The notes beneath the pieces were generated by a model that worked only from the letters and a program-made list of their open reading frames with translations, ran no database searches and was not told where the DNA came from. From Enterocloster clostridioformis (GTDB lineage: Bacteria; Bacillota; Clostridia; Lachnospirales; Lachnospiraceae), in contig NZ_JAIWZC010000002.1 in assembly GCF_020297485.1 (NCBI RefSeq), forward strand, positions 310,001-374,000: a stretch of 64,000 nt of DNA, read 5' to 3'. Positions 1 to 64,000 of this stretch are shown here, piece after piece (within the stretch, counting starts at the first letter, position 1; each line of letters starts with the position of its first letter). The translations under genes and the position numbers were made by a program.

Positions 1-870
1 ATGCCCTGCGAGAACTTTTCCCGGATAGCCGAGAGTTTCCCGCCTGTTAGGTTGTCAACAAAGTTAAACCCGTCTTGTGCGACTGAACGGATTCCTGTCA
101 TGGTCGCCGCCATCGCGCCTCTCATTCCGCCGCCCTGCTGCTCGTATGTGGCCCGCATCCCCTCGAGCTTCGACGCTGCGTATTGCTTCGCGCCTTCCAT
201 CGCCGAGGAGACTGTATTCTTGATCTCGCTGAATTTCTCCGAGACCTTGCTCGTAATAGCGGAGAGCTTGCCGCCTGTGAGGTTGTCGATTGCGTTGAAT
301 TTGTCCTCGTAGGCTCCCCGGACGCCTTCCAGCGCCGCCGCTGCCGCGCCCTTTAAGCCGCCGCCGTGTTCCTCATAGGCCGACTTCATATCGCTCAGGC
401 GGTCGCTGAAGTGCTGCTTCACGGCTGACATTTTCTCGGAGACTGTGTTCTTAATCTCGTTGAATTTTGCCGAGACCTTGCCCGTTATGGCGGAGAGTTT
501 CCCGCCTGTGAGGTTGTCGATTGCATTGAATCCGTCTTGATAGGCTCCCCGGACGCCTTCCAGCGCCGCCGCTGCCGCGCCCTTTAAGCCGCCGCCGTGC
601 TCCTCATAGGCCGACTTCATATCGTTCAGTCGGTCGCTGAAGTGCTGCTTCACGGCTGACATTTTCTCAGAGACCGTGTTCTTGATCTCGTCAAACTTCG
701 CCGAGACTTTGCTCGTTATGGCGGAGAGCTTCCCGCCTGTCAAATTATCGAGGAAAGTGAATCCGGCTGTGTAGTAGCCCTTGACGCCCTCGACCGTTGC
801 CGCTGCCACGCCCTTGATACCGCCGCCGTGCTCCTCGTAGGCCCGCTTCATATTGCCGAGCTTTTCTTCG
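1..870 (-). repeat. 231-bp tandem repeats inside the tape measure gene
   Basis: The anchor CGCCTGT on the plus strand recurs at 41, 272, 503 and 734, exactly 231 bp (77 codons) apart. Copies around 311-470 and 542-700 are nearly identical at the DNA level, so the duplication is recent or kept uniform by gene conversion. The array may continue past the window edge. Confidence 0.9.
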
Positions 871-2690
871 ACGGTCGCCTTCGCTGCGCCCATGACTTTC
901 CCGATGACGTTGCCAATCGCGCCGAAGATATTCTTCACAAAAGCGAAGGCTGCGCCGAGTTTTTCCTTAACTCCGCTTATGATTCCGTCAACTAAATTTC
1001 GGAACCAATCGCACTTGTTATAGAGCAGCACGAGGCCCGCTATGAGGCCGACTATAGCAATAACGACCCATGTGATCGGATTCGCAAGGAGCGCCGCCGT
1101 GAAGCTCCACACGGAGCTGATGAGCGGCCCGAGGGCCGTCGATGCTGTCGCGATTGCTTGCTTTGCCATCCCGACGAGCCCGGTCGCCATACTCTTCAGG
1201 GCATTAACTCCGCTGATAGCGGCGGTCTTTGCCATGTTCGCCATACTGAGGGCGACGTTCTTAATTCCGTTGATTGCCCCGGCTCCGGCGCTTTTGATAT
1301 ACGAAAAGCCCTTTTTTATGCCGTCCCCTGCGTACATGCCATATATTCGCACGGTGTCCAGCATCCCCGGGAGTTTCTTAATCGTACCGATAAATCCGGT
1401 AACAAACCCCGCCGTCTTTGTGAACACAAGGCCCACGCCTCCGACGACCGCGATGACAGACCCGGCGACCGTGAGGAATCCCCCGAGGCATAGGACGACG
1501 AGCATAATGACCCGGACGAGCTCTTGATGGCTCTGAACCCACTCGGCCCCCTTCGCGATAAACTCCCCGACTTTCCCCATGACTGTATTGACAGTAGGGA
1601 GGAGGCTGTTCCCGAGGTCTTCCGTGACATTGTGTATCTGCTGTTGGAGCCGCTGGAATTTCTCCGGCTCCGTTTCGTTGATTGCCGTCGCCATTTCGGT
1701 GGCGACGCCTATTCCTCCGCCCATTGAATCGTAAAGGGAGAGGATGTTGTCTTGAAGGTCGCCCGTCTTGTTATACATGAGATCAATGAGCGCGACGGCC
1801 TCCGTGTCCCCGAACGCCTTTTGAAGCTCCATTTTCTCGGCGGCGTCCATTGTTTCGCCGAACTTGCCCCGGAGCTGCTCGAGTATCTCGGGCATACTTA
1901 GGAGCTGATTGTTCGCGTCGGTGAAGCTCAGGCCGAGGGCCTCGCCTCCCTTTGTTGCCGATCGGAGGAACGCCTTGTATTTTGTGCCCGCTTCCGCGCC
2001 CGACATGGTCGCCTGAAGCATACCGAGGACGGAAAGCTGCTCCTCGAGGGGAACCTGTGCGGTCGTTGCCGACGCTCCGAGGGTCTTGATTGCGCCCGCC
2101 ATCTGCGAACCGTCCGTCTTGAACTGCTTGACAGACGTCGCAATTCCGGCGCTGAACATCTCGCCGAACTCCATGTCGGAGAGGTCTCCGTAGAAGTCTT
2201 TATAAATGCCGTAGCCTGTCGCGAAGAGGTCTGTCATCTGCCCGATGGTCGACTTTGTCGCTTTTGCCGTGACGCCCGCGAGCTCTGTATACTGTGCGAC
2301 GCCCTCATCTGAGAGGGACGCGATGCCGCTCTTAATGTCATAGGCCGCGCTGATGAAGTCCGCCTTCGATGTCCCTGCCCATTGGTCGGAGAAGCTGCGC
2401 GCGGCGTCTTCCAGCGCCCCGAGGTCTTTCACGCCGAGGGAGGAGAGCTCTCCGAGCGCCCTCCGGGTCTCGAAGGTTGCCTCGACCGGGGCGAGGGCTG
2501 CGTCTGTGATCTGCATACCGACGCCCGCCATAACTGCGCCGCCCTTTGTCATGCCTCCGAGGGTCTGTTCCATGCTTTGTAATTTGCTGATTGAGCCCCC
2601 CGCTGCCGACGAGACCCTCGACATCGGCTCGGTGAGATTGTCAATCAGATTCATAATGAGGCTCAATTTGAATACCGATTCGAGGCTCAT
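1..2690 (-). CDS. Phage tail tape measure protein (3' end outside window)
   Basis: Sets tail length and is threaded through the tail tube; it may leave the tail during DNA ejection. At least 896 codons are present and the frame runs off the window edge. The start ATG at 2690 follows AAAGGAG at good spacing. The N-terminal half has the phage tape-measure core (about residues 60-330). Two hydrophobic segments follow, one around an LCLGGFLTVAG stretch and one around ITWVVIAIVGLIAGLV. The visible C-terminal part is a tandem repeat of about 77 residues built around NLTGGKLSAI and YEEHGGGLKG. It lies just downstream of the tail assembly chaperone, as is usual in tailed phages, but here the plus-strand gene 2743-2982 intervenes. 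Confidence 0.93.
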   Translation of the reverse strand, partial: MSLESVFKLSLIMNLIDNLTEPMSRVSSAAGGSISKLQSMEQTLGGMTKGGAVMAGVGMQITDAALAPVEATFETRRALGELSSLGVKDLGALEDAARSFSDQWAGTSKADFISAAYDIKSGIASLSDEGVAQYTELAGVTAKATKSTIGQMTDLFATGYGIYKDFYGDLSDMEFGEMFSAGIATSVKQFKTDGSQMAGAIKTLGASATTAQVPLEEQLSVLGMLQATMSGAEAGTKYKAFLRSATKGGEALGLSFTDANNQLLSMPEILEQLRGKFGETMDAAEKMELQKAFGDTEAVALIDLMYNKTGDLQDNILSLYDSMGGGIGVATEMATAINETEPEKFQRLQQQIHNVTEDLGNSLLPTVNTVMGKVGEFIAKGAEWVQSHQELVRVIMLVVLCLGGFLTVAGSVIAVVGGVGLVFTKTAGFVTGFIGTIKKLPGMLDTVRIYGMYAGDGIKKGFSYIKSAGAGAINGIKNVALSMANMAKTAAISGVNALKSMATGLVGMAKQAIATASTALGPLISSVWSFTAALLANPITWVVIAIVGLIAGLVLLYNKCDWFRNLVDGIISGVKEKLGAAFAFVKNIFGAIGNVIGKVMGAAKATVEEKLGNMKRAYEEHGGGIKGVAAATVEGVKGYYTAGFTFLDNLTGGKLSAITSKVSAKFDEIKNTVSEKMSAVKQHFSDRLNDMKSAYEEHGGGLKGAAAAALEGVRGAYQDGFNAIDNLTGGKLSAITGKVSAKFNEIKNTVSEKMSAVKQHFSDRLSDMKSAYEEHGGGLKGAAAAALEGVRGAYEDKFNAIDNLTGGKLSAITSKVSEKFSEIKNTVSSAMEGAKQYAASKLEGMRATYEQQGGGMRGAMAATMTGIRSVAQDGFNFVDNLTGGKLSAIREKFSQG

Positions 2691-2692
2691 GC

Positions 2693-2721
2693 TTTCAATC
2701 ACTCCTTTCCCGTGTTATAAT
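2693..2721 (+). promoter_or_regulatory. Sigma70-type promoter with extended -10 for the small plus-strand gene
   Basis: TTTCAA at 2693-2698, a 17-bp spacer and TATAAT at 2716-2721, preceded by TG one base upstream (extended -10, TGTTATAAT). It lies 21 bases before the start at 2743 and overlaps the ribosome-binding region of the tape measure gene on the other strand. The -35 is weak, but the extended -10 compensates. Confidence 0.6.
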
Positions 2722-2742
2722 GGGAGCGAGGAGGCGGTGAGG

Positions 2743-2982
2743 ATGGTCTTTTTTTCTGTCATGCTGAAGATTCTCGTCTTTGCTCTGTGCGTCGGCGTTG
2801 GCCTTGCTGTCCTTGTCTTCGTGCCGTTGACCCTGTACGTCATCCCCTATGCACTATGGATAGGGGCCCAAAACACACGGGGCCGACATCTGGACAAGAA
2901 AAAGGAGAGCGTCTTCAGGGCCGCGAGGAACGCGACAAAACTGTATAGCGCATGGATTCAGCGACGGGAGCCGACCTTTTAA
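2743..2982 (+). CDS. Small membrane protein, probable prophage 'moron'
   Basis: 79 residues. The ATG at 2743 is preceded by GAGGAGGCGGTGAGG. One N-terminal hydrophobic stretch (about residues 5-40, rich in V, L, F and A) suggests one or two membrane helices. It is followed by a basic tail of about 40 residues with RNATKLYSAWIQRR. The gene is antisense to the tail operon and sits between the tail chaperone and tape measure genes. It has its own promoter and an intrinsic terminator, the usual layout of a gene expressed from the dormant prophage. I do not recognise the family. A role in host fitness or exclusion of other phages is inference only. Confidence 0.6.
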   Translation: MVFFSVMLKILVFALCVGVGLAVLVFVPLTLYVIPYALWIGAQNTRGRHLDKKKESVFRAARNATKLYSAWIQRREPTF

Positions 2983-2997
2983 AGGGTCGGCTTTTTC
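2969..2997 (+). terminator. Intrinsic terminator of the small plus-strand gene
   Basis: Stem AGCCGACC (2969-2976) pairs with GGTCGGCT (2985-2992), extendable by a T-G and a T-A pair, then TTTTT. The stop codon TAA at 2980-2982 lies in the loop. The tract also overlaps the stop of the convergent frameshift product at 2996. Confidence 0.8.
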
Positions 2998-3588
2998 ATT
3001 CCTCCCCGAAGGCTTCCACGACGCCCCGCTGAATGATCGCGGCCTCTACCTCCTGAACATAACGCGCCTTTGCGAGCAGCTCGAGGAACTCCTCAAGCTC
3101 AAGCCTGTCGACGTCTATTCCCTCCAAGAGAGCGGGAGGCACGAACCGATGGATCTCGAGCGTCCCCGCGTCGAAGATGTTCGCCCGTACCTCCCGGAGC
3201 TTCTCGCTTAGAGTTTCTTCAAATTTGACAAGTCGGTGAAGCCCATCATCGAGAGCAGCTTCTCGCCGACGCTGATCGCGAGAGCCGGGTATTCCTCGAG
3301 GTCGCTCTCAAGCTGTGCCTTGCTTTCCTCGATGACCGCGTCAAACATGAACGTCTTGAGCGCGCCTGTCATATCCTTCGAGGCGGTCTTGACATAGCGG
3401 TTATAGCTCGGATTCCCGGGGCGCTTGAAGAAATAGCGGACGGGAACCTCCGTCTCGTCGTCCGGGTGCAAAGTCATCGCGATTTTGTAGACCTTCTCGC
3501 CGCTGTACTTCGCCTTGATTCTCTGCTCCTCAGTGAGGGCGGCATCCGCTGCCGCCTTCGGTGTGCTGTTGTCTCTGTTCTCTTCCAT
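2996..3588 (-). CDS. Tail assembly chaperone, long form made by -1 frameshift
   Basis: Predicted fusion product analogous to lambda gpGT and the Mu gp41/42 type. Ribosomes read the upstream frame to the heptamer A-AAT-TTG (3226-3220) and slip back one base. They continue through GAA-GAA-ACT-CTA for about 74 codons to a TGA at 2996-2998. The downstream frame is rich in Glu and Leu, uses the phage's codon bias, has no start codon of its own with a ribosome-binding site, and opens right at the slip site. This is the usual arrangement between the tail tube and tape measure genes. The frameshift is inferred from sequence and position, not shown. Confidence 0.82.
3208..3588 (-). CDS. Tail assembly chaperone, short form
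   Basis: 126 residues when started at the ATG at 3588, which follows GGAGGTAACGATC. An in-frame ATG at 3603 overlaps that ribosome-binding site and is less likely. In family terms it coats the tape measure protein during tail assembly and is made in excess of the fused long form. The N-terminal half is charged, the middle carries an ETEVPVRYFFKRPGNPSYNRY segment, and the end LSNLKKL precedes the TAA at 3208-3210. It follows the tail tube gene and overlaps the frameshift extension. Confidence 0.8.
   Translation of the reverse strand: MEENRDNSTPKAAADAALTEEQRIKAKYSGEKVYKIAMTLHPDDETEVPVRYFFKRPGNPSYNRYVKTASKDMTGALKTFMFDAVIEESKAQLESDLEEYPALAISVGEKLLSMMGFTDLSNLKKL
3220..3226 (-). other. -1 frameshift slippery heptamer AAATTTG
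   Basis: In the frame of the short form, codons read TCA AAT TTG, giving X XXY YYZ = A AAT TTG. The zero-frame stop lies only three codons downstream. Re-pairing as AAA TTT keeps good tRNA contacts after a one-base slip. Confidence 0.8.
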
Positions 3589-3619
3589 GATCGTTACCTC
3601 CATTTGTCATTTATTTTGA

Positions 3620-4054
3620 TTAGACCGCCTTCACGCCGTCGCGGGTGATTCCGTTGACGATGATGAAGTCCATGTCGACCTTGAGGCTCTTGTCGCCCTG
3701 CGCTGCCTTCTGGTCGGTCTTTGTGAATGTGACCGTACTGAGGATGTCCGTCCTCGTGCGGCTTCCCGGATTCGCATAAGAGACCGCGATTTTCGGGATA
3801 ACGAGCTTGTAGAGCTTTTTATTTTTTCTCTTGCAATAGTCAAGCAGCTCGTCATAATCGTCGCGGAGAAGGCTGATCTTGCCCTCCGACTTATAGTTTC
3901 CTTCGCCGTAGCCCCGGGGCCTCTGGCCCGCCCCGTAGACGACCTCCTTCTCAAGCTCATCATTGTAGCTGATTTCCTGAACCTGAATATTGAGGCCGGG
4001 CATCTGGAAGTCAACGTCACCCCAATCGTAGGCCCTGCCGTTTACTCTTAACAT
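3620..4054 (-). CDS. Phage tail tube protein (Mu gpM-like)
   Basis: 144 residues. The start at 4054 follows AAAGGAGGGAATACAG. The protein forms the inner tube of a contractile tail and is secreted into no compartment; it assembles in the cytoplasm with the sheath. The N-terminus LRVNGRAYDWGDVDFQMPG and the C-terminal VDMDFIIVNGITRDGVKAV are typical of the Mu-type tube family. It sits 14 bases after the sheath gene and before the tail chaperone, the standard order. Confidence 0.85.
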   Translation of the reverse strand: MLRVNGRAYDWGDVDFQMPGLNIQVQEISYNDELEKEVVYGAGQRPRGYGEGNYKSEGKISLLRDDYDELLDYCKRKNKKLYKLVIPKIAVSYANPGSRTRTDILSTVTFTKTDQKAAQGDKSLKVDMDFIIVNGITRDGVKAV

Positions 4055-4068
4055 CTGTATTCCCTCCT

Positions 4069-5493
4069 TTACGTTGTGACGTTGGCCCGCCCGATGTCGA
4101 CGTGAATCGAACGGATATAGCCACGGGACACATAGCGGACGACGACGTCCATCCGTTCGTCCTTGATGATGTCCTGACCCTCCGGGACGCTGATCTGCGC
4201 GGAAGAGATTTCCTTGTTCCGAACCATATCGTCGAGCGGGGCTTCCATATACTTTGCCCGGCGCTCAAGCTCGCCCTGTGTGTCCTCGACGTCGATGTCC
4301 TCCTGAAGGAGCGGGAGCCCGGCCTTACGGACTTCCCGGACAATCTTGTTCACGACGCGCACGTCCTCGATATAGCGGTAGTCCGAACCGTCCGGGGACA
4401 TGACCCGGGCATTTGTGACATAGAAGTCATCGAGGCCGTCGTACTCCCGGAACGTGATATACTTCGCGTTATCGAGGAGCTCAAGGTATTCCTTGATTCC
4501 TGCCGGACGGAGCTCGAGCATTTTGTCCTTTGAGATTCCCATGCCCGCCGCTTCAGACGTCCGTCCGATGGACTGCTGCACGTTGGTCTTTGCCATAAGG
4601 CCGCACACGATCCCGGCGTTGTTGATCTCGACCGTCGTGCCGTCCATCTTCACGTAGAGGGAGCGGGCCGCTACAACGGCGATATTTTTGTTCTTGAGCT
4701 TCTTCTTCTCCGCCTCGAGCCGTAGGGCATAGTCGCCGACGTCCTCGTCTTTTCCGATGTTCCCGGCCTCCATGATGAAGAGGAGCGGCTTGTGCTTCTG
4801 TGTCTCGAGCTCTGCCTGTGCCTCCGAGACTGCCGCCCACATAGCCGGAGTAGATTCCCCGACGACATGGACAAACTCGAAGAGCTCGTCGAACTGCCTG
4901 AGCTTCCCGATGGCGTCCAGCGCGTCGGCGTTCGTCATCTGCGGGGCCGTTGTGCTGAAGCTGAAGGCGTCCCCGATCTGGAAGCTCTCCTCCGGTGTGC
5001 TGGTGTCCTGCGTGAACTTCAGCGTCACGCCCGTCCCGGAAATCTCAAACTCGCCCGTCATGGGAAGCGTGACCTCGTCGGACTTGCTGAAGCCGCCGTC
5101 GATGGAGTAGGTGAAGAGCGCCGTATTAAACCCGCCCTTTCCCGTAAACTCCACGATGACCGAATAAGCGTTGTTCGGCTTGCCTTCTGCGGTGCAGCTC
5201 CCGGAGCTGTCGCCTGTCTTCTTGATTTCGCTGATTGTGCCCTCGGTCGTTGCTTTGACCGGGATGCAGTAAATCCGGCTCGCTCCGTTTTCGACTGAAT
5301 CCATGACGGAATCCGCGAGAGGGGAGAGGCCGAGGCGCTCCCGGATTTTCGTGACGCCCATGTTCCCGGTGATTGTGAGCGGTGCGTCCGCCTTAACAGG
5401 GGAGACGCCGATCGCGGCGAATATCCCCGTCCCCTTCTCGGTCTCAAACCCGAGGAGGCCGTCGCTGACGGTTGCAAATACATCTCCGAGCAT
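4069..5493 (-). CDS. Contractile tail sheath protein (Mu gpL/DUF2586-like)
   Basis: 474 residues. The product should form the contractile outer sheath, so the particle is a myovirus. The N-terminus MLGDVFATVSDG and the overall length fit the sheath family found in Mu-like phages of Firmicutes. The C-terminal third contains the segment that contacts the tube in sheath folds (SAQISVPEGQDI, VSRGYIRSIHVDIG). It lies immediately upstream of the tube gene. The exact subfamily is assigned from context and partial recognition. Confidence 0.85.
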   Translation of the reverse strand: MLGDVFATVSDGLLGFETEKGTGIFAAIGVSPVKADAPLTITGNMGVTKIRERLGLSPLADSVMDSVENGASRIYCIPVKATTEGTISEIKKTGDSSGSCTAEGKPNNAYSVIVEFTGKGGFNTALFTYSIDGGFSKSDEVTLPMTGEFEISGTGVTLKFTQDTSTPEESFQIGDAFSFSTTAPQMTNADALDAIGKLRQFDELFEFVHVVGESTPAMWAAVSEAQAELETQKHKPLLFIMEAGNIGKDEDVGDYALRLEAEKKKLKNKNIAVVAARSLYVKMDGTTVEINNAGIVCGLMAKTNVQQSIGRTSEAAGMGISKDKMLELRPAGIKEYLELLDNAKYITFREYDGLDDFYVTNARVMSPDGSDYRYIEDVRVVNKIVREVRKAGLPLLQEDIDVEDTQGELERRAKYMEAPLDDMVRNKEISSAQISVPEGQDIIKDERMDVVVRYVSRGYIRSIHVDIGRANVTT

Positions 5494-5721
5494 TTACTCC
5501 ACCTTCTTTCCCATCGGGGCGAAGCTGAACGCTTTGACCGCTGCGTCATAGTCCGCCTCCGAGATTACCTTGCCCGGCCCCCAATTCTGCGCGGTGCATA
5601 CGCCGCTATAAATCGGGGCGGACGTTTTCTTTTTGGCCCGGAGCTCCTCGATTCTGAAGAGCTCCGGCCCTGCCTTATTCTCTGCCGGCCCCTGTGCTGC
5701 CGGCTCCTGTGTCTTCGCCAT
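5494..5721 (-). CDS. Small phage protein upstream of the sheath gene (DUF2635-like position)
   Basis: 75 residues from the ATG at 5721, preceded by AAAGGAGACAGTCACAC. Its first 47 bases overlap the end of the upstream gene. The sequence is charged and proline-rich at the N-terminus and ends in DYDAAVKAFSFAPMGKKVE. A short gene in this position is common in Mu-like phages (Mu gp38), but I cannot confirm homology. No membrane segment or signal peptide is seen. Confidence 0.7.
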   Translation of the reverse strand: MAKTQEPAAQGPAENKAGPELFRIEELRAKKKTSAPIYSGVCTAQNWGPGKVISEADYDAAVKAFSFAPMGKKVE

Positions 5722-6235
5722 GTGTGACTGTCTCCTTTCCGATGATGTTCTCGGCGCTGATGCCGAGCTCCTTGCTGCTGACATCAATATAGTCGGTGTC
5801 GCGGTAGACGCCGCCGTCAAACCTGATTTTGACTTGCACGGCGACCTGAGCCTTGAGGATGCTGTCATCCTTCTCGACCCAATCCGCGCCCTCAATTTCC
5901 GCCGCTGTGAAATTTCCGTCGATATACAGGCCCCGCTCGACCGTGCCCAGAAACCGCTCGTAGATTGCCTCCGCCTTTTCCGCTGTGTATTCGCCGATAA
6001 TAACGTCGAATGTCATGCTCCGATCGTAGACCTTCCGCCTCTTTTGCTGGTCGCCCCTCTCATTCCTAAAAATACGTTTCGAGCCGCTTCGGTTGAGAGT
6101 CTCCGAATCGAAGAGTATCGCGCCGACGTGACTGTCGGTGTATAACGTGAGTTTCTTCAGGCTGGTGATCGGGGGTGTATGGATGCCCGCTTCCTTCAGC
6201 GCGTCTTTTAAGAATTGCTGACATTGAACAAACAT
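5675..6235 (-). CDS. Phage tail terminator/completion protein candidate (gp37 position)
   Basis: 186 residues, start at 6235 with GAGGAGTAAAAG. It contains TLYTDSHVGAILFDSE and a middle portion with TFDVIIGEYTAEKAEAIYERFLG. Length and position between the gpG-like protein and the sheath gene match tail terminator or DUF1834-type proteins that cap the tail tube. The C-terminus (GEDTGAGSTGAGRE) is low-complexity. Function is inferred from order. Confidence 0.6.
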   Translation of the reverse strand: MFVQCQQFLKDALKEAGIHTPPITSLKKLTLYTDSHVGAILFDSETLNRSGSKRIFRNERGDQQKRRKVYDRSMTFDVIIGEYTAEKAEAIYERFLGTVERGLYIDGNFTAAEIEGADWVEKDDSILKAQVAVQVKIRFDGGVYRDTDYIDVSSKELGISAENIIGKETVTHGEDTGAGSTGAGRE

Positions 6236-6238
6236 CTT

Positions 6239-6742
6239 TTACTCCTCCCCGAGGGCGTCTTCGAGCGTCCCCTTGATTTCCTGAAGGTCGTCTTCTGACA
6301 GGCCGAGGAACGGGCGGGCCGGAATCTTGACCCTGACCGTGACCTGTCTCTTGCGAATCCATTGATCGCCAATCTTGAAGACGAGCCCTTTCGATGTCTT
6401 TGCCCGGATGGTGATTTTCCGGCCCTTCTCCCCGAGCTGGTGGGTCGAGGCGTAGATCGTATTCGTGCCGACCGTGAACCCCGAGGCGTCCGACTTCGCC
6501 CGGATGGAATTTCTCAGGCGTGCCGTGTCGGTGAGCGTCTTGCCGCCTTCCGCCTCCGCTCGGATGGAGGACTTCCACTTCTTCCCCTCCGGGTCTTTCT
6601 CCTGTTTGTACCGCTCGAGAGTGGACGTCCTGACCGCCTCCGCCATCGCCGCCGTGATGTGCTTCTTGTCAAGGTCGGAGTAGTGCTTCAGGCGTTTCAT
6701 GAGCTTTCGGATGTCTCCCTCGAGGCGGATGCTGTAGCCCAT
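6239..6742 (-). CDS. Phage virion morphogenesis protein (Mu gpG-like)
   Basis: 167 residues. The N-terminus is a short amphipathic helix (RKLMKRLKHYSDLDKKHITAAM), followed by KWKSSIRAEAEGGKTLTDTARLRNSI and IYASTHQLGEKG. This pattern is diagnostic of the phage virion morphogenesis/tail completion family. The product acts in joining heads and tails. It overlaps the preceding gene by one base (ATG/TAA junction at 6742), so translation is probably coupled. Confidence 0.88.
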   Translation of the reverse strand: MGYSIRLEGDIRKLMKRLKHYSDLDKKHITAAMAEAVRTSTLERYKQEKDPEGKKWKSSIRAEAEGGKTLTDTARLRNSIRAKSDASGFTVGTNTIYASTHQLGEKGRKITIRAKTSKGLVFKIGDQWIRKRQVTVRVKIPARPFLGLSEDDLQEIKGTLEDALGEE

Positions 6743-7191
6743 TACATCCCCCTCAGCTTATCCCGGGAAAAGAGGCGGGAGCTCGAGCTGACGCTGAACC
6801 CTGTCCGGGCTGTCTCAGTGGTATCGGAGACCCCGATGTCGACCTTCCCCTCGGCGAGCAGCGTGAGGAACTTAATCGCCGCATTGTAACGGTTGAGAAT
6901 GTTCTTTTGTTCGCTGCTCTCGTCAATCCCAATCCGGGAAAACAGGTTATAGACCGCGATGTCCTTCGCGAACTTGTTCAGAATCTTCGGAGGCCCGGGG
7001 AGGGGAAGGTTATACCTCTTTGTGAGATAACCGTCGATCTCGCCGCTCGCGTCCTCGACCGCCTCCGTGACGATCGGGCGGAGCAGCTCCTCCCGCCTCT
7101 CTGGTTCTTCGATGTAGGCATCGCCGATCAATGTGTTCAGGGCGTCGTCCTTAATCATCCCCCGGACTTCGTCCTCTGTGCAGTAAAGCAT
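6742..7191 (-). CDS. DUF1320 head-tail protein (Mu gp36-like)
   Basis: 149 residues. Starts MLYCTEDEVRGMI, with DASGEIDGYLTKRYNLPLP in the middle, the hallmark of DUF1320, whose members form the head-tail connector adaptor. It is all-helical by composition. It lies downstream of the major capsid gene as in other Mu-like phages. Confidence 0.88.
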   Translation of the reverse strand: MLYCTEDEVRGMIKDDALNTLIGDAYIEEPERREELLRPIVTEAVEDASGEIDGYLTKRYNLPLPGPPKILNKFAKDIAVYNLFSRIGIDESSEQKNILNRYNAAIKFLTLLAEGKVDIGVSDTTETARTGFSVSSSSRLFSRDKLRGM

Positions 7192-7220
7192 TTTCTCCGC
7201 CTCCTTTCAGGCCCGGCCCG

Positions 7221-8165
7221 TTATGCGGTCGGGGGCTCACCGCCGCCCGAGGCCGGAGGCGTCTCCGGGTCGGAGCCGTCCGAGCCATAGGCCATCTGCC
7301 ATAGACCATAGCCCGCATTGTCCCGGCTGTCCGCGCCGTAAACATACTCGGCCCGCATAAAGACATTCTCGTCGGTCTCCCCGGTGAGCTGGTGGAACTG
7401 TACTTTTTTGCGTTCCTGAAAAATGAACGGCTTAATCGGGCGCTTCGTACAAAGTAAATACCACGAGTTTTCATTCTTCCCGGCGAGCTGCGTCGCGACC
7501 ATGAGCTCCGCCGTGCCCTTGTCGGTGTTGGTCGTGCCGTTGATCTCGTCGGCGAGGAGGATTTCCTTCGCGACGTCCTCGTTCGCGGGGGCGACGATCA
7601 AAAGGTCGGGCACGAGGTTTAAGCTGTCGCCGTTCTCGTCCACGAGGGACATGATCGCCTTGCGCGCTGCGCGGTAGGCTGCACGGCTCAGACGGGCGGT
7701 TCCCTTGTTGCTGTAACTCTTTGCCTTCTTTCCGTCCCCGACGATATGGTCGGAAGCGAAGAACGCCTTCCCGTCGTAACACTTATTCACGAAGCCGCCC
7801 GGGAGCAGCTTGAAGACGAGCTCGTCGGGGTGCTGCTTCGCGCTCTGGCCGATGCTCTCGACAATCGGCTTGTAAAGGCCGATCCGGTCGTCCTCGATGT
7901 CGCTGCGGGGCACGCTGACCGTGAGCTCGAAGTCCTTATTCTTGATGGTGTAGTCCGACGCGCTGAGGTTCTGAATCTGGCGGTCTCCAATCCATTCCCT
8001 CATGTGCGGAATCTTTCCGAGCCATTTGTAATTTTCCTCGCCTGTCTCGGAGGGCACGAGGGTCGCGATTCTCTGCCACAAGGTTTCATTCTGCTCGAAC
8101 GCCTTTTGAAAGATGACCTTAAAGCTCGTGTAAATGCCCCGGAGGGCCTGCTGATTAACAATCAT
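7221..8165 (-). CDS. Major capsid protein (Mu gpT-like)
   Basis: 314 residues, start at 8165 after GAAAGAGAGGTAAACACAC. The Mu gpT family major head subunit shows the N-terminal LRGIYTSFKVIFQKAFEQN and the WLGKIPHMREWIGDRQIQNL motif, both visible here. The final 15 residues are glycine- and proline-rich (ETPPASGGGEPPTA), probably an exposed tail. It lies downstream of scaffold and decoration genes. Confidence 0.95.
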   Translation of the reverse strand: MIVNQQALRGIYTSFKVIFQKAFEQNETLWQRIATLVPSETGEENYKWLGKIPHMREWIGDRQIQNLSASDYTIKNKDFELTVSVPRSDIEDDRIGLYKPIVESIGQSAKQHPDELVFKLLPGGFVNKCYDGKAFFASDHIVGDGKKAKSYSNKGTARLSRAAYRAARKAIMSLVDENGDSLNLVPDLLIVAPANEDVAKEILLADEINGTTNTDKGTAELMVATQLAGKNENSWYLLCTKRPIKPFIFQERKKVQFHQLTGETDENVFMRAEYVYGADSRDNAGYGLWQMAYGSDGSDPETPPASGGGEPPTA

Positions 8166-8189
8166 GTGTGTTTACCTCTCTTTCTCCCG

Positions 8190-8588
8190 TTATCGGGTCT
8201 CAACCGCGACGCCGTCGTCGCTGACCGCGATGACCTTGCCCGCCTTCGAGCTGCCTGTGCTGGTCGCCGTGACGGTGCAGTCGTCCACGATGTAGCAATC
8301 CTTCAGGACGTGCGCCGCCGTGACGCTGCCGTCGTTATCCCATACGAACACGCCCCGGGCGACCTTGACCGTGATGTCGCCGTCCGCGCCGCCTGTGTTG
8401 TCTGCGAACCTCTCGGCCCGGCCCGCTGCGGTGAGGCTCGTGCCTTTCGCTGCGGCCTTCGCGTAACCGTCCGCGCCAATTACTACGAGGGAACCCTCGT
8501 AAATCTTTACGCCCGCCGCCACGGGGAGAACGAGGAACCGTCCGCCCTCCGCGACTTCCGGGGTCTTTCTGCCTCTCTCAAGTGCCAT
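8190..8588 (-). CDS. Putative capsid decoration protein (DUF2190-like)
   Basis: 132 residues, start at 8588, one base overlapping the protease stop. Small, glycine- and valine-rich, beta-strand-like throughout (FLVLPVAAGVKIYEGSLVVIG and GVFVWDNDGSVTAAHVLKDCYIVDD). Proteins of this size and style between scaffold and major capsid are capsid decoration or head-fibre base proteins. Assigned from context and composition. Confidence 0.65.
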   Translation of the reverse strand: MALERGRKTPEVAEGGRFLVLPVAAGVKIYEGSLVVIGADGYAKAAAKGTSLTAAGRAERFADNTGGADGDITVKVARGVFVWDNDGSVTAAHVLKDCYIVDDCTVTATSTGSSKAGKVIAVSDDGVAVETR

Positions 8589-9172
8589 TATTTATCATCC
8601 TTTCCGAATCCGTATTTTTTGAGGTCTTCCTCACTGACGCCGAGCATTTTGCAAATCTTCAGCGTCTCCTCGCTGGTCTGCTGCGGGGCCTTTCTGCCGT
8701 CCGGCTCGACGCCGAGCTCGCCCATCGGGACGACCTGCGGGGCCTTCTCGACGAACGCCTTGAAGCCGTCCGGGTCTTTCAGGGCGTACTCGGTCGCCCA
8801 TTCCTTTTGAGCTGCCGCAATCTTGCCCGCCTTCAGCGCCACGAGGACGGCGTCATCCGCCTCCTTGCGCTCGATCTTTTCCTTCAGCGCGCGGAGCTCC
8901 GTCTCCGGGACGAACCCCTTCGGCTGCTTGAGCGCCATAATCGCCGCCGCGACATCGTCGGTTTTAGCTCCGGCCTCAAGGCCGAGCAGACCACAAACGA
9001 CCTTGTTCGCGACGACCTTGCCCTCCTCCTCGGGGGGCTGTTTCTGCCCGGCTGCGTCCTTGAGCTGCTTCGCCTCGTTCAGCGCCTCGCCGAGCTTCTG
9101 CATGACCTCCTCCTCGGTGGCTTCTTCGCCGAGGCCGAGGAGGGCCGCGATCTTTTTGAGCAATTCATTCAT
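8588..9172 (-). CDS. Internal-start scaffold protein (Mu gpZ-like)
   Basis: An in-frame ATG at 9172 (MNELLKKIAALLGLG) is preceded by GAAGGAGGAAACAACACT, stronger than the ribosome-binding site of many full genes here. It would give a 194-residue scaffold identical to the C-terminal half of the protease, as Mu makes gpZ inside gpI. No separate promoter is needed. Confidence 0.78.
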   Translation of the reverse strand: MNELLKKIAALLGLGEEATEEEVMQKLGEALNEAKQLKDAAGQKQPPEEEGKVVANKVVCGLLGLEAGAKTDDVAAAIMALKQPKGFVPETELRALKEKIERKEADDAVLVALKAGKIAAAQKEWATEYALKDPDGFKAFVEKAPQVVPMGELGVEPDGRKAPQQTSEETLKICKMLGVSEEDLKKYGFGKDDK

Positions 9173-9658
9173 AGTGTTGTTTCCTCCTTCTTTGTTGTCG
9201 CTGTCCCCGTAGTCCTCGAGGCCGAGCGAATTGATAATCGGGAACATCCCGTCGATTGCCGGGGTATTCGTGAGCGCCGCCGAGTGCAGCATCGTCGCCC
9301 TGTTGTCCCTGCCCACGAGCACGACCGGGGAGAGGTAGCGGTATTCTTTATTTTTGAGATACTGCCGGGCGGTGTCCGTCCATTCCACTTTAGCCGCGAT
9401 CGCTCCGTCCTGAAGCACGAGCTCCTTGATCCAGCCGCCCGCGGGGGCCTGAATGTCTTTGAGTGTCTGGTGCTCGTAGTCGATGACGATGTCGACGCCG
9501 TGCTGCTGCATCTGTGCTTTCATCGCCTTGAAGCTCTCCTCGTCGACCTCGAAGTCCCCCTTCTTTGTGCTGACATGCCCGAGGGGGAGGAGCTTCACAA
9601 TCTCAGGGGCCCCCTTGAGCTCCGATTCGCCCCCGCTGAGGGCGAAAAATCCTTTCAT
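8588..9658 (-). CDS. Phage prohead protease with C-terminal scaffold (Mu gpI-like)
   Basis: 356 residues. The N-terminal 160 residues match Mu-type protease I (VSTKKGDFEVDEESFKAM, DIVIDYEHQT, YRYLSPVV). Residues 163-356 form a charged, Ala- and Glu-rich scaffold half with coiled-coil character. The protease processes the prohead and removes the scaffold. A second in-frame start at 9172 is listed separately. The gene follows gpF after a 135-bp gap. Confidence 0.92.
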   Translation of the reverse strand: MKGFFALSGGESELKGAPEIVKLLPLGHVSTKKGDFEVDEESFKAMKAQMQQHGVDIVIDYEHQTLKDIQAPAGGWIKELVLQDGAIAAKVEWTDTARQYLKNKEYRYLSPVVLVGRDNRATMLHSAALTNTPAIDGMFPIINSLGLEDYGDSDNKEGGNNTMNELLKKIAALLGLGEEATEEEVMQKLGEALNEAKQLKDAAGQKQPPEEEGKVVANKVVCGLLGLEAGAKTDDVAAAIMALKQPKGFVPETELRALKEKIERKEADDAVLVALKAGKIAAAQKEWATEYALKDPDGFKAFVEKAPQVVPMGELGVEPDGRKAPQQTSEETLKICKMLGVSEEDLKKYGFGKDDK

Positions 9659-9702
9659 TCTATCACTCCATTCCTTCCTTGCTTTTAGAATCGCTCTGAA
9701 CG

Positions 9703-9783
9703 GCGTTATCCCGCGTTATAACGGCGTTAGAAGATTGACCCCGTCCGTTTATCCCCCGGGCCCCTAAAATCCGTTGTAGGGGC
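9703..9783. other. Intergenic segment with TAACGC repeats and a hairpin
   Basis: In the 135-bp gap between gpF and protease, GCGTTATCCCG (9703-9713) is followed by GCGTTATAACGGCGTTA, three GCGTTA units in 27 bp. The 11-mer recurs at 26033-26043 near the left end. A separate stem GCCCCTA (9760-9766)/TAGGGGC (9777-9783) has no T-run on either strand, so it is not a simple terminator. Confidence 0.45.
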
Positions 9784-9793
9784 TTCTATGGGC

Positions 9794-10537
9794 TCATTTG
9801 CTGCTCCCGGACTTTTGCCGTTTCTGGTATGCCTTCACGAGCGGCTCCGGGTAGCCCTTTAAGTCGGGCTCATACCTGACCTTTGCCGGATTCGTCCCAA
9901 AGTGCGGGTCGGGTATGACATGGGTGAAGCGCCCATCCGGGAGCTCTGCCTGAGCGGGAACACTGTCCTCCACCTTGAGCCCCATCTGCTCCACCTGACG
10001 CCGTGAGAGTGTCCGCACGGTGCAGCGGCATCGGAACCCGTTCGGCGGGAACCATGTGTCCCATACGGGGGAATCTGCCGGGAAGACGCGCCCGTCCATC
10101 GCAAGGTGCGAGGGCCGTGTGCTCCTGTCATTGACGGCGTCATACTGCCAAAAGGGGCGGAGCTTTAAGACGCCCGGGTCTGTCATCTGTTCATAGTGTC
10201 CGACCTGATAGGCCGTTTGTGTGTTCGTGCGGAAGATGTTGTCGGCCTGAAACGGTGTTACGCCTTCGTAGCCCTTCTCCTCGAGGAAGCTGTTCATCCG
10301 GCTTCGGAAGCTCTCCATCGTCTCGCCGTCCTCGATGGCTCCGAGGAGCTCGTCGTAGAACTTCTTGAGCACTTGAACGCTCGTATAGCCTGAGACGGTG
10401 AAGGCAAGCCCCCGGTATTCCTCCGCGATCTTGTAGAACTGCCCCGGAGTAACCGGGACACGTTCGCCGAAGTAGCGAACGGCTTCCTCGAAGGCGGGCT
10501 CCTCGTTCCTTGTGATAATGCTCTCAATGTCATCCAA
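9794..10537 (-). CDS. Head morphogenesis protein (Mu gpF-like)
   Basis: Phage Mu F-like minor head protein. The core DRSTRPSHLAMDGRVF, PPNGFRCRC and TVRTLSRRQVEQMGL are diagnostic. I place the start at TTG 10537 because GGGGAGGGCGG lies just upstream and the codon overlaps the portal stop, giving 247 residues. An ATG at 10570 in the same frame is possible (258 residues). It acts in capsid assembly at the portal vertex. Confidence 0.9.
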   Translation of the reverse strand: MDDIESIITRNEEPAFEEAVRYFGERVPVTPGQFYKIAEEYRGLAFTVSGYTSVQVLKKFYDELLGAIEDGETMESFRSRMNSFLEEKGYEGVTPFQADNIFRTNTQTAYQVGHYEQMTDPGVLKLRPFWQYDAVNDRSTRPSHLAMDGRVFPADSPVWDTWFPPNGFRCRCTVRTLSRRQVEQMGLKVEDSVPAQAELPDGRFTHVIPDPHFGTNPAKVRYEPDLKGYPEPLVKAYQKRQKSGSSK

Positions 10538-12119
10538 GCTCGACCGCCCTCCCCTCGAGGTCGGCGACAATCATCGCCCTCTGAAGGAGCTCCTCAATGT
10601 CCCCGGCGTCCATCTCCCGGAGCAGCGCCTCGGCGAGCTCCTCGTCCTCGAGCTGCCGCTTCAGGTCTTCAAGAGTCTCCGCGTTGTCAATTAACTTGAG
10701 AACCGGGGAGAAGAGCTTCCCGAATTTTCCCGCGCTGGCCTTGACCGCCGTGTCCGCAATCTTATCGACGCGCTGCTGCGGGTCTGCCCTCGGAGCCGGG
10801 CCCTTCAGGGCGACCTCCCGGCCCGCATCCCATTTGAAGGGATAGGCCGGAGCCGCTGGCTGCGCTGGCGTTGCGATTTCCTCGCCGCCTTCCGGCTTCG
10901 GGATAGAGAACTTCTTGTAAATGTAGCTTGTCGGAACCTTGAGCCCGGTCTTTTCAATCAATGTGCCGAGAATGTTCGCCGTCTGCTCGAGGTCTTCCCC
11001 CTCCTCACAATCGAAACGGAGGTAAGGAATCCGGCGGTCTTCACCGAAGTTAAAAAGCACGAGAGGACGGATCAGGTCGCGCCTCAGTGTAGCCGCGAGC
11101 GCCTTGCAATCCGCGACTGTGAGGTCGTGCCGGACTTCGTTATGTGTCTTTGACTGCGCGAAGCTGCCGCCGCCACTGTCCGACGTGAGCGTCTGCCCGA
11201 GGACTGCCTTGCTGATCTGCTCGTCGCAATAGCGCGCGAGCCTCTCATATAAGTCGGTCGTCGAGGTCTTGTCGCTGTTCTTGAACTCGATTTCTGTGCC
11301 GTCCGGGATAATGCCCGCCGCGTCTGTCCCAATCTGGACAAGAGCCTCCATGAGCGCCTTTTTGTCTGCCTCGCTTGCGCCCTGTGCGTACTTGCCGAGG
11401 CGGAGCGGCATCCCGAACACTTCGCAAAAACTGACCCAATCCTTGAGGTCGTAATTTTTGAAGAGGTAGCACCACGCGACGACCCTCAGCACGCCCGCCC
11501 GGGCCGGATGCCCGGAGCGCGCCTTGTAGCGGTGGACGATAAACTTATTCTCCGGGAGGAGGATTCCCTCCGGGGCGTCCTGCGTCCTGACCTTGAAGTC
11601 GTCCTCGTCGTCCCAGAAAAACCGCTTTTGATGTCTGCATCGGATGTCGTTGACCGTTGTCCGGCCTTCCTCGAATCCCCACATGATTTCGGAGACCGCG
11701 ATGCCCTTGCCGACCGCGTCGAGGAGGTCGAGCATGACGTCCTCAAAACTCTCGATACTGTTGAGCTCGCTCTCGATGAACTCGGCGATCTCTTTGTCAC
11801 GCTCGTCGTCGCTGTCGAAGGGAATGACCTCATAGTCGAGGCCCGTGACCGCGTTCTTGCGCGTCTGAAGCTGTGAAAAAAGGTGAGGGTCTTTCTCCTC
11901 CATTTCCTCGAAAAGCTCCGCCTGACGCATGATGTCCCCGGCGTCTGCCTCCTTGAAGATGTTCGCGAGGCGCTGCGGCGTGAGCCCGTTCGACGGATAG
12001 CTCGAATATTTGTCTTGTATCTGTGCGACCGCGACCTCATGGAAGTCCGGCCTCCTGATTGCCGGGGCCGGGGCCTTCATCGCTTGCCGTTGCTGTTTGT
12101 TCTTCTTTTTACTGCTCAA
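10530..12119 (-). CDS. Portal protein (Mu gp29-like, DUF935)
   Basis: 529 residues, start at 12119 after AGGGGGCGAGGC. DUF935 portal signs include IFKEADAGDIMRQAELFEEM, DPHLFSQLQTRKNAV, and GMPLRLGKYAQGASEADKKAL near the middle. The protein forms the dodecameric DNA entry ring. The C-terminal 120 residues are acidic and helical (EELLQRAMIVADLEGRAVELG). It follows the large terminase gene after 12 bases. Confidence 0.95.
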   Translation of the reverse strand: MSSKKKNKQQRQAMKAPAPAIRRPDFHEVAVAQIQDKYSSYPSNGLTPQRLANIFKEADAGDIMRQAELFEEMEEKDPHLFSQLQTRKNAVTGLDYEVIPFDSDDERDKEIAEFIESELNSIESFEDVMLDLLDAVGKGIAVSEIMWGFEEGRTTVNDIRCRHQKRFFWDDEDDFKVRTQDAPEGILLPENKFIVHRYKARSGHPARAGVLRVVAWCYLFKNYDLKDWVSFCEVFGMPLRLGKYAQGASEADKKALMEALVQIGTDAAGIIPDGTEIEFKNSDKTSTTDLYERLARYCDEQISKAVLGQTLTSDSGGGSFAQSKTHNEVRHDLTVADCKALAATLRRDLIRPLVLFNFGEDRRIPYLRFDCEEGEDLEQTANILGTLIEKTGLKVPTSYIYKKFSIPKPEGGEEIATPAQPAAPAYPFKWDAGREVALKGPAPRADPQQRVDKIADTAVKASAGKFGKLFSPVLKLIDNAETLEDLKRQLEDEELAEALLREMDAGDIEELLQRAMIVADLEGRAVELG

Positions 12120-12131
12120 TGCCTCGCCCCC

Positions 12132-13904
12132 TTAATATCCGCCGTGCCTGAATCTGAGGGCCCGGCTGATGACTGATTTATAATCGACTTTTGTCCCGAC
12201 TGTCACGCTCCGCGCAAGTTTGACCGCCATCTCGAGGCCGTCCGGCGCGTCGTCGTGTGCTCCCATCGGGTACTCGGACATTTGCTTCAGGAGCTCCTTG
12301 TGACGCTTCGAGAATTTGATGTAGCCATTCTTGACGAAGGGCTGCAAGCTCTGAATCCTGACGTCCTTGTTCTGTATGCTTTTGATCTCCTCGATCGGGA
12401 GATATTCCCCGGCCTCTGCCGAGCGTTGAACCATGATGTCCTTGAAATATGCCTGAAACTGTACCGTTTCGACGCCGAACTTCGTGAAGGGCTTTTTATA
12501 CTCCCGCTTGAGCCTCCGGCTCGTTTCGATTGCGTCCTCGATGATAACGTCCGGCTTGCGCCTCTCCACGGAGGCGATGACAACGTACATATAGCCGCTT
12601 TTGGTGTCTAGCGCGAGCCCGATGATCGAGCTCGTGTCGCTCTTGCGTGTCTTGCCGAGAGAGGGGTCGTTCGCGCCGATGAAGAGGAACCGCCCCTCGC
12701 TGAAGTCGGGCGGAACTTTTCCGTCGTCATCGTAGAAGTCAAACCACTCCTCGTTAAATGTGCAATTCTCCGGGTCGATCGGGTCGTTCTGTATCTCCGA
12801 ATTGAAGGACGCCTCGCCCTCCGATATACGGATAACCATGAGGTCGTAATAGGAGAGCTTCGCCTCCCATAGAACCTCGGCCCCCTCGAGCATTTCTTCC
12901 CGGTTTGCCTCGAAGAACGCCTTCGCGTCCTCTTGCCGGGCCTCGTTCGAGAGGTCGGTGTAGATTCGCTCCCATGCGTCCCATAGCTCCGTATTGACCG
13001 CGAAGCTGATGACGCCCTTATACTTGACCGCCTTATAACTCGGATTCCGGGCGACATTGGCGAGTAGTGCGTCATAGTGGAGCAGCGTCCCGATATAGAC
13101 GATGTCCGTGTAAGTGTCGCCCGCCTTGCTGACGGCCTTATAAAACCAGTTGCGGAGCTTCTTCCGTTGCTCGGTGGTGTTGACGTTCTCGTCGTTCTCG
13201 AGGTCGTCGCACAAAATGAGGTCGGGCCTCCATTGTTTATGACGCCGTCCTCTGATTTTCTTGCCCGCGCCGAGCGCCTCGATCTTCGTCCCGTTGGAGA
13301 GGAGGATGACGCCCGTCTTCCAGACACGCCCCTGAAGGTCTCCGAAGTCCTCCCGGATGGCTCCGTTCTCTTCGATTTCGGTCTTGATGTCCCCGAGGAA
13401 GCCTTCGGCCTGTTCCGTGCTGTCCGAGAGTATGATCTCATAGTGCTTGTAGCCGTAAATCCCGGCGTGAATACTGTCCTTGAAGGTGAAGGTCGTCGAC
13501 TTCGCGTGACCTCGGGGGGCCTCGATTGCCCTTCGGCATCCCGGGGCCCGGTCGATCGCCTTCGCCTCTGCGAGCGGATTCTTGCCCTTGAGGACGCCCT
13601 CCGCCCATATCCGATCGAGCTCCCCGTGAAACTCCGGGGATTCCCGGACGAAGTAGTGCGGGAGATAGGCCCGCCCGAAGTATTCCAGATCGAACGCCCC
13701 GAGCTTCTTCCTGAGCCCCTTCTCCCCGGTGAGGGCCGCGCCCTGCCGATACTCCTGAAGGAGCTGCTCCCGTTCCTTCTGGCGGTCGGTTCCCCGGACG
13801 ACATACTCCTCGAAGAGCGTCTTCTGATATTCCCGGTTTGCGACCGCCTCGCGGTCTTCCGGCTCCTCGAGCTTCTCGAGGTATTCGTTCAGATCAATCG
13901 CCAT
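12132..13904 (-). CDS. Terminase large subunit (Mu gp28-like)
   Basis: 590 residues. An ATPase domain with a Walker A-like APRGHAKST at residues 129-137 and Walker B LILCDDLEN with acidic D233/D234. The nuclease half carries FIGANDPSLG and acidic residues in the C-terminal region (GAHDDAPDGLEMA). It packages DNA by headful cutting in Mu-type phages, which carry host DNA at the ends. The start at 13904 overlaps the small subunit by 11 bases. Confidence 0.95.
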   Translation of the reverse strand: MAIDLNEYLEKLEEPEDREAVANREYQKTLFEEYVVRGTDRQKEREQLLQEYRQGAALTGEKGLRKKLGAFDLEYFGRAYLPHYFVRESPEFHGELDRIWAEGVLKGKNPLAEAKAIDRAPGCRRAIEAPRGHAKSTTFTFKDSIHAGIYGYKHYEIILSDSTEQAEGFLGDIKTEIEENGAIREDFGDLQGRVWKTGVILLSNGTKIEALGAGKKIRGRRHKQWRPDLILCDDLENDENVNTTEQRKKLRNWFYKAVSKAGDTYTDIVYIGTLLHYDALLANVARNPSYKAVKYKGVISFAVNTELWDAWERIYTDLSNEARQEDAKAFFEANREEMLEGAEVLWEAKLSYYDLMVIRISEGEASFNSEIQNDPIDPENCTFNEEWFDFYDDDGKVPPDFSEGRFLFIGANDPSLGKTRKSDTSSIIGLALDTKSGYMYVVIASVERRKPDVIIEDAIETSRRLKREYKKPFTKFGVETVQFQAYFKDIMVQRSAEAGEYLPIEEIKSIQNKDVRIQSLQPFVKNGYIKFSKRHKELLKQMSEYPMGAHDDAPDGLEMAVKLARSVTVGTKVDYKSVISRALRFRHGGY

Positions 13905-14457
13905 CCTTCAGCACCTTCTCCCTCGCCCGGCTGAGTATCGAGTGCAGTTCCTTCGCAAGCTCCGGGTCTTGTTTGATTGCCGCCATGAGCTCGGCCTCGA
14001 GCTGCTCAAACGCAAGCTCGGACTTCTTCTTCATGTCCTGCCGGACGCGCTGCTCATAGGTCTCCGTCCTCGAGAGGGAGGCAATCAGACGCCCCGCCTT
14101 GTCGAGCGGCATTTCCTGAAACTCCTCCTCGGCGGTGCTGACGCGCTGCATGAGGCCGTCCATGAGAACCATTCGCGACGCTCGAGTATAGTCAAGGCTC
14201 GGATTCTTTTCCACGGCTGCGGCGATTGCCTTCGTCTTCTCGAGGGTCTCAACGACCCGCTGCGTTGCCTGATTCGCCCGGATCGCATAGCGCCCGACCG
14301 CGCTCTTGCTGATCTCATAGCCCTCGGCCTTCAGCCATTCCGCGATTTCCTCATAGGTGTTCGACGTGTCGAGGAGCAGCTCGTCAAGCTGTTCCTTGAC
14401 CTCCTCCGGGAGCTGCGTAATTTTCGAGGAGATTCGCGTGCGCCTCCGCTCCGCCAT
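13894..14457 (-). CDS. Small terminase-like protein (Mu gp27-like, DUF3486)
   Basis: 187 residues, DUF3486. The N-terminal half has an HTH-like segment (YEEIAEWLKAEGYEISKSAVGRYAIR with intervening residues), followed by a helical region and an RVLRDG-type charged C-terminus (REKVLKDGD). The product recognises phage DNA ends for packaging, by family. It overlaps its neighbours on both sides by a few bases, so translation is likely coupled. Confidence 0.9.
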   Translation of the reverse strand: MAERRRTRISSKITQLPEEVKEQLDELLLDTSNTYEEIAEWLKAEGYEISKSAVGRYAIRANQATQRVVETLEKTKAIAAAVEKNPSLDYTRASRMVLMDGLMQRVSTAEEEFQEMPLDKAGRLIASLSRTETYEQRVRQDMKKKSELAFEQLEAELMAAIKQDPELAKELHSILSRAREKVLKDGD

Positions 14458-14771
14458 TAAACATCGACCCCCGGGTCGTCGGTTGTACCTTCGACGAGGT
14501 CGACCCCTTCCTTCGTGAGCTTGATGACCGCGTCTTTACGATAGGCGTTATAGGCTGTCACGCTTTTGTCGGTAAACGTGATATAACCGCCCTCCTTCAG
14601 ATAATCGAGATGCTTCGAGATGTCCGGGGAAACGATCATCCCGTCCGCTATCAAGGCGTTTGTAATCTGCTTCACGAGAAGGGTGTTCTGAAAACCCTTG
14701 ACGAGGGAGCGTACAATATAACCCCTGATCGCTTTGTTCCTGCCGACCTCGGCTTCGGTAAATTCGTCCAT
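14457..14771 (-). CDS. Winged-helix-like phage protein (Mu gp26 position)
   Basis: 104 residues, start at 14771 after AGGAGGGGTAAAGC. The segment LLVKQITNALIADGMIVSPDIS then YLKEGGYITFTD looks like a winged helix: a recognition-helix region followed by a beta wing. Proteins of this kind sit just before the small terminase in Mu-like phages. The function is unknown; a packaging or regulatory role is possible. Confidence 0.7.
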   Translation of the reverse strand: MDEFTEAEVGRNKAIRGYIVRSLVKGFQNTLLVKQITNALIADGMIVSPDISKHLDYLKEGGYITFTDKSVTAYNAYRKDAVIKLTKEGVDLVEGTTDDPGVDV

Positions 14772-14774
14772 GCT

Positions 14775-15098
14775 TTACCCCTCCTTACTGCCGGAAAGTA
14801 GCCGATCCAACTTTCCGTTAATATCGCTCATTTGCTTATCGACGTTGTTCATTGTGCGGACGTAGTCTTCCCGGGTGACGTAGACGAAGGGGAGGTCGCT
14901 CTTTAGGTCGTCGAATTTCTCCTTCATCCGTTCCATCTCGGAACTGTGCCGCTCCTCGAGCCGCTTAATGTCGTCCGCATTGTGTTTGATTCCGTTCTTC
15001 AGCTCCGCGATGGAGTTTTTCACGCTCCACCCCACAAGCCCGAGGGCGATCGTGATGAGGGTCTGAAGGACGTACATAAGAATTTGACCCGCCTCCAT
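14775..15098 (-). CDS. Membrane-anchored coiled-coil protein (DUF2730-like, Mu gp25 position)
   Basis: 107 residues, start at 15098 after AAGGGGGAACAC. One N-terminal membrane helix (QILMYVLQTLITIALGLVGW) is followed by about 75 residues of heptad-rich coiled coil ending in DKQMSDINGKLDRLL. This layout matches DUF2730 or XhlA-like phage membrane proteins placed next to holins. A role in lysis control is plausible but unproven. Confidence 0.7.
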   Translation of the reverse strand: MEAGQILMYVLQTLITIALGLVGWSVKNSIAELKNGIKHNADDIKRLEERHSSEMERMKEKFDDLKSDLPFVYVTREDYVRTMNNVDKQMSDINGKLDRLLSGSKEG

Positions 15099-15108
15099 GT
15101 GTTCCCCC

Positions 15109-15546
15109 TTACTGACCCGTCTCGGCCTTGAGCTCAAGCACCTTGACCTCAATCAGGTTCGAGAGATACTCGTCGAAGCTGCCGAGGTTCTGCGTGATGA
15201 CCTTCTGAGCCTCTGGCCCGACTTTGCTCTTGATTTCGCTGAAGGCAATCTTCGAGAGCGAAGTGAGCTCCTCCCGGTTAGTCTTTCCGTCCTTTACGGC
15301 CTCCCGGATCGCCTTCGCGGTCGTCTGTTCGATTGCCCCGACCGTGACCCGTGCGAGGTTCTCCACGTCGTCGAGGGCGTCATCGAGCTGCTTCCTGAGT
15401 TTCTCGTCCTTGAGCTGCTTTGTTTTCTCGTCAAGCCACATGCCGCCCTTGCGGATGTAGAAGAGCCCGAAGGCCCCCAAGAGGGAGATGCCCCCAAGCG
15501 CAAGGGAAACGAGTACCTGACCCGCCGCTGTCTGAATTTCTACCAT
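15109..15546 (-). CDS. Phage holin, LL-H family
   Basis: 145 residues, start at 15546 after AAAAAGGAGGAAAAAATC. An N-terminal helix (VLVSLALGGISLLGAFGLFYI) is followed by a charged helical tail with KAIREAVKDGKTNREELTSL, characteristic of LL-H holins. These form membrane lesions that release or activate the endolysin. It is the first gene of the late minus-strand operon as read here. The lysin gene lies upstream across a regulatory gap rather than adjacent. Confidence 0.85.
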   Translation of the reverse strand: MVEIQTAAGQVLVSLALGGISLLGAFGLFYIRKGGMWLDEKTKQLKDEKLRKQLDDALDDVENLARVTVGAIEQTTAKAIREAVKDGKTNREELTSLSKIAFSEIKSKVGPEAQKVITQNLGSFDEYLSNLIEVKVLELKAETGQ

Positions 15547-15576
15547 GATTTTTTCCTCCTTTTTGGAATTAAAAAA

Positions 15577-15606
15577 ATGACATAGGAGCGTTAGCTCCTA
15601 TGTCAT
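15577..15606 (-). terminator. Strong minus-strand intrinsic terminator ahead of the late operon
   Basis: Perfect 13-bp stem ATGACATAGGAGC (15577-15589)/GCTCCTATGTCAT (15594-15606) with loop GTTA. On the minus strand it is followed by a T-run from the seven A residues at 15571-15577. It would stop early/middle transcripts before the holin. An overlapping palindrome TCCTATG-T-CATAGGA uses half of this stem. Confidence 0.85.
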
Positions 15607-15681
15607 AGGATAAGGGTGTTTCTGTGAAGTTTACATAGGAAGCAATTCTTAGATTTACTTCCGGGATAATATGGCTTGTGA

Positions 15682-15710
15682 TTGACAAATAATTTTCTCA
15701 ATTCTATAAT
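15682..15710 (+). promoter_or_regulatory. Perfect consensus sigma70 promoter
   Basis: TTGACA at 15682-15687, spacer of exactly 17, TATAAT at 15705-15710. It drives the small gene at 15730. Confidence 0.92.
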
Positions 15711-15729
15711 AAAAAAAAGGAGGTTCTAT

Positions 15730-15912
15730 ATGGGAGATACTGAACAAAACACTGAGCAGTTTTGGAGGAAGGACAACATAATTTATGAGATGGGGGGACA
15801 TTGGAATGATTATATGGAGCATCCATCTAACTCCTGTTTTCGTCTACCTCAACCAATAGCAATATGTAAAAAAAATGATAATACAGACGAGATAAAAGTC
15901 GTGGTTGATTAA
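15730..15912 (+). CDS. Small AT-rich prophage gene with own promoter ('moron')
   Basis: 60 residues. The ATG at 15730 follows AAAAAAAAGGAGGTTCTAT. The sequence is polar, starts MGDTEQNTEQFWRKDN and contains YEMGGHWNDYMEHPSN and CFRLPQPIAICKKND, with no membrane segment or known motif. It is far richer in A and T than the surrounding phage genes, which suggests separate acquisition. It lies antisense to the late operon between mor and the holin, with a consensus promoter and its own terminator, so it is probably expressed from the quiet prophage. Family not recognised. Confidence 0.72.
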   Translation: MGDTEQNTEQFWRKDNIIYEMGGHWNDYMEHPSNSCFRLPQPIAICKKNDNTDEIKVVVD

Positions 15913-15925
15913 GACCACGACTTTT
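15894..15925. terminator. Bidirectional terminator shared by the small gene and mor
   Basis: AAAAGTCGTGGT (15894-15905) pairs with ACCACGACTTTT (15914-15925); loop TGATTAAG contains the stop codon of the small gene. T-runs flank the stem on both strands, so it can also end the mor transcript arriving from the other side. Confidence 0.85.
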
Positions 15926-15932
15926 ATTAAAG

Positions 15933-16256
15933 CTATTTTTTTCGGGATAGCTCTTCGAGGTATTCAATGAGCTCCATTTGACCGGGTATGTCGTCCCCGC
16001 ATATCTCCCGAACCCATCGCTCGGTGATGCCATACTTCCGCGCGAGCTGCGCGGTATTATATCCGTTGTACTCCTCCTTGATCTTCTCATAGAGCACGGG
16101 CCTCACGAAGCTATCGGCCTTCGGGATGTAGATGTTCGCCCCGCCCACGAGCTCCGCGAGCTTTATGAGATTACTGACCCCGATCTCTTCAGCGACCGTG
16201 TGCCATATGCCATCGGGAATCATTTCAAGCGTGAGCTTCTCGGCGAGTTTGTTCAT
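15933..16256 (-). CDS. mor: Mor-family transcription activator
   Basis: 107 residues. The N-terminal dimerisation half (IPDGIWHTVAEEIGVSNLI) and the GGANIYIPK strand are typical of the Mor/C family. A C-terminal HTH follows, with YNTAQLARKYGITERWVREI. Mor activates middle or late phage promoters in Mu. Only one such activator is present, so it probably switches on the late operon that begins with the holin. It lies between the endolysin gene and the regulatory gap at 15547-15680. Confidence 0.92.
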   Translation of the reverse strand: MNKLAEKLTLEMIPDGIWHTVAEEIGVSNLIKLAELVGGANIYIPKADSFVRPVLYEKIKEEYNGYNTAQLARKYGITERWVREICGDDIPGQMELIEYLEELSRKK

Positions 16257-16271
16257 CCTGCCCCTCCTTGC

Positions 16272-17645
16272 CTATTTCAGAATCCCAAACATTTTCGCGG
16301 CAATTCCCATGAGCTCGCCGACCGTGACCGTCTCATTCATGCGCCCGGCCCAATAGTCCGGGTCGGTGATAACCCCGGCCTCTGTGAGGGCCGTGAGGCC
16401 CTGCTGCTTCCAATCCGGGACGGGTGTCGGCTCCGGCTCCTTCGGGGGCTCCACGGGCTCGGAAACGGCCTCATAGGAGATGTAGGGACACTCAAGCCAT
16501 TTGAGCCACTTCCGGGCAGAGAGCTTTGTCTGAACGAAGCCATCCCCGAACGTCCCGAGCGTACACTCAACGACCTCGCCGTTTCCCACATAGACGCCGA
16601 TGTGACCCTCCATCCAGACACACACGCCCGGCCTTTCGGGTATGCTCCCGATGTCCCCCTTGACCTTTGCCGCGTCGAGCATCATTCCCGCCGACTTGTC
16701 GGTCGCGGCGACATACTTCACATTCCCGATGCCGCCCCAATAATAGGACTTAATCATGCCGACGCAATCGCTCCCGATGTAGCCCTTCCCGACGAGCGTC
16801 TTCAGGTGTACCACACGCTGCGCGCTGTAGTGGCCCGGGTACTGTTTCGCCGCCGCCTCAATGCGGGAGACTGTGATCTCTCTGCCAAACTCGCCCCACA
16901 TGTAGGCGCTCGGTCTTCCGATTAAGCCCTTGCAATAGTCCGCGAGGCCCTGCCCGGTGAGCTCTGTGCCCGGGCCGGGAACCGGGGCCGGAGTGGAAGC
17001 TGCACCGAATCCGTTGAGGCCCTTCTTCCTGATAACGTCCGGGAAGTCATAATAGGCGACGTCGAGGTCAACGTTCCCGGAGATGCCCGGGACGCTGCCC
17101 TTGCTTGTGTGCTGCCACATGCCGAAGCTCCCGGAGTAGGTCGGGGCGCTGACTTCCCACTGTGCGAGCCATACGTCGAACCGCTTAATCTTCGCTGCGT
17201 CATACTTTGACGTAAGCCATGAGAGGTTAGAGTAAAGGCTGACGTAATAGCCCGCCGTCTCAAGCGCTCCGCAAAACGCGACAATCATGTCCGAGAGGAC
17301 GGCCTTCCCGAGACCCGCCTGAGAGCTGTCCTCGAGATCAAAGGCGACGGGATAGGTGAGCTTTCCCTTGTAAGGCTCGAGGGCCTTCATGACCCATTCC
17401 GCCTCGGCCTTCGCGTCTGCGACGCTGAGGGCGTAGCTGTAGAAGTACACGCCGACCCCGAGGCCCGCCGCGAGCGCTCCCGCGATGTTGTCCTTGAATT
17501 TGATGTCATAGTCACACGGCCCGCCCTTCAGCTTTCCGCGCCCGAGGCGCATCATGACGAACGAGATGCCCGCGCCCTTGACCTGTGTCCAATTAATTGT
17601 TCCCTGCCATTTGCTGACGTCGATGCCCTTTGCAATAGCTTTCAT
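16272..17645 (-). CDS. Bifunctional endolysin: GH25 muramidase plus NlpC/P60-like domain
   Basis: 457 residues. The N-terminal GH25 muramidase carries GIDVSKWQG (Asp9) and AFDLEDS (Asp103, Glu105), which hold the catalytic acids. A Pro-rich linker at about 214-228 leads to a second domain with SDCVGMIK (Cys294) and GHIGVYVGNGEVVEC (His348), the Cys-His pair of NlpC/P60-type peptidases. The C-terminal 60 residues (about 398-457) resemble a short wall-binding tail. It would cut both glycan and peptide parts of peptidoglycan. It overlaps the downstream end of the 81-residue gene by ATGA. Confidence 0.93.
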   Translation of the reverse strand: MKAIAKGIDVSKWQGTINWTQVKGAGISFVMMRLGRGKLKGGPCDYDIKFKDNIAGALAAGLGVGVYFYSYALSVADAKAEAEWVMKALEPYKGKLTYPVAFDLEDSSQAGLGKAVLSDMIVAFCGALETAGYYVSLYSNLSWLTSKYDAAKIKRFDVWLAQWEVSAPTYSGSFGMWQHTSKGSVPGISGNVDLDVAYYDFPDVIRKKGLNGFGAASTPAPVPGPGTELTGQGLADYCKGLIGRPSAYMWGEFGREITVSRIEAAAKQYPGHYSAQRVVHLKTLVGKGYIGSDCVGMIKSYYWGGIGNVKYVAATDKSAGMMLDAAKVKGDIGSIPERPGVCVWMEGHIGVYVGNGEVVECTLGTFGDGFVQTKLSARKWLKWLECPYISYEAVSEPVEPPKEPEPTPVPDWKQQGLTALTEAGVITDPDYWAGRMNETVTVGELMGIAAKMFGILK

Positions 17646-17887
17646 TTTGTTTCCTCCTGTTCTTGTTTTGCCATCCTGCGCCGCTCATTCTCCTCCACTT
17701 TACGGGTGAGCTCGAGGAACTCCTCCATCTGCCGGAGGCTGACCGCCTCCTTTGCAAGGTTGAGCTCCTGCGCGAGCTGGTAGGTGTTCATCTTCTCAAG
17801 GAGCTGTCGCTCCTCCTGCTTCATCGGCTCCCCGAGCTTCTCGTGAGCCGCTGCGATCTCCCGGATCGCGAGTTGATAGGTTTTCAT
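17642..17887 (-). CDS. Small coiled-coil phage protein
   Basis: 81 residues, highly charged, entirely helical by composition (KEAVSLRQMEEFLELTRKVEENERRRMAK). It ends in the ATGA overlap with the endolysin start at 17645. Start at 17887 follows AAGGAGCAGCAC. No known domain. It may be a regulator of the lysin or an unrelated early protein. Confidence 0.65.
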   Translation of the reverse strand: MKTYQLAIREIAAAHEKLGEPMKQEERQLLEKMNTYQLAQELNLAKEAVSLRQMEEFLELTRKVEENERRRMAKQEQEETK

Positions 17888-17900
17888 GTGCTGCTCCTTC

Positions 17901-18275
17901 CTACAATGACCTGATCGGGAGGACGACCTTGTCGACGTACTCCCCGATCGTGTACTGTGTCCGGCCCTCTGCTTCGAGGGCCTTCATGAACTTCTGTGTC
18001 TCGACTGCAATCTTCAGGAGCTTCAGGACGCCGACCTGTTCCTCGGAGACCCTCGGCATATCCTCCGAGACCATGCAGCCGATTGCCCTGCGGAGGTAAA
18101 GGTCGGCAGCGAAGACATCCATCTCCCCAAACTCCGCCATAACCTCCCGGGCGAACTTCTTCCGATTAAGCCGGGCCTTGTCTGGTGGGAGGATGCCTTC
18201 CTTCTGCATCTCCTTTTTGATACGGGCGTTCTCAGTTTTCTCTCGTTGAGTGAGCCGTTTCTTCTTCGTTGTCAC
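17901..18275 (-). CDS. Hypothetical phage protein
   Basis: 124 residues, start at 18275, overlapping the GemA gene by 44 bases in another frame. The N-terminal 30 residues are strongly basic (KKKRLTQREKTENARIKKEMQKE), followed by a helical region with DVFAADLYLRRAIGCM. No known domain; conserved position in the middle region near GemA. Confidence 0.65.
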   Translation of the reverse strand: MTTKKKRLTQREKTENARIKKEMQKEGILPPDKARLNRKKFAREVMAEFGEMDVFAADLYLRRAIGCMVSEDMPRVSEEQVGVLKLLKIAVETQKFMKALEAEGRTQYTIGEYVDKVVLPIRSL

Positions 18276-18735
18276 TGTCTGCCTCCTTTGCCTGTTCGCG
18301 CTCGAGCATCTTCTTCAGGGCCTCGATCAACTTGTAGCATTGTGAGACCGTGAGCCATTCGATCCGGCTGACCTTGAACATCTTCAGAATGAACCCGTTG
18401 AGCCGGGCCGGGGTGTCATTCCATCCGAGCTCCTCCGTGAGCTTGTAGATTTTGCGCCGCTGCGCGACCGTCTGCGGATTGCCTCCCTCGTCCGTCCGTT
18501 TTCCCGGTTTAGGGGCCGGGGCCCGGACGCCGTCCTTCATCTGCTGAAGCACACGACACACTTTGTCGATCTGCCCTTGAGAGAGCTCCCTCATGTGCTG
18601 CTTGCCTGTTTCCCTCTCTATGAGGGCATAGAGGTCGGCTTCCTCGAGGGAGAGCTCCGGGCTCTTTGCAATAGCCCATATTGTACGGATGGAAGAGCGG
18701 GGGGCGGACGTGCGCCCCTGTTTTGTTGTCGCCAT
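18232..18735 (-). CDS. gemA: GemA/Gp16-like regulatory protein (DUF1018)
   Basis: 167 residues. The core QRRKIYKLTEELGWND and RLNGFILKMFKVSRIEWLT is diagnostic of the Gp16/GemA family, which in Mu alters host gene expression. The C-terminal 25 residues are very acidic (EADSDNEEETAH). It lies next to an MT-A70 methyltransferase. Confidence 0.9.
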   Translation of the reverse strand: MATTKQGRTSAPRSSIRTIWAIAKSPELSLEEADLYALIERETGKQHMRELSQGQIDKVCRVLQQMKDGVRAPAPKPGKRTDEGGNPQTVAQRRKIYKLTEELGWNDTPARLNGFILKMFKVSRIEWLTVSQCYKLIEALKKMLEREQAKEADSDNEEETAHSTREN

Positions 18736-18738
18736 GTT

Positions 18739-19293
18739 TTACACCTCATTTCCCCAATAGTCCCACCCTTCAGCACGTTCCCGGGCGAAGAGCTCAATCT
18801 TCGGAGCGTCTCCGAATAGCTGCTCGATCCGCCTCCTGACCTCTTCAGGCTTTTCACTGTGCCGTTTCCTGACCGCTTCGACAAGCTGCTGCACGTTGTT
18901 CGCTTTCTTATATTGGAGCATCCTCCCCCTTGTTCCAAAAAGGCATAACTCGCAATTTTTAAGCGTCCATTGACTGAGATTCGATAGGGTCTTCCCGTTG
19001 ATACTTACCTTCTTCCAGACAAACGCGACCGTCACATAACGGAACCCCCACGCTCTGAAGAGCTTGAGCGCGTCTTCGATGTGTGAATCCGTCGTCCACA
19101 TAAAGAGCGCCGCGTCCTTTTCCGCAATCCTTCCGACATCCCATTCACACATGGAGGCCGTTTCCTCTGTCTGGTAAACTTTTTCAAGCGGGACGAATTT
19201 CTTCCCTAACGCTTCTTTGCTGCTGTACTTCCACGGCGGGTCGGCATATATGACCCGGTATTTTCGGTCTGTACTGAAGATGTCAACTTTCAT
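18739..19293 (-). CDS. MT-A70-family DNA N6-adenine methyltransferase
   Basis: 184 residues. The N-terminal YRVIYADPPWKYSS contains the DPPW catalytic motif; FVWKK and NCELCLFGTRG are further MT-A70 signs. Likely modifies adenines in phage DNA to evade restriction, analogous in purpose but not in family to Mu Mom. It lacks an HTH. The C-terminus IELFARERAEGWDYWGNEV is typical of the family. Confidence 0.92.
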   Translation of the reverse strand: MKVDIFSTDRKYRVIYADPPWKYSSKEALGKKFVPLEKVYQTEETASMCEWDVGRIAEKDAALFMWTTDSHIEDALKLFRAWGFRYVTVAFVWKKVSINGKTLSNLSQWTLKNCELCLFGTRGRMLQYKKANNVQQLVEAVRKRHSEKPEEVRRRIEQLFGDAPKIELFARERAEGWDYWGNEV

Positions 19294-19324
19294 TCTGTGT
19301 CTGTGCTGTCTCCTTTACTGTCCT

Positions 19325-19846
19325 TTACTGAATATTCCGGGAAGCCTCGAGCTTCTCCTGATGGGCCTCATACCAAAAGGCATCCTCCTGCTTCCAGCGC
19401 GCCCCGACCGCGATGACAATGTCCTCGCCCTTTTGCCGGAGGGCATCCTTGTTTACCTTCTCCTCGGTGATGATGCAGTCCGTGAGCTTCTTCACCTTCA
19501 GACGGCGGATAATTTCAGCGACAAGCCCTTTGTCTTTCGGAATCACGACCGACGTGCTCCTCCTGAACCCGGTCTCGCCGAAGTTGAGCGTCCGCGTTTT
19601 CTTACCTCCGAGCTCGTCACGATGCTCCGTGACGAACTCCTTGACGTCCTTCTCGAGCGTGCTGATTCTGTCATGGTGAGGCTTTGCCTCCTGCGCTGCC
19701 GTGATTTTAATGCCGTTAATCTGCTTGTTCATTTCGCCCTCAATGTCGGCGATCGCGATTTCCTCCTCAGCGATTTCCCGGAGCGCGGCATCTACTTCTT
19801 CCCACGTCTTGAAGACGGGGGCCTCTACAATTCTTTTTCGTCCCAT
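19325..19846 (-). CDS. gam: Host-nuclease inhibitor Gam
   Basis: 173 residues, start at 19846 after AAAGGAGTTCCAAA. A long helical N-terminal half (ALREIAEEEIAIADIEGEMNKQI) leads to TRTLNFGETGFRRSTSVVIP, the Gam signature. Mu Gam is a Ku-like protein that protects free DNA ends from exonucleases. It follows the transposition genes. Confidence 0.93.
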   Translation of the reverse strand: MGRKRIVEAPVFKTWEEVDAALREIAEEEIAIADIEGEMNKQINGIKITAAQEAKPHHDRISTLEKDVKEFVTEHRDELGGKKTRTLNFGETGFRRSTSVVIPKDKGLVAEIIRRLKVKKLTDCIITEEKVNKDALRQKGEDIVIAVGARWKQEDAFWYEAHQEKLEASRNIQ

Positions 19847-20099
19847 TTTGGAACTCCTTTCTTGCTATGTGTTCGGGGCGCTGTGTCCCCGGCTGTTCAT
19901 TTTCCTCCTCGACGGGCCCCTCCCCGTCATAGAGGACATACTGCTTTGTTACCATCATGAAAACCCCGAGGGGGAGGGTGATGAGCACGGCGGTCACGTC
20001 CCGGTCTTCCAGCGTCTCACCGGTGGAGGCGAGGAGCAGCATGAGGACGGAGATCACGACGAGGGCGAGCCCCATGAGCCGCTGTTTTATCATTTTCAT
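19767..20099 (-). CDS. Small membrane protein overlapping gam
   Basis: 110 residues, start at 20099. Two hydrophobic helices (LMGLALVVISVLMLLLA and VTAVLITLPLGVFMMV) precede a polar tail. The last 27 codons overlap the start of gam in another frame, so the tail is poorly constrained. A small two-helix protein between B and gam is of unknown role. Confidence 0.6.
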   Translation of the reverse strand: MKMIKQRLMGLALVVISVLMLLLASTGETLEDRDVTAVLITLPLGVFMMVTKQYVLYDGEGPVEEENEQPGTQRPEHIARKEFQNGTKKNCRGPRLQDVGRSRCRAPGNR

Positions 20100-20118
20100 T
20101 GCTTCGGCCTCCTGTCCG

Positions 20119-21090
20119 TTAGAGCATCATCATGTCGGACGCCTGAGCGATGACCTTGAGCGTGATCGTCGTTTCGTTGTTGGCGTTGAGAATCCTGATA
20201 ATATTGTTCAGCGTCCGGTCGAAGAGACGGAAGCATCCCGTCTGACTGTTGCACGCCCGGGCCTTGAGCTCCTCGAGGGCGTCCCTGTCGATGTCGTAGC
20301 CGTCGAGGTAGCTCTCAACCTCTGCGCCCGAGAGCCCCTTCAGGGAGGCATAAAAGTCGACCCTGTTCGCGAAGCGGTTGAGGTAGGTCTTGATCTGCGC
20401 CTCGAGGCGGGGCTCTCCGGCGATTACGAGGCCGACGTCGGCCTGATCGAATATACCCCGGAGAATCTCCATCTTCTTCTGTGTATACTTGCTTATGAGC
20501 TTGTCGGCCTCGTCGATGATAATGAGATAACCCTTGTTGACGTTGCAAAACTCCCGGATGCCGTTGACCCGCTTCCAGATTGTGCCGTAGGAGGAGGGGA
20601 TTCCGAGCGCCCGCTCAATCGCCTCCACAAGGTCGCGGCTGCTCATGGTGTCGTCACATTCCACATAGGCGACCCGGGGCATCTTTGCGTAATACTTGAG
20701 GGCGTAGGTCTTGCCGAATCCGCTCTTCGCGACCACGATGCCGAGGCCGATGTCCTCCTGTGCTGCGCTGCATACGCCGATGACCTTCTTCATGTCCCGG
20801 CTCTCGAAGATGTCCGTCCGCTTCTTTAGGAACTTCCGGGGAGCCTCCCCGGGAGCGCTGGCGTCAATTTCTTCGCCCTGCTCCCGAAGGTACTCGGAGA
20901 GCTTCCGCTCGAGGTCGCTCGGGTCGCTGTCATACTTGCCCGAGAGATAGCGGGAGATGGTCGTCCTTGAGTAGTTGATCTCGCGGGCAATTCCCGCGAT
21001 GCTGCCTTTTGTGGCGGCGATATAGTTATTCACGCGCTCCGCGATCGTCTGCGTTTCGCCCGTGTAAATTGCTGCTGCTGTTGCTTCCAT
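20119..21090 (-). CDS. Transposition target-capture ATPase (Mu B-like)
   Basis: 323 residues. The N-terminal HTH domain (GSIAGIAREINYSRTTISRYL) is followed by an AAA+ ATPase with Walker A AKSGFGKT (residues 121-128) and Walker B LIIIDEAD (Asp193, Glu194). It binds target DNA in an ATP-dependent way and hands it to the transposase. Start at 21090 after AGGAGGATTTACAC. It lies 13 bases after the transposase. Confidence 0.95.
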   Translation of the reverse strand: MEATAAAIYTGETQTIAERVNNYIAATKGSIAGIAREINYSRTTISRYLSGKYDSDPSDLERKLSEYLREQGEEIDASAPGEAPRKFLKKRTDIFESRDMKKVIGVCSAAQEDIGLGIVVAKSGFGKTYALKYYAKMPRVAYVECDDTMSSRDLVEAIERALGIPSSYGTIWKRVNGIREFCNVNKGYLIIIDEADKLISKYTQKKMEILRGIFDQADVGLVIAGEPRLEAQIKTYLNRFANRVDFYASLKGLSGAEVESYLDGYDIDRDALEELKARACNSQTGCFRLFDRTLNNIIRILNANNETTITLKVIAQASDMMML

Positions 21091-21103
21091 GTGTAAATCC
21101 TCC

Positions 21104-23185
21104 TTATCCGATTCCCCTCAGCTTTGAGAGGGCCGCTTCCGCTTTCGCGGTGATAAACTCCGAATCGCCTCCGGCCTTCGCGGTTGCCTTCCGCTTTGCC
21201 TCGGCCTCTCCCCGGAACTCCTTGTCGGTGGGGAGCGTGATGACCTTCGGCGTCTGGCTACGCTCCGATCTGATTGTAAGGTCGAGCGCGCCGACCGCCC
21301 GGGCCTTCCCGTCCCCCTCCTCAAGCCGGAGCTCGTAGGGGCGGCGGAACTCTTCGAGGGTCTCCCGGACTTCCTTGAGCTGCCGCTTCTGATTGCGGAG
21401 ATGCTTCTCGAGGGCCTCCTGTGATACCTTCGGGGCAATCATGAGCAGCTCGGCGGAAACTGCCTCGCATATCTTCCGCCCGTCCCGGGTGTAAACGTAG
21501 AGCTTCGTCACGTCGTCGATGTCCCACTTGATACCGACCTTCTCACCGACGTACTTCGCGAGCTCGTAGTCTGTGTATAGCGTGCCGAACTTCATGATGC
21601 CCTGATTCCTGACGAGGGCCGTGTCCGCCTTCATGAGCAGCATCGCCGCATATTCCCGAGGAGGCGCGGCTTTCTCGTACCGCTGCCCGTGCTGGAAGAG
21701 CTCGATCGGTGTGACCCATTTCTCCCGGTCTTTCTTGAGACCGTCGTGCTCCCGCTTGTGATAGACCTCATTCTTCCAGCGCGTCCAAAGCTCAAAGAAC
21801 TCCTCCATTGTGAGCAACTCCCCACGCTCGAGCATCTGCTTGACGTCCTTCTTACGCTTTGCCGAGGTCTTTGACCCGGTGAGCGTCCCGACGTAGCTGT
21901 CCATCCATTTTGTAAACAGGGAGCAGACCGTCCCGAAAAACCGCTCGATCTGACCCTTGCCCCACGGCTGATAAGGAAGCGATCGGCTCCATTCCTCGAT
22001 TCCGATTGACCTGTAAAAGCCCTTCGTCTCACTGTCAAACGCGAGCTCTTTGCAAGCCCTTTCCTTGCGGCTCTGCCCGAGGTTGGTCTCGGCGGTGTAG
22101 TCCTTGCCGTTGTCAATGTGCAAGTGCTTCGGGACGCCGCCCGGCGTCGAGTAAAGCATCTTGACGAGGGATTCCTTCAGCGTTTGCGCGTTCGCGTCGA
22201 TACACATGACGTCACCGAGAATGCAGCGCGAGCGGGTGTCGAGCCATGCGACCAGCTTCGGCCTCACGGCGGCGACCTTGCCGTTCGGGTAAGTAACCTG
22301 AACCCAACAATCGAACGTGTGCTCGTCGCCTTGTACGAACTCCATGACCTGAAGCGCGGAGACGTTTCTCTTGCCCTTAATCATCCGCTGATTCTTCCAC
22401 TCCCGGGAACCGTTCGACGCGAGGAACCTCGCGCTCTCGCCCCGGAGGTCGTTCATGAGGTAAGAGACATATCGGGCGACGGTGGAATAGGAAGGACATC
22501 CCGACCATTCCCTCTCACGGGCGACCGCTGTGAACTTTGTGTAAAGCATCTCGACCGTTCCGAGGTTGCGGGCAAACCGTTCGTCAAACCATATATTTTC
22601 AATGAGCGCCCTCTGTTCGTCGGTGATAGAGGGGAATGTGTGCGAATCCCTCGGCTTCCTGCAAAGGGAGAGAGCTCGAAAATACTCGTAGTTTTTGCCC
22701 TCTTCCTTCTCCATCTTCAGGGCCCACGCGTTCGCCTCGAGGAGGCCCTCAGCGTAGCGATAGAGCGTTCTCTGACTGACCCCGAGCTTCAGGGCTGTCT
22801 CGTCGGCGTAGGCCGTGCGCTCCGCCTCGTCGTGCTCGACAAACTGCTGCACCTGTTTCGCAAGCTCGACCGCTTCGTAATACTGTTTCTTGTGTGTCTC
22901 AATGTACCAATTCAAATCGACGTCCACGTACCACGGCGTCGCGTTTACTCTCTGTTCTATGATTGCATCGCCTCCGTCCACCTTCTGCGCGGCCTTGTGT
23001 GCCCTCCTCGCCTTCGACGTGAGGGACGAGACCGCGACCATGACTTGATCCTTTCCGCCGCCCTCCCGGGGCTGCGACTTCGTCCTGAAGCCCCCCGGAT
23101 TGCGTTGAATCCGTTTTTTCATTGTTTCATACACGACGCCTTCGAGAGCTGCCGCCTCTTCCAGCGTCACAAATACCTCCGACAA
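21104..23185 (-). CDS. Mu-type DDE transposase A
   Basis: 693 residues. Catalytic acids fit the MuA spacing: Asp287 in QGDEHTFD, Asp358 in HLHIDNGKD and Glu414 in GQIERFFG. The last two are 56 residues apart, as in MuA. The N-terminal region has HTH DNA-binding segments (ALKLGVSQRTLYRYAEGLL). The C-terminal 100 residues include a domain that would bind protein B. It carries out replicative transposition and integration. Confidence 0.96.
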   Translation of the reverse strand: MSEVFVTLEEAAALEGVVYETMKKRIQRNPGGFRTKSQPREGGGKDQVMVAVSSLTSKARRAHKAAQKVDGGDAIIEQRVNATPWYVDVDLNWYIETHKKQYYEAVELAKQVQQFVEHDEAERTAYADETALKLGVSQRTLYRYAEGLLEANAWALKMEKEEGKNYEYFRALSLCRKPRDSHTFPSITDEQRALIENIWFDERFARNLGTVEMLYTKFTAVAREREWSGCPSYSTVARYVSYLMNDLRGESARFLASNGSREWKNQRMIKGKRNVSALQVMEFVQGDEHTFDCWVQVTYPNGKVAAVRPKLVAWLDTRSRCILGDVMCIDANAQTLKESLVKMLYSTPGGVPKHLHIDNGKDYTAETNLGQSRKERACKELAFDSETKGFYRSIGIEEWSRSLPYQPWGKGQIERFFGTVCSLFTKWMDSYVGTLTGSKTSAKRKKDVKQMLERGELLTMEEFFELWTRWKNEVYHKREHDGLKKDREKWVTPIELFQHGQRYEKAAPPREYAAMLLMKADTALVRNQGIMKFGTLYTDYELAKYVGEKVGIKWDIDDVTKLYVYTRDGRKICEAVSAELLMIAPKVSQEALEKHLRNQKRQLKEVRETLEEFRRPYELRLEEGDGKARAVGALDLTIRSERSQTPKVITLPTDKEFRGEAEAKRKATAKAGGDSEFITAKAEAALSKLRGIG

Positions 23186-23204
23186 TCTGCGTCCCTCCTT
23201 TCCG

Positions 23205-23414
23205 CTATGCTATGTACCGCTCAACGCGGGCCGGGTCTATCCCGAGGACTTCGATGATCTTCGGGATGTACTTCTTCCCGGAGCGGACGCCGAAAAGGAT
23301 GTAGCTCAAATATTGCGGCGATGTGCCGACTTGCGAGGCGAGCTCGGTCTTCGTCATGTCTTTGTCTGTGAGTGCCTTCACGACGAGCTTGCCGAATGGG
23401 GTGAGATTCGTCAT
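23205..23414 (-). CDS. Small HTH protein, Ner/Cro-like
   Basis: 69 residues, start at 23414 after AAAGGAGGATATTCG. A Cro-type HTH covers TKTELASQVGTSPQYLSYILF. It lies between the early promoter and the transposase, as Mu ner does. It probably turns down the early operon or the repressor gene. Confidence 0.8.
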   Translation of the reverse strand: MTNLTPFGKLVVKALTDKDMTKTELASQVGTSPQYLSYILFGVRSGKKYIPKIIEVLGIDPARVERYIA

Positions 23415-23465
23415 CGAATATCCTCCTTTCCTGTGATCTGCCTTAATCGGGTAGCCTCGGGCCCT

Positions 23466-24593
23466 CTACTCCTCGGGGGAGCCCGCCTCCTCGTTTAGCA
23501 CCTTCACGGCCTCGAAGATGGTCTTCTCGTTTGGGTCGTCTCCGAGCCTGAGACAGAGATGCCGCTTTGCGGTCTCAGCGGTCTCTCCCGGCTGCTGGTA
23601 GGTCTTTTCCTGATATTCAAGCGTGAACATCCTGAGCGCTGCCTCCGGCTCTTCCGGGGCCTTTACAGAGGCGGGGGCCCTCCGCCCGTGCTTGTATTCC
23701 TTGACGGCATAATTCAACATGAACATTTTTTCAAGCTCGAGATACTTCCGCTTGAGCTCCATCTCGAGGAGCTTTCGAGGCCATCCCTCAACGCGGTCGA
23801 TCTGCTCGTCAAGCTCTCGGCACATGTTGAAAATATTGAGATATAGGTGACAGTCATTCATCGGGCAATCCTTCGAGAGCTTGAGACCGAGAGCGTAGGT
23901 TTCCCGCGCTATGCCTCCGCCGTTCCCGATGTGTCGGAAAGCAGCCCGGGGCTCAGGGGGAGGCGTAAGTGCGGGAGCAGCGGCAAGCCGATTGACCTCA
24001 CACTTTGCACAAACCGCGTCGAGCTCCTCCTGTGTGCGTCCGGGGATTCGCTCCTTACAAACCTTGTCGCATATGTAGGCGAGCAGCTCCTCCGGCTCTT
24101 GATAGAGCAGAAGCTCCTCCGGGCCGAAGGCGTTCGGGAGAACGAGGCAAGCATCGGAATCCAAAAGGCCGAGCTCGGTGAGGGCGACCTTGAACCCGTA
24201 AAGCTCATGTCGGGCCGTGTTCGCATTGACGCCCGGATAGTGCGGGCTCTTGATCTGCTCTTTGAGGCTCTTCGTCCATCCGTCGATCATGCTCTGAGGC
24301 TCGACTGTCACACGCTCGACGACCGTCTCCCCGGCCGCTTCAACGACTGCATAGGTCGAGGGCTGCTCGTTGTAGTCTTCCTCCGTGTAAAGGCCGCGAG
24401 CCATCTCGACGGCCTCCTCAATGGTTTCAATGTTGTCATACTCCATAGAGCCCCTGTCGATTTCGAGCTTGCCCGTGTAGAGCTCCTCGTCGATGACCCC
24501 ATAATTTCCGAGAGCCGTGCCTTCCCATTCCCGAAGCTCCCGAGCGTTAAACTTCACGACTAAAAAGCCGTTGATTTTCTTCATCTTTCTCAT
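23466..24593 (-). CDS. Hypothetical early phage protein
   Basis: 375 residues, start at 24593 (an in-frame Met four codons later is also possible). Cysteines occur as CDKVCKE and CAKCEVN at about 175-205, not in a recognised zinc pattern. The C-terminal half is helical and charged. No known domain. It is the second gene of the early operon, between the 53-residue DUF6906-like gene and the Ner-like gene. Confidence 0.7.
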   Translation of the reverse strand: MRKMKKINGFLVVKFNARELREWEGTALGNYGVIDEELYTGKLEIDRGSMEYDNIETIEEAVEMARGLYTEEDYNEQPSTYAVVEAAGETVVERVTVEPQSMIDGWTKSLKEQIKSPHYPGVNANTARHELYGFKVALTELGLLDSDACLVLPNAFGPEELLLYQEPEELLAYICDKVCKERIPGRTQEELDAVCAKCEVNRLAAAPALTPPPEPRAAFRHIGNGGGIARETYALGLKLSKDCPMNDCHLYLNIFNMCRELDEQIDRVEGWPRKLLEMELKRKYLELEKMFMLNYAVKEYKHGRRAPASVKAPEEPEAALRMFTLEYQEKTYQQPGETAETAKRHLCLRLGDDPNEKTIFEAVKVLNEEAGSPEE

Positions 24594-24620
24594 GTTCTGC
24601 TGCTCCTTCCATTTCTGAAT

Positions 24621-24782
24621 TTATCCAAGTTGCGGAATGACCCTCACTCGGTCAGTGTGCTTGTGTATGATGACGAGCTCGCCGTTCTGCTTCTGCCGGA
24701 TGACGAGCCAATTCTCCGGGCTGAGGCCCGCCTGTCCGAGCCTGATTTTTTGAGCCCTTGTCGGCCTTTTTCCGTGTCTCAA
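24621..24782 (-). CDS. DUF6906-like small protein, TTG start
   Basis: 53 residues starting with TTG at 24782, preceded by TATAGGAGGCGAGAAA. The sequence MRHGKRPTRAQKIRLG, then SPENWLVIR and HKHTDRVRVIP, matches the small basic protein family of Firmicute phages that begin M-x-x-GKRPT. It is the first gene of the early operon, 74 bases downstream of the early promoter. Easily missed because no ATG is present. Confidence 0.78.
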   Translation of the reverse strand: MRHGKRPTRAQKIRLGQAGLSPENWLVIRQKQNGELVIIHKHTDRVRVIPQLG

Positions 24783-24824
24783 TTTCTCGCCTCCTATATC
24801 TTTTTGTTTGCATTTGTGGTATTC

Positions 24825-24854
24825 TTGACTTGATTAATTTTTTAATCTTATAAT
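24825..24854 (+). promoter_or_regulatory. Repressor promoter (face-to-face with the early promoter)
   Basis: TTGACT at 24825-24830, 18-bp spacer, TATAAT at 24849-24854. Transcription would begin within operator 1. Another TATAAT lies at 24858-24863 without a clear -35. Confidence 0.55.
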
Positions 24855-24855
24855 C

Positions 24856-24884
24856 ATTATAATCTCCGTTCAGAGACTTGTCAA
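24856..24884 (-). promoter_or_regulatory. Early lytic promoter, perfect consensus
   Basis: On the minus strand: TTGACA (24884-24879), 17-bp spacer, TATAAT (24861-24856). The spacer contains operator 1, so repressor binding would block RNA polymerase. It drives the DUF6906-like gene, the 375-residue protein, Ner, A and B. Confidence 0.9.
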
Positions 24885-24906
24885 GAGATATTTCTCCAAT
24901 CGGAGA
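24863..24906. promoter_or_regulatory. Phage operators: TCTCC-N4-GGAGA inverted repeats
   Basis: Site 1 TCTCCGTTCAGAGA (24863-24876, one mismatch) and site 2 TCTCCAATCGGAGA (24893-24906, perfect), 30 bp apart centre to centre. A third perfect copy, TCTCCAAACGGAGA, lies inside the repressor gene at 25130-25143. Confidence 0.8.
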
Positions 24907-24925
24907 CCATAAAAGGAGGAATACT

Positions 24926-25402
24926 ATGTCATCCCTTGTTGATAGAATTGAAACTAAGATAAAAGAAAAAGGGCTTAATTTTAAGCGTGTAGAGCGAGAA
25001 TGTGGTCTCGGAAACGGAACAATAAAACGATGGGCCGAACAAAGTCCCCGTCTGGACAAGCTCGTTACTGTCGCCGAATATCTACAAGTCTCATTAGACT
25101 ATCTCGTCTTCGGTAGCGAATCGGAGACTTCTCCAAACGGAGATAGCATAGATTTAGATACTTACAAAAAGGATCAAGGGCTGGCCTGTGATGGAAGCCC
25201 ATTGTCCCCCATAGAGGCTGACCTTGTGGCGATGTTTCGCCTCTTGCCTCCGTCTCATCAAGAGGAACTTTTCGATCTCGTTTACTTCAAGTACAAACGA
25301 GCCGTTGAAGATAAAAAAGAATCTATCTACTCGACATACTTCGACGAGAACGGTGTAGAAGGCCGTATTGAAAGTGATGAGGAAAAAACAGGAACCGCTT
25401 AA
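24926..25402 (+). CDS. Phage repressor (XRE-type HTH)
   Basis: 158 residues. The ATG at 24926 follows AAAAGGAGGAATACT; a TTG frame start upstream overlaps the operators and is unlikely. The N-terminal HTH covers NFKRVERECGLGNGTIKRWAEQSP, with SLDYLVFG closing the domain. The C-terminal half is acidic and helical without a LexA-type protease, so induction would not be by classical self-cleavage. It is the only early gene on the plus strand and faces the consensus early promoter. The DNA is more AT-rich than the late genes. Confidence 0.9.
   Translation: MSSLVDRIETKIKEKGLNFKRVERECGLGNGTIKRWAEQSPRLDKLVTVAEYLQVSLDYLVFGSESETSPNGDSIDLDTYKKDQGLACDGSPLSPIEADLVAMFRLLPPSHQEELFDLVYFKYKRAVEDKKESIYSTYFDENGVEGRIESDEEKTGTA
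25130..25143. promoter_or_regulatory. Third operator-like site inside the repressor gene
   Basis: TCTCCAAACGGAGA, same arms as sites 1 and 2. It sits about 240 bp from site 2 and could support looping or autoregulation. Confidence 0.55.
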
Positions 25403-25500
25403 TTTTTTTGCTCTGTTTGATTAAATTTTTAATCTTTTTTTTGTCCCATTGGTTTGCACTAATAGACAAGCTCAAGAAAAGCCCGCAAACCCGCATAAAT

Positions 25501-25551
25501 AAAGCAAAGGGACACTGTCCCCTTGTTTTGAGGAAAATGTCCCTTTGCTTT
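25501..25551. repeat. Perfect 14-bp inverted repeat with an alternative inner hairpin
   Basis: AAAGCAAAGGGACA (25501-25514) pairs with TGTCCCTTTGCTTT (25538-25551). A second TGTCCC immediately after the first arm (25516-25521) can pair locally instead, so two mutually exclusive folds exist. It lies between the repressor gene and the phage end. Confidence 0.75.
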
Positions 25552-25917
25552 GCTATCTTTTTCTATCTGAAATGGCAAGCGCCGTAAACGCTGGCACGCC
25601 ATGAGTAACGCTTTGTAACGTCTTCCGACGCGCCGATCGGCTGTAAAAAGTCCACGCCACGCACGCGATCGGGTCGATTTCCGCACGTTGTAACGCTCCG
25701 TTAGCACGCCGGGCCCCTCGACATCCGGGCCCCTGTCTGCTATACTATCATAAAGGGCCGTGAGGACGTCCTCTATGGTCTGCTGCTGTGACTTCCGGGA
25801 CGCGCCGAGCGGCTCTTTTGCGCCTTGAAAACGGCGGTTGACGCGGTTTTCCGGGCATTGCGTGAAAAAGGTCGCGTCCGTCGATCTGCCGTCTAAGGGG
25901 CTTCGGACGCAAAAAAA

Positions 25918-25957
25918 GAGCGGCGTCGATTTTCTCGGCGTCGCTCGCATCTTTTTT
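25918..25957 (+). terminator. Hairpin with T-run near the phage left end
   Basis: GAGCGGCGTCGA (25918-25929) and TCGGCGTCGCTC (25935-25946) pair over 12 positions with two G-U wobbles as plus-strand RNA; TTTTTT follows at 25952. It may insulate the phage from host transcription. The four-base gap before the T-run weakens the call. Confidence 0.5.
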
Positions 25958-26049
25958 GTCAAGGCGTTCGCGGGGCATCTCCCGTAAACTCGCATAAATA
26001 CAAGGTTTTCTCGATGTCTCCCGGGTCGTCCCGCGTTATCCCGGTTTTG

Positions 26050-27210
26050 TCAAATACGTTGCACAGTCACAGCCGCATTTGGCGGCAGACCAAGTTTGAT
26101 AAGATTCTTTTCCCTGTTCTTTGGCGTTTTCCAGTGTTTCCATATGCACATGCGCAGTCGATACCGAATCTGTCCGTCCATTTTTGCGCACAGCCTTTTC
26201 ATGCTTCCGATTTTGAAATAATTTATCCACCCTCGGATAAGCCGGTTGAGTTTCCCAATTTTATAACCATTGCCCACTCCCCAGCTCCTGCTTGTATATT
26301 TCTTCATCTGCGCCTTGAACTTTGCTGCCGCTTTCGGGTGTGGTCTGGCTTTGTACCCTTTGGCAAATGAGTCATAGTAAAATCCAAACCCCAGATACTT
26401 AATGCCCTTTGGTTTATCAACCCTGCTCTTTTCCGCGTTCACTTTCAGTCCAAGCTTTTCCTCTATAAACCGAGCCACGCTCTTCATTACCCGCTCTGCC
26501 GCCTGTCTGCTCCCGACCATTATAATAAGGTCATCTGCATACCGGACGAAATCCAGCCTCCTTGCTTCCAGTTCTTTGTCCAGCTCATTTAACATGATAT
26601 TTGCTAACAGCGGCGAGATATTTCCACCCTGCGGTGTGCCGACTACCGTATCTTCATACTCATCATCAATCATTACGCCGCTGACCAGAATCTTTCTTAC
26701 CACCGATATGACATCTCCGTCCTTTATTGTCCGTCCGAAAATCGTCATCAGCTTGTCATGGTCTACTGTGTCAAAGAATTTCGCTAGGTCGATATCCACT
26801 ATCCAGTTGTGTCCGTCATTCATCATTTCCAATGCTTTAAGGACTGCCTGCTGTGCACACCGCTTGGGTCTGAATCCATAGCTGTGGTCGTGAAACTGCT
26901 CCTCAAATATCGGGGTAAGCACCTGTGCCACCGCCTGCTGTACAAAGCGGTCTACTGCTGTTGGCACTCCAAGATTTCTTGTACCACCATCGGGTTTGGG
27001 TATCTCCACCCTGCGGACTGGCTTCGGCTTATACTTCCTCGTCCGCAACTGTTCCTTAATGTTTTCGCCGTTTTCCGAAAGATATGCGCCAAGTTCTTCA
27101 ACGGTCATCCCGTCCACGCCTGCCGCTCCTTTATTCCTTACGACTTGCAGATACGCCGCATTTAGATTATCCCTGCTTAATATCTGCTCCATGAGACTGC
27201 TTGTGTCCAT
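26050..27210 (-). pseudogene. ltrA: Group II intron reverse transcriptase/maturase, C-terminus cut off by the prophage
   Basis: Starts at ATG 27210 (MDTSSLMEQILSRDNL) after AGAAAGGAAACAACGC. All seven RT blocks appear present, with FVRYADDLIIM as the catalytic YADD box, plus most of the maturase X domain (GWINYFKIGSM). The frame ends in VTVQRI six codons past NLIKLGLPPNAA. Intact relatives continue for about 45 more residues, so the true 3' end was displaced. The break coincides with the predicted phage terminus TGTGACTG. The missing part should lie on the other side of the prophage. Confidence 0.9.
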
Positions 27211-27690
27211 GCGTTGTTTCCTTTCTGCCCCTTTTGCCTTTGCCGCCTTTGAAGTCATCGACAGGCGTATGCTCCGGCTACGAAGTGGAACGTACTTCAA
27301 CTGATTGATTGTTCAGCCCTTCGCTCCGTCCCCATTACAGGAACTTCCTCACTACTATGGCTTCTGCTGACTTCTCACAATTCGTTGTTACTACGGCTAA
27401 TGAGACCGCCTGTGAGACCTCCCCAGTTAAGGTGCGTGTTCTTTTCCTCCATGTACCTGCCGCATTTACTCGTACTTCCGGCAACCTTTTGGACTTCAGT
27501 GCCTTTTGCCACCTTATCCGTATTTCCGAGCCTTATATGCGGTTCCTGTCCGTCAGGTCAGAGGTTTGCTTACAGCTTCTTTCAGATTCCGTCTCACGGC
27601 GGACACCCTTGCTGTTCGGCTATGTGCTTCGTTGTTGCCTACGCGCACTTGGGACTTTCACCCATTAGAAAACGCCCATGCTGGGCAAAC
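26072..27690 (-). mobile_element. Group IIC intron, 3' part displaced by prophage insertion
   Basis: The 5' end is placed at 27690, reading GTTTGCCCAGCATGGGCG, with the typical domain I start and TAATGGGTGAAAGTCCC shortly after. About 480 bp of structured non-coding RNA (27211-27690) precede the maturase. The intron begins directly after a terminator stem and T-run, the target preference of class C introns. Domains V and VI are absent from the window because the phage interrupts the maturase. Confidence 0.85.
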
Positions 27691-27730
27691 AAAAAGGATG
27701 TAAAATTGACGTCATCAATCTTACATCCTT
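27691..27730 (-). terminator. Terminator hairpin of the GntR gene, target of the intron
   Basis: AAGGATGTAA (27694-27703)/TTACATCCTT (27721-27730), extended inside by ATTGA/TCAAT across one mismatch, loop CGTCA. On the minus strand it is followed by TTTTT, then the intron. Confidence 0.85.
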
Positions 27731-27767
27731 AACATTTATGCATTTTCCCGTATCCCGCGGCCTGCTC

Positions 27768-28418
27768 TCAAAGAGAATAATTCTCCTGAATCTGCTCTTT
27801 TACATTCAGTATATCCTTCTGGAGCATTTCAATGGCCCGCTCCGTATCACGTTTTTCCAGGGCCTCAATGATTTCCCTGTGGTAAAAGCTGTTGGATTCG
27901 GCATTCTTCTTCCAGGCTGTCTGGAAATATTGGGAAATATACGAGCAGGATTTTTGAAGGGCCGCGGCAATCACATCGCATATGTAACTGTTTCCACCCA
28001 TCTCACAGAGCTTTAAATGAAAATCCGTGTTCCGGTTCCAATGGATGGCCACCATCCTCTCGTGGTTATCCTTTGTGATGGTGTCCAGCTGTCTTAAATG
28101 TTCTATCTGCTCAGGGGTAATCCTCTGGCACAGCCGCCTCAGGTTGCCTGTCTCCACATCAATTCTGAACTCCAGAAGATCCAGTATCTCCTTCAAGGTC
28201 ACCGGAACCACCTGATAGCCCACCCTTGGTATACTTTTCAGTACATTATCCTTGCACAGCTCAATAAGGGCCTCCCGCACCGGCGATTTGCTCATGGCAT
28301 ACTTTTCCATGATTTCCCCTTCATGGATGATATCGTTAGGCTTATAGATACCTTCTTCTATCTCCCGGTAGATTCCCTCCACCACGGTTTCTTTCAGGGT
28401 CTTCTTTGTTTTCATCAT
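27768..28418 (-). CDS. GntR-family transcription regulator (FadR/FCD subfamily)
   Basis: 216 residues. The N-terminal winged helix has EGEIMEKYAMSKSPVREALIELCKDNVL, the GntR signature. The C-terminal FCD ligand domain has LLEFRIDVETGNLRRLCQ and a metal-type His pattern (WNRNTDFHLKL). It ends at the terminator used by the group IIC intron. Its ligand and targets are unknown; the next gene upstream on the same strand encodes a flavodoxin-ferredoxin protein. Confidence 0.9.
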   Translation of the reverse strand: MMKTKKTLKETVVEGIYREIEEGIYKPNDIIHEGEIMEKYAMSKSPVREALIELCKDNVLKSIPRVGYQVVPVTLKEILDLLEFRIDVETGNLRRLCQRITPEQIEHLRQLDTITKDNHERMVAIHWNRNTDFHLKLCEMGGNSYICDVIAAALQKSCSYISQYFQTAWKKNAESNSFYHREIIEALEKRDTERAIEMLQKDILNVKEQIQENYSL

Positions 28419-28520
28419 CTTTTCTCCAATGCCTTCCCTTTTTTGTAAACCCGTTTTCCATCCTTTTACAAGTACATCTTAAGATTATAATCCGAAATGC
28501 ACCGGGATTCAATAGGTGGA

Positions 28521-29285
28521 TTATAAAAACAGCTCATTTTCCCGTCTGATATCCCTGACAGAAGAAAGCTTCTGCTCCAGCATGGCGCAGGCCTGCTCAG
28601 GCAGGCTTCTGGCCTTCACCGGACAGACGGAAATGCAGCGCATACAGAGGATGCAGCGGGACTGGTCCGTTGAGGAAGGATTGCTCACAGGAATGGCCTG
28701 TACAGGACATCTGGCAGCGCACAGCCCGCAGGATATGCAGGATGCGTTGGTAAGCGGAATCACCGGCATCTGCTTCCAGTCACGGTAAGGACAGTTTCCG
28801 GGAACCTGGGGCTCCTGCCAGCCGTCCCCTTCCAGCTTTTCCAGAATTTTGGCCGCAAAGTCAGCCATTTCCTTCTGGTCCCTGCCGTCCGGCCGGCCTG
28901 CCGCAACGTCCCGGACCATGGAGTGTTCTGCCAGCAGCGCTGTCCCTGCCCCAATCCTGAATCCCTGCGCCTTTAAGCAGTCGTCCAGTTCCAGCAGGGC
29001 GTCCTCAAAGGCCCTGTTGCCGTAGACAGCCGCCGTCACTGCCGCTGCCCCGCCGCCTCTCAGATATGTAAGCTTCTCCGCCGCATATCCGGGTATCCTG
29101 CCGCCGAACACAGGCACACCCACAATTACGGTATCCTCCGGTCCAAAGGAATACTCTCCCTCCAGGCTGCAAAGGTCCACATCCTTTACCTTCTTCCCCA
29201 TCTCCATGGCCAGGCTGAGACAGGCTTTTCTGGTTCCGCCTGTGGGGCTGAAATACACAACGGTTATATGTTCCATCTTATTCAT
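28521..29285 (-). CDS. EFR1-type flavodoxin-ferredoxin fusion protein
   Basis: 254 residues from ATG 29285, which follows GGAGGTAACAGC; an upstream in-frame ATG at 29315 lacks a site. The N-terminal flavodoxin fold has VVYFSPTGGTRK as the FMN phosphate loop and VGVPVFGGRIP. The C-terminal third has two 4Fe-4S motifs, CISCGLCAARCPVQAIP and CILCMRCISVCPVKA. It is a soluble electron carrier for anaerobic metabolism. It stands between the GntR gene and the aldolase operon; a functional link is not evident. Confidence 0.9.
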   Translation of the reverse strand: MNKMEHITVVYFSPTGGTRKACLSLAMEMGKKVKDVDLCSLEGEYSFGPEDTVIVGVPVFGGRIPGYAAEKLTYLRGGGAAAVTAAVYGNRAFEDALLELDDCLKAQGFRIGAGTALLAEHSMVRDVAAGRPDGRDQKEMADFAAKILEKLEGDGWQEPQVPGNCPYRDWKQMPVIPLTNASCISCGLCAARCPVQAIPVSNPSSTDQSRCILCMRCISVCPVKARSLPEQACAMLEQKLSSVRDIRRENELFL

Positions 29286-29501
29286 GCTGTTACCTCCGGA
29301 ATTTTGTATATTCATTCGATATTCTAGTTATTTTATCACATTATGAGCGGAAAAGCATCACGTATCTGCCGTTTACCGGAGCCCAGGCATGTCCATGAGG
29401 ACATCAGTATACTAGATTTTTTACAACGATATACCCGTCTTTGATTTTTCGTTCCTGCATGAACCTTTACATGGCCGCGCATTGTCAATACAATACTATA
29501 A

Positions 29502-30512
29502 CTATAGCTTATTTTTTGATAATTCGTAAGCAACATCAACAATCATATCTTCCTGTCCCCCAACCATGCCGCGGCGTCCCAGTTCTATAAGGATATCTTT
29601 GATATCTATACCAAACCGGTCTGCGGCCCGGCGCGCGTGAAGAAGGAAGCTTGAATAGACCCCTGCATACCCCAGCATAAGGGAATCTGTGCGGATTACC
29701 TGCGGACGGCGCATCAGCGGCTCCACTGCTGTCGAAGCCACATCCATCATCTGATAGATATCCGCATTAATATCATAACCCATACGGTTAAGAACCGTAC
29801 ACAACACCTCAATCTGGGTGTTCCCCGCGCCGGCTCCCAGTCCCCTGCATGTGCCATCAATATATTCTGCACCCGCCTCAAGGGCAGCCAGACTGTTGCC
29901 CATAGCCAGCCCCATGTTGTTATGAGCGTGAAATCCGATGGGGACACTTACTGACTCCTTTAATGCTGAGATACGCCTGCGTACATCATCCGGAACCATA
30001 TACCCGGCGGAATCTGCCAAATTAATATAATCAACCCCTTCCGCCTCAAAAATTCTTGCCTGCTCCACAATCTTGTCCGGTTCCGCCATATGGGACATCA
30101 TCAGGAATCCTGCAACAAACAGGCCCTTGCCTTTGGCATACCGTATATGCTGAATCGATACATCCGCCTCTGTAACATGGGTTGCCACTCTCACTGCCCT
30201 GATTCCTGTATCCTCCGCCCGTTTCAAATCCTCTATCGTGCCCACGCCCGGCAGAAGCAGCACGGTAAGCTTGGCATTTTTAATCACCTCACTGGCCGCA
30301 CGCAGCAATGTCAGTTCATCGACGGCAGAAAACCCGTAATTAATGGATGAACCGCCAATTCCATCCCCATGGCTCAGCTCTATAAAATCCACTCCGGCCC
30401 TGTCTAACCCGCCAGCTATCGCCTTCACCTGTTCAACTGTAAAACTATGGCTTACGGCATGGCTGCCATCCCGCAGGGTTGTATCTATTAAATTAATCCT
30501 TCTTCCACTCAT
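29502..30512 (-). CDS. dmpG: 4-hydroxy-2-oxovalerate aldolase
   Basis: 336 residues. The N-terminal [17 protein letters not shown] holds the metal-binding Asp and catalytic Arg of the DmpG/MhpE/BphI family. [21 protein letters not shown] and [14 protein letters not shown] are further signature strings. It cleaves 4-hydroxy-2-oxopentanoate to pyruvate and acetaldehyde. The start overlaps the end of the acetaldehyde dehydrogenase gene by four bases (ATGA), matching the known channelling pair. It is the last gene of the operon. The C-terminus is the usual dehydrogenase-interacting domain. Confidence 0.95.
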
Positions 30513-31390
30513 GCCATCTCTTCCTTTCCATTCAGCAGTCTGGCCGCCACCTTTTCAGCCGTTGCCACAGCCGCCTGGTTAATAATATCCAGATTACCGG
30601 AATAGGCCGGAAGAAAATCTCCCGCACCTTCCACTTCTACAATAACCGTAACCTTATTTCCGTCAATAACCGGAGGCACGCGCAGACGGTAGCCCGGAAC
30701 ATAACTTTTTACTTCTTTTACAATTGCTTCTACTGATTCCCTTATTCTTGCTACATCCGGAGTCTTAACCAGTGCATATATTGTGTTGGTCATCATTAAC
30801 GGAGGATTAGCTGGATTTAATACAATAATAGCCTTTCCTTTATCCGACCCCGCCACTATCTCCAGCGCCCTGGACGTAGTCTCCGTGAATTCATCTATAT
30901 TGGCCCTGGTTCCTGGCCCGGCACTTTTAGATGAAAGTGCTGACACAATCTCGGTATACTCTGAATCAGCTGCACGATTAATCGCATAAGCGATAGGAAC
31001 CGCGGCCTGTCCACCACAGGTCACCATGTTAAAGTTATCTGTATCAGATGGCAGGCTGTCCAGATTAACACATGGCACCACATAGGGACCAACTGCAGCC
31101 GGTGTCATATCCATAACAATTTTTCCCGCCTGCTTCAAAATAGGCGCGTTATGTAAATGTGCTTTTGCACTGGTTGCATCAAAAACAATTCGGATTTCAT
31201 CATCAGCAGCCACTGCATCCACGCCTCTAATCGAAGTTTCAAACCCCAGTCCCGCAGCCCGCTTTATCCCCTCAGACTCCACAATACCGGCCATCAGCTT
31301 CATTTCCAGGTTGCTGCTCTTCATTATCTTATACATCAGATCGGTTCCTATATTACCTGGACCGATGATACCTGCTTTTATTTTTTTCAC
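30509..31390 (-). CDS. dmpF: Acetaldehyde dehydrogenase, acylating
   Basis: 293 residues. [15 protein letters not shown] is the NAD-binding loop and [10 protein letters not shown] holds the catalytic Cys125. It converts acetaldehyde, CoA and NAD to acetyl-CoA, and in this family forms a heterotetramer with the aldolase so that acetaldehyde is not released. The length fits DmpF/BphJ. Start at 31390, 18 bases after the permease stop, with AGGAGGCATTTTCTGTG. Confidence 0.95.
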
Positions 31391-31408
31391 AGAAAATGCC
31401 TCCTAAAA

Positions 31409-32680
31409 TTAAAATGTAAATCCTAATACACCGTAGACAAATGTTGCCACAACCGTCATACCCAATCCAATCAGCGACTCATACGGAATAATCTTAAGCC
31501 TTTCTTTGATTGACAGCTGCAGCGTTCCTGCACTGATATGGAAGAAGCTGCCATGGGGAAGACAGTCAAATACACAGCAGCCTGCATGAATCATTACTGC
31601 GGCCTGGACCGCCGTCACCTCTAAGGAAAGGATGGTTGGGCCGAATACCTGGGATGCCACGGTAGCTCCTGCTACACAGGATGCGGTAGCCCCACCCATA
31701 ACAATACCAGACAACGGCGCCAGGATATATCCGGGGACTCCGGATACCTCCACAAGGTTAATCAGTGTATCTTTCAGTCCGGAATTAGAGATAATACCTG
31801 ATATGGTTCCTGTTCCCAAAAGAAGCAATACAATGCCGCTCATTCTCTGAATACCCGTATTGGCGTACTTCAACATCTCCTTGGGCTTTCTGATAGCGAT
31901 GGCGCCAATCACTCCTCCTATGGGCAGAGCTACAATAGGATCCATGGTAATATTGCAGATTGGACGGAGCATCAGCAGAATAATTGTGCAAAAGGGTCCG
32001 GCCAGCGCACGGCCAATGGAAGGAAGCTGCTTCATCTCAATAACCGCACTATTGACAGGCTTGGAACCCACCATTTCACCCTTATTCTTAAGTACTGTCA
32101 TAAATATATATGTAAATGCAATTCCAGCTAATGCAGGAATCATTCCCCCCAGCACAACAGAGGTCATGGGAATACCCAGATTCTCTGATAAGGCAATGGT
32201 ATTCGGATTAGGAGAAATAATATTACCGGCATGGATACCTCCAATCAGGGCAATAGTCGCAGCCGCCCTAGAGTATCTGGTAGAAGCAGCGATATCCAGG
32301 GCAATGGGAGCCACAATTACCACTACCACATCTCCAAAGGTTCCTACCGCCTGAAGGACCCATGCAGAAAGAATGATTGCCAGAAGAGCAAAACGACTGC
32401 CCATCTTTACAACAATCGTATGAGCAATGGTTTCCGCCGAACCAGATTCAATCAGGAATCCGGCCAGCATCCCGGCTGCAATGATACGCAGGATACCGGA
32501 CGCCATGCCGCTTCCGCCGGACACCATCAGGCCGACTGTTTCTGACAGTCCTGCCCCTCCAATCAGTCCGCCTGCCAATGCGCCCAGCATCATGCCATAT
32601 ACCGGCGGGACCTTCAAAATAATTAATATAATTGCTATTACAAGTCCGGCGGCAGCGCCTAATGTACTTATTGTTGCCAT
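31409..32680 (-). CDS. GntP-family sugar-acid permease
   Basis: 423 residues with about 12 hydrophobic segments. GGIHAGNIISPNPNTIALSEN is a GntP-type motif, and the C-terminal ends with a long hydrophobic helix (GLGMTVVATFVYGVLGF). The family takes up gluconate and other aldonates with protons. Its place between the dehydratase and the two-enzyme cleavage module suggests that it imports the substrate of the dehydratase, probably a hydroxylated carboxylate. Confidence 0.88.
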   Translation of the reverse strand: MATISTLGAAAGLVIAIILIILKVPPVYGMMLGALAGGLIGGAGLSETVGLMVSGGSGMASGILRIIAAGMLAGFLIESGSAETIAHTIVVKMGSRFALLAIILSAWVLQAVGTFGDVVVVIVAPIALDIAASTRYSRAAATIALIGGIHAGNIISPNPNTIALSENLGIPMTSVVLGGMIPALAGIAFTYIFMTVLKNKGEMVGSKPVNSAVIEMKQLPSIGRALAGPFCTIILLMLRPICNITMDPIVALPIGGVIGAIAIRKPKEMLKYANTGIQRMSGIVLLLLGTGTISGIISNSGLKDTLINLVEVSGVPGYILAPLSGIVMGGATASCVAGATVASQVFGPTILSLEVTAVQAAVMIHAGCCVFDCLPHGSFFHISAGTLQLSIKERLKIIPYESLIGLGMTVVATFVYGVLGFTF

Positions 32681-32709
32681 AATATACCCCCGTCATATTG
32701 TCTATCTGA

Positions 32710-34389
32710 TCAACACTGAATTACCGCACCTTTGTCTGCGGAAGAAGCCACTTTGGAATAAAGCCTTAAATAACCATTCGGAATCTCTTTTTCCGGTTTT
32801 ACCCAATGTTTTCTGCGCTCACTGATGACCTCATCCGGGACATGGAGTTCAAGCTTTCCATCTATAACATCAATCAGGATCTCATCTCCGTCCTCTACAA
32901 GGGCCAGCGGACCGCCTTCTGCTGCTTCCGGCGAGATATGCCCTACAAAGCATCCGTTATTTGTCCCGGAAAAACGTCCGTCCGTAATAAGGGCCGTATC
33001 CATTGCCAATCCCATGCCATAAATATACTTCATGGCCTTAAACATCTCTCTCATTCCGGGGCCTCCTTTGGGTCCCTCGTATCGAATAACCACAACCTCC
33101 CCCTTCCGGATCACACCACCCAGAATCGCTGTTTCCGCTTCTTCCTCTGAATTAAAGCATCTGGCCTTTCCCGTAAAACGGTGGAGAGGAGGAGCAATAG
33201 CACCCGGTTTAGAGATTGCTGTATCAGGCGCCAGATTTCCTGATAATACGGCAACACCGCCTGTTACGGAGAATGGATCATCCACTGTCTTAATGATTTC
33301 ACGGTTCTCCGGATACCAGTACACCTGCTTTTTAAGGTTTTCATCCACAGACTCCCCGGTACATGTGACGGCGCTGCGGTCAATAATATCAGCCAGATGA
33401 TCCATTACCCGCGAGATTCCGCCTGCGCGGTAAAATGCTTCCATATCCCACTTCGCTGCCGGATTCACTTTCGCAATCTGAGGTGTTGTCAGATTCAGCT
33501 TTCTGAACTCCTCCACCACGTTCATATCCAGTTCCGCCTCATTGGCAATGGCTGCAATATGAAGTACAGCATTGGTAGACCCGCAGATCGCCATAGTTAC
33601 TTTAATAGCATTGCGAATAGACTCCTCTGTGATAACCTTTCTTGCCGTAATGTTGTTCATTACCAGTTTCACAATAGCGCGTCCGGATTCAAAAGAAGAC
33701 TTCAGGCGTTCCCCATAAGGAGCCGGTATCAGGGCGCTTCCAGGCAGGCTCATACCCATTGCTTCCGACACACAGCACATGGAATTTGCAGTGCCCAGGA
33801 ATGAGCAGGACCCACACCCCGGACATGCCGTATTCTCAAGTGCGCGGTATTCTTCCTCTGTAATCTTCCCGGAACGGGTCATGCCCTTTGCCTCATCAAT
33901 GGATGTCAGGTCTGATTTCCTGCCATCAAATTCGATTCCCCCCAGCATGGGACCGCCAACGCATACAATAGCCGGAATATCCAGACGCGCCGCAGCCATA
34001 AGCATACCGGGAACTATTTTATCGCAGGAAGCCAGAAGAACAATGCCATCAAGCCGGTGGGCCTGCACCATAACCTCAATGGAATTACAGATAATTTCCC
34101 TTGATGGAAGAATATAATTCATGCCTATATGCCCCTGCGCCACTCCATCACAGCAGCCAATTGTTCCGAACTCTACCGCAGTTCCCCCCGCACTGTAAAT
34201 TCCCTTTTTTACAAACTCATTCACCTGATTCAGATTAAAATGTCCAGGAACGCAGGTATTCCATGTATTGGAAATACCTATAAGCGGCTTGTGATCCAGT
34301 TCATAATCAGAATACCCCATAGACTTAAAGAGAGAGCGGTAAAAGGGACTATCCTCACCATGCATAATTTCATTGCTTCTAAATTCCAT
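32710..34389 (-). CDS. IlvD/Edd-family dehydratase
   Basis: 559 residues. Family iron-sulfur ligands are visible: NTCVPGH (Cys46), SCDKIVPG (Cys122) and CPGCGSCSF (Cys192/195). The C-terminal ITDGRFSGTNNGCFVGHISPEAAEGGP is also typical. These enzymes dehydrate 2,3-dihydroxy acids to 2-oxo acids. A biosynthetic ilvD role is less likely because no other branched-chain genes are nearby and the gene leads an operon with a permease and an aldolase module. Start at 34389 after AAGGAGGATATGC. Confidence 0.9.
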   Translation of the reverse strand: MEFRSNEIMHGEDSPFYRSLFKSMGYSDYELDHKPLIGISNTWNTCVPGHFNLNQVNEFVKKGIYSAGGTAVEFGTIGCCDGVAQGHIGMNYILPSREIICNSIEVMVQAHRLDGIVLLASCDKIVPGMLMAAARLDIPAIVCVGGPMLGGIEFDGRKSDLTSIDEAKGMTRSGKITEEEYRALENTACPGCGSCSFLGTANSMCCVSEAMGMSLPGSALIPAPYGERLKSSFESGRAIVKLVMNNITARKVITEESIRNAIKVTMAICGSTNAVLHIAAIANEAELDMNVVEEFRKLNLTTPQIAKVNPAAKWDMEAFYRAGGISRVMDHLADIIDRSAVTCTGESVDENLKKQVYWYPENREIIKTVDDPFSVTGGVAVLSGNLAPDTAISKPGAIAPPLHRFTGKARCFNSEEEAETAILGGVIRKGEVVVIRYEGPKGGPGMREMFKAMKYIYGMGLAMDTALITDGRFSGTNNGCFVGHISPEAAEGGPLALVEDGDEILIDVIDGKLELHVPDEVISERRKHWVKPEKEIPNGYLRLYSKVASSADKGAVIQC

Positions 34390-34417
34390 GCATATCCTCC
34401 TTATAAAGATGTTTTTT

Positions 34418-34434
34418 GTTCTATATTATAGAAC
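34418..34434. promoter_or_regulatory. Perfect palindromic operator, probable IclR site
   Basis: GTTCTATA-T-TATAGAAC, eight-base arms. It lies 10-26 bases downstream of the predicted start of the dehydratase operon, where a bound repressor would block elongation or promoter clearance. Confidence 0.75.
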
Positions 34435-34450
34435 TTTATTCTATATTGTA

Positions 34451-34479
34451 ATAGTATATTGTTTTTATAATTACGTCAA
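34451..34479 (-). promoter_or_regulatory. Promoter of the dehydratase operon
   Basis: On the minus strand: TTGACG (34479-34474), 17-bp spacer, TACTAT (34456-34451). Confidence 0.7.
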
Positions 34480-34599
34480 TGACAATTAAACACAAAATTA
34501 CAAATCATTTTTGTACATGTTGTATAAGTTAAAAAATAAAACGGTTGAATTATTCTGCTTAAGATGATAAATTACTATTTAGATAACAGGAGGTATATT

Positions 34600-35385
34600 A
34601 TGGCAACAACAAAAATCATCCAATCTTTAGAGCGCGCCATGTCCATTTTGGAACTTTTTCAGAACAGTGTGGTAGAATTAAGCTTAAAGGACATTTCCGA
34701 GAAGTTGGAATTAAATAAAAGTACCACCTTTGGCCTTGTGAACAGTCTTGCGGCACTGGGCTATCTTTTACAGAACGAAGATAATCAAAGGTACTGCCTT
34801 GGGCCTAAGATATTGTGTCTCACCAATGCGCTTAAAATGAATAATGTCCTGATACGGATTGCACATCCTTTTCTTGAACAGCTCTCTCACAAATATCATG
34901 AAACGGTACACAGTGCAGTACAGTCCGATAACAGCGTCATTTACCTGGATAAAGTAGAATCGGACTCATCTATTTTTATCAACACTCAAATGGGTGTTAA
35001 AAACTACATGTATTGTACCGGCGTAGGCAAATGCCTTTTGTCTTACAAAACAGAAGCACAAATTGACCAAATCCTTTCCTTCCCCCTCAAGGCAAAGACA
35101 TACAATACAATCACCCGGAGAGAAGCGCTATTAAACGAGCTGAAGCTAAGCCGGGAGCGCGGATATTCTATGGATAACGAAGAAATTGAAATTGGTCTCA
35201 CATGTGTGGGTTTCCCTGTTTTTAAAGGTTTTGAAGATCCTGGCTTTGCCATCAGTATATCCGGAGCAACCGGCAGAATTCTGGACAAATTACATAGTAC
35301 AGATCTGATCCACGACATGCAGGCTGCTGCCGCAGCAATGTCATGGCAGATCTATAATTATCAGCTTCCTGATGTCAACCTATGA
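34600..35385 (+). CDS. IclR-family regulator
   Basis: 261 residues. The ATG at 34600 follows AACAGGAGGTATATT. The N-terminal winged helix has LSLKDISEKLELNKSTTFGLVNSLAALGYL. The C-terminal effector domain has CTGVGKCLLSY and GYSMDNEEIEIGLTCVGFPVF. It is divergent from the dehydratase operon and probably controls it through the palindrome at 34418. IclR regulators commonly sense sugar-acid or aromatic intermediates. Confidence 0.93.
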   Translation: MATTKIIQSLERAMSILELFQNSVVELSLKDISEKLELNKSTTFGLVNSLAALGYLLQNEDNQRYCLGPKILCLTNALKMNNVLIRIAHPFLEQLSHKYHETVHSAVQSDNSVIYLDKVESDSSIFINTQMGVKNYMYCTGVGKCLLSYKTEAQIDQILSFPLKAKTYNTITRREALLNELKLSRERGYSMDNEEIEIGLTCVGFPVFKGFEDPGFAISISGATGRILDKLHSTDLIHDMQAAAAAMSWQIYNYQLPDVNL

Positions 35386-35418
35386 AATGTAGAATACAGA
35401 GGTGTATCGAATGCCCGG

Positions 35419-35571
35419 CTACCATGAACAGCAGGATATAAAATCAGGTCCTTTCCCACTGCCCGCCTCAAGGCAGGCGACCACCCGAGAAAGCTGCTCG
35501 TAAGGCAGTTCGCTTCTGGTGTCGTCCAGAATCTTCTTTTCAGATATCAACCCGTTGACGATAGAAATCAT
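35419..35571 (-). pseudogene. Gene fragment (50 codons)
   Basis: ATG 35571 to TAG 35419 gives a natural-looking peptide with KKILDDTRSELPYEQLSRVV. Its ATG overlaps the stop of the next fragment (ATGA). It is probably the tail of a phage or element gene joined by deletion. Family not recognised. Confidence 0.4.
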
Positions 35572-36021
35572 GGACCATTCGCCAGCTCTACATCACAGGC
35601 CAGACAGCACAGTTCCAGAAAGGCATAGGCTTTGCCCACCGTCTCAAAGCCGTTGAAGCTCCTGTCAAACCGGAGCATATAGTCATAGGCTTTCAGCTCC
35701 AGGCAGTTCACTGTCCGGTTCGCCTCGCAGACCTCGAAAATGCCCACCGGCACTTCCTCATAAGAGCCGTCCGCAAGCTGCAGGTGGTAGGACAGTTCCA
35801 CCTTCGCGTCCTTCAGCGTGTACCGGTCGATCTTAGAGTACAAATAAATACCCATCTCGGCGGCATACACCGTCCCCAGCTCGATCTTCCGAACTGCCGC
35901 AGCACTGCGCCGTGACATACCCGCTCCCCTTCACGATATCGTCATAGGTGAACGGATACTCCACTCCCGCCTTCGTCGTGATCTTCCCCGTCCAGTAAAA
36001 GTTTCGGGTGTTCTCCTGCAC
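35568..36021 (-). pseudogene. Phage tail/baseplate-like protein fragment, frameshifted
   Basis: One frame (from 36021) reads NFYWTGKITTKAGVEYPF and DIVKGSGYVTAQCCGSSE. A second frame continues with IELGTVYAAEMGIYLYSKIDRYTL and ends near CCLACDVELANG. Joined, they resemble the N-terminal part of a clostridial phage tail protein that begins with this GSGY..QCCGS motif. At least one frameshift near 35890 and loss of the 3' part make it a pseudogene. Unrelated to the Mu-like prophage. Confidence 0.6.
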
Positions 36022-36252
36022 CGCCTGCAGGAATTCCCCTTGCGAATATCTTCTTCATTCTTTTTCAGCTCAATTTCCCAGAGCCGCAAGCGGTTCAGAA
36101 TGCTGAATGCTTGCTTAACCGCCATACCGCTATCTCCCGATGCAGCCACCCCCAATGTAGTGGGCATCAGCATACCATTCCGAAACGGTATGGGAACGAC
36201 CATGCTTTTAAGCGCATCGTGGACATCACAAAGTCCATCAAAACACCTCGAA
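36022..36252 (-). pseudogene. Fragment upstream of the tail-protein remnant
   Basis: A minus-strand frame reads ALKSMVVPIPFRNGMLMPTTLG and RLRLWEIELKKNEEDIRKG with no start site, then loses frame near 36030. Composition looks coding. Probably part of the same decayed phage segment; no family assigned. Confidence 0.45.
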
Positions 36253-36262
36253 TCCAGTTGGT

Positions 36263-36526
36263 TTAGGAATCGTCTTCTATCTGCTGCATCACTAATTGTC
36301 CATTTTTAATATCCACATATTCTTCTGAAACCCGAAAATCCTTCGGGTATTCTATTTTTGCTATTACATATGATGCCGCAAATTCCAATATAAGAATGAC
36401 CACCGTTGCAAGAACGACATATCCCAAGATACATATAGATGGTACTGTTGATGGTTCTGCGAAAATAGAACAAATATAGCCGATTGCAATATCCAGAAAG
36501 GCGCAGATATTTTGTGGTTCAGCGTT
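36263..36526 (-). pseudogene. Truncated membrane protein fragment
   Basis: A minus-strand frame ending at TAA 36263 reads two hydrophobic stretches (ICAFLDIAIGYICSIFA and ILGYVVLATVVILILEFAAS), then KIEYPKDFRVSEEYVDIKNG. There is no start; the frame emerges where the HsdS remnant loses homology, so a deletion fused the two. Origin unknown. Confidence 0.5.
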
Positions 36527-36966
36527 GTCAATTCCTCTTGCCGTAAGGCTATAGTCTCTTCCACTTTATCCAGAGTAGCAGCAATTCTTCGCTGTTCATT
36601 TATCGGGGGGAGGCTTATCGGAAACTCACTCAAAATAGAAAACTTGAGGTTGTCCCGCACACTGCCAGTTGTATATGACCTTATAATTCTTTCACTGACA
36701 TCGAACACTACATATAGCGGACTGACTATAACTCTATCCTCACAACTTTGCCAATCGACAGAACCCACGTTGATTCTGGAGGGGTTATATGCAAAGAAGC
36801 CCCGAGGCCCAATTTTGTATGTAGTCTTATCTTTGCTCGCCACTTCTTTGCTGAAATATCCGGTGCAAAATCCCTGCTCATTCGTTACACTGTTAACTGG
36901 GATGTTTTCTCCGTTTTTGTTGCGTTCAGAATACTCTGTAATGACAGATCCGAGTTTAATTATCAT
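36527..36966 (-). pseudogene. hsdS: Type I restriction specificity subunit remnant
   Basis: From ATG 36966: IIKLGSVITEYSERNKNGE at the start of a target-recognition domain, then LPPINEQRRIAATLDKVEETIALRQ, the conserved HsdS spacer. Only one recognition domain is left of the usual two; homology stops after LTTLNHKI and runs into the membrane fragment. It is in frame with the HsdM remnant upstream, with no stop between them. Confidence 0.8.
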
Positions 36967-38250
36967 AGCATCCCCCCTCAGTTCTATCAACCTCTTCTGG
37001 ATCTCAGTTTCCAAGGTATCCAATTTGTCCAGAATTTCTGCCGTAGAGGGGTACTCTACCGTCACATACTCCGTCTTTTTATACTTGTTTATGGACAAGT
37101 CATATCCATTATCTACGATTTCCTGTTTCGGCACAAAGAAGCTCTGTTCAGTGCGCATTACGATTATTAAACCTTGCAATAATATCCGAAATGTCATTCT
37201 CCCTGATATACAGAACGCTTATCGTCCAGACTGTAGCCGTCTGCCTTCATGTCATAGAACCAGACATCCTCTCCACCAACTCACGGCGGATCGCCTGACG
37301 CGCCTTAGAGGAACCAAAGAGAACGCCATCGGGAACAATACAAGCGCAGCGACCGCCCACTTTCAGCATCTTAGTGAATAGCGCTACAAAGAGCAATTCT
37401 GTCTTTCTGGTTTTGCACAGTGCCAGCAGATCCTTACTGATTTCCTCTTGGAATACACTGCCGGTAAATGGCGGGTTTGCCATGATAAGGGAATACTGGT
37501 CACGCTCGGTGTTCTCGCCGGAAAGGGAGTCCTGATAGGTGATGTGCGGATCCTCAACGCCGTGGAGCATCATATTCATAGCTAATCCGCAGCCTGGACT
37601 GGTCGGTATCAAAGCCGGAGAGCAGACCGGACTTGAAGTAACGCATATTGTCGGTCTTCATCAGTTCCTTTTTCTGATTCTCGCTGATATAGGCTGCGCT
37701 GAATGGAGTCCTTGAGAGCGGGCTTCATCAGCGCCACCATCATATTGATGATGTGCCGGTGTGTACGGAACTGGCCGTTTTCACCGGCAGCGGCAATTTT
37801 ACCGAGAAGGTACTCGTAAACATCGCCCATAATATCCTTGTTGTTCATATCCATGGCATCAATGCCATCAACAACCTTGGCAAGCACCTTTGCCGTAGGG
37901 ATCAGAAACACAGTGTCTTTCATATAGCGGCTGAAAGCAGTATCCTTGCCTTCACCGATGGTTCTGATGAGAAACACATAGGTTTGGATATTGGTCAGCA
38001 TCTGGCCAGGTTCAAAGTTGTGAAACACATTCCAGCGAAGGTTTTTATATTCTGTTTCCACACGGGGGCTCTCGCTGATCACACAAATCCTGGAACACCT
38101 TGCTTTTCTGCGGAACACCCAGCAGATTGGCATTAGCCTCCGCTTTCAGCTGATTGTCATCCAACAGCTTCATAAACATCAAATAGGTGATTTGCTCCAG
38201 AACAGTAATGGGACTGGTAATACCTCCAGTCCATATGGTGTCCCAATTGT
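36967..38250 (-). pseudogene. hsdM: Type I restriction-modification methylase, multiply frameshifted
   Basis: Pieces in at least four frames: near 38150-38250 an N-terminal portion, 37609-38133 with GDVYEYLLGKIAAAGENGQFRTHRHI, and 37247-37612 with the amino-methylase motif [10 protein letters not shown]. The 37197-36967 segment has the C-terminal EIQKRLIELRG. Gaps and frame changes preclude function. No hsdR was seen, so the locus offers no restriction by itself. Confidence 0.85.
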
Positions 38251-38253
38251 TTT

Positions 38254-39594
38254 TTACTTGTTTTTCTGCTCCAATGCCAGCCCAATCAACCGATCTGCAT
38301 GGTCTGCCATGAACAGTGGAATATTCAGTACATCATCGTCCATCTTCAGATTATCCAGAGAGAACCGTACACGGAGCTTCACTTGATCTGGGAACAACTC
38401 CTTGAATTTCTTGAGACTCTTGCTGGTGGTGTTGGTCTCGGATTTGACCTCTACAGGGAAAATGTCATTTTCTCTCTGAATGAGGAAATCTACCTCGTAA
38501 GGAGGATTGTTCTGGCTCCAGTATCGGGGAATCACTTCAAACTGCGTGATTAAGGTCTGAAGCACAAAGTCCTCGGTAAGAGCGCCTTTGAATTCCGTGA
38601 ACAGGCGGTTGCCTTCACCAAAGGCTGTAGGAGCCAGCTGCGCCAGACGGCGGAGTAGACCCACATCCACCAGATAAATCTTAAAGGCAGAAAGGTCATC
38701 GTAGGCAGCCACAGGCAGGCCGGGAGCGGAGCTGCGGTAGATTTTGTGCACCAGACGGGAATCTACCAGCCACTGCAGGGCATCTTCGTATTCACGGGCT
38801 CTTGCGCCCTCTTTGACAACTTTGTAGATAAACTTCTTGTTTTCTCTTGCCAGCTGAGACGGTATGGATTTCCAAATCATAGAGATCTTCGGGAACTCAC
38901 TGATATTGGGATGCTTGGCAAAATCCCGCTCGTAGGTGCCAATGATCCCGGACAGGGCTTCCTGCATGGCAGCTACATCCCGTGCCTCCGTCCACATCAG
39001 AACGGATTCGGGCATACCGCCGGTCACATAGTACATCTTGAGTTTTTCATAAAGAGGATTAAAGAAAGCATCGGGGATCGGCTCAATGGTGTCAACAGTC
39101 TCCAAATACTTCGCCAAATTCTCATCACCGTTGGCGAGCAGGAACTCTATAAAGGTCATAGGATCGATCTGCATGAAGTTGACCTTGCCCACAGGGAAAG
39201 ACGAAGGTTTCGCCAGGGCAATTCCCAACAGAGAACCGGCACAGGCAATGTGATACTGCGGCGCATTCTCGCAGAAATACTTCATGGAGTTGATGACCTT
39301 GGGGCAGTCCTGTACCTCATCGAAGATGATGAGTGTCTTTTCCGGTATAATCTTCTGACCGCTGGCCAGCATCAGATTCTGCAAAATCCGATCTACATCC
39401 TTGGTGGTTTCAAAGAACTGCTTATATTCCTCATTTTCATCAAAGTTAAAATAGGCGGTATTTTCATAATAGCGTCTGCCAAATTCTTTAAGAATCCAGG
39501 TCTTGCCCACCTGGCGCACGCCTTTTAATATCAGAGGCTTGCGGTAGGGTGAATTCTTCCAATCCAGCAGCTTATTCAAAATCAATCGTTCCAT
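38254..39594 (-). CDS. AAA ATPase with DUF4143 domain
   Basis: 446 residues, intact. Walker A GVRQVGKTW near residue 25; Walker B LIIFDEVQDCP near 90. The C-terminal DUF4143 part has FPVEVKSETNTTSKSLKKF, a nuclease-like ExK strand. These proteins are widespread in gut bacteria and often sit in variable loci; their role is unknown. Start at 39594 after GGAGTGTATCTATGG-type sequence. It abuts the hsdM remnant at its 3' end. Confidence 0.9.
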   Translation of the reverse strand: MERLILNKLLDWKNSPYRKPLILKGVRQVGKTWILKEFGRRYYENTAYFNFDENEEYKQFFETTKDVDRILQNLMLASGQKIIPEKTLIIFDEVQDCPKVINSMKYFCENAPQYHIACAGSLLGIALAKPSSFPVGKVNFMQIDPMTFIEFLLANGDENLAKYLETVDTIEPIPDAFFNPLYEKLKMYYVTGGMPESVLMWTEARDVAAMQEALSGIIGTYERDFAKHPNISEFPKISMIWKSIPSQLARENKKFIYKVVKEGARAREYEDALQWLVDSRLVHKIYRSSAPGLPVAAYDDLSAFKIYLVDVGLLRRLAQLAPTAFGEGNRLFTEFKGALTEDFVLQTLITQFEVIPRYWSQNNPPYEVDFLIQRENDIFPVEVKSETNTTSKSLKKFKELFPDQVKLRVRFSLDNLKMDDDVLNIPLFMADHADRLIGLALEQKNK

Positions 39595-39786
39595 AGATAC
39601 ACTCCTTCACACTTTTATTGGAGTTTTCGTGGTTCCAAATCATATTTTTATTATATGCTAATCGTTTTGAAATTACAACCAAAATCACAAAGTTATTGAG
39701 ATTTTAGGGACTTCTATCACATTTTTCTAGGAAGGGAGCGGCATCTCGGAAATATAAAACTCTCATTTATCACCGTTATATTAGTT

Positions 39787-39894
39787 TTAAACAGCCTCTC
39801 TTCCCATATACAACAAAGTCCCGTCTGCTTTTTTCGAGAATTTGGCAAAAAATTCATCATAAGCAATCCAGCTTTCCCTTGGGTAATTGGCATG
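39787..39894 (-). pseudogene. C-terminal gene fragment
   Basis: A minus-strand frame ending at TAA 39787 reads NYPRESWIAYDEFFAKFSKKA and ends LLYMGREAV. It looks coding but has no upstream part; it breaks near the IS remnant at 39900. Family not identified. Confidence 0.4.
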
Positions 39895-40026
39895 GGACTA
39901 TACATAATATACGACTTTACAACTTTTAAGAAAAAAATATCGTACAGGACACTTTGGTGTATAATTAGTTTGCCAACAAAATATACAAAGGAAAGTGACC
40001 CTGTACGACAAACTCATTATACAACG

Positions 40027-40310
40027 AAAAGAACCTGTTTGGTAGACTTCAACAATATTTTTCCATCTATATTTAAAACGTTTTCTTCCCCTGCCGCGGA
40101 GACTTTATTTCTACTGGCTTTATCCATACTTGCCATGGAGTCGGCGGATTCCATCCGTTCCCTCTACCGACATTTTTTGTCTGGCATCACCCAAAAGTCA
40201 CTGACTGCTTTTTATTATGCCTGTTCCTACTCCAAAGCAGACTATTCCAGATTCATGAATGTAATGGCATCCCTGGCTTTAAAACTCATTCCTGAAGAAC
40301 TCCGCATCTT
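40027..40310 (+). pseudogene. N-terminal piece of a DDE transposase (IS4-like)
   Basis: The frame reads LVDFNNIFPSIFKTFSSPAAE, ESADSIRSLYRHFLSGIT and FYYACSYSKADYSRFM, typical of the N-terminus of a DDE transposase. It stops being homologous after LKLIPEELRIF at about 40310, before any catalytic acid. Just upstream, TCGTACAGGACAC and an inverted partner (GTGACCCTGTACGA) near 39950-40010 may be the end of that IS. Confidence 0.6.
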
Positions 40311-41122
40311 TTTTCTTAAGGACCATTCCCTTCTTAACTGCCTGTTTCATTCGGTCAGGGATGTCATCCTGCGTATGTTCTTCAAGCTTAACAAGTCCAA
40401 AAACTTTAATTCTGGCTTTATCTGCGTCCCGCATACCTTCGGGAGGGATTTGAAATGGAATCCTCACATCCATGCCCTGATTTCCCAAGGCGGGGCTGGT
40501 AACTTCACTGCCTGGCGCCCTCATACTCACTTTGATTATCGCTTCCTGCGCCTGTCCGTAAAGTCCTTTTGGAGCAGCTCTCCCTTAAACTTGGACCGTC
40601 TTTTAAGAAACTTAAAAACCAGATTTACAAAGACCATCCCGATGGGTTTTATGTCAGGGCCAAACCCAATCCGCGCTCCCCTGATATCACTATTAAATAT
40701 ATCAGCAGATATCTGGGCCGGCCCGTCATTGCCACTTCCAGGATTGATGCCTATGATGGGACTTCTGTGACATCCACTATCAGCGCCATGAGGACCATGA
40801 AACTGTGACCGAATGCATCCCCGCCATTGACTTTATCAAACGCCTGATTGTACATATCCCTGACAGACACTTTAAAATGGTCCGCTGCTATGGGATTTAT
40901 GCAAAGCACCATAAACAGGAAAAAAATCTCCGGAAATGTTTATCCCCTCAGAAGCAGCGTTATCTTTCCAGGCTTCTGGATTGGCGTAATTCAATCCTTC
41001 TGGCTCTTGGCTATGATCCGCTCAGATGCCCGGAGTGTGGCACTTCTATGTTGGTTTTAGAAGTTTACCACAAAAAAACTGCACTGTTTGAACGCTATCG
41101 AAAGGCTATGGGATATGGATAG
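40311..41122 (+). pseudogene. IS91-type Y2 transposase remnant, fused to the DDE fragment
   Basis: In frame with the DDE piece, the sequence switches to an IS91-type protein (GFICVPHTFGRDLKWNPHIHAL). It then shifts frame near 40575 and again near 40770. The Y2 region TIKYISRYLGRPVIATSRID and the C-terminus GYDPLRCPECGTSMLVLEV are recognisable. The N-terminal zinc-finger domain is missing. Non-functional. Confidence 0.75.
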
Positions 41123-41202
41123 CTCCATACGCCTTATTCTTTCTCTACCGTCAGATAGTGCAGCCTAAACCAAAAACAAAAAACTACATAGGCAACGTCA
41201 TG

Positions 41203-41226
41203 GCGAAGTTACATCTTCGCTTTTTT
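41203..41226 (+). terminator. Intrinsic terminator
   Basis: GCGAAG (41203-41208)/CTTCGC (41215-41220) with a six-base loop and TTTTTT. It ends the IS91-type remnant; the rest of 41123-41303 shows nothing else. Confidence 0.7.
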
Positions 41227-41302
41227 GCTATGCCATTTTTTATTTCAAGTCTATTATACACTATCTTGGCCGATTTGCGAAGTTTCCTGAAAAGGAACAA
41301 AT

Positions 41303-43101
41303 GGGGGCTGTGAAAAAATAGAGTAGACGGACTCTATTTCCCACAGCCCCCTCACTTTTTGATCCGGAGGTCTGTTACTTCCCTAAAAAAGCATATACCT
41401 CCCCCTTACCCCCATGAAAAGCGGGCCTTCCTTCTTTATGCCGCAATGGCAGCTCTTTTCCTTTTGTTTCTGAATTTATAGAGATTATGCCCTATGGAGA
41501 CCAAATATATTTCCAAACTCACTCGCTTTAGCTTTCTTCTTACCACACGTTTGTACCATCGGTCATACTTTATGATTCCAAATGTCCCTTCCGCCTGGAT
41601 TGAACGGTTCATCCGCAGCAGTGCTCCATGGATACTTTCCAGGTTTTCCACTACTTCCTGGTACATACAGCTCAGCTCCCGGTTCACACACACCATCCGG
41701 TTCTTGTCTGGCTTTTTACATTGTTCCTTATACGGACATCCGCCGCAGTCCTCACACGTATAGTATTCTTCCTGACGTCCATACCGGTTCCCTTTCACCG
41801 CTTTCCTGTATGCAAAACGGAACTTCTTTCCCCATGGACATATCAGGGTCCCATCCGGACCCGGCTTAAAGTTCACCGCACGGAACGGATTCTCATGATA
41901 TTCTTTCTCTTTTGTCTCTTTTTTGTACATCGGGAATTTCATGTACTTTTCCATCCCGTGTTCCTGACAATAAATATAATTGTTGTACGAACCGTATCCC
42001 GCATCAGCTACCGGATATTTCGGATAAAATCCATACAGCTCCCTGAATTTCTCCATCAGCGGCACAAAGCAGTCCATATCCGACCGGTACTGCTTCACAT
42101 CGATGACCGCTATATATTCATCCGCTGCCCCAATCTGAATGTTATATGCCGGGAGCAGCTGGTCGTTTCCCATGTAGTCCTTTTTCATCCGCATAAACGT
42201 GGCATCATGGTCCGCTTTGGAATAGCTGTTGCGTTCCGGGCCGCAGATCCGGATCTTTTTCACATATTCTTTCAGCTTTTGTGTGTATTCTTTCAGCTTC
42301 TCGTAATATCTCTGCTCCCTGCTCTTGCGATGGCCTCTGCCGTGGACGAACGCCTCCTCGTCGATCCGGCACTGAAAAGCGTATCGTCCAAGAATCATCT
42401 CCAGACCCTGCGGAGTATATTCTGTGTTCGTCTCAACCTTCAGTCCGGTATAGGCCAGGTCCTCATTGATCTGATCCAGCAGCTGTGTGATTTTCGCAAA
42501 CAGCCGGTATCTGGATTTCTCCGTTGCTTTTTTCCATACCCAGCTGTATTTGTTCGCATTTGCCTCAAATTTTGAGCCGTCTATATAAAGATGTTCCAGA
42601 TCCACGGCGTCTTTTTTTCGGATATACTCCATAACGGCACGGAAAATATCTTCGGCCTTTCCGTCGATTTCATTATTAATAAAGTATCCGAAGGAGCGGT
42701 AACCGGGTGTTTCGTAATCCATCAGGTACATATAACGGATATTGGTTCTGCACCGGTCCTCCAATTCCCTTAAACTTGCGTATCCTGTGTCCATAAAGCC
42801 GAATAAGATTGTTTTAAGCATATTGACCCGATTATATCCCGGCCTGCCATACGGTATAATGGTTCCGGCCTGAGATACTGTTCTATTCCGATCTCCTCCA
42901 TGATCTGGTCAAATACCAATACCGGATCGCAGATATCCAGACTATCTGCAAGAAATACTGGAAATCTTCCCTGCTTTGGACTATAATAAGACATGGTATT
43001 ATTTTTCATGACAGATAAATTATACCAACAAAAAAAGAACGTTTCCAGGGTAAAACCTGAAAATGTTCTTTTTTTGTTAAGGGGCTTTTTTCACAGCCCC
43101 T
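41303..43101 (-). mobile_element. IS1182-type insertion sequence
   Basis: Terminal inverted repeats of at least 15 bp: GGGGCTGTGAAAAAA at 41304-41318 and its complement at 43086-43100. Just inside both ends lie hairpins able to stop transcription: a long stem at 41303-41352 and another at about 43029-43075. The single gene is on the minus strand. Confidence 0.8.
41436..43009 (-). pseudogene. IS1182-type transposase, frameshifted near 42855
   Basis: The N-terminal 55 codons (from ATG 43009, TMSYYSPKQGRFPVFLADSL) end in a wrong frame after YLRPEPL. The body from about 42860 reads IPYGRPGYNRVNMLKTILFG and then 461 residues with a DDE-type fold (DLEHLYIDGSKFEANANKY, YPVADAGYGSYNNYIYC). One lost base explains the break, and a -1 slip would restore it, but no classical slippery heptamer is present there. 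A stretch of Cys residues (CEDCGGCPYKEQC) is typical of the family. Confidence 0.85.
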
Positions 43102-43239
43102 TTTATGAGCATTTAGTAATGGAAATCAAATTGAGGGTTATACTTATTCCAGACATGCTGAGTGAAAATCGATAGGGCTTTCATGCTGGATCAGGCTCTG
43201 TGGCGAACTCAAAACAAGCGTTCCTGCTATGTGTAAGGC

Positions 43240-45189
43240 TTAAAGCAGCTCCACTGTGCAACCGAAAGGAGGCAGTGTCTTATTCTGGAAATGTACCTCG
43301 TGGTCATTATGGTTGATGAGCATGCGAACCTTCTGCTCCGCACTACCCCGGATCATAATCTCTACCCCGTCCTCGGAGGGAGTTGTCTCAATCTGGTTGT
43401 CGGCCAATATGGTACCCATTAGCTTGGCAGTGGTACCCTCATCTAAGGCACAGCCAAGGTAGTACACTGTTCCCGCGCCCTGTTTTCTCCGAGTGACAGC
43501 GGCAAATTTGGTGTAGAAGGTGTCCGCGTAGCGATATAGCACCTCAGCATCCCGGGCTTCCAACATGTCCCGGAAGATACCGCCGAAGCCCTGGCTGCCG
43601 GCGAATGCTCCCTGGCCTTCCACAGGGAAGGCGTTCAGGTCCTGAAGACTCTCGGTTTCTGTAACCGTTACCCCGGTCAGCCCAGTGTAGCCTACGGGGA
43701 CAATTTCACCGACGGGGATATTGTTATCGGCATCTTTCACCGCATTCCGATAGGTGAGGACCAGGGTGCCGCCATTCTGGACGAAAGCTTCCGCCTTAGT
43801 CCGGAACTCCGGCTTCGTAATAATCAGCTGGGGCAGTAAGACAACCTTGTAGCCAGACAAATCTGCCTCTGCCGGGATAACGTCCACCGGGATATTGCCA
43901 TCATAAAAGGCCTTATACAGCTTTTTCATCTCCCCTGCGCAATCCAGCAGAATACTCTGGCGCTGAATACGGAAGCTGGCCAGGGAGTCATAGTCATAGA
44001 CGATGGCCACGTCACTGTGAATGGGGGCGTCCATGGCCTGGGCATATTGGCTGATATCCCGGAAGAAGCTCTGGACCTCGTAGAATTTCCGCCCCTTCAC
44101 ATTGTCCGCATCCAACACACCGTAGCAGAACTGCTCGGCCCCCTTGGTAGCTCCCCGGTAGCGGAAGTACATCATGGAGTTGCATCCATGGGCCATGCCC
44201 TGGTAAGACCACATCTTTGCCTGGTTGGGCCGGGGAAGGAAACCGGTAACATCGTGGCCCTGGGCACCCATAATGGCCTCGGTGATCCAGAAGTTCTTTC
44301 TGCTCAGACCCCGGATATAGTCCAGACCAAAGGCGATCTCGTGGGGAGGAATCGGCACCTTCTGCCCACCCCAGACGGGGTAATTGTTGTAAGCTACGAC
44401 ATCCAGGCTCTTGGCCACCTGGGAGTAGTCCACATGCTTATCCAGGCCGCCGCCGGGGAAATCGTGCATGACCACAGCTTGGGGATCCACCTCATGGACC
44501 AGGTGGGCCTGGAAGTCCATGAAACGGCAAATGCTCAGACTTCGGAACCGTTCCCAGTCCAGCCGCAGGGCAGGGTTGTGAGTGGTGATGGTCTCAGCGG
44601 GGAGAGGAATTTCTTCAAAGCTGTTGTACTCCTGAGACCAGAAGGTGGTGCCATAAGTATCGTTCAGCTTGTCAATGTCTCCCCCAAATTTTTCGCTCAG
44701 GAAACTCTGAAACGCCTTTTGGCATTGGGGACACCAGCACAAATCGCTCCCTTCGTGGCCGATCTCGTTGTCAATCTGCCAGGCCACAATCTGCTTTTCA
44801 CCTCTGTAATGGCCCACAAGGGCGCGAATGATTTTCTCAGAATACTCATACATCTCCGGGCTGTTAAAGCAGTAGACGTGACGTCCGCCGAACGTCCGCT
44901 TCTGTCCGTTCTCAAATTGAGAGAGAATACTGGGGTGCTTTTTCGCCAGCCAGGCAGGGATGGTAGCGGTGGGTGTGCCCATGATCACCTTCAGACCCTT
45001 TTCTTTGGCCTTGGCGATGACGCCGTCAAAGAAGGAGAAGTCATATTGCCCCTCAACCTTCTCCATCAGATGCCAGGAAAACTCAGCGATCCGGATCACA
45101 TTTCCGCCCATTTCCCGGATGGTGTCCATGTCAGCCTCCATCAGGGCGGGGTCCCACTGCTCAGGGTAGTAGTCAACTCCTAACCACAT
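43240..45189 (-). CDS. GH42 beta-galactosidase
   Basis: 649 residues from ATG 45189, which follows AAAGGAGCAGTAAACAC; an in-frame ATG at 45246 lies within the symporter gene and lacks support. The (beta/alpha)8 domain has QIDNEIGHEG with acid/base Glu142 and FWITEAIMG with nucleophile Glu304. CWCPQC (151-156) fits the structural zinc site of GH42. No signal peptide, so it cuts imported galactosides in the cytoplasm. It follows the symporter gene by four bases. Confidence 0.95.
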   Translation of the reverse strand: MWLGVDYYPEQWDPALMEADMDTIREMGGNVIRIAEFSWHLMEKVEGQYDFSFFDGVIAKAKEKGLKVIMGTPTATIPAWLAKKHPSILSQFENGQKRTFGGRHVYCFNSPEMYEYSEKIIRALVGHYRGEKQIVAWQIDNEIGHEGSDLCWCPQCQKAFQSFLSEKFGGDIDKLNDTYGTTFWSQEYNSFEEIPLPAETITTHNPALRLDWERFRSLSICRFMDFQAHLVHEVDPQAVVMHDFPGGGLDKHVDYSQVAKSLDVVAYNNYPVWGGQKVPIPPHEIAFGLDYIRGLSRKNFWITEAIMGAQGHDVTGFLPRPNQAKMWSYQGMAHGCNSMMYFRYRGATKGAEQFCYGVLDADNVKGRKFYEVQSFFRDISQYAQAMDAPIHSDVAIVYDYDSLASFRIQRQSILLDCAGEMKKLYKAFYDGNIPVDVIPAEADLSGYKVVLLPQLIITKPEFRTKAEAFVQNGGTLVLTYRNAVKDADNNIPVGEIVPVGYTGLTGVTVTETESLQDLNAFPVEGQGAFAGSQGFGGIFRDMLEARDAEVLYRYADTFYTKFAAVTRRKQGAGTVYYLGCALDEGTTAKLMGTILADNQIETTPSEDGVEIMIRGSAEQKVRMLINHNDHEVHFQNKTLPPFGCTVELL

Positions 45190-45193
45190 GTGT

Positions 45194-46552
45194 TTACTGC
45201 TCCTTTCTTGCCCGCAGCTCGCGGACCATCTTATTGTAGAACTCACCCGTCAGCTTGTAGCCGCTCTTATAGAACACATAGCACAGAGCGGACAGAATCG
45301 CGGGGATAATGATCATAATAACCTTCAGGCCCATGATGGTGCCCGCGCCGGGCGTAACGCCTGCTTTCCAGCCGATGAGAGTCAGGCCGATGCCGCTGAC
45401 GAAACCGGAGAACGCGCCGGCGAATTTCACAATGAAGGTCTGCATGGAAAACAGGATCGACTCGTTCCGAGTGCCCAGGGAGTACTCGCCGTAATCCACC
45501 ACGTCGGCCAGCATGACCGTAATAAAGACCAGCATAAAGCCGATGCCGTAGTTAACCACCGCGGAGGAGACGCCCACAGCGGCGATGCTGGAGGGAGCGA
45601 CGATGCCCACAACGAACAGCAGCAGGAAGCCGGCCACCGGCAGGAAGCAAGCCAGGAAGAACGCCTTTCCGCGGCCAATGAACTTGGTAACCATGGGGAA
45701 TGTGAACTGAGCGGCCATCTGGGCAATACCGGCCACGCCAGTGTAAACGGGGTACAGAGCCTCAATGCCAATCGCGTAGCTGAAGTAGTACAGGGAAAAG
45801 GAGTTGGACAACTGATAGGAAAAATTGAAGAACAGCGCAATGCCCAGAATGACCTTCACCTGGTCGTTGGCGATGAGGACATGCAGCATGCCCTTGGCAG
45901 TGGTTTTCTCCGCGCTCTTCGTGACAACTTTCTCTTTGCAGTTTATCACAGTGATGGCGGAACATACAACAAAAATCACACTGACCATCATGGCGAAATA
46001 GGCAAAACCAATTTTACGGTCGCCGCCGCCAGCCGTGTCGATAATTTTTAAGCCGAAGGAACCTACGATCAGCCAAGCAAAAGAGGCGAACAGACGGGGG
46101 ATCGCGGACACCTGACTGCGCTCATTTTCATCGTCCGTCAGGGCGGGAACCATGGACCAGTAGGGGATATCATCAATGGTATAGGTCATGCCCCACAGAA
46201 TGTACAGTACAGCGCAGAAGGCCAGGAAGGTGTTGCCCTCAAAGTCTACGTTCCAGAACATCAGGGCCAGGACAATGGCGTTAAGTACAGTGCCGATCAT
46301 GATCCAGGGGCGGAATTTGCCCCATTTGCTCCGGGTATTGTCCACCACCATGCCCATAAAGGGGTCGTTAAAAGCGTCCCAGATTCGGGCCACCATAAAC
46401 AGGGTGCCCACAAAGGCGGGAGCGACAAAGCGCACATCGGTCAGATAGAACATGAACAGGTTGCCAACCAAAGCATAGACCAGGTCCTTGCCAAAGGCAC
46501 CGACGCCAAAGCTGAGCTTTGAGCGCCAAGACAGTTTTTCCAGCTGCTGCAT
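45194..46552 (-). CDS. GPH-family sugar:cation symporter
   Basis: 452 residues, 12 membrane segments. RIWDAFNDPFMGMVVDNTRSKWGKFRPW with intervening residues is the MelB/GPH signature after helix II. It should import a galactoside with Na+ or H+ for the downstream beta-galactosidase. Start at 46552 after GAGGTAAGTT. It lacks a C-terminal IIA domain, so no direct PTS control as in LacS. Confidence 0.93.
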   Translation of the reverse strand: MQQLEKLSWRSKLSFGVGAFGKDLVYALVGNLFMFYLTDVRFVAPAFVGTLFMVARIWDAFNDPFMGMVVDNTRSKWGKFRPWIMIGTVLNAIVLALMFWNVDFEGNTFLAFCAVLYILWGMTYTIDDIPYWSMVPALTDDENERSQVSAIPRLFASFAWLIVGSFGLKIIDTAGGGDRKIGFAYFAMMVSVIFVVCSAITVINCKEKVVTKSAEKTTAKGMLHVLIANDQVKVILGIALFFNFSYQLSNSFSLYYFSYAIGIEALYPVYTGVAGIAQMAAQFTFPMVTKFIGRGKAFFLACFLPVAGFLLLFVVGIVAPSSIAAVGVSSAVVNYGIGFMLVFITVMLADVVDYGEYSLGTRNESILFSMQTFIVKFAGAFSGFVSGIGLTLIGWKAGVTPGAGTIMGLKVIMIIIPAILSALCYVFYKSGYKLTGEFYNKMVRELRARKEQ

Positions 46553-46645
46553 AACTTACCTCCATAAATTTATAGTATTTTTTCGCCAAGCGCTCTTTTT
46601 ACGGTGGGCCCTCCCGTGAAAAGTCGTTCTTTGAAGTGCAGGTAA

Positions 46646-46710
46646 ACTTTACTCCAATATTTACTAAAAGTCAATAGATTATACAAATATATTTTACTAA
46701 ATATTTTACT
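46646..46710 (-). promoter_or_regulatory. Symporter promoter with TTTACT operator pairs
   Basis: Minus-strand promoter TTGACT (46674-46669), 17-bp spacer, TAAAGT (46651-46646). TTTACT occurs on the plus strand at 46648, 46660, 46693 and 46705: two pairs with 12-bp spacing, 45 bp apart. One pair covers the promoter. LacI-type binding is inferred. Confidence 0.6.
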
Positions 46711-46835
46711 TTCGTGAAAAGTGCACAAAAATTAGGGTGTATTTTTGACATCTAAAGCCAGGCCATGTAGGAAGAACGTTCTCTTGATCTTGAAATTTCT
46801 GCTGTCAACCCCCCCAATACTATCAGGACTTGTTC

Positions 46836-46951
46836 TTATTACTCTGGCAATTAAAAAATCGCAAACTCCGGCATGAGAACTATTGAAATTTCAGCGTTTC
46901 CGGGCATCATCATTTTGGAAAAGTACGATTATCTAATTGCCGGAGTAATAA
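46836..46951. repeat. 116-bp element with 18-bp inverted ends (MITE-like)
   Basis: TTATTACTCTGGCAATTA (46836-46853) is matched at 17 of 18 positions by the complement of TAATTGCCGGAGTAATAA (46934-46951). No gene inside. It lies between the two divergent promoters of the lactose-type module. The remainder of 46553-47050 is AT-rich promoter DNA. Confidence 0.6.
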
Positions 46952-46982
46952 ACCGACTGCAATCCGGTTGGCCGCTCCGCAC

Positions 46983-47018
46983 TTGACTTTTTGTAAAAAA
47001 GCAGTAAAATAAAGTAAA
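46983..47018 (+). promoter_or_regulatory. LacI gene promoter with AGTAAA motifs
   Basis: TTGACT (46983-46988), 16-bp spacer, TAAAAT (47005-47010). AGTAAA, the complement of TTTACT, occurs at 47003 and 47013, suggesting autoregulation. Confidence 0.55.
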
Positions 47019-47050
47019 TAATTAGCTGTAAAGACAAGGAGTGAGACACG

Positions 47051-48097
47051 ATGACCACCTTGAAGGATATTGCTCAAATTGCCGGTGTAGCCCAGGGTAC
47101 GGTCTCCCGTATTTTGAATCAGGATCCAACCTTGTGCGTCACTGGTGAGACGCGAGAACGAGTTATGCGTATCACAGAATCCCTGGGCTATAAAAAAAAC
47201 ACACTCCGGACCGCATCGTCAGCTCCAACAGAGCAGGAGAAGCGGATCGGCGTTGTGCAAATGTTTGATATGGAGGAGCTGCGGGAGGATATCTACTACC
47301 TTGCCCTGAAAAATATCCTGGATGAGGAATGCTTCTCCCGGCAGTGGATTACAGTCCCCCTCTACCGGGATGAGCGGCGTCGTTTTGTCCGGCGGGATCA
47401 GGCGCCTCTGGATGGCTTGTTTGCCATAGGGCGCTTCACACAGAAAGAAGTGGCCAGCTTCCACGAGTATACGGACAACATCGTTTTTTTGGACTCGGAT
47501 CCGGAGCCTATGCGGTATTATAGTATTTTACCCAACTATCATCTGGCAGTCCAGCTGGCACTGAAGCATCTGCGGATAAACGGCCATCAACTGATTGCCT
47601 ATCTGGGCGGCGTCAACACCTTCGGCGACCACAAAGAGCTGACGATGGACCCCCGTTTTTACTATTACCGGGCCAGTCAGGCTAACCGGGACAGTTATGA
47701 CCCATCGCTGGTGTTGGACTGTGAAATGAACGCAAAAAGCGGCTATGCCGCTATGCGGAACTTTTTGGAAACGTATGGCCGGCCGCCCGAAGCGATGTTT
47801 ATTGCCAGCGACTCCATTGCACCAGGAGCCATGATGGCTCTGCGGGAACGGGGGCTGCGGGTGCCCGAGGATATCAGCATCGTCACCTTTAATAACACCG
47901 TATTGTCGGAGTATTCTGATCCTCCTCTCACTTCTATTGAACTGTTCATGCGTGAAAATATTCGGGCTGCTGCCTTCTGTATGCAGCTTCTCTGGCAGGG
48001 GAATGTCCGGGGCAAGCGAATTGTGGTTCCTTGCGAACTGGTGTCCCGAGGAAGTGTTGCCCCTGCCCCAACTGATAGTCCACCATCTGAACTATGA
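47051..48097 (+). CDS. LacI-family regulator of the galactoside module
   Basis: 348 residues, start at 47051 after AAGGAGTGAGACACG. The HTH TLKDIAQIAGVAQGTVSRILN is at the N-terminus, followed by the periplasmic-binding-like domain (PLDGLFAIGRF, MFIASDSIAPGAMMALRERG). Similar in layout to EbgR/GalR-type regulators. It diverges from the symporter and beta-galactosidase genes and is likely their repressor, released by a galactoside. Confidence 0.93.
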   Translation: MTTLKDIAQIAGVAQGTVSRILNQDPTLCVTGETRERVMRITESLGYKKNTLRTASSAPTEQEKRIGVVQMFDMEELREDIYYLALKNILDEECFSRQWITVPLYRDERRRFVRRDQAPLDGLFAIGRFTQKEVASFHEYTDNIVFLDSDPEPMRYYSILPNYHLAVQLALKHLRINGHQLIAYLGGVNTFGDHKELTMDPRFYYYRASQANRDSYDPSLVLDCEMNAKSGYAAMRNFLETYGRPPEAMFIASDSIAPGAMMALRERGLRVPEDISIVTFNNTVLSEYSDPPLTSIELFMRENIRAAAFCMQLLWQGNVRGKRIVVPCELVSRGSVAPAPTDSPPSEL

Positions 48098-48132
48098 TCC
48101 GAATGAACTTGGCATTAGGTGGAGCGTCACAA

Positions 48133-48324
48133 TCAGTAATACCCTACGTCGATCCAGCCAGGGGAGGGGTTGTCCAACAGGTCGATGACACACACTTTTG
48201 CTCTCTGTTCTTCAAACTCTTCGCAGATACATTTGCCAATGCCCTTCGCACCGCCAGTGTTACCGGACAGGAAAACAGGAGCACAAGGCACAGTCCCGTC
48301 ATCGCAAAGGGCAGATTTCGGCAA
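48133..48324 (-). pseudogene. Short-chain dehydrogenase N-terminal remnant
   Basis: The minus frame contains GNTGGAKGIGKCICEEFEEQRAKVCVIDLLDNP, split here for length: TGGAKGIG is the cofactor loop. Only the first Rossmann unit is left. 48325-48600 shows further coding-like scraps on the minus strand, but none I can assign. Confidence 0.6.
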
Positions 48325-48618
48325 ATTCCCCCGCTGATGTCCTCCATGGCGAACTGTATCTCCTCCTGGTATATTTTCCAGCTATACGGCGTCACCTCCC
48401 AGCATTTCGTGCTCCAGGACAAAACGCACCTGGTGTTCATCAATGAGGCGCTTCCCCTGCTGGCCAGCACATCGGCGGTGACGCTGGGGCGGTTATTTCT
48501 GCATTTTATTACTATCCTTACCTAATGTATATCCGAGTCCGAAGCAGGGATTCCCTTACGGGTTTCTATGTAAACGGAGGGTCACAGTAGCATTTACAAA
48601 AAAGGCTGTTTTATCACA

Positions 48619-48662
48619 AAAAAATCCCATGCCAGGACACTCTGCCCGGCATGGGATTTTTT
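48619..48662. terminator. Bidirectional intrinsic terminator
   Basis: AAAAAATCCCATGCC (48619-48633)/GGCATGGGATTTTTT (48648-48662), 15-bp stem with A- and T-runs at the two sides. Confidence 0.85.
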
Positions 48663-48666
48663 GTGG

Positions 48667-48852
48667 TCAGCGATGGAATTCTTTCTTTTTTTCCAGTTCT
48701 TTTTCCAATGGTACAACGCCTAAAATCCGGTCAACGTTATCCTTTGCTGTCTGGTATTCAACCATTGCTTTCCTGGCCTCTTTAAATTCTTCATACTTCT
48801 CTTTTTTCTCTGCCAGAAGAGAAGCATATTCGTAAGCGCAAAATAAACCCAC
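48667..48852 (-). pseudogene. Probable relaxase C-terminal fragment
   Basis: 61 codons, very charged: YEEFKEARKAMVEYQTAKDN then VDRILGV. The pattern resembles the last residues of mobilisation relaxases of clostridial elements, which end in a similar helix. It runs into the terminator at 48662. Upstream part missing. The assignment is tentative. Confidence 0.4.
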
Positions 48853-49029
48853 GGAGTGACAACATCTGACTTTTCTTTCATAATAGTTGTTAGAGATGCA
48901 AGCATTTTACTACATTATGGATGGAGGATGAATTTATGTGGGCTAAACCTGTTTCTGTCGATGACAATACCGCCTGATTATGGAATGCAGATCCAGTGGT
49001 CTTACAGACTATCAATGGTGTTATGCTGC

Positions 49030-50412
49030 CTACAGCGCATACTTCCCGCGCTTCACAAACCTCCCGGCCTTTTCAACCACCACCTGATGGTCCTTCACCA
49101 CCTGGGTGCCGCGCAGGAACACGCTCTCTATACGTGCCGTCAGCTTCCTTCCCTCAAAGGGGGCGTAGTCCACATTCTGCACCTGGTCCGCTGCCGTGAC
49201 CGTATCCTCTACACCGGTACGCATGACAACGATATCCGCGTCGCTTCCAGGGGCAATGACTCCCTTTTCGGGGTACATTCCATAGAGCTTGGCGGGATTT
49301 TCCGACAGAAGCTGGCACATCCTTTCCCTGGTAATCCTTCCCGCGTCCACGCCGTAGGTGAAGAGCAGCGTACCCCTTGTCTCTACCCCCGGCATTCCTC
49401 CCGGAATCTTTGTAAAGTCATCCTTCCCCAGCGCCTTCTGCGCTGTGGTAAAGCTGCAGTGGTCCGTGGACACGGTCTGGATGGTCCCGTCCGCCAGAGC
49501 CCTCCACAGGCGCTGGGAATCCTCCGGTTTCCTCAAAGGAGGCGCGCACACATATTTTGCCCCTTCCATGCCCGTAAGCCCGTACAGGCTGTCATCCATA
49601 AGCAGATACTGGGGGCAGGTCTCCGCGTATACCTTCTGGCCCCTTCTCCTGGCCTCCATAATGACGTCGCAGCCCTCCCGGCAGGTAAGGTGCACCACAA
49701 TCACAGGGATATCCGCCACTTCCGCCAGCCTGAGCAGCCTGTCTATGGCCTCCGCCTCTGCGGCAGCGGGTCGGGTGGCCGGGTGGCTTTCCACGCCCAT
49801 CCTTCCGGCAGCCTTTGCCTCTGCCTGCAGGGCAGCTATCATGCCGCTGTTCTCACAGTGAACACCGGTGATTCCTCCCACCTCCTTAAGCCTGCGCAGA
49901 ATTTCAAAGATGGTTTTATCGTCCACCTGGGTATCGTATGTCATGTACAGCTTAAATGAGGTGATTCCCTCTTCCATCATGTCGTCCAATTCCCTGCTGA
50001 CCGATGGGTTCCAGTCCGATATGGACATGTGGAATCCGTAATCGCAGGAGCACCTGCCGTCCGCTCTTTCATGCCAGTTCCTGAGGCCGTCAGCCAGGCT
50101 CTCCCCTGTGTACTGTGTTCCGAAGTCCACGATGGTGGTGGTGCCGCCCCTGACAGCCGCCTTGGTTCCCGTGGCAAAATCATCTGCCGTGACAGTTCCC
50201 GCCACATGGAGGTCAAAATGGGTGTGCGCATCAATAAATCCCGGAAAGAGAAGGCAGCCTTCCACATCCACAACCCGGGTATCCTTGTCTGCCAGATGCC
50301 CGATTTCCTCCCCGGTTCCCACTGCCGCCACCTTTTCCCCGTCAATGAGCACATCTGCCTTGAAACTGCCGCTTCCGCCAACAACAATTCCGCCTTTTAA
50401 TACCTGCTTCAT
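49030..50412 (-). CDS. hydA: Dihydropyrimidinase/D-hydantoinase-type amidohydrolase
   Basis: About 460 residues from ATG 50412, ten bases after AGGAG; ATG 50418 in frame is also possible. Metal ligands: DAHTHFDLHV near the N-terminus, the lysine in GITSFKLYMTYD that would be carbamylated, and VHCENSGM and VVHLTCREG. It opens cyclic ureides by hydrolysis. In the purine cluster it is the candidate ring-opening enzyme for a hydantoin-like intermediate. Last gene of the minus operon. Confidence 0.93.
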   Translation of the reverse strand: MKQVLKGGIVVGGSGSFKADVLIDGEKVAAVGTGEEIGHLADKDTRVVDVEGCLLFPGFIDAHTHFDLHVAGTVTADDFATGTKAAVRGGTTTIVDFGTQYTGESLADGLRNWHERADGRCSCDYGFHMSISDWNPSVSRELDDMMEEGITSFKLYMTYDTQVDDKTIFEILRRLKEVGGITGVHCENSGMIAALQAEAKAAGRMGVESHPATRPAAAEAEAIDRLLRLAEVADIPVIVVHLTCREGCDVIMEARRRGQKVYAETCPQYLLMDDSLYGLTGMEGAKYVCAPPLRKPEDSQRLWRALADGTIQTVSTDHCSFTTAQKALGKDDFTKIPGGMPGVETRGTLLFTYGVDAGRITRERMCQLLSENPAKLYGMYPEKGVIAPGSDADIVVMRTGVEDTVTAADQVQNVDYAPFEGRKLTARIESVFLRGTQVVKDHQVVVEKAGRFVKRGKYAL

Positions 50413-50471
50413 ATCCATCACTCTCCTGTTCCGTCTGTCAATATAAATATATTTCCCAGCTTGCTCTCCTT

Positions 50472-50560
50472 CTGCCATGGCTTTCAGACGTGTTACCCTT
50501 GAGCAGTAACTGCCATGGCCTTCGGACGTGTTACCCTTGAGCAGTAACTGCCATGGCCTT
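50472..50560 (-). repeat. 38-bp tandem repeat of the GNAT gene 3' end
   Basis: CTGCCATGG recurs at 50472, 50510 and 50548, 38 bp apart. Each full unit repeats the last codons of the GNAT gene including its stop. The extra copies are downstream of the real stop and untranslated. Confidence 0.85.
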
Positions 50561-51106
50561 CAGCCGTTCCCCGTCAATCCGGTACACGGTCCAGTCACTC
50601 ATGGCCTGGGCGCCCATTCCCAGATAAAAGTCAATGCTTGGCTTATTCCAGTCCAGGCACCACCACTCCAGACGTCCGCAGCCCCGCTCCACCGCAATGG
50701 CTGCCAGCCGGTTCAAAAAGGCGGTTCCGAAGCCCTGGCCCCGGTACTCCGGACGCACATACAAGTCCTCCAGATAAATGCCGGACCTGCCCAGGAATGT
50801 GGAGAAATTATGGAAGAACAGCGCAAATCCAACTGCCTCCCCATCCTTCATCCCCAGAATCACCTCTGCTTTTTCCTTTTCAAACAGCCACTGATTCAGC
50901 AGCTCCTCTGTAGCCACCACCTGGTCCAGCATTCCCTCGTAATCAGCCAGCTCTTTTATGAACCTGAGAATCAGGTTTACGTCCTGAGGTTCTGCAAACC
51001 GGAATTCAACGGCCTTATTCGTCATTCTATGTCCCATTCCGTGCTCCATTTCATGCTCCATTCCGTGCTCCATTTCATGCCCTGTCCCTTCAAGGTTGTT
51101 GTCCAT
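50531..51106 (-). CDS. GNAT-family N-acetyltransferase with Met/His-rich N-terminus
   Basis: 191 residues. Start at 51106 is supported by GAGGAGACGATATT. Residues 9-28 form a repeat of H, E, M and G (HEMEHGMEHEMEHGMG), unusual for this family; the enzyme domain begins near residue 30. The acetyl-CoA loop is RPEYRGQGFGTAFL, and the C-terminal part resembles spermidine/diamine acetyltransferases (WCLDWNKPSIDFYLGMGA). Inside a purine operon it might acetylate a diamino acid or amine intermediate; this is inference. Confidence 0.88.
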   Translation of the reverse strand: MDNNLEGTGHEMEHGMEHEMEHGMGHRMTNKAVEFRFAEPQDVNLILRFIKELADYEGMLDQVVATEELLNQWLFEKEKAEVILGMKDGEAVGFALFFHNFSTFLGRSGIYLEDLYVRPEYRGQGFGTAFLNRLAAIAVERGCGRLEWWCLDWNKPSIDFYLGMGAQAMSDWTVYRIDGERLKAMAVTAQG

Positions 51107-51179
51107 AATATCGTCTCCTCATGCGGAACAAGCGAAAAGCAGATGGACTGCCTTTCGCTGTTCATTTCCAATGTTATTT

Positions 51180-53762
51180 TTACCTCTTCTTTGAATAATA
51201 AGTGTCATCCATGGGAAGCGCTGTCCGCAGAATATGGTCCTTTGCGTAATAAGCTCCCTGTGCCGCCGGGGCGGTCGGTATGGTGGCTATCTCCCCGATT
51301 CCCTTTGCGCCGTACGCAAAGGGCAGCAGCTCTTCCTTCTCCACATAGATTGCATGGATATCAGGAATCTGGGTGGAGCGCATGAGTCCCAGGGTGCCGT
51401 ATTTAGCCTGGGGAACGCCATTCTTTAACGGGAAGTCCTCGGTCAGGGCATAGCCCAGTCCCATGAGAACGCCACCCTCAATCTGCCCCTGTATGGAAAT
51501 GGGGTTCACTACCTTTCCGGAGTCATGGGCAGCATACACTTCCTTTACCCTGCCGTCGTCGTCTAACACCACCACATGGGTTGCAAATCCGTAAGCCACA
51601 TGGCTCTTTGGATTGGGCACATCCGCCCCCAGCTTATCCGTGGGGTCAAAGAATTCCGCAAAGAACTCACGGCCTTCCAGCTGGCTTAAGTCCCCTCCCG
51701 CTTCCTGCAATGCCTCATTCAAATCAGCGGCAGCCATCCTGATAGCCTCGCCTGTAATCAGGGTCTGGCGGGAACCGGATGTGGTTCCTGAATCAGGCGC
51801 CACCTCGGAATTGGCCCCCATATTCCTGATCAGTTCCTTTCCAAGGCCGGTTGCCTCGGAAACCATCTGTACGAATACAGTGGCGCATCCCTGTCCGATA
51901 TCGGAGGCAGCGCTGTATAACTCAATCTTTCCGTCGTGGACAGCCAGCTTTGCCCGGCCTTTGTCGGGAAGTCCCACGCCCACGCCCGCGTTCTTCATGG
52001 CGCAGGCGATTCCGGCTCTGCCCGGATTGCTCTCATAGGCATCCTTTACAGCCAGAAGGGTTTCCTTAAGGGCTGTGGAGCAGTCCGCAATCTGCCCGTT
52101 TGGAAGCACCTTGCCCGGTTCAATGGCATTGCGGTAGCGGATTTCCCATGGGGAAATCCCCACCTTCTCCGCTAAAAGGTTGATGTTGGACTCCAGGGCA
52201 AATTCACTCTGGCACACACCGAATCCGCGGAACGCGCCCGCGGGCGGATTATTGGTATAATAGCCGAAACCGCGGATATCCGTGTTTTGGTAGCAGTAAG
52301 GCCCAACAGAGTGGGTACACGCCCTCTCAAGCACGGGGCCGCACAGTGACGCATAGGCCCCTGTATCAAAATAAATCTCACAATCCAGTCCGGTAAAGAT
52401 ACCGTTCTCGTCGCATCCCAGGGTAAACGTGCCCTCCATTGCATGGCGCTTTGGATGGAAGCTTAAGGATTCCTGTCTGGAGAATACCACCTTTACCGGC
52501 CTCTGCACCTTGAGGGCTGCCAGGGCTGCTATGTGCTGTGTGGATACATCCTCCTTGCCGCCGAAGCCGCCGCCCACCAGCTTGTTTTCCACAACCACCC
52601 GGTCCGGATCCCAGCCCAGCATGATGGATATTTCCTTCCTGGTATCGTAGACGCCCTGGTCTGTGGAATATACCTTCACGCCGTCCTTGTAAGGAAAGGC
52701 CACCGCGCATTCCGGTTCCAGGAAAGCGTGTTCGGTAAAGGGCGTGCGGTAAGTCTGGGTCACCACATACCTGGAATTCTCCAGAGCCTTCTTTGCATTC
52801 CCCCTGGTAACATGACGGCTCTGGCACAGGTTTCCCTTCTCGTGTACCTTGGGCGCGTCCTCTGCCATGGCTTCCTGGACAGAGCACACGGGTTTCAGCT
52901 CCTCATAATCAATCTTTACCATCCTCTTTGCCTTCTCAAGGATGTCTCTGGACTCGGCAACCACCAGACAGATAGCATCGCCCACGCACCGGGTGATATC
53001 TCCCTTTGCAATCATTACGTCCCAGTCCTGCTGGAGATGGCCTACCTTGTTATTGGGGACATCCTCGGCCGTAAGCACAGCCAGCACGCCAGGAAGCGCC
53101 GCCGCTTTCTCGTAGTTGATATCCAGAACCCGCGCCCGCGGATACCGTGAGCGTACAGCCGAAGCATATACCATTCCCTCCATCACCACGTCATCCGGGT
53201 ACTCGCCGTAGCCCAGCACCTTTTCCCGCACATCCAGGCGGAAGGCGCGCTTGCCCACGCCGTACTCGTCTCCCTTTTCCAGGGACTCCTCAATCCGGGC
53301 GTCGCCTCTCAGGATGGCTGCCGTCAGCTGGATGCCTTCGATAATCTTCTTATATCCTGTACAGCGGCAGATATTTCCCTTTAGCGCTACCTTGATTTCC
53401 TCCTCAGTGGGGTCCGGGACGCGGTCAATCAGCGCCTTTCCGGCCATCACCATGCCCGGCGTACAGAATCCGCACTGCACGGATCCCATTGCTCCAAAGG
53501 CGTACACAAAGGCTTCCTTTTCCGCGTCGCTTAACCCCTCCGTGGTAATGATGTTTTTGCCCACTGCCCGCCTGGTTGTCAGGACACAGGACTTGACGGC
53601 CTTTCCGTCCACTACGATTGTACATGTACCGCAGGCGCCTTCGCTGCACCCGTCTTTGACAGAATGAAGGTGAAGGTCATCCCTCAGATAGCGCAGAAGC
53701 GGTTTATCCTCGCTGGTGCAGCGTTCCACTCCATTTACTGTAAAACAAAAGTTCTCTCCCAT
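51180..53762 (-). CDS. Selenium-dependent xanthine dehydrogenase-type molybdoenzyme
   Basis: 860 residues. The first 75 residues hold a 2Fe-2S domain (CSEGACGTC, then CVLTTRRA), followed by a second 2Fe-2S domain (CGFCTPGM and CRCTGYKKI). The rest is the molybdopterin-binding part, with GGGFGGKEDVSTQHIAALA and the C-terminal AYGAKGIGEIATIPTAPA holding the catalytic Glu. There is no FAD domain, so electrons must leave to a partner such as YgfK or the ferredoxin. Related to E. coli XdhD and clostridial selenium-dependent enzymes. No in-frame TGA; selenium would be in the cofactor. Confidence 0.93.
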   Translation of the reverse strand: MGENFCFTVNGVERCTSEDKPLLRYLRDDLHLHSVKDGCSEGACGTCTIVVDGKAVKSCVLTTRRAVGKNIITTEGLSDAEKEAFVYAFGAMGSVQCGFCTPGMVMAGKALIDRVPDPTEEEIKVALKGNICRCTGYKKIIEGIQLTAAILRGDARIEESLEKGDEYGVGKRAFRLDVREKVLGYGEYPDDVVMEGMVYASAVRSRYPRARVLDINYEKAAALPGVLAVLTAEDVPNNKVGHLQQDWDVMIAKGDITRCVGDAICLVVAESRDILEKAKRMVKIDYEELKPVCSVQEAMAEDAPKVHEKGNLCQSRHVTRGNAKKALENSRYVVTQTYRTPFTEHAFLEPECAVAFPYKDGVKVYSTDQGVYDTRKEISIMLGWDPDRVVVENKLVGGGFGGKEDVSTQHIAALAALKVQRPVKVVFSRQESLSFHPKRHAMEGTFTLGCDENGIFTGLDCEIYFDTGAYASLCGPVLERACTHSVGPYCYQNTDIRGFGYYTNNPPAGAFRGFGVCQSEFALESNINLLAEKVGISPWEIRYRNAIEPGKVLPNGQIADCSTALKETLLAVKDAYESNPGRAGIACAMKNAGVGVGLPDKGRAKLAVHDGKIELYSAASDIGQGCATVFVQMVSEATGLGKELIRNMGANSEVAPDSGTTSGSRQTLITGEAIRMAAADLNEALQEAGGDLSQLEGREFFAEFFDPTDKLGADVPNPKSHVAYGFATHVVVLDDDGRVKEVYAAHDSGKVVNPISIQGQIEGGVLMGLGYALTEDFPLKNGVPQAKYGTLGLMRSTQIPDIHAIYVEKEELLPFAYGAKGIGEIATIPTAPAAQGAYYAKDHILRTALPMDDTYYSKKR

Positions 53763-53778
53763 TTTATGCCTCCTGCCT

Positions 53779-54324
53779 CTACGCCTTTACTGTGAAAATG
53801 CCGTCGGCATCCAGTATGATTCCTCTTGGACATTTGACTGCACACATACCGCAGGCGATACACTTTGCTTCATCGATTACCGCGTGGTTATTCTCTATCC
53901 TGACGGCATCCGCCGGACAGTTCTTTACACAGATGCCGCAGGCAATACAGCCCACCGAGCAATCCTTCCTTGTCCGGGCTCCCACATCCTGGTTCATACA
54001 TGCCGGATAAACCGGATATTCCGGCGTGGTAATGCGTATCAGGCCCTGGGGACAGGCTTTCACGCACAGGCCGCAGCCCACACATTTGCCCCGGTCCACA
54101 TCCGCAATCCCAAGGCCATTTATATGAATGGCGTCCATCTTACAGGCCGTCACGCAGCTTCCCATGCCCAGACATCCCCATTTACATTTCAGTATGCCGT
54201 CCGGATGGTCTGCCAAGATCTGCCTGCAATCCCCGGTCAGGCCCTCACGCGGAATAACTGCCTCTGCATGACAGCCCCCCAGGCATTGCACCACAGCTAC
54301 TTTTTTATTGCGCTTTTGTGCCAT
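53779..54324 (-). CDS. Polyferredoxin with several 4Fe-4S motifs (RnfB-like)
   Basis: 181 residues. Cys motifs: CLGGC near the N-terminus, CKWGCLGMGSCVTAC, CVGCGLCVKACP, CIACGICVKNCP and CIACGMCAVKCP. This is a soluble iron-sulfur carrier that probably accepts electrons from the xanthine dehydrogenase, 16 bases downstream. Start at 54324 after AAAGGAGAAGAATAAA. Confidence 0.9.
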   Translation of the reverse strand: MAQKRNKKVAVVQCLGGCHAEAVIPREGLTGDCRQILADHPDGILKCKWGCLGMGSCVTACKMDAIHINGLGIADVDRGKCVGCGLCVKACPQGLIRITTPEYPVYPACMNQDVGARTRKDCSVGCIACGICVKNCPADAVRIENNHAVIDEAKCIACGMCAVKCPRGIILDADGIFTVKA

Positions 54325-54388
54325 TTTATTCTTCTCCTTTCATTATTCTCACAAAAGAATAACGTTACTTTTTTAACAAGCCTTTGCT

Positions 54389-54423
54389 AAAGGAGTCCCC
54401 ACATTTTCATTGAGGACTCCTTT
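54389..54423. other. 10-bp stem hairpin between ygfK and the ferredoxin
   Basis: AAAGGAGTCC (54389-54398)/GGACTCCTTT (54414-54423), 15-base loop. No T-run follows on either strand. It might stabilise or process the operon mRNA or attenuate it. Confidence 0.55.
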
Positions 54424-54463
54424 GTACGGCAATTCGCACACATTATAACAGTTCAGACACTAT

Positions 54464-57448
54464 CTACAGCATATATGAATAGTCGTTAATGACTGTCTGG
54501 ATGATTTTCCGGATGCCGTCCGGCACATCTGCGTTTGCGGAACCGGCTGTGTAATCCATGACCTTGCCCTGAAGCCTTACCCTGCATACACCGGCGGCGG
54601 CATCCAGTACCGTGAAGCCCTGGTTCTTGCTGTCAGCCATGTCGGCCTCGTTGGCAAACAGGGTGAATTTGTCAAGATAGGGAGCGCTGTCCCATGGACA
54701 GAAGCTCTTGCAGTTGCCGCACTCATTACACATATAGTCCACATGGATGATCTGATGCTTCTCCATGCCCGGAACCACCAGGGAGATATTCGCTCTGTTG
54801 GGGCATACCTCAACACAGTTCTCGCAGTAGCTGTTGCAGGATAAGCAGCGGGTGCTGTCGATGACATGAGCATTTTCCTCGGCCAGCCTGCCCTTGCGCT
54901 CATAGATGGCTTCTGCGTCCGAGAGCTTAAACAGGTCCTCTGCCAGGGCCTTTCCGATGATGGCTTCTGCTGCCATCTTGCCGTCCCTGATTCCTTCCAC
55001 TACCGTGGCAGGACCGTACAGGCCGTCGCCGGCAACATAGACACCCTTCACAGAAGTCTCCAGTGTCTCCTGGTTCACCTGGGGACGTCTTCTGCTGTCC
55101 AGAACAATGCCGCAGTTCTCGTAGAATGCGCCCGGTACCTTCTCGCCAACAGCGGCAATTACGGTGTCGGCAGGCACTTCCACTACCTGGTCAGTCTCCA
55201 CCACGCCGCGGCGTCCGCTTGCGTCGATATCTCCCAGTACCATTCTCTTACAGTACAGGACGCCATTTTCCAGCTTCACGGGAGCTAAGAGTTCAGCGAA
55301 TTCCACGCCGTCCTCCACAGCCATAACCAGTTCTTCCTCGTCAGCAGGCATGTAGCGTCTGGTTCTTCTGTATACCAGGGAAACCTTCTCCACGCCGGCG
55401 TTTCTCTTGGCAGCCCTGGCTGTATCCATGGCCGTGTTGCCGCCGCCGATAACAACCACGTTTCTGCCTAATTCCACCTTGCCGTCCGTTGCCTTGAACC
55501 GGGCCAGGAAATCCAGGGCATTCATGGTATCCCCTGTCTCCAGCTTAAGAATTCCCTGCTCGGACGCGCCTACGGCCAGGACAACATAATCGTAATCCTT
55601 CTTAAGTTCCTCTATATCCGTGATTTCCCTGCCGTTCACCATCTCCACGCCCATGGCTGCCACCAGCTTCACGTCATTGTCAATGGCGCTGTCGCTGATA
55701 CGGAAACCCGGAATCACATTGCGGACAACGCCGCCCATCTTCTCTTCCTTCTCAAACAGGGTCACCTTCACACCGCCCCTGGCCAGGAAATAAGCTGCCG
55801 CCAGTCCGGCCGGGCCGCCGCCCACTACGGCCGCCTTCTTATCAGAGGTAATCTCCGGCGCTTTGAGTTTTGCCATAACTGCCCGGAAGCCGCCCTCTGC
55901 CGCCTCCAGCTTGGTCCTGCGGATATCCACCGGGGACTCGTAGAAGTTTCTGGTACACTTGCTCATACAGTTATGGGCGCAGATGGTACCTGTGATGAAG
56001 GGAAGAGGATTCTTATTGAGAATGACCTCCAGGGCCTGCTCAAACTCACCTGCTCCCGCCAGCTGCAGATATCTGGTGATATCCTGATGGATAGGGCATC
56101 CTTCCTGGCAGGGGGCGATGAAACAATCCGTCAGCGGAACCGGCTTATTGATTTTCCTGGAAGGAAGGGGCTTTACTGCCTTTACATGATGCTTGTCGGA
56201 CTTTACAGCCTCCACAAGGCCGGCTGCCTTGGCAGCATCCACGCCCTCAAAGGCAGCGGCTTCTCTGGCCGCAAACAGCTGTCCAATTTGCTCCAGTCTC
56301 TCATAGCCGCCCGGCTTTAACATGGTGGTGGCCATGGTCACCGGCCAGATGCCTGCATCCACGATATCCGCGATGTTAAAGAAGTCAGCGCCGCCGGAAT
56401 AGGAAATGCGCAGCTTCCCTCCAAAGTCCTCGGCCAGCATTTTGGCAACGGACATGGACAGCGGATAAAGGGACTTGCCGGACATATACATCTCCTCGCT
56501 GGGAAGCTCGTTCTGTTTTACGTCTACCGGGAAGGTGTTGGTGATCTTCACGCCGAATTCCAGACCCTTCTCGTCCGCCAGGGCCTGGAGCCTCTGGAGC
56601 ATGGGAACCGCATCCCGGTACTGTAAATCGTCCTTAAAGTGGAAATCGCCAAAGGCAACGTAATCATATCCCATATCATCCATGATCTTCCTTGCATACT
56701 CATATCCAAGCAGGGTGGGATTACATTTGATGAATGTATGTACCTTCTTCTCCTCAATCAGGTATCTGGCGATACGCTCAATCTCCTGGGGAGGACATCC
56801 GTGAAGGGTGGAAAGGGTTGCGCAATTGCATACATTGGGAGAAATGGCTTCCACATCCTCCCTGGACACCTTCTCAAACCTGTCCAGATTGTCAAGCAGC
56901 CACTGCCTGCACTCTTTGAAAATGGCGGTTTCAGAGGCATCCTTCATGCCCTCAATGAAACGGTCAATCTTCTCTGTCTTGATTCCGTCCAGGTCATATC
57001 CCACGGACATGTTGAACTGGAAGCCGTCGGGACTTCCCAGGCCGTATTCCCTGGCCAGCACCTTACATGCAAACCACGCCTTTACATACTCGTCAAATGC
57101 CTGGGGCACATAGAGCTCTGTGGACCACTCGCAGTTATAGCACTCGTCGTCTGCCTTGATACATGGCTTGGATACGGGAAGGTCCTCACCGTCCAGCTTC
57201 TGTACGGTCTTAAGCTCGAAGAAACGGCTGCCTGCCACGTAGGAAGCCACGATATTCTGGGTCAGCTGGGTATGGGGGCCTGCTGCCGGCCCGAAGGGAG
57301 TCTCCAGCTTACGGCCAAAAATCTCATAGGTTTTGTCCGGGTCCGCAATGAATGGCCTCTTGATGCCGAATACAGCTCCCTTCTTGTTCTCTTCAAGGAT
57401 CCAGTTCATCAGTTTTCCAAATGGAATCGGGGTCATAATGTCGCTCAT
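54464..57448 (-). CDS. ygfK: YgfK, putative selenate reductase/electron-transfer flavoprotein
   Basis: 994 residues from ATG 57448, preceded by AAAGGAGGATAAGAATAAT. The N-terminal 430 residues resemble a dihydroorotate-dehydrogenase-type barrel (GYDLDGIKTEKIDRFIEGM). Next come APCQEGCPIHQDITRY and CAHNCMSKCTRN iron-sulfur segments, an FAD loop VVGGGPAGLAAAYFL and an NADPH loop VVIGGGNTAMDTARAA. The C-terminal Cys clusters are CLSCNSYCENCVEVCP and CNECGNCKSFCP. It looks like a bridge between NADPH/FAD and iron-sulfur partners. In this operon it likely reduces a pathway intermediate or reoxidises the xanthine dehydrogenase; the exact reaction is unknown. Confidence 0.93.
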   Translation of the reverse strand: MSDIMTPIPFGKLMNWILEENKKGAVFGIKRPFIADPDKTYEIFGRKLETPFGPAAGPHTQLTQNIVASYVAGSRFFELKTVQKLDGEDLPVSKPCIKADDECYNCEWSTELYVPQAFDEYVKAWFACKVLAREYGLGSPDGFQFNMSVGYDLDGIKTEKIDRFIEGMKDASETAIFKECRQWLLDNLDRFEKVSREDVEAISPNVCNCATLSTLHGCPPQEIERIARYLIEEKKVHTFIKCNPTLLGYEYARKIMDDMGYDYVAFGDFHFKDDLQYRDAVPMLQRLQALADEKGLEFGVKITNTFPVDVKQNELPSEEMYMSGKSLYPLSMSVAKMLAEDFGGKLRISYSGGADFFNIADIVDAGIWPVTMATTMLKPGGYERLEQIGQLFAAREAAAFEGVDAAKAAGLVEAVKSDKHHVKAVKPLPSRKINKPVPLTDCFIAPCQEGCPIHQDITRYLQLAGAGEFEQALEVILNKNPLPFITGTICAHNCMSKCTRNFYESPVDIRRTKLEAAEGGFRAVMAKLKAPEITSDKKAAVVGGGPAGLAAAYFLARGGVKVTLFEKEEKMGGVVRNVIPGFRISDSAIDNDVKLVAAMGVEMVNGREITDIEELKKDYDYVVLAVGASEQGILKLETGDTMNALDFLARFKATDGKVELGRNVVVIGGGNTAMDTARAAKRNAGVEKVSLVYRRTRRYMPADEEELVMAVEDGVEFAELLAPVKLENGVLYCKRMVLGDIDASGRRGVVETDQVVEVPADTVIAAVGEKVPGAFYENCGIVLDSRRRPQVNQETLETSVKGVYVAGDGLYGPATVVEGIRDGKMAAEAIIGKALAEDLFKLSDAEAIYERKGRLAEENAHVIDSTRCLSCNSYCENCVEVCPNRANISLVVPGMEKHQIIHVDYMCNECGNCKSFCPWDSAPYLDKFTLFANEADMADSKNQGFTVLDAAAGVCRVRLQGKVMDYTAGSANADVPDGIRKIIQTVINDYSYML

Positions 57449-57628
57449 ATTATTCTTATCCTCCTTTATAACCAGACCAGGTCCCAGCACCGGATACTGC
57501 GGACATAGTCCGCAGGCTCTCCATCCGGCTCAGCCGCCCGGGAGACTCAGTCGTCCCGAGGTGCCGAAATCCCGCCGCCCTGCAATCGGATATCACTTAT
57601 AAATTATACATTGTGTCTGTTTTGGCCG

Positions 57629-58960
57629 TTAACCGTTGATGGAATGGGCCAGCTTCTTTGCCTCTTCCCTTACCTCGTAAAGGATCTTCTCCTCATCCAG
57701 TCCCACAAGCTCCCTGTTCTTCATCAGAACCTTGCCGTTACATACCGTGGTCACCACGCTTCTTCCCGTCATGCCGAACAGGATGTGGCCGTTGATATTG
57801 GATGCATCCATAGGAGTCAGCGGGATGTAGTCAGTGACAATCACGTCAGCGGCAGCGCCTTCCTTCAGTACGCCTAACTGCTTCTTAAAATAGCGGTTTG
57901 CAATCTTCGCGTTGCCCTCAAAGAGCATCTGAGGAACCTCGCCCCAGGCTGCATTGGCATCACAGAGGTGATGTTTGTGAAGAACATTGGCCACCTTAAA
58001 GGATTCTGTCATATCGTGGGTATAGCCGTCTGTTCCCAGACCGGTGAGAATTCCTCTGTGCACGATTTCCATGGTTGGCGGGCATCCGCATGCGTTGCCC
58101 ATGTTGGACTCAGGGTTATGTACCACCATTGTATCCGTATCCTTAATCAGCTGCATCTCATGAGGATTTACGTAAATGCAGTGGGCCAGCAGGGTCTTTT
58201 CCCCAAGGATATTGCAGTCCATCAGACGATCCACGATTCTCTTGCCGTACTTCTTAAGGCAGTCGTGCAGATCCTCGATTCCCTCCGCCACATGGATGTG
58301 GTATCCCACCTCAGCCGGCTTGTTGGCTGCTGCCAGCTCCATGGTCTCATCCGAGATGGTGAACTGGGCGTGCATCCCCATCATTCCCGCAATCATGTCC
58401 GTATCGTCTGCCAGGGCATGTTTGATCCAGGAAGCGTTCTCCATAACAGCCGCCCTTGCCTTATCCATACCGTCCCTGTCGGATATCTCATAGCAGAGAC
58501 AGGTTCTGACGCTCATCTCCTTTGCGGCGTCCTCAATGGCAAACAGGGAATCCTTTATCTCCCCAAAGCTTGCGTGGTGGTCAAATACAGTGGTGACTCC
58601 GTTCTTAATGGAATCCAGGTAAGTGGCCCTGGCGCTCTGGCGGGTCTGCTCACCCGTCAGATGGCGGTCAATGGTCCACCACATGCCGTCCAGGATATCC
58701 AGAAAACCCTTTGGATCATAACCTTTAATAGAAAGACCTCTTGCCATGGCACTGTAGATGTGCTCGTGGGTGTTGATGAAGGCCGGCATGATGACGCCCC
58801 CCTTTGCGTCCACATATTCGGCATCATGGAACTCTTTCTTAATCTCTTCCAGTGTGCCCACCTTCTTTATTGTGGTACCGTCCATTGCCACTGCCCCATT
58901 TTCAAAAAATGGCTGTTCTGGGTCTCTGGTAACCAGGCGACCGTTCCCAATCACTAACAT
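57629..58960 (-). CDS. ssnA: SsnA, aminohydrolase of purine degradation
   Basis: 443 residues. Metal ligands and active-site strings: NTHEHIYSAMARGL, FDHHASFG, HAQFTISDE, HIHVAEGIED, LLAHCIYV and VVHNPESNMGNA. It belongs to the amidohydrolase family with guanine deaminase-like members. Probably deaminates or hydrolyses a purine-derived intermediate. Start at 58960 after AAAGGAGAGAGGTT. First gene of the minus operon, 138 bp or more before ygfK. Confidence 0.93.
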   Translation of the reverse strand: MLVIGNGRLVTRDPEQPFFENGAVAMDGTTIKKVGTLEEIKKEFHDAEYVDAKGGVIMPAFINTHEHIYSAMARGLSIKGYDPKGFLDILDGMWWTIDRHLTGEQTRQSARATYLDSIKNGVTTVFDHHASFGEIKDSLFAIEDAAKEMSVRTCLCYEISDRDGMDKARAAVMENASWIKHALADDTDMIAGMMGMHAQFTISDETMELAAANKPAEVGYHIHVAEGIEDLHDCLKKYGKRIVDRLMDCNILGEKTLLAHCIYVNPHEMQLIKDTDTMVVHNPESNMGNACGCPPTMEIVHRGILTGLGTDGYTHDMTESFKVANVLHKHHLCDANAAWGEVPQMLFEGNAKIANRYFKKQLGVLKEGAAADVIVTDYIPLTPMDASNINGHILFGMTGRSVVTTVCNGKVLMKNRELVGLDEEKILYEVREEAKKLAHSING

Positions 58961-59035
58961 AACCTCTCTCCTTTACATTTCATAAACTTTAATTCATAAA
59001 CTTTAATAAGATAGAACAGGACTTCCTGTACCCCT

Positions 59036-59064
59036 ATACTAACACCATACAAATCCATTTGCAA
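59036..59064 (-). promoter_or_regulatory. Promoter of the ssnA operon
   Basis: TTGCAA (59064-59059), 17-bp spacer, TAGTAT (59041-59036) on the minus strand. Confidence 0.6.
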
Positions 59065-59115
59065 GCAGAAAATGCAAAATTTTTTAGATATTCAAAATTT
59101 TTTTGTAAAAACCTC

Positions 59116-59143
59116 TTGCAATTCCTTTTTTTTGTGCTATGAT
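59116..59143 (+). promoter_or_regulatory. Promoter of the regulator-ygeX-ygeY genes
   Basis: TTGCAA (59116-59121), 16-bp spacer, TATGAT (59138-59143). The same unusual -35 hexamer as the divergent ssnA promoter. Confidence 0.6.
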
Positions 59144-59233
59144 GGAATCATAAACAACGCATCACAACTTTGCGAAATGTTTATTGTACAAAGTCACCAG
59201 ATTTGAAGAGTCCGAGGAAAAGGAGGTTAAGCC

Positions 59234-59899
59234 ATGTCATACACACTAGATTTACTGAAACAGCTTGCTGATGGCCTTGCGAGACAGTTCGGACCTGACT
59301 GTGAGATTGTCATACACGACCTGAAGAAGCACGACCTGGAACATTCCATTGTGCACATCAACAACGGTCATGTGACAAACCGCCAGGAGGGGGACGGACC
59401 TTCAAAAGTAGTCCTGGAAACCCTTCACAAGGATCCGGCTTCTTTAAAAGACCATCTTGGATACCTGACCCGTACATCCAACGGCAAGATACTGAAGTCC
59501 AGCACCATCTACATTCGTAATGAGGAAGGAGATTCCATTGACTATCTTCTCTCCATCAATTACGACATAACAGGCCTGATGACCGTGGACCGTTCCATTA
59601 AAGCTCTCATCGACACCGAACCCCAAGGGGACGTGAAGCAGCAGCCCGAACAGATTGTCCACAACGTCAACGACCTGTTAGACACCCTGATTGAACAGTC
59701 GGTGGCTCTTATCGGCAAACCGGCCGCCCTGATGAACAAGGAGGAAAAGGTCACTGCCATCCAGTTCTTAAACGATGCAGGCGCCTTTCTTATAACAAAA
59801 TCAGGGGACAAGGTTTCCAAGTACTTCGGAATCTCCAAATTTACTTTGTACAGCTACATTGATGTAAACAGCCGCAAGTCGGATGATAAAAAAGCGTGA
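59234..59899 (+). CDS. YheO-type transcription regulator (PAS-like plus HTH)
   Basis: 221 residues, start at 59234 after AAAGGAGGTTAAGCC. The N-terminal YheO/PAS-like domain has FGPDCEIVIHDLKKHDLEHSI with a C-terminal small HTH (VSKYFGISKFTLYSYID). Placed between the two arms of the purine cluster and transcribed with ygeX, it is the likely regulator. Ligand unknown; the PAS-like part may bind a purine or an intermediate. Confidence 0.88.
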   Translation: MSYTLDLLKQLADGLARQFGPDCEIVIHDLKKHDLEHSIVHINNGHVTNRQEGDGPSKVVLETLHKDPASLKDHLGYLTRTSNGKILKSSTIYIRNEEGDSIDYLLSINYDITGLMTVDRSIKALIDTEPQGDVKQQPEQIVHNVNDLLDTLIEQSVALIGKPAALMNKEEKVTAIQFLNDAGAFLITKSGDKVSKYFGISKFTLYSYIDVNSRKSDDKKA

Positions 59900-59923
59900 T
59901 GATAATAAGGAGGATTATGTAAG

Positions 59924-61132
59924 ATGGATCAGAAGATTCTATGGGCGGTCAATCATATGCCTAAGACAGATGACAAGAACCTGCCGATTATGGGACTGGA
60001 GGAGATTGCAAAGGCAAGGACATTCCACGAAAGCTTCCCCCAGTACACCAAAACACCACTCACCAAGCTGGACCACATGGCAGCTTACCTGGGAGTAAAG
60101 GAAATCTACTTAAAAGATGAGTCCTACCGTTTTGGCCTCAACGCATTCAAGGTTCTGGGCGGTTCCTTCTCCATGGCCCGCTACATTGCCAAGGAAACAG
60201 GCAGGGACGTATCCGAACTTCCCTACTCAGTCCTCACTTCTGACCAGTTAAGAGAAGAATTCGGCCAGGCTACCTTCTTCACCGCCACAGACGGCAACCA
60301 CGGACGCGGCGTTGCTTGGGCAGCCAACCGTCTGGGACAGAAGGCAGTGGTACATATGCCTAAGGGTTCCACCCAGACACGTCTGGAAAACATCGCCAAG
60401 GAAGGCGCTCAGGTAGACATCCAGGAGATGAACTACGATGACTGCGTACGTCTGGCAGCCAAGGAAGCCGACGAAACGCCAAGAGGCGTCATGGTACAGG
60501 ATACGGCCTGGGACGGATACGAGGAAATTCCATCCTGGATTATGCAGGGTTACGGAACCATGGCCATGGAGGCCGGGGAGCAGTTAAAGGAATACGGCTG
60601 CGAACGTCCCACCCACATCTTTGTCCAGGCAGGCGTTGGTTCACTGGCAGGCGCTGTGGTAGGCTACTTCTCCAATCTCTATGCTGATAATCCTCCTGCT
60701 TTCGTAGTTGTGGAAGCCGAGGCAGCCGCCTGCCTGTACAAGGGCGCTGCTGCGGGCGACGGACAAATCCGCATCGTGGACGGCGACATGGAAACCATTA
60801 TGGCCGGCCTTGCATGCGGCGAGCCCAACACCATTTCATGGGATATCTTAAAGAATCATGTGAAAGTATTCATCGCTGCTCCTGACTGGGCAGCCGCAAA
60901 CGGTATGCGTATGCTGGGCGCTCCTATCAAGGGCGACGCGCCTGTTACCTCCGGAGAATCCGGCGCAGCTCCATTCGGCGCGCTGGCAGCCATCATGTCC
61001 ATGGATGAATATGCTGACCTGAGGAAGGACATTGGCCTGGATGAGAATTCCAGAGTACTGCTCTTCTCCACTGAAGGCGACACTGACCCTGACCGTTACA
61101 AGAACATTGTATGGAAAGGTCTGGATAAATAA
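59924..61132 (+). CDS. ygeX: 2,3-diaminopropionate ammonia-lyase
   Basis: 402 residues, start at 59924 after TAAGGAGGATTATGTAAG. The PLP lysine lies in YRFGLNAFKVLGGSFSMA and the phosphate region is near TATDGNHGRGVAWAA. It splits 2,3-diaminopropionate into pyruvate and two ammonia, providing carbon and nitrogen from the purine ring atoms. Length and motifs fit E. coli YgeX. First enzyme after the regulator. Confidence 0.96.
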   Translation: MDQKILWAVNHMPKTDDKNLPIMGLEEIAKARTFHESFPQYTKTPLTKLDHMAAYLGVKEIYLKDESYRFGLNAFKVLGGSFSMARYIAKETGRDVSELPYSVLTSDQLREEFGQATFFTATDGNHGRGVAWAANRLGQKAVVHMPKGSTQTRLENIAKEGAQVDIQEMNYDDCVRLAAKEADETPRGVMVQDTAWDGYEEIPSWIMQGYGTMAMEAGEQLKEYGCERPTHIFVQAGVGSLAGAVVGYFSNLYADNPPAFVVVEAEAAACLYKGAAAGDGQIRIVDGDMETIMAGLACGEPNTISWDILKNHVKVFIAAPDWAAANGMRMLGAPIKGDAPVTSGESGAAPFGALAAIMSMDEYADLRKDIGLDENSRVLLFSTEGDTDPDRYKNIVWKGLDK

Positions 61133-61189
61133 CAATCACCTGTATCACACCCAAAACAAATATCAATGTATAATGGAGGAAATGAAGAA

Positions 61190-62506
61190 ATGAATCTGGA
61201 TTACGCAAAAATCAAAGAAGCAGCAAAGAACTATGAGAAAGACATGACCAAGTTCTTACGCGACATCGTTAAGTTCCCTGGCGAGAGCTGTGACGAGAAG
61301 GCACACATTGACCGTATCGCTGAAGAAATGACAAAGCTGGGATTTAACAAGGTGGAAATCGATCCCATGGGCAATGTTCTGGGATACATGGGAACCGGCG
61401 AAACCCTCATCGGCTTTGACGCCCACATCGACACAGTTGGCATCGGCAACAAGAACAACTGGAACTTCGATCCTTACGAGGGCTATGAGAATGACACTGA
61501 GATTGGCGGCCGCGGCGTGTCTGACCAGTGCGGCGGTATCGTATCTGCTGTATACGGCGCTAAAATCATGAAGGATTTAGGAATGTTAAGCGACAAGTAT
61601 ACGGTTCTGGTAACCGGAACCGTTCAGGAAGAGGACTGCGACGGTCTGTGCTGGCAGTACATCATCAACGAAGACAAGATTCGTCCTGATTTCGTAGTAT
61701 CCACAGAGCCTACCGACGGCGGCATCTACCGCGGACAGAGAGGCCGTATGGAAATCCGTGTTGACGTAAAGGGCGTTTCCTGCCATGGTTCCGCTCCTGA
61801 ACGCGGCGACAACGCTATCTATAAGATGGCTGACATCCTTCAGGATGTACGTGCGCTGAACGAGAATGATGCAGCTGACGACAAGGAAGTTAAGGGCCTT
61901 GTGAAGATGTTAGACGAGAAGTACAATCCCGAGTATAAGGAAGCCAACTTCTTAGGCCGCGGCACTGTTACTGTTTCCGAGATTTTCTTCACATCTCCAA
62001 GCCGCTGCGCGGTTGCCGACTCCTGTTCCATATCCCTTGACCGCCGCATGACAGCAGGCGAGACCTGGGAGAGCTGCTTAGACGAGATTCGCGCCCTTCC
62101 CGCAGTTAAGAAGTATGGCGATGATGTTACCGTATCCATGTATGAGTATTCCCGTCCTTCCTATAAGGGCCTTACATATCCAATCGAGTGCTACTTCCCA
62201 ACCTGGGTTATCCCGGAGGACCACAAAGTTACCAAGTCCCTGGAAGAAGCTTATAAGAATCTGTTCGGCGACGAGCGTATCGGTGCCCACGCTACGGTAG
62301 AGATGAGAAAGGCACGTCCTCTTACCGATAAGTGGACCTTCTCCACCAACGGCGTTTCCATCATGGGACGCAACGGCATTCCTTGCATCGGTTTTGGTCC
62401 CGGCGCTGAGGCCCAGGCTCATGCTCCCAACGAGATTACCTGGAAGCAGGATTTAGTTACCTGCGCAGCTGTTTATGCTGCTCTGCCCAGCGTTTACTGC
62501 AAGTAA
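61190..62506 (+). CDS. ygeY: YgeY, M20-type hydrolase linked to purine/selenium metabolism
   Basis: 438 residues from ATG 61190, after AATGGAGGAAATGAAGAA. M20 metallohydrolase: metal ligand strings [12 protein letters not shown] and [12 protein letters not shown], and a dimerisation segment with [21 protein letters not shown] split by the family lid. Likely releases an amino acid such as diaminopropionate from an N-acyl or ureido derivative, feeding YgeX. 57 bases after ygeX; ends in a repeat tract. Confidence 0.95.
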
Positions 62507-62552
62507 TTATACTGCATGTAATTTTACTGCATGTAATATTGCTACAGGTAAT
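62493..62552 (+). repeat. 15-bp tandem repeats at the ygeY stop codon
   Basis: Units TTTACTGCAAGTAAT (62493), TATACTGCATGTAAT (62508), TTTACTGCATGTAAT (62523) and ATTGCTACAGGTAAT (62538). The first contains the last codons and stop of ygeY. Confidence 0.85.
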
Positions 62553-62662
62553 TGCTTTCATTCGTTTATTGTCCGCAGGGTGTTTTCCCGGCTGCCATTC
62601 AGTTGTGGCGCGGCCCGCTGGTTCCGGTGCCATCCTTTTGGCCTGAGGGGCGGCCGGGAAGC

Positions 62663-62684
62663 ATAGGGCATACGCCCTATTTTT
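62663..62684 (+). terminator. Intrinsic terminator after ygeY
   Basis: ATAGGGC (62663-62669)/GCCCTAT (62674-62680), loop ATAC, then TTTT. The following 190 bp up to ygeW show no gene and probably hold its own promoter. Confidence 0.75.
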
Positions 62685-62875
62685 CGCACTGCTCATTCGT
62701 ATGCCGTTTTCCATGAAGTCCAAATGACCTGTTTGGTTTCGGCGGCTTATGCTGAAGGCCGCCGGAACGGCTCAGGCCCACTTACATTCATGAAGGAACG
62801 GATATCCCTTTTATTTTGTAACTTCCAACAACGATACCCAAATTAAAAATTAAACATATTAAAGGAGTCAATCAA

Positions 62876-64000
62876 ATGAAAACATTACAGGATTACATTG
62901 ATAAGTTAAACAGCCTCAACTTCAAGGAAATGTACGAGAACGATTTCTTCCTGACCTGGGAAAAGACAGACGAGGAACTGGAAGCTGTATGGACCGTTGC
63001 TGACGCTCTCCGCTTCATGAGAGAGAACAACATCTCCACAAAGGTATTTGAGAGCGGCCTTGGCATCTCCTTATTCCGTGACAACTCCACCCGTACACGT
63101 TTCTCCTTTGCTTCTGCCTGCAACCTGTTAGGTCTGGAAGTTCAGGATTTGGACGAGGGTAAGAGCCAGGTTGCTCACGGCGAGACGGTTCGTGAGACAG
63201 CTAACATGATTTCCTTCATGGCTGACGTTATCGGTATCCGCGATGACATGTACATCGGCAAGGGCAATGCTTACATGCACGAAGTTGTTGACGCTGTTAC
63301 ACAGGGCCACAAGGACGGCATTCTGGAGCAGAAGCCAACCCTGGTTAACTTACAGTGTGACATCGACCACCCGACACAGTGTATGGCTGATATGCTGCAC
63401 ATCATCCATGAGTTCGGCGGCGTAGAGAACTTAAAGGGCAAGAAGTTAGCCATGACATGGGCTTACTCTCCTTCCTACGGCAAGCCTCTCTCCGTTCCTC
63501 AGGGTGTTGTGGGCCTGATGACACGTATGGGTATGGAAGTTGTTCTGGCTCATCCGGAAGGCTATGAAATCATGCCGGAGGTTGAGGAAGTTGCCAGAAA
63601 GAACGCTGAAAAGACCGGCGGTTCCTTCCGTGTATCCCATGACATGGCTGACGCGTTCAAGGATGCCGACATCGTATATCCAAAGAGCTGGGCTCCATTT
63701 GCAGCTATGGAAAAGAGAACCAACCTGTACGCAGAAGGCGACCACGAGGGCATCAAGGCTCTGGAGAAAGAACTTCTTGCTCAGAACGCAGAGCACAAAG
63801 ACTGGTGCTGTACTGAGGAACTGATGAAGACCACCAAGGACGGCAAGGCTCTGTACCTGCACTGCTTACCTGCTGACATCAACGATGTAAGCTGCAAGGA
63901 CGGCGAGGTTGAGGCAACTGTATTTGACCGCTACCGCGATCCTCTGTACAAAGAAGCAAGCTACAAGCCATATGTTATCGCCGCCATGATTATGCTGGCT
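62876..64000 (+). CDS. ygeW: YgeW, knotted carbamoyltransferase (3' end outside window)
   Basis: 375 codons present and the frame is open at the window edge; relatives have about 395. Start at 62876 after AAAGGAGTCAATCAA. Carbamoyl-phosphate loop FRDNSTRTRFSF, then DHPTQCMADML and the HCLPADINDVSC segment mark the transcarbamylase fold; the last holds the knotted-family active-site Cys-like region. It would run in the phosphorolytic direction on a ureido compound to give carbamoyl phosphate, hence ATP through carbamate kinase. A carbamate kinase is not in the window. Confidence 0.95.
   Translation, partial: MKTLQDYIDKLNSLNFKEMYENDFFLTWEKTDEELEAVWTVADALRFMRENNISTKVFESGLGISLFRDNSTRTRFSFASACNLLGLEVQDLDEGKSQVAHGETVRETANMISFMADVIGIRDDMYIGKGNAYMHEVVDAVTQGHKDGILEQKPTLVNLQCDIDHPTQCMADMLHIIHEFGGVENLKGKKLAMTWAYSPSYGKPLSVPQGVVGLMTRMGMEVVLAHPEGYEIMPEVEEVARKNAEKTGGSFRVSHDMADAFKDADIVYPKSWAPFAAMEKRTNLYAEGDHEGIKALEKELLAQNAEHKDWCCTEELMKTTKDGKALYLHCLPADINDVSCKDGEVEATVFDRYRDPLYKEASYKPYVIAAMIMLA

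Follow-up and report, generated by a model that had tools for sequence, protein, structure and literature searches.

A putative sugar-acid operon of Enterocloster clostridioformis predicted to convert a 5-deoxypentonate into pyruvate and acetyl-CoA

4-Hydroxy-2-oxovalerate aldolase and acetaldehyde dehydrogenase of the DmpFG-type family work in one complex, the former yielding pyruvate and acetaldehyde and the latter acetyl-CoA with NADH, and this complex has so far been linked to aromatic and steroid degradation. What, then, feeds such a pair (referred to as ADH-ALD) in a locus of Enterocloster clostridioformis where it shares an operon with an IlvD/Edd-family dehydratase and a permease? We propose, with a probability of about 0.5, that the operon is inducible and catabolic, serves a short deoxy sugar acid, and would degrade a 5-deoxypentonate to pyruvate and acetyl-CoA. 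The window, i.e., the whole stretch of 64,000 nucleotides analyzed, carries the following features:

32710 to 34389, minus strand: IlvD/Edd-family dehydratase, predicted aldonate (2,3,4-trihydroxypentanoate) dehydratase, with the clade motif DGRFSGTNNGCF
31409 to 32680, minus strand: GntP-family permease (Pfam GntP), predicted sugar-acid uptake
30509 to 31390, minus strand: acetylating acetaldehyde dehydrogenase (DmpF/BphJ family, TIGR03215), GTG start
29502 to 30512, minus strand: 4-hydroxy-2-oxovalerate aldolase (DmpG/BphI family), from model score and DmpG communication domain
34600 to 35385, plus strand: IclR-family regulator, divergent, start taken from the alignment with genome G011
34418 to 34434, no strand assigned: palindrome GTTCTATATTATAGAAC, a candidate operator for IclR that shares bases with the promoter-like site
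34425 to 34452, minus strand: sigma-70-like promoter match (ATTACA, 16, TATAAT) for the operon

The five genes described in the initial annotation are real: all are intact, complete open frames whose families are assigned by model scores, and the divergent IclR gene is confirmed on the plus strand, opposite to the operon genes on the minus strand. Gaps of 29 bp and 18 bp separate dehydratase from permease and permease from dehydrogenase, respectively, and the dehydrogenase and aldolase genes overlap by 4 bp. A ferredoxin-like gene (28521-29315) adjoins the operon; it is kept in G002, and no match to it is labeled in the G011 stretch. For the regulator, 34600 is a likelier start than 34564 because the GGAGG and ATG there are conserved in G011. 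The palindrome has an exact copy in G011 and, on the other strand, in G002, and G933 carries two versions with three mismatches near the ORF starts of dehydratase and IclR; matches in other genomes were no better than background, with no good match in L062, L072, and L161. The promoter-like match alone is weak evidence, as 13 sigma-70-like matches occur in the region versus 10.7 (sd 3.8) in shuffles. The permease, scoring 81 bits with Pfam GntP and only 76 versus 293 with the gluconate symporter model, appears to be a distant GntP member.

The dehydratase itself scores above the cut-off of the IlvD equivalog TIGR00110 (660.9 bits, cut-off 618.15) and below that of the L-arabinonate dehydratase model NF009559 (428 bits, cut-off 882), and could on this score be taken for a second branched-chain dihydroxy-acid dehydratase, lying beside ADH-ALD by accident; another ADH-ALD locus (L225) likewise has an adjoining IlvD-like gene. 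However, the genome encodes a distinct biosynthetic IlvD at a separate locus (L048, 797 bits), and a tree of 32 chosen dehydratases sets 18 members of the enzyme's clade apart from 8 IlvD rows (fork 92/86, not starred). The locus gene list contains no branched-chain gene adjoining the dehydratase. The clade carries a Ser-Gly-Thr/Ser motif, which reads SGTNNG in the operon's enzyme; all 8 IlvD-group rows have SGA or SGG at this place, and PMC5770437 describes a Thr at the second position after the catalytic Ser (SGT) as a mark of pentonate or RlArDHT-type sugar-acid dehydratases. Linkage to ADH-ALD, carriers, and IclR also recurs, and a redundant IlvD, which we consider very improbable, was rejected in favor of a catabolic enzyme. 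Overall, the dehydratase is more like IlvD than like the RlArDHT/CcXyDHT-type pentonate dehydratases: its identity to plasmid genes annotated as L-arabinonate dehydratase is ~32-37%. A plasmid search with it returned 858 records, all below 60% identity, with no close relative. The enzyme lacks the C-terminal histidine sought in RlArDHT-type dehydratases, as do 51 of the 54 clade frames; since this residue is likewise absent from L148, the single annotated L-arabinonate dehydratase (AraD) used as a control, it was set aside as a criterion.

The neighbors of 54 clade genes give further hints. ADH-ALD accompanies 7 of them and a LarA-type (nickel-dependent 2-hydroxyacid) isomerase 8; SDR, SMP-30 lactonase, and RraA-like proteins occur together beside 5, a DapA-type aldolase beside 4, and an HpcH-type protein beside 6, and 33 have none of the four aldolase types sought within 5 kb. 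In L133 and L140, too, a clade dehydratase has GntP-like frames no more than 5 kb away. Because some relatives lie beside SDR/lactonase/RraA proteins, DapA- or HpcH-type aldolases, or LarA-type isomerases, the clade probably dehydrates aldonates. The SDR/lactonase and DapA-type aldolases beside some of these relatives point to a range of aldonates within the clade, which makes an ordinary pentonate a possible substrate as well.

Neither an FAA-hydrolase-type hydratase nor an extradiol-dioxygenase-type protein, nor any SDR, SMP-30, DapA-, HpcH-, or RraA-type protein, was found in the window by phmmer over all frames (one to three queries per family, E 1e-3), the same check giving the expected single match for each of the five operon genes and no extra. 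A whole-genome Pfam search revealed a single FAA-hydrolase protein, located on the other contig; its best NCBIfam match, to a 2,4-didehydro-3-deoxy-L-rhamnonate hydrolase model, falls short of the cut-off, and no 2-oxopentenoate hydratase model is among the matches listed for it. Elsewhere a dienoate hydratase is the usual partner, present within 6 kb of ADH-ALD in 63 of 80 and 38 of 43 loci (101/123), whereas none of the four among them with a clade dehydratase has one within this distance, nor does any other paired locus show one, which is consistent with a sugar-acid dehydratase taking the place of the hydratase. We rejected the idea of a meta-cleavage operon remnant, since a hydratase is absent, the window holds no dioxygenase, and the dehydratase recurs in that position.

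The operon is rare, and the pairing of dehydratase and ADH-ALD is a minority state. The same gene order is present in 3 of 17 genomes of the genus; across the family the dehydratase is detected at E<=1e-170 in 8 of 397 genomes, and none of the other seven has ADH-ALD within 5 kb of it. Among 44 genomes sampled by dehydratase, four have ADH-ALD beside the clade enzyme. The pairing is seen in five genome groups, namely the window genus, L062, L071, L072, and L161; the dehydratases of the last four share 61-74% mutual identity, and the paired enzymes form no single subclade in the tree with 18 clade members. The nearest dehydratases outside the genus (G925/G933, 80% identity) adjoin an IclR of 60-61% identity and an HpcH-like protein, and ADH-ALD is absent from the compared stretch.

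The nature of the substrate can be approached from the other end of the pathway. The dehydrogenase, adjoining the aldolase, reaches 428 bits with TIGR03215 (cut-off 282), and the aldolase 501 bits with the 4-hydroxy-2-oxovalerate aldolase model (cut-off 286), with the DmpG communication domain and the catalytic residues R14, D15, H18, and Y286 all present. Counted on the DmpG alignment, BphI L87 and Y290 have their counterparts in aldolase L85 and Y286, which 83 of 83 aldolase rows keep, and hydrophobic residues are conserved at the positions of BphI L87 and L89. According to PMC3962088, L87 is a proposed neighbor of the C4 methyl, L87 and Y290 control stereospecificity, and wild-type BphI takes only 4S; glycolaldehyde has no occurrence in PMC3962088, and no passage on it as a BphI substrate was found. 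With these residues kept, the aldolase is predicted to prefer 4S. The most likely substrate of the operon would be 2,3,4-trihydroxypentanoate, a 5-deoxypentonate, of the L series at C4, although the exact molecule is a guess.

The main competitor is an ordinary pentonate, L-configured to suit the aldolase (e.g., L-arabinonate), which would pass through 4,5-dihydroxy-2-oxopentanoate to pyruvate and glycolaldehyde and on to glycolyl-CoA. Some clade relatives do lie beside a sugar dehydrogenase, a lactonase, and DapA/HpcH/RraA-type proteins, as is typical of non-phosphorylative aldonate routes, but the hydrophobic equivalents of BphI L87 and L89 argue against it and glycolyl-CoA would have no obvious use, so that we regard this reading as unlikely. 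Still less probable is a 6-deoxyhexonate or longer aldonate, from which the aldolase would free lactaldehyde or another aldehyde: the small-aldehyde form of the residues at BphI L87/L89 and the unexpected action of an acylating dehydrogenase on lactaldehyde weigh more than the HpcH-like protein at the position of ADH-ALD in G925/G933 and the preference of a characterized L-arabinonate dehydratase for D-fuconate (PMC9795676 and PMC11316719).

The initial annotation had suggested salvage of 5-deoxyribose from radical-SAM by-products through its aldonic acid, read here as 5-deoxy-D-ribonate derived from 5'-deoxyadenosine. This has a precedent in SalH, an IlvD-type enzyme proposed to dehydrate 5-chlororibonate (PMC7408626) and, more generally, in the proposed dehydration of 5-halo-5-deoxy-ribonate (PMC7408626, PMC5947533), and by analogy the dehydration of a 5-deoxy-ribonate by such an enzyme would not be wholly new. 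However, by our own CIP derivation the reaction should give (4R)-4-hydroxy-2-oxopentanoate, and the aldolase residues are of the 4S type; a 5-deoxy-L-pentonate fits better as source. No SDR- or SMP-30-type protein was found in the window, and another locus of the genome encodes an MTR kinase, MtnA, a fucose-mutarotase-like protein, and a class II aldolase, resembling the published 5-deoxyribose phosphate route. MtnA is found once in the genome, away from the operon, among whose genes there is no DHAP-shunt kinase/phosphorylase, isomerase, or class II aldolase. Salvage of 5-deoxy-D-ribonate was therefore rejected as improbable. Of the earlier interpretation, the gene identities, the catabolic, non-IlvD dehydratase, the replacement of the absent hydratase, and the chemistry from 2,3,4-trihydroxypentanoate through 4-hydroxy-2-oxopentanoate to pyruvate and acetyl-CoA stand as predictions, the last of them well supported; the radical-SAM source does not, and conservation across the family is weak.

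For degradation of a 5-deoxypentonate, the GntP permease would take up 2,3,4-trihydroxypentanoate, and the dehydratase, judging from clade, motif, and context, would remove water across C2-C3 to form (4S)-4-hydroxy-2-oxopentanoate. This would be cleaved by the aldolase into pyruvate and acetaldehyde, the latter being converted to acetyl-CoA and NADH within the aldolase complex, which would leave the cell with pyruvate, acetyl-CoA, and reducing power at no ATP cost for a kinase. IclR may bind the palindrome at 34418-34434, with the substrate or a pathway intermediate lifting its action. Somewhat more tentatively, and short of even odds, the operon may represent an undescribed pathway for 5-deoxypentonates, which would probably belong to the L series and might arise in the oxidative breakdown of L-fucose or L-rhamnose. 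In it, GntP, MFS, or TRAP carriers would take up the acid, a nickel-pincer isomerase could optionally epimerize it at C2, a new IlvD/Edd subfamily would dehydrate it, and the aldolase-dehydrogenase would provide an ATP-free end. Among 5.39 million papers, with most subscription journals outside this set, 5-deoxyribonate-type compounds appeared only as '5-deoxy-D-ribono' in two fluorine papers, and 5-deoxypentonate-type compounds only in two metabolomics papers.

If true, this would give an assayable function to a protein clade that scores as dihydroxy-acid dehydratase, and the DmpFG-type complex would be fed by sugar acids besides aromatics, perhaps also with the galactarate/altronate-type dehydratase in L056. 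It would further predict 5-deoxypentonates to be nutrients of some bacteria, and it cautions that annotation by itself would lead to branched-chain amino-acid synthesis and aromatic degradation.

The predicted route shares its last two enzymes and their checked conserved residues with the lower meta-cleavage pathway (DmpE-DmpF-DmpG, BphHIJ), but has a dehydratase and a GntP permease instead of a dienoate hydratase (genome, Pfam) or extradiol dioxygenase (window). With 5-deoxyribose disposal by the DHAP shunt (DrdK-DrdI-DrdA) it has in common the breakdown of a 5-deoxypentose skeleton that frees acetaldehyde, whereas that route is phosphorylated, and such a cluster lies at another locus of this genome. 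The proposed reaction is also reminiscent of the SalM-SalH and FdrC-FdrB systems of salinosporamide and fluorometabolites, where an IlvD-type enzyme is proposed to convert 5-halo-5-deoxy-ribonate into the 4-hydroxy-2-oxopentanoate; that branch, however, is biosynthetic or a shunt, halogenated, and of the D series. Finally, Dahms-type non-phosphorylative aldonate routes (RlArDHT, CcXyDHT) likewise combine an IlvD/Edd SGT enzyme, 2,3-dehydration of an aldonate, and retro-aldol cleavage to pyruvate and an aldehyde, whereas here the dehydratase is more IlvD-like and the final steps would be carried out by a DmpFG-type aldolase-dehydrogenase pair.

The window (G000:C2:310001-374000) lies on one of the two contigs of a 5.87-Mb genome, and the initial annotation placed in it an operon of four minus-strand genes with a divergent regulator. 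ORF coordinates bear out this placement, and NCBIfam and Pfam are concordant with the identity proposed for each of the five genes:

29502-30512, minus strand, 4-hydroxy-2-oxovalerate aldolase
30509-31390, minus strand, acetylating acetaldehyde dehydrogenase
31409-32680, minus strand, GntP-family permease
32710-34389, minus strand, IlvD/Edd dehydratase (P0001)
34600-35385, plus strand, IclR-type regulator

The four minus-strand genes are tightly packed, with gaps of 29 and 18 bp, after which the dehydrogenase and aldolase genes overlap by 4 bp. The module is predicted to be an aldonate-degrading operon ending in a DmpFG-type pair. Observation covers its genes, their families, the dehydratase clade, the gene contexts, and the conserved residues; its substrate, stereochemistry, regulation, and direction are inferred. 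Downstream lie genes for an EFR1-type ferredoxin protein (28521-29315), retained in the congeneric genome G002 but with no match labelled in the stretch from congeneric G011, and for a GntR regulator (27768-28418). The window also holds a group II intron (26050-27603; an ORF that by eye looks like a reverse transcriptase, plus two group II matches in Rfam), with an apparent further copy of its ORF at L189 2319-3689, as well as a Mu-like prophage (4000-25000) and a purine-degradation-type cluster (49030-62506; dihydropyrimidinase-like, xanthine-dehydrogenase-like, and YgeX/YgeY-like ORFs), both judged by eye.

P0001 is distinct from the biosynthetic IlvD of the genome. Seven matches to it were found there: itself, three nearly full-length ones at 46, 43, and 40% identity, and three short fragments; the dehydratase at L048, which adjoins ORFs taken by eye for LeuB and IlvB, scores 797 bits on TIGR00110 versus 661 bits for P0001. 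In a tree of 32 chosen sequences, P0001 and 17 others (the clade) fall outside the eight IlvD-group rows, at a fork with support of 92/86, not starred. The catalytic-serine motif reads SG[T/S]N[N/R]G in all 18 clade rows and SGA or SGG in the eight IlvD-group rows. In the portions of PMC5770437 consulted, the threonine two residues after the catalytic serine of D-xylonate dehydratase (Thr492; Thr482 in the L-arabinonate dehydratase RlArDHT) is reported to help form the substrate site, with Ala or Gly replacing Thr492 in other family members. P0001 scores below the cut-off of the L-arabinonate dehydratase model. The C-terminal His typical of that subfamily is absent from P0001 and also from the annotated L-arabinonate dehydratase used as a control (L148).

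Clade dehydratases adjoining the dehydrogenase-aldolase pair were found in five groups, namely the genus of the window and loci L062 (Clostridiaceae BL-3), L071 (Bacillota CTSoil_073), L072 (Anaerovorax odorimutans), and L161 (genome G1157). The four dehydratases from outside the genus are 61-74% identical among themselves, and the paired rows do not form one group among the 18, L062 falling with L072, L071 alone, and the window with L040. Of at least 574 loci detected in a contig scan with four aldolases as queries, the best 80 were retained; 63 of these have an FAA-hydrolase-family hydratase, the dienoate hydratase of meta-cleavage loci, within 6 kb, and in three (L062, L071, and L072) a clade dehydratase is present and the hydratase absent within that distance. 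A separate phylum sample of 397 genomes was queried with the dehydrogenase, and 43 genomes, this one among them, carry it. Outside this genome there are 43 such loci, of which 38 have the hydratase; the other five hold a clade dehydratase (L161), an IlvD-like dehydratase with TRAP-like genes (L225), or neither (three loci). Some of the pair's loci lie on short contigs, and overlap in species between the two samples is possible. The order of the five genes, for which conservation among relatives had been at issue, is identical in the window, G002, and G011. Among 44 genomes with a clade gene, the pair stands beside it in only four (this one, G002, G011, and G1157).

The same aldolase may also be supplied by a dehydratase of a second family: L056, from the 80 loci retained in the contig scan, combines a galactarate/altronate-type dehydratase (GD_AH domains) with a group 22 isomerase, the pair, and IclR, with no hydratase within 6 kb. 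Nickel-pincer isomerases of this group stand beside the pair and IclR at L056 5616-11020 and L057 6832-11017. Non-clade dehydratases also occur within 6 kb of hydratase-linked pairs in 7 of the 43 loci (L211, L212, L213, L214, L219, L220, and L229); in L211 and L214 the dehydratase adjoins the aldolase and has IlvD as its nearest match, and L084 is similar. At L069 2944-11035 the pair accompanies a gene resembling 2-oxopentenoate hydratases (score under cut-off), one for a BenE-type benzoate transporter, an ORF judged ferredoxin-like by eye, and genes for a protein with a molybdopterin-binding domain, a NadC-like protein, and a 477-aa protein of no assigned family. ORFs of similar look occur in L051 and L124, and such clusters may encode an aromatic pathway that lacks the usual dioxygenase.

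Searches with P0001 gave genomes at or above thresholds in 8 of 397 (family), 18 of 391 (class), 18 of 344 (order), 9 of 348 (phylum), and 7 of 17 (genus) cases, this genome being included in each count. Twelve of the 18 class genomes score 568-579 bits and were all left out of the clade; the four inspected (L144-L147) hold dehydratases that have SGA motifs and resemble IlvD most closely. For each of the 44 remaining genomes the region surrounding the gene was taken, in some cases on a short contig. Together with L062, L071, L072, and second copies, these gave 54 clade genes for scoring, the L184 gene having been dropped for want of a motif in its frame. Each label given to a neighbour within 5 kb rests on one query protein, which makes the absences lower bounds. 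IclR neighbours 28 of the 54, a LarA-type isomerase eight, the dehydrogenase-aldolase pair seven, an HpcH-type protein six (one also with the pair), GntP-like proteins five, SDR with SMP-30 lactonase and RraA-like proteins five, and a DapA-type aldolase four. None of the four aldolase types tested was labelled within 5 kb of 33 of the 54. Family f17 supplies 20 of these 33, of which 13 have IclR within 5 kb and otherwise only other dehydratases labelled, a two-gene unit. The f17 loci L152-L158, L160, and L177-L180 show IclR with a clade dehydratase 65-68% identical to P0001 and no tested aldolase type within 5 kb. The isomerases of L143, L056, and L057 score over the cut-off set for group 22 nickel-pincer isomerases. 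LarA relatives, in the parts of PMC7583248 and PMC11770544 consulted, include 2-hydroxy acid racemases and epimerases, D-gluconate/D-mannonate among their substrates, and the LarA-type neighbours fit aldonates as clade substrates.

The aldolase bears on stereochemistry. According to the sections of PMC3962088 and PMC4012138 consulted, the characterised aldolase BphI forms and uses solely the 4S enantiomer of 4-hydroxy-2-oxopentanoate, L87 being placed, as a proposal, close to the C4 methyl, L89 limiting aldehyde length, and Y290 being proposed to block 4R. These residues correspond to L85, L87, and Y286 of the window aldolase, as counted on the DmpG alignment. L85 and Y286 are identical in 83 of 83 aligned aldolases, six of them dehydratase-paired, and the L87 position is Leu in five of those six and Ile in one. 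Two conserved stretches doubled as search patterns, which makes their conservation a product of the search itself; L85 and Y286 lie outside both. None of 18 alignment columns checked distinguishes paired from hydratase-linked aldolases, and a scan of all columns yielded three that do (74, 102, and 264). With the key residues kept and no separation in the 18 columns, the paired aldolases should, judging from sequence, share one substrate with the hydratase-linked ones, (4S)-4-hydroxy-2-oxopentanoate. Under CIP rules, a 5-deoxy-D-pentonate has the R configuration at C4 and keeps it through 2,3-dehydration, and a 5-deoxy-L-pentonate leads to the 4S product; the latter would most likely be the substrate.

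A candidate operator through which the operon would be regulated is the 17-base palindrome GTTCTATATTATAGAAC at 34418-34434, which overlaps the top-scoring minus-strand promoter-like match. It is exact in G011 and, on the opposite strand, in G002; 0.07 matches with up to three mismatches are expected in the window. In G933, outside the genus (dehydratase 80% and IclR 61% identical to those of the window), ATTCTATATAATAGAAT starts 68 bp before the dehydratase ORF and GTTTTATAATATAGAAT stands directly before the IclR ORF, each with three mismatches to GTTCTATATTATAGAAC. Best matches in G925, L062, L072, and L161 have 4-6 mismatches, the background level, and the two sites with three mismatches in L071 lie away from gene starts.

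The initial annotation proposed salvage of radical-SAM-derived 5-deoxyribose through its aldonate. In the portions of PMC6079011 consulted, the disposal trio is a kinase, an isomerase, and a class II aldolase; four other disposal ideas are named, and the aldonate route is absent from that list. At G000:C1:3.838-3.847 Mb, an MTR kinase (350 bits against a cut-off of 275) and MtnA (424 bits against 279) are accompanied by an L-fucose-mutarotase-like protein, a fuculose-phosphate-type class II aldolase, and a DhaK-like protein, each under cut-off, with adjoining ABC-importer-like genes (by eye). This cluster (L191, G000:C1:3838000-3847000) resembles the published 5-deoxyribose/MTR phosphate route and is carried by the same genome as the operon.
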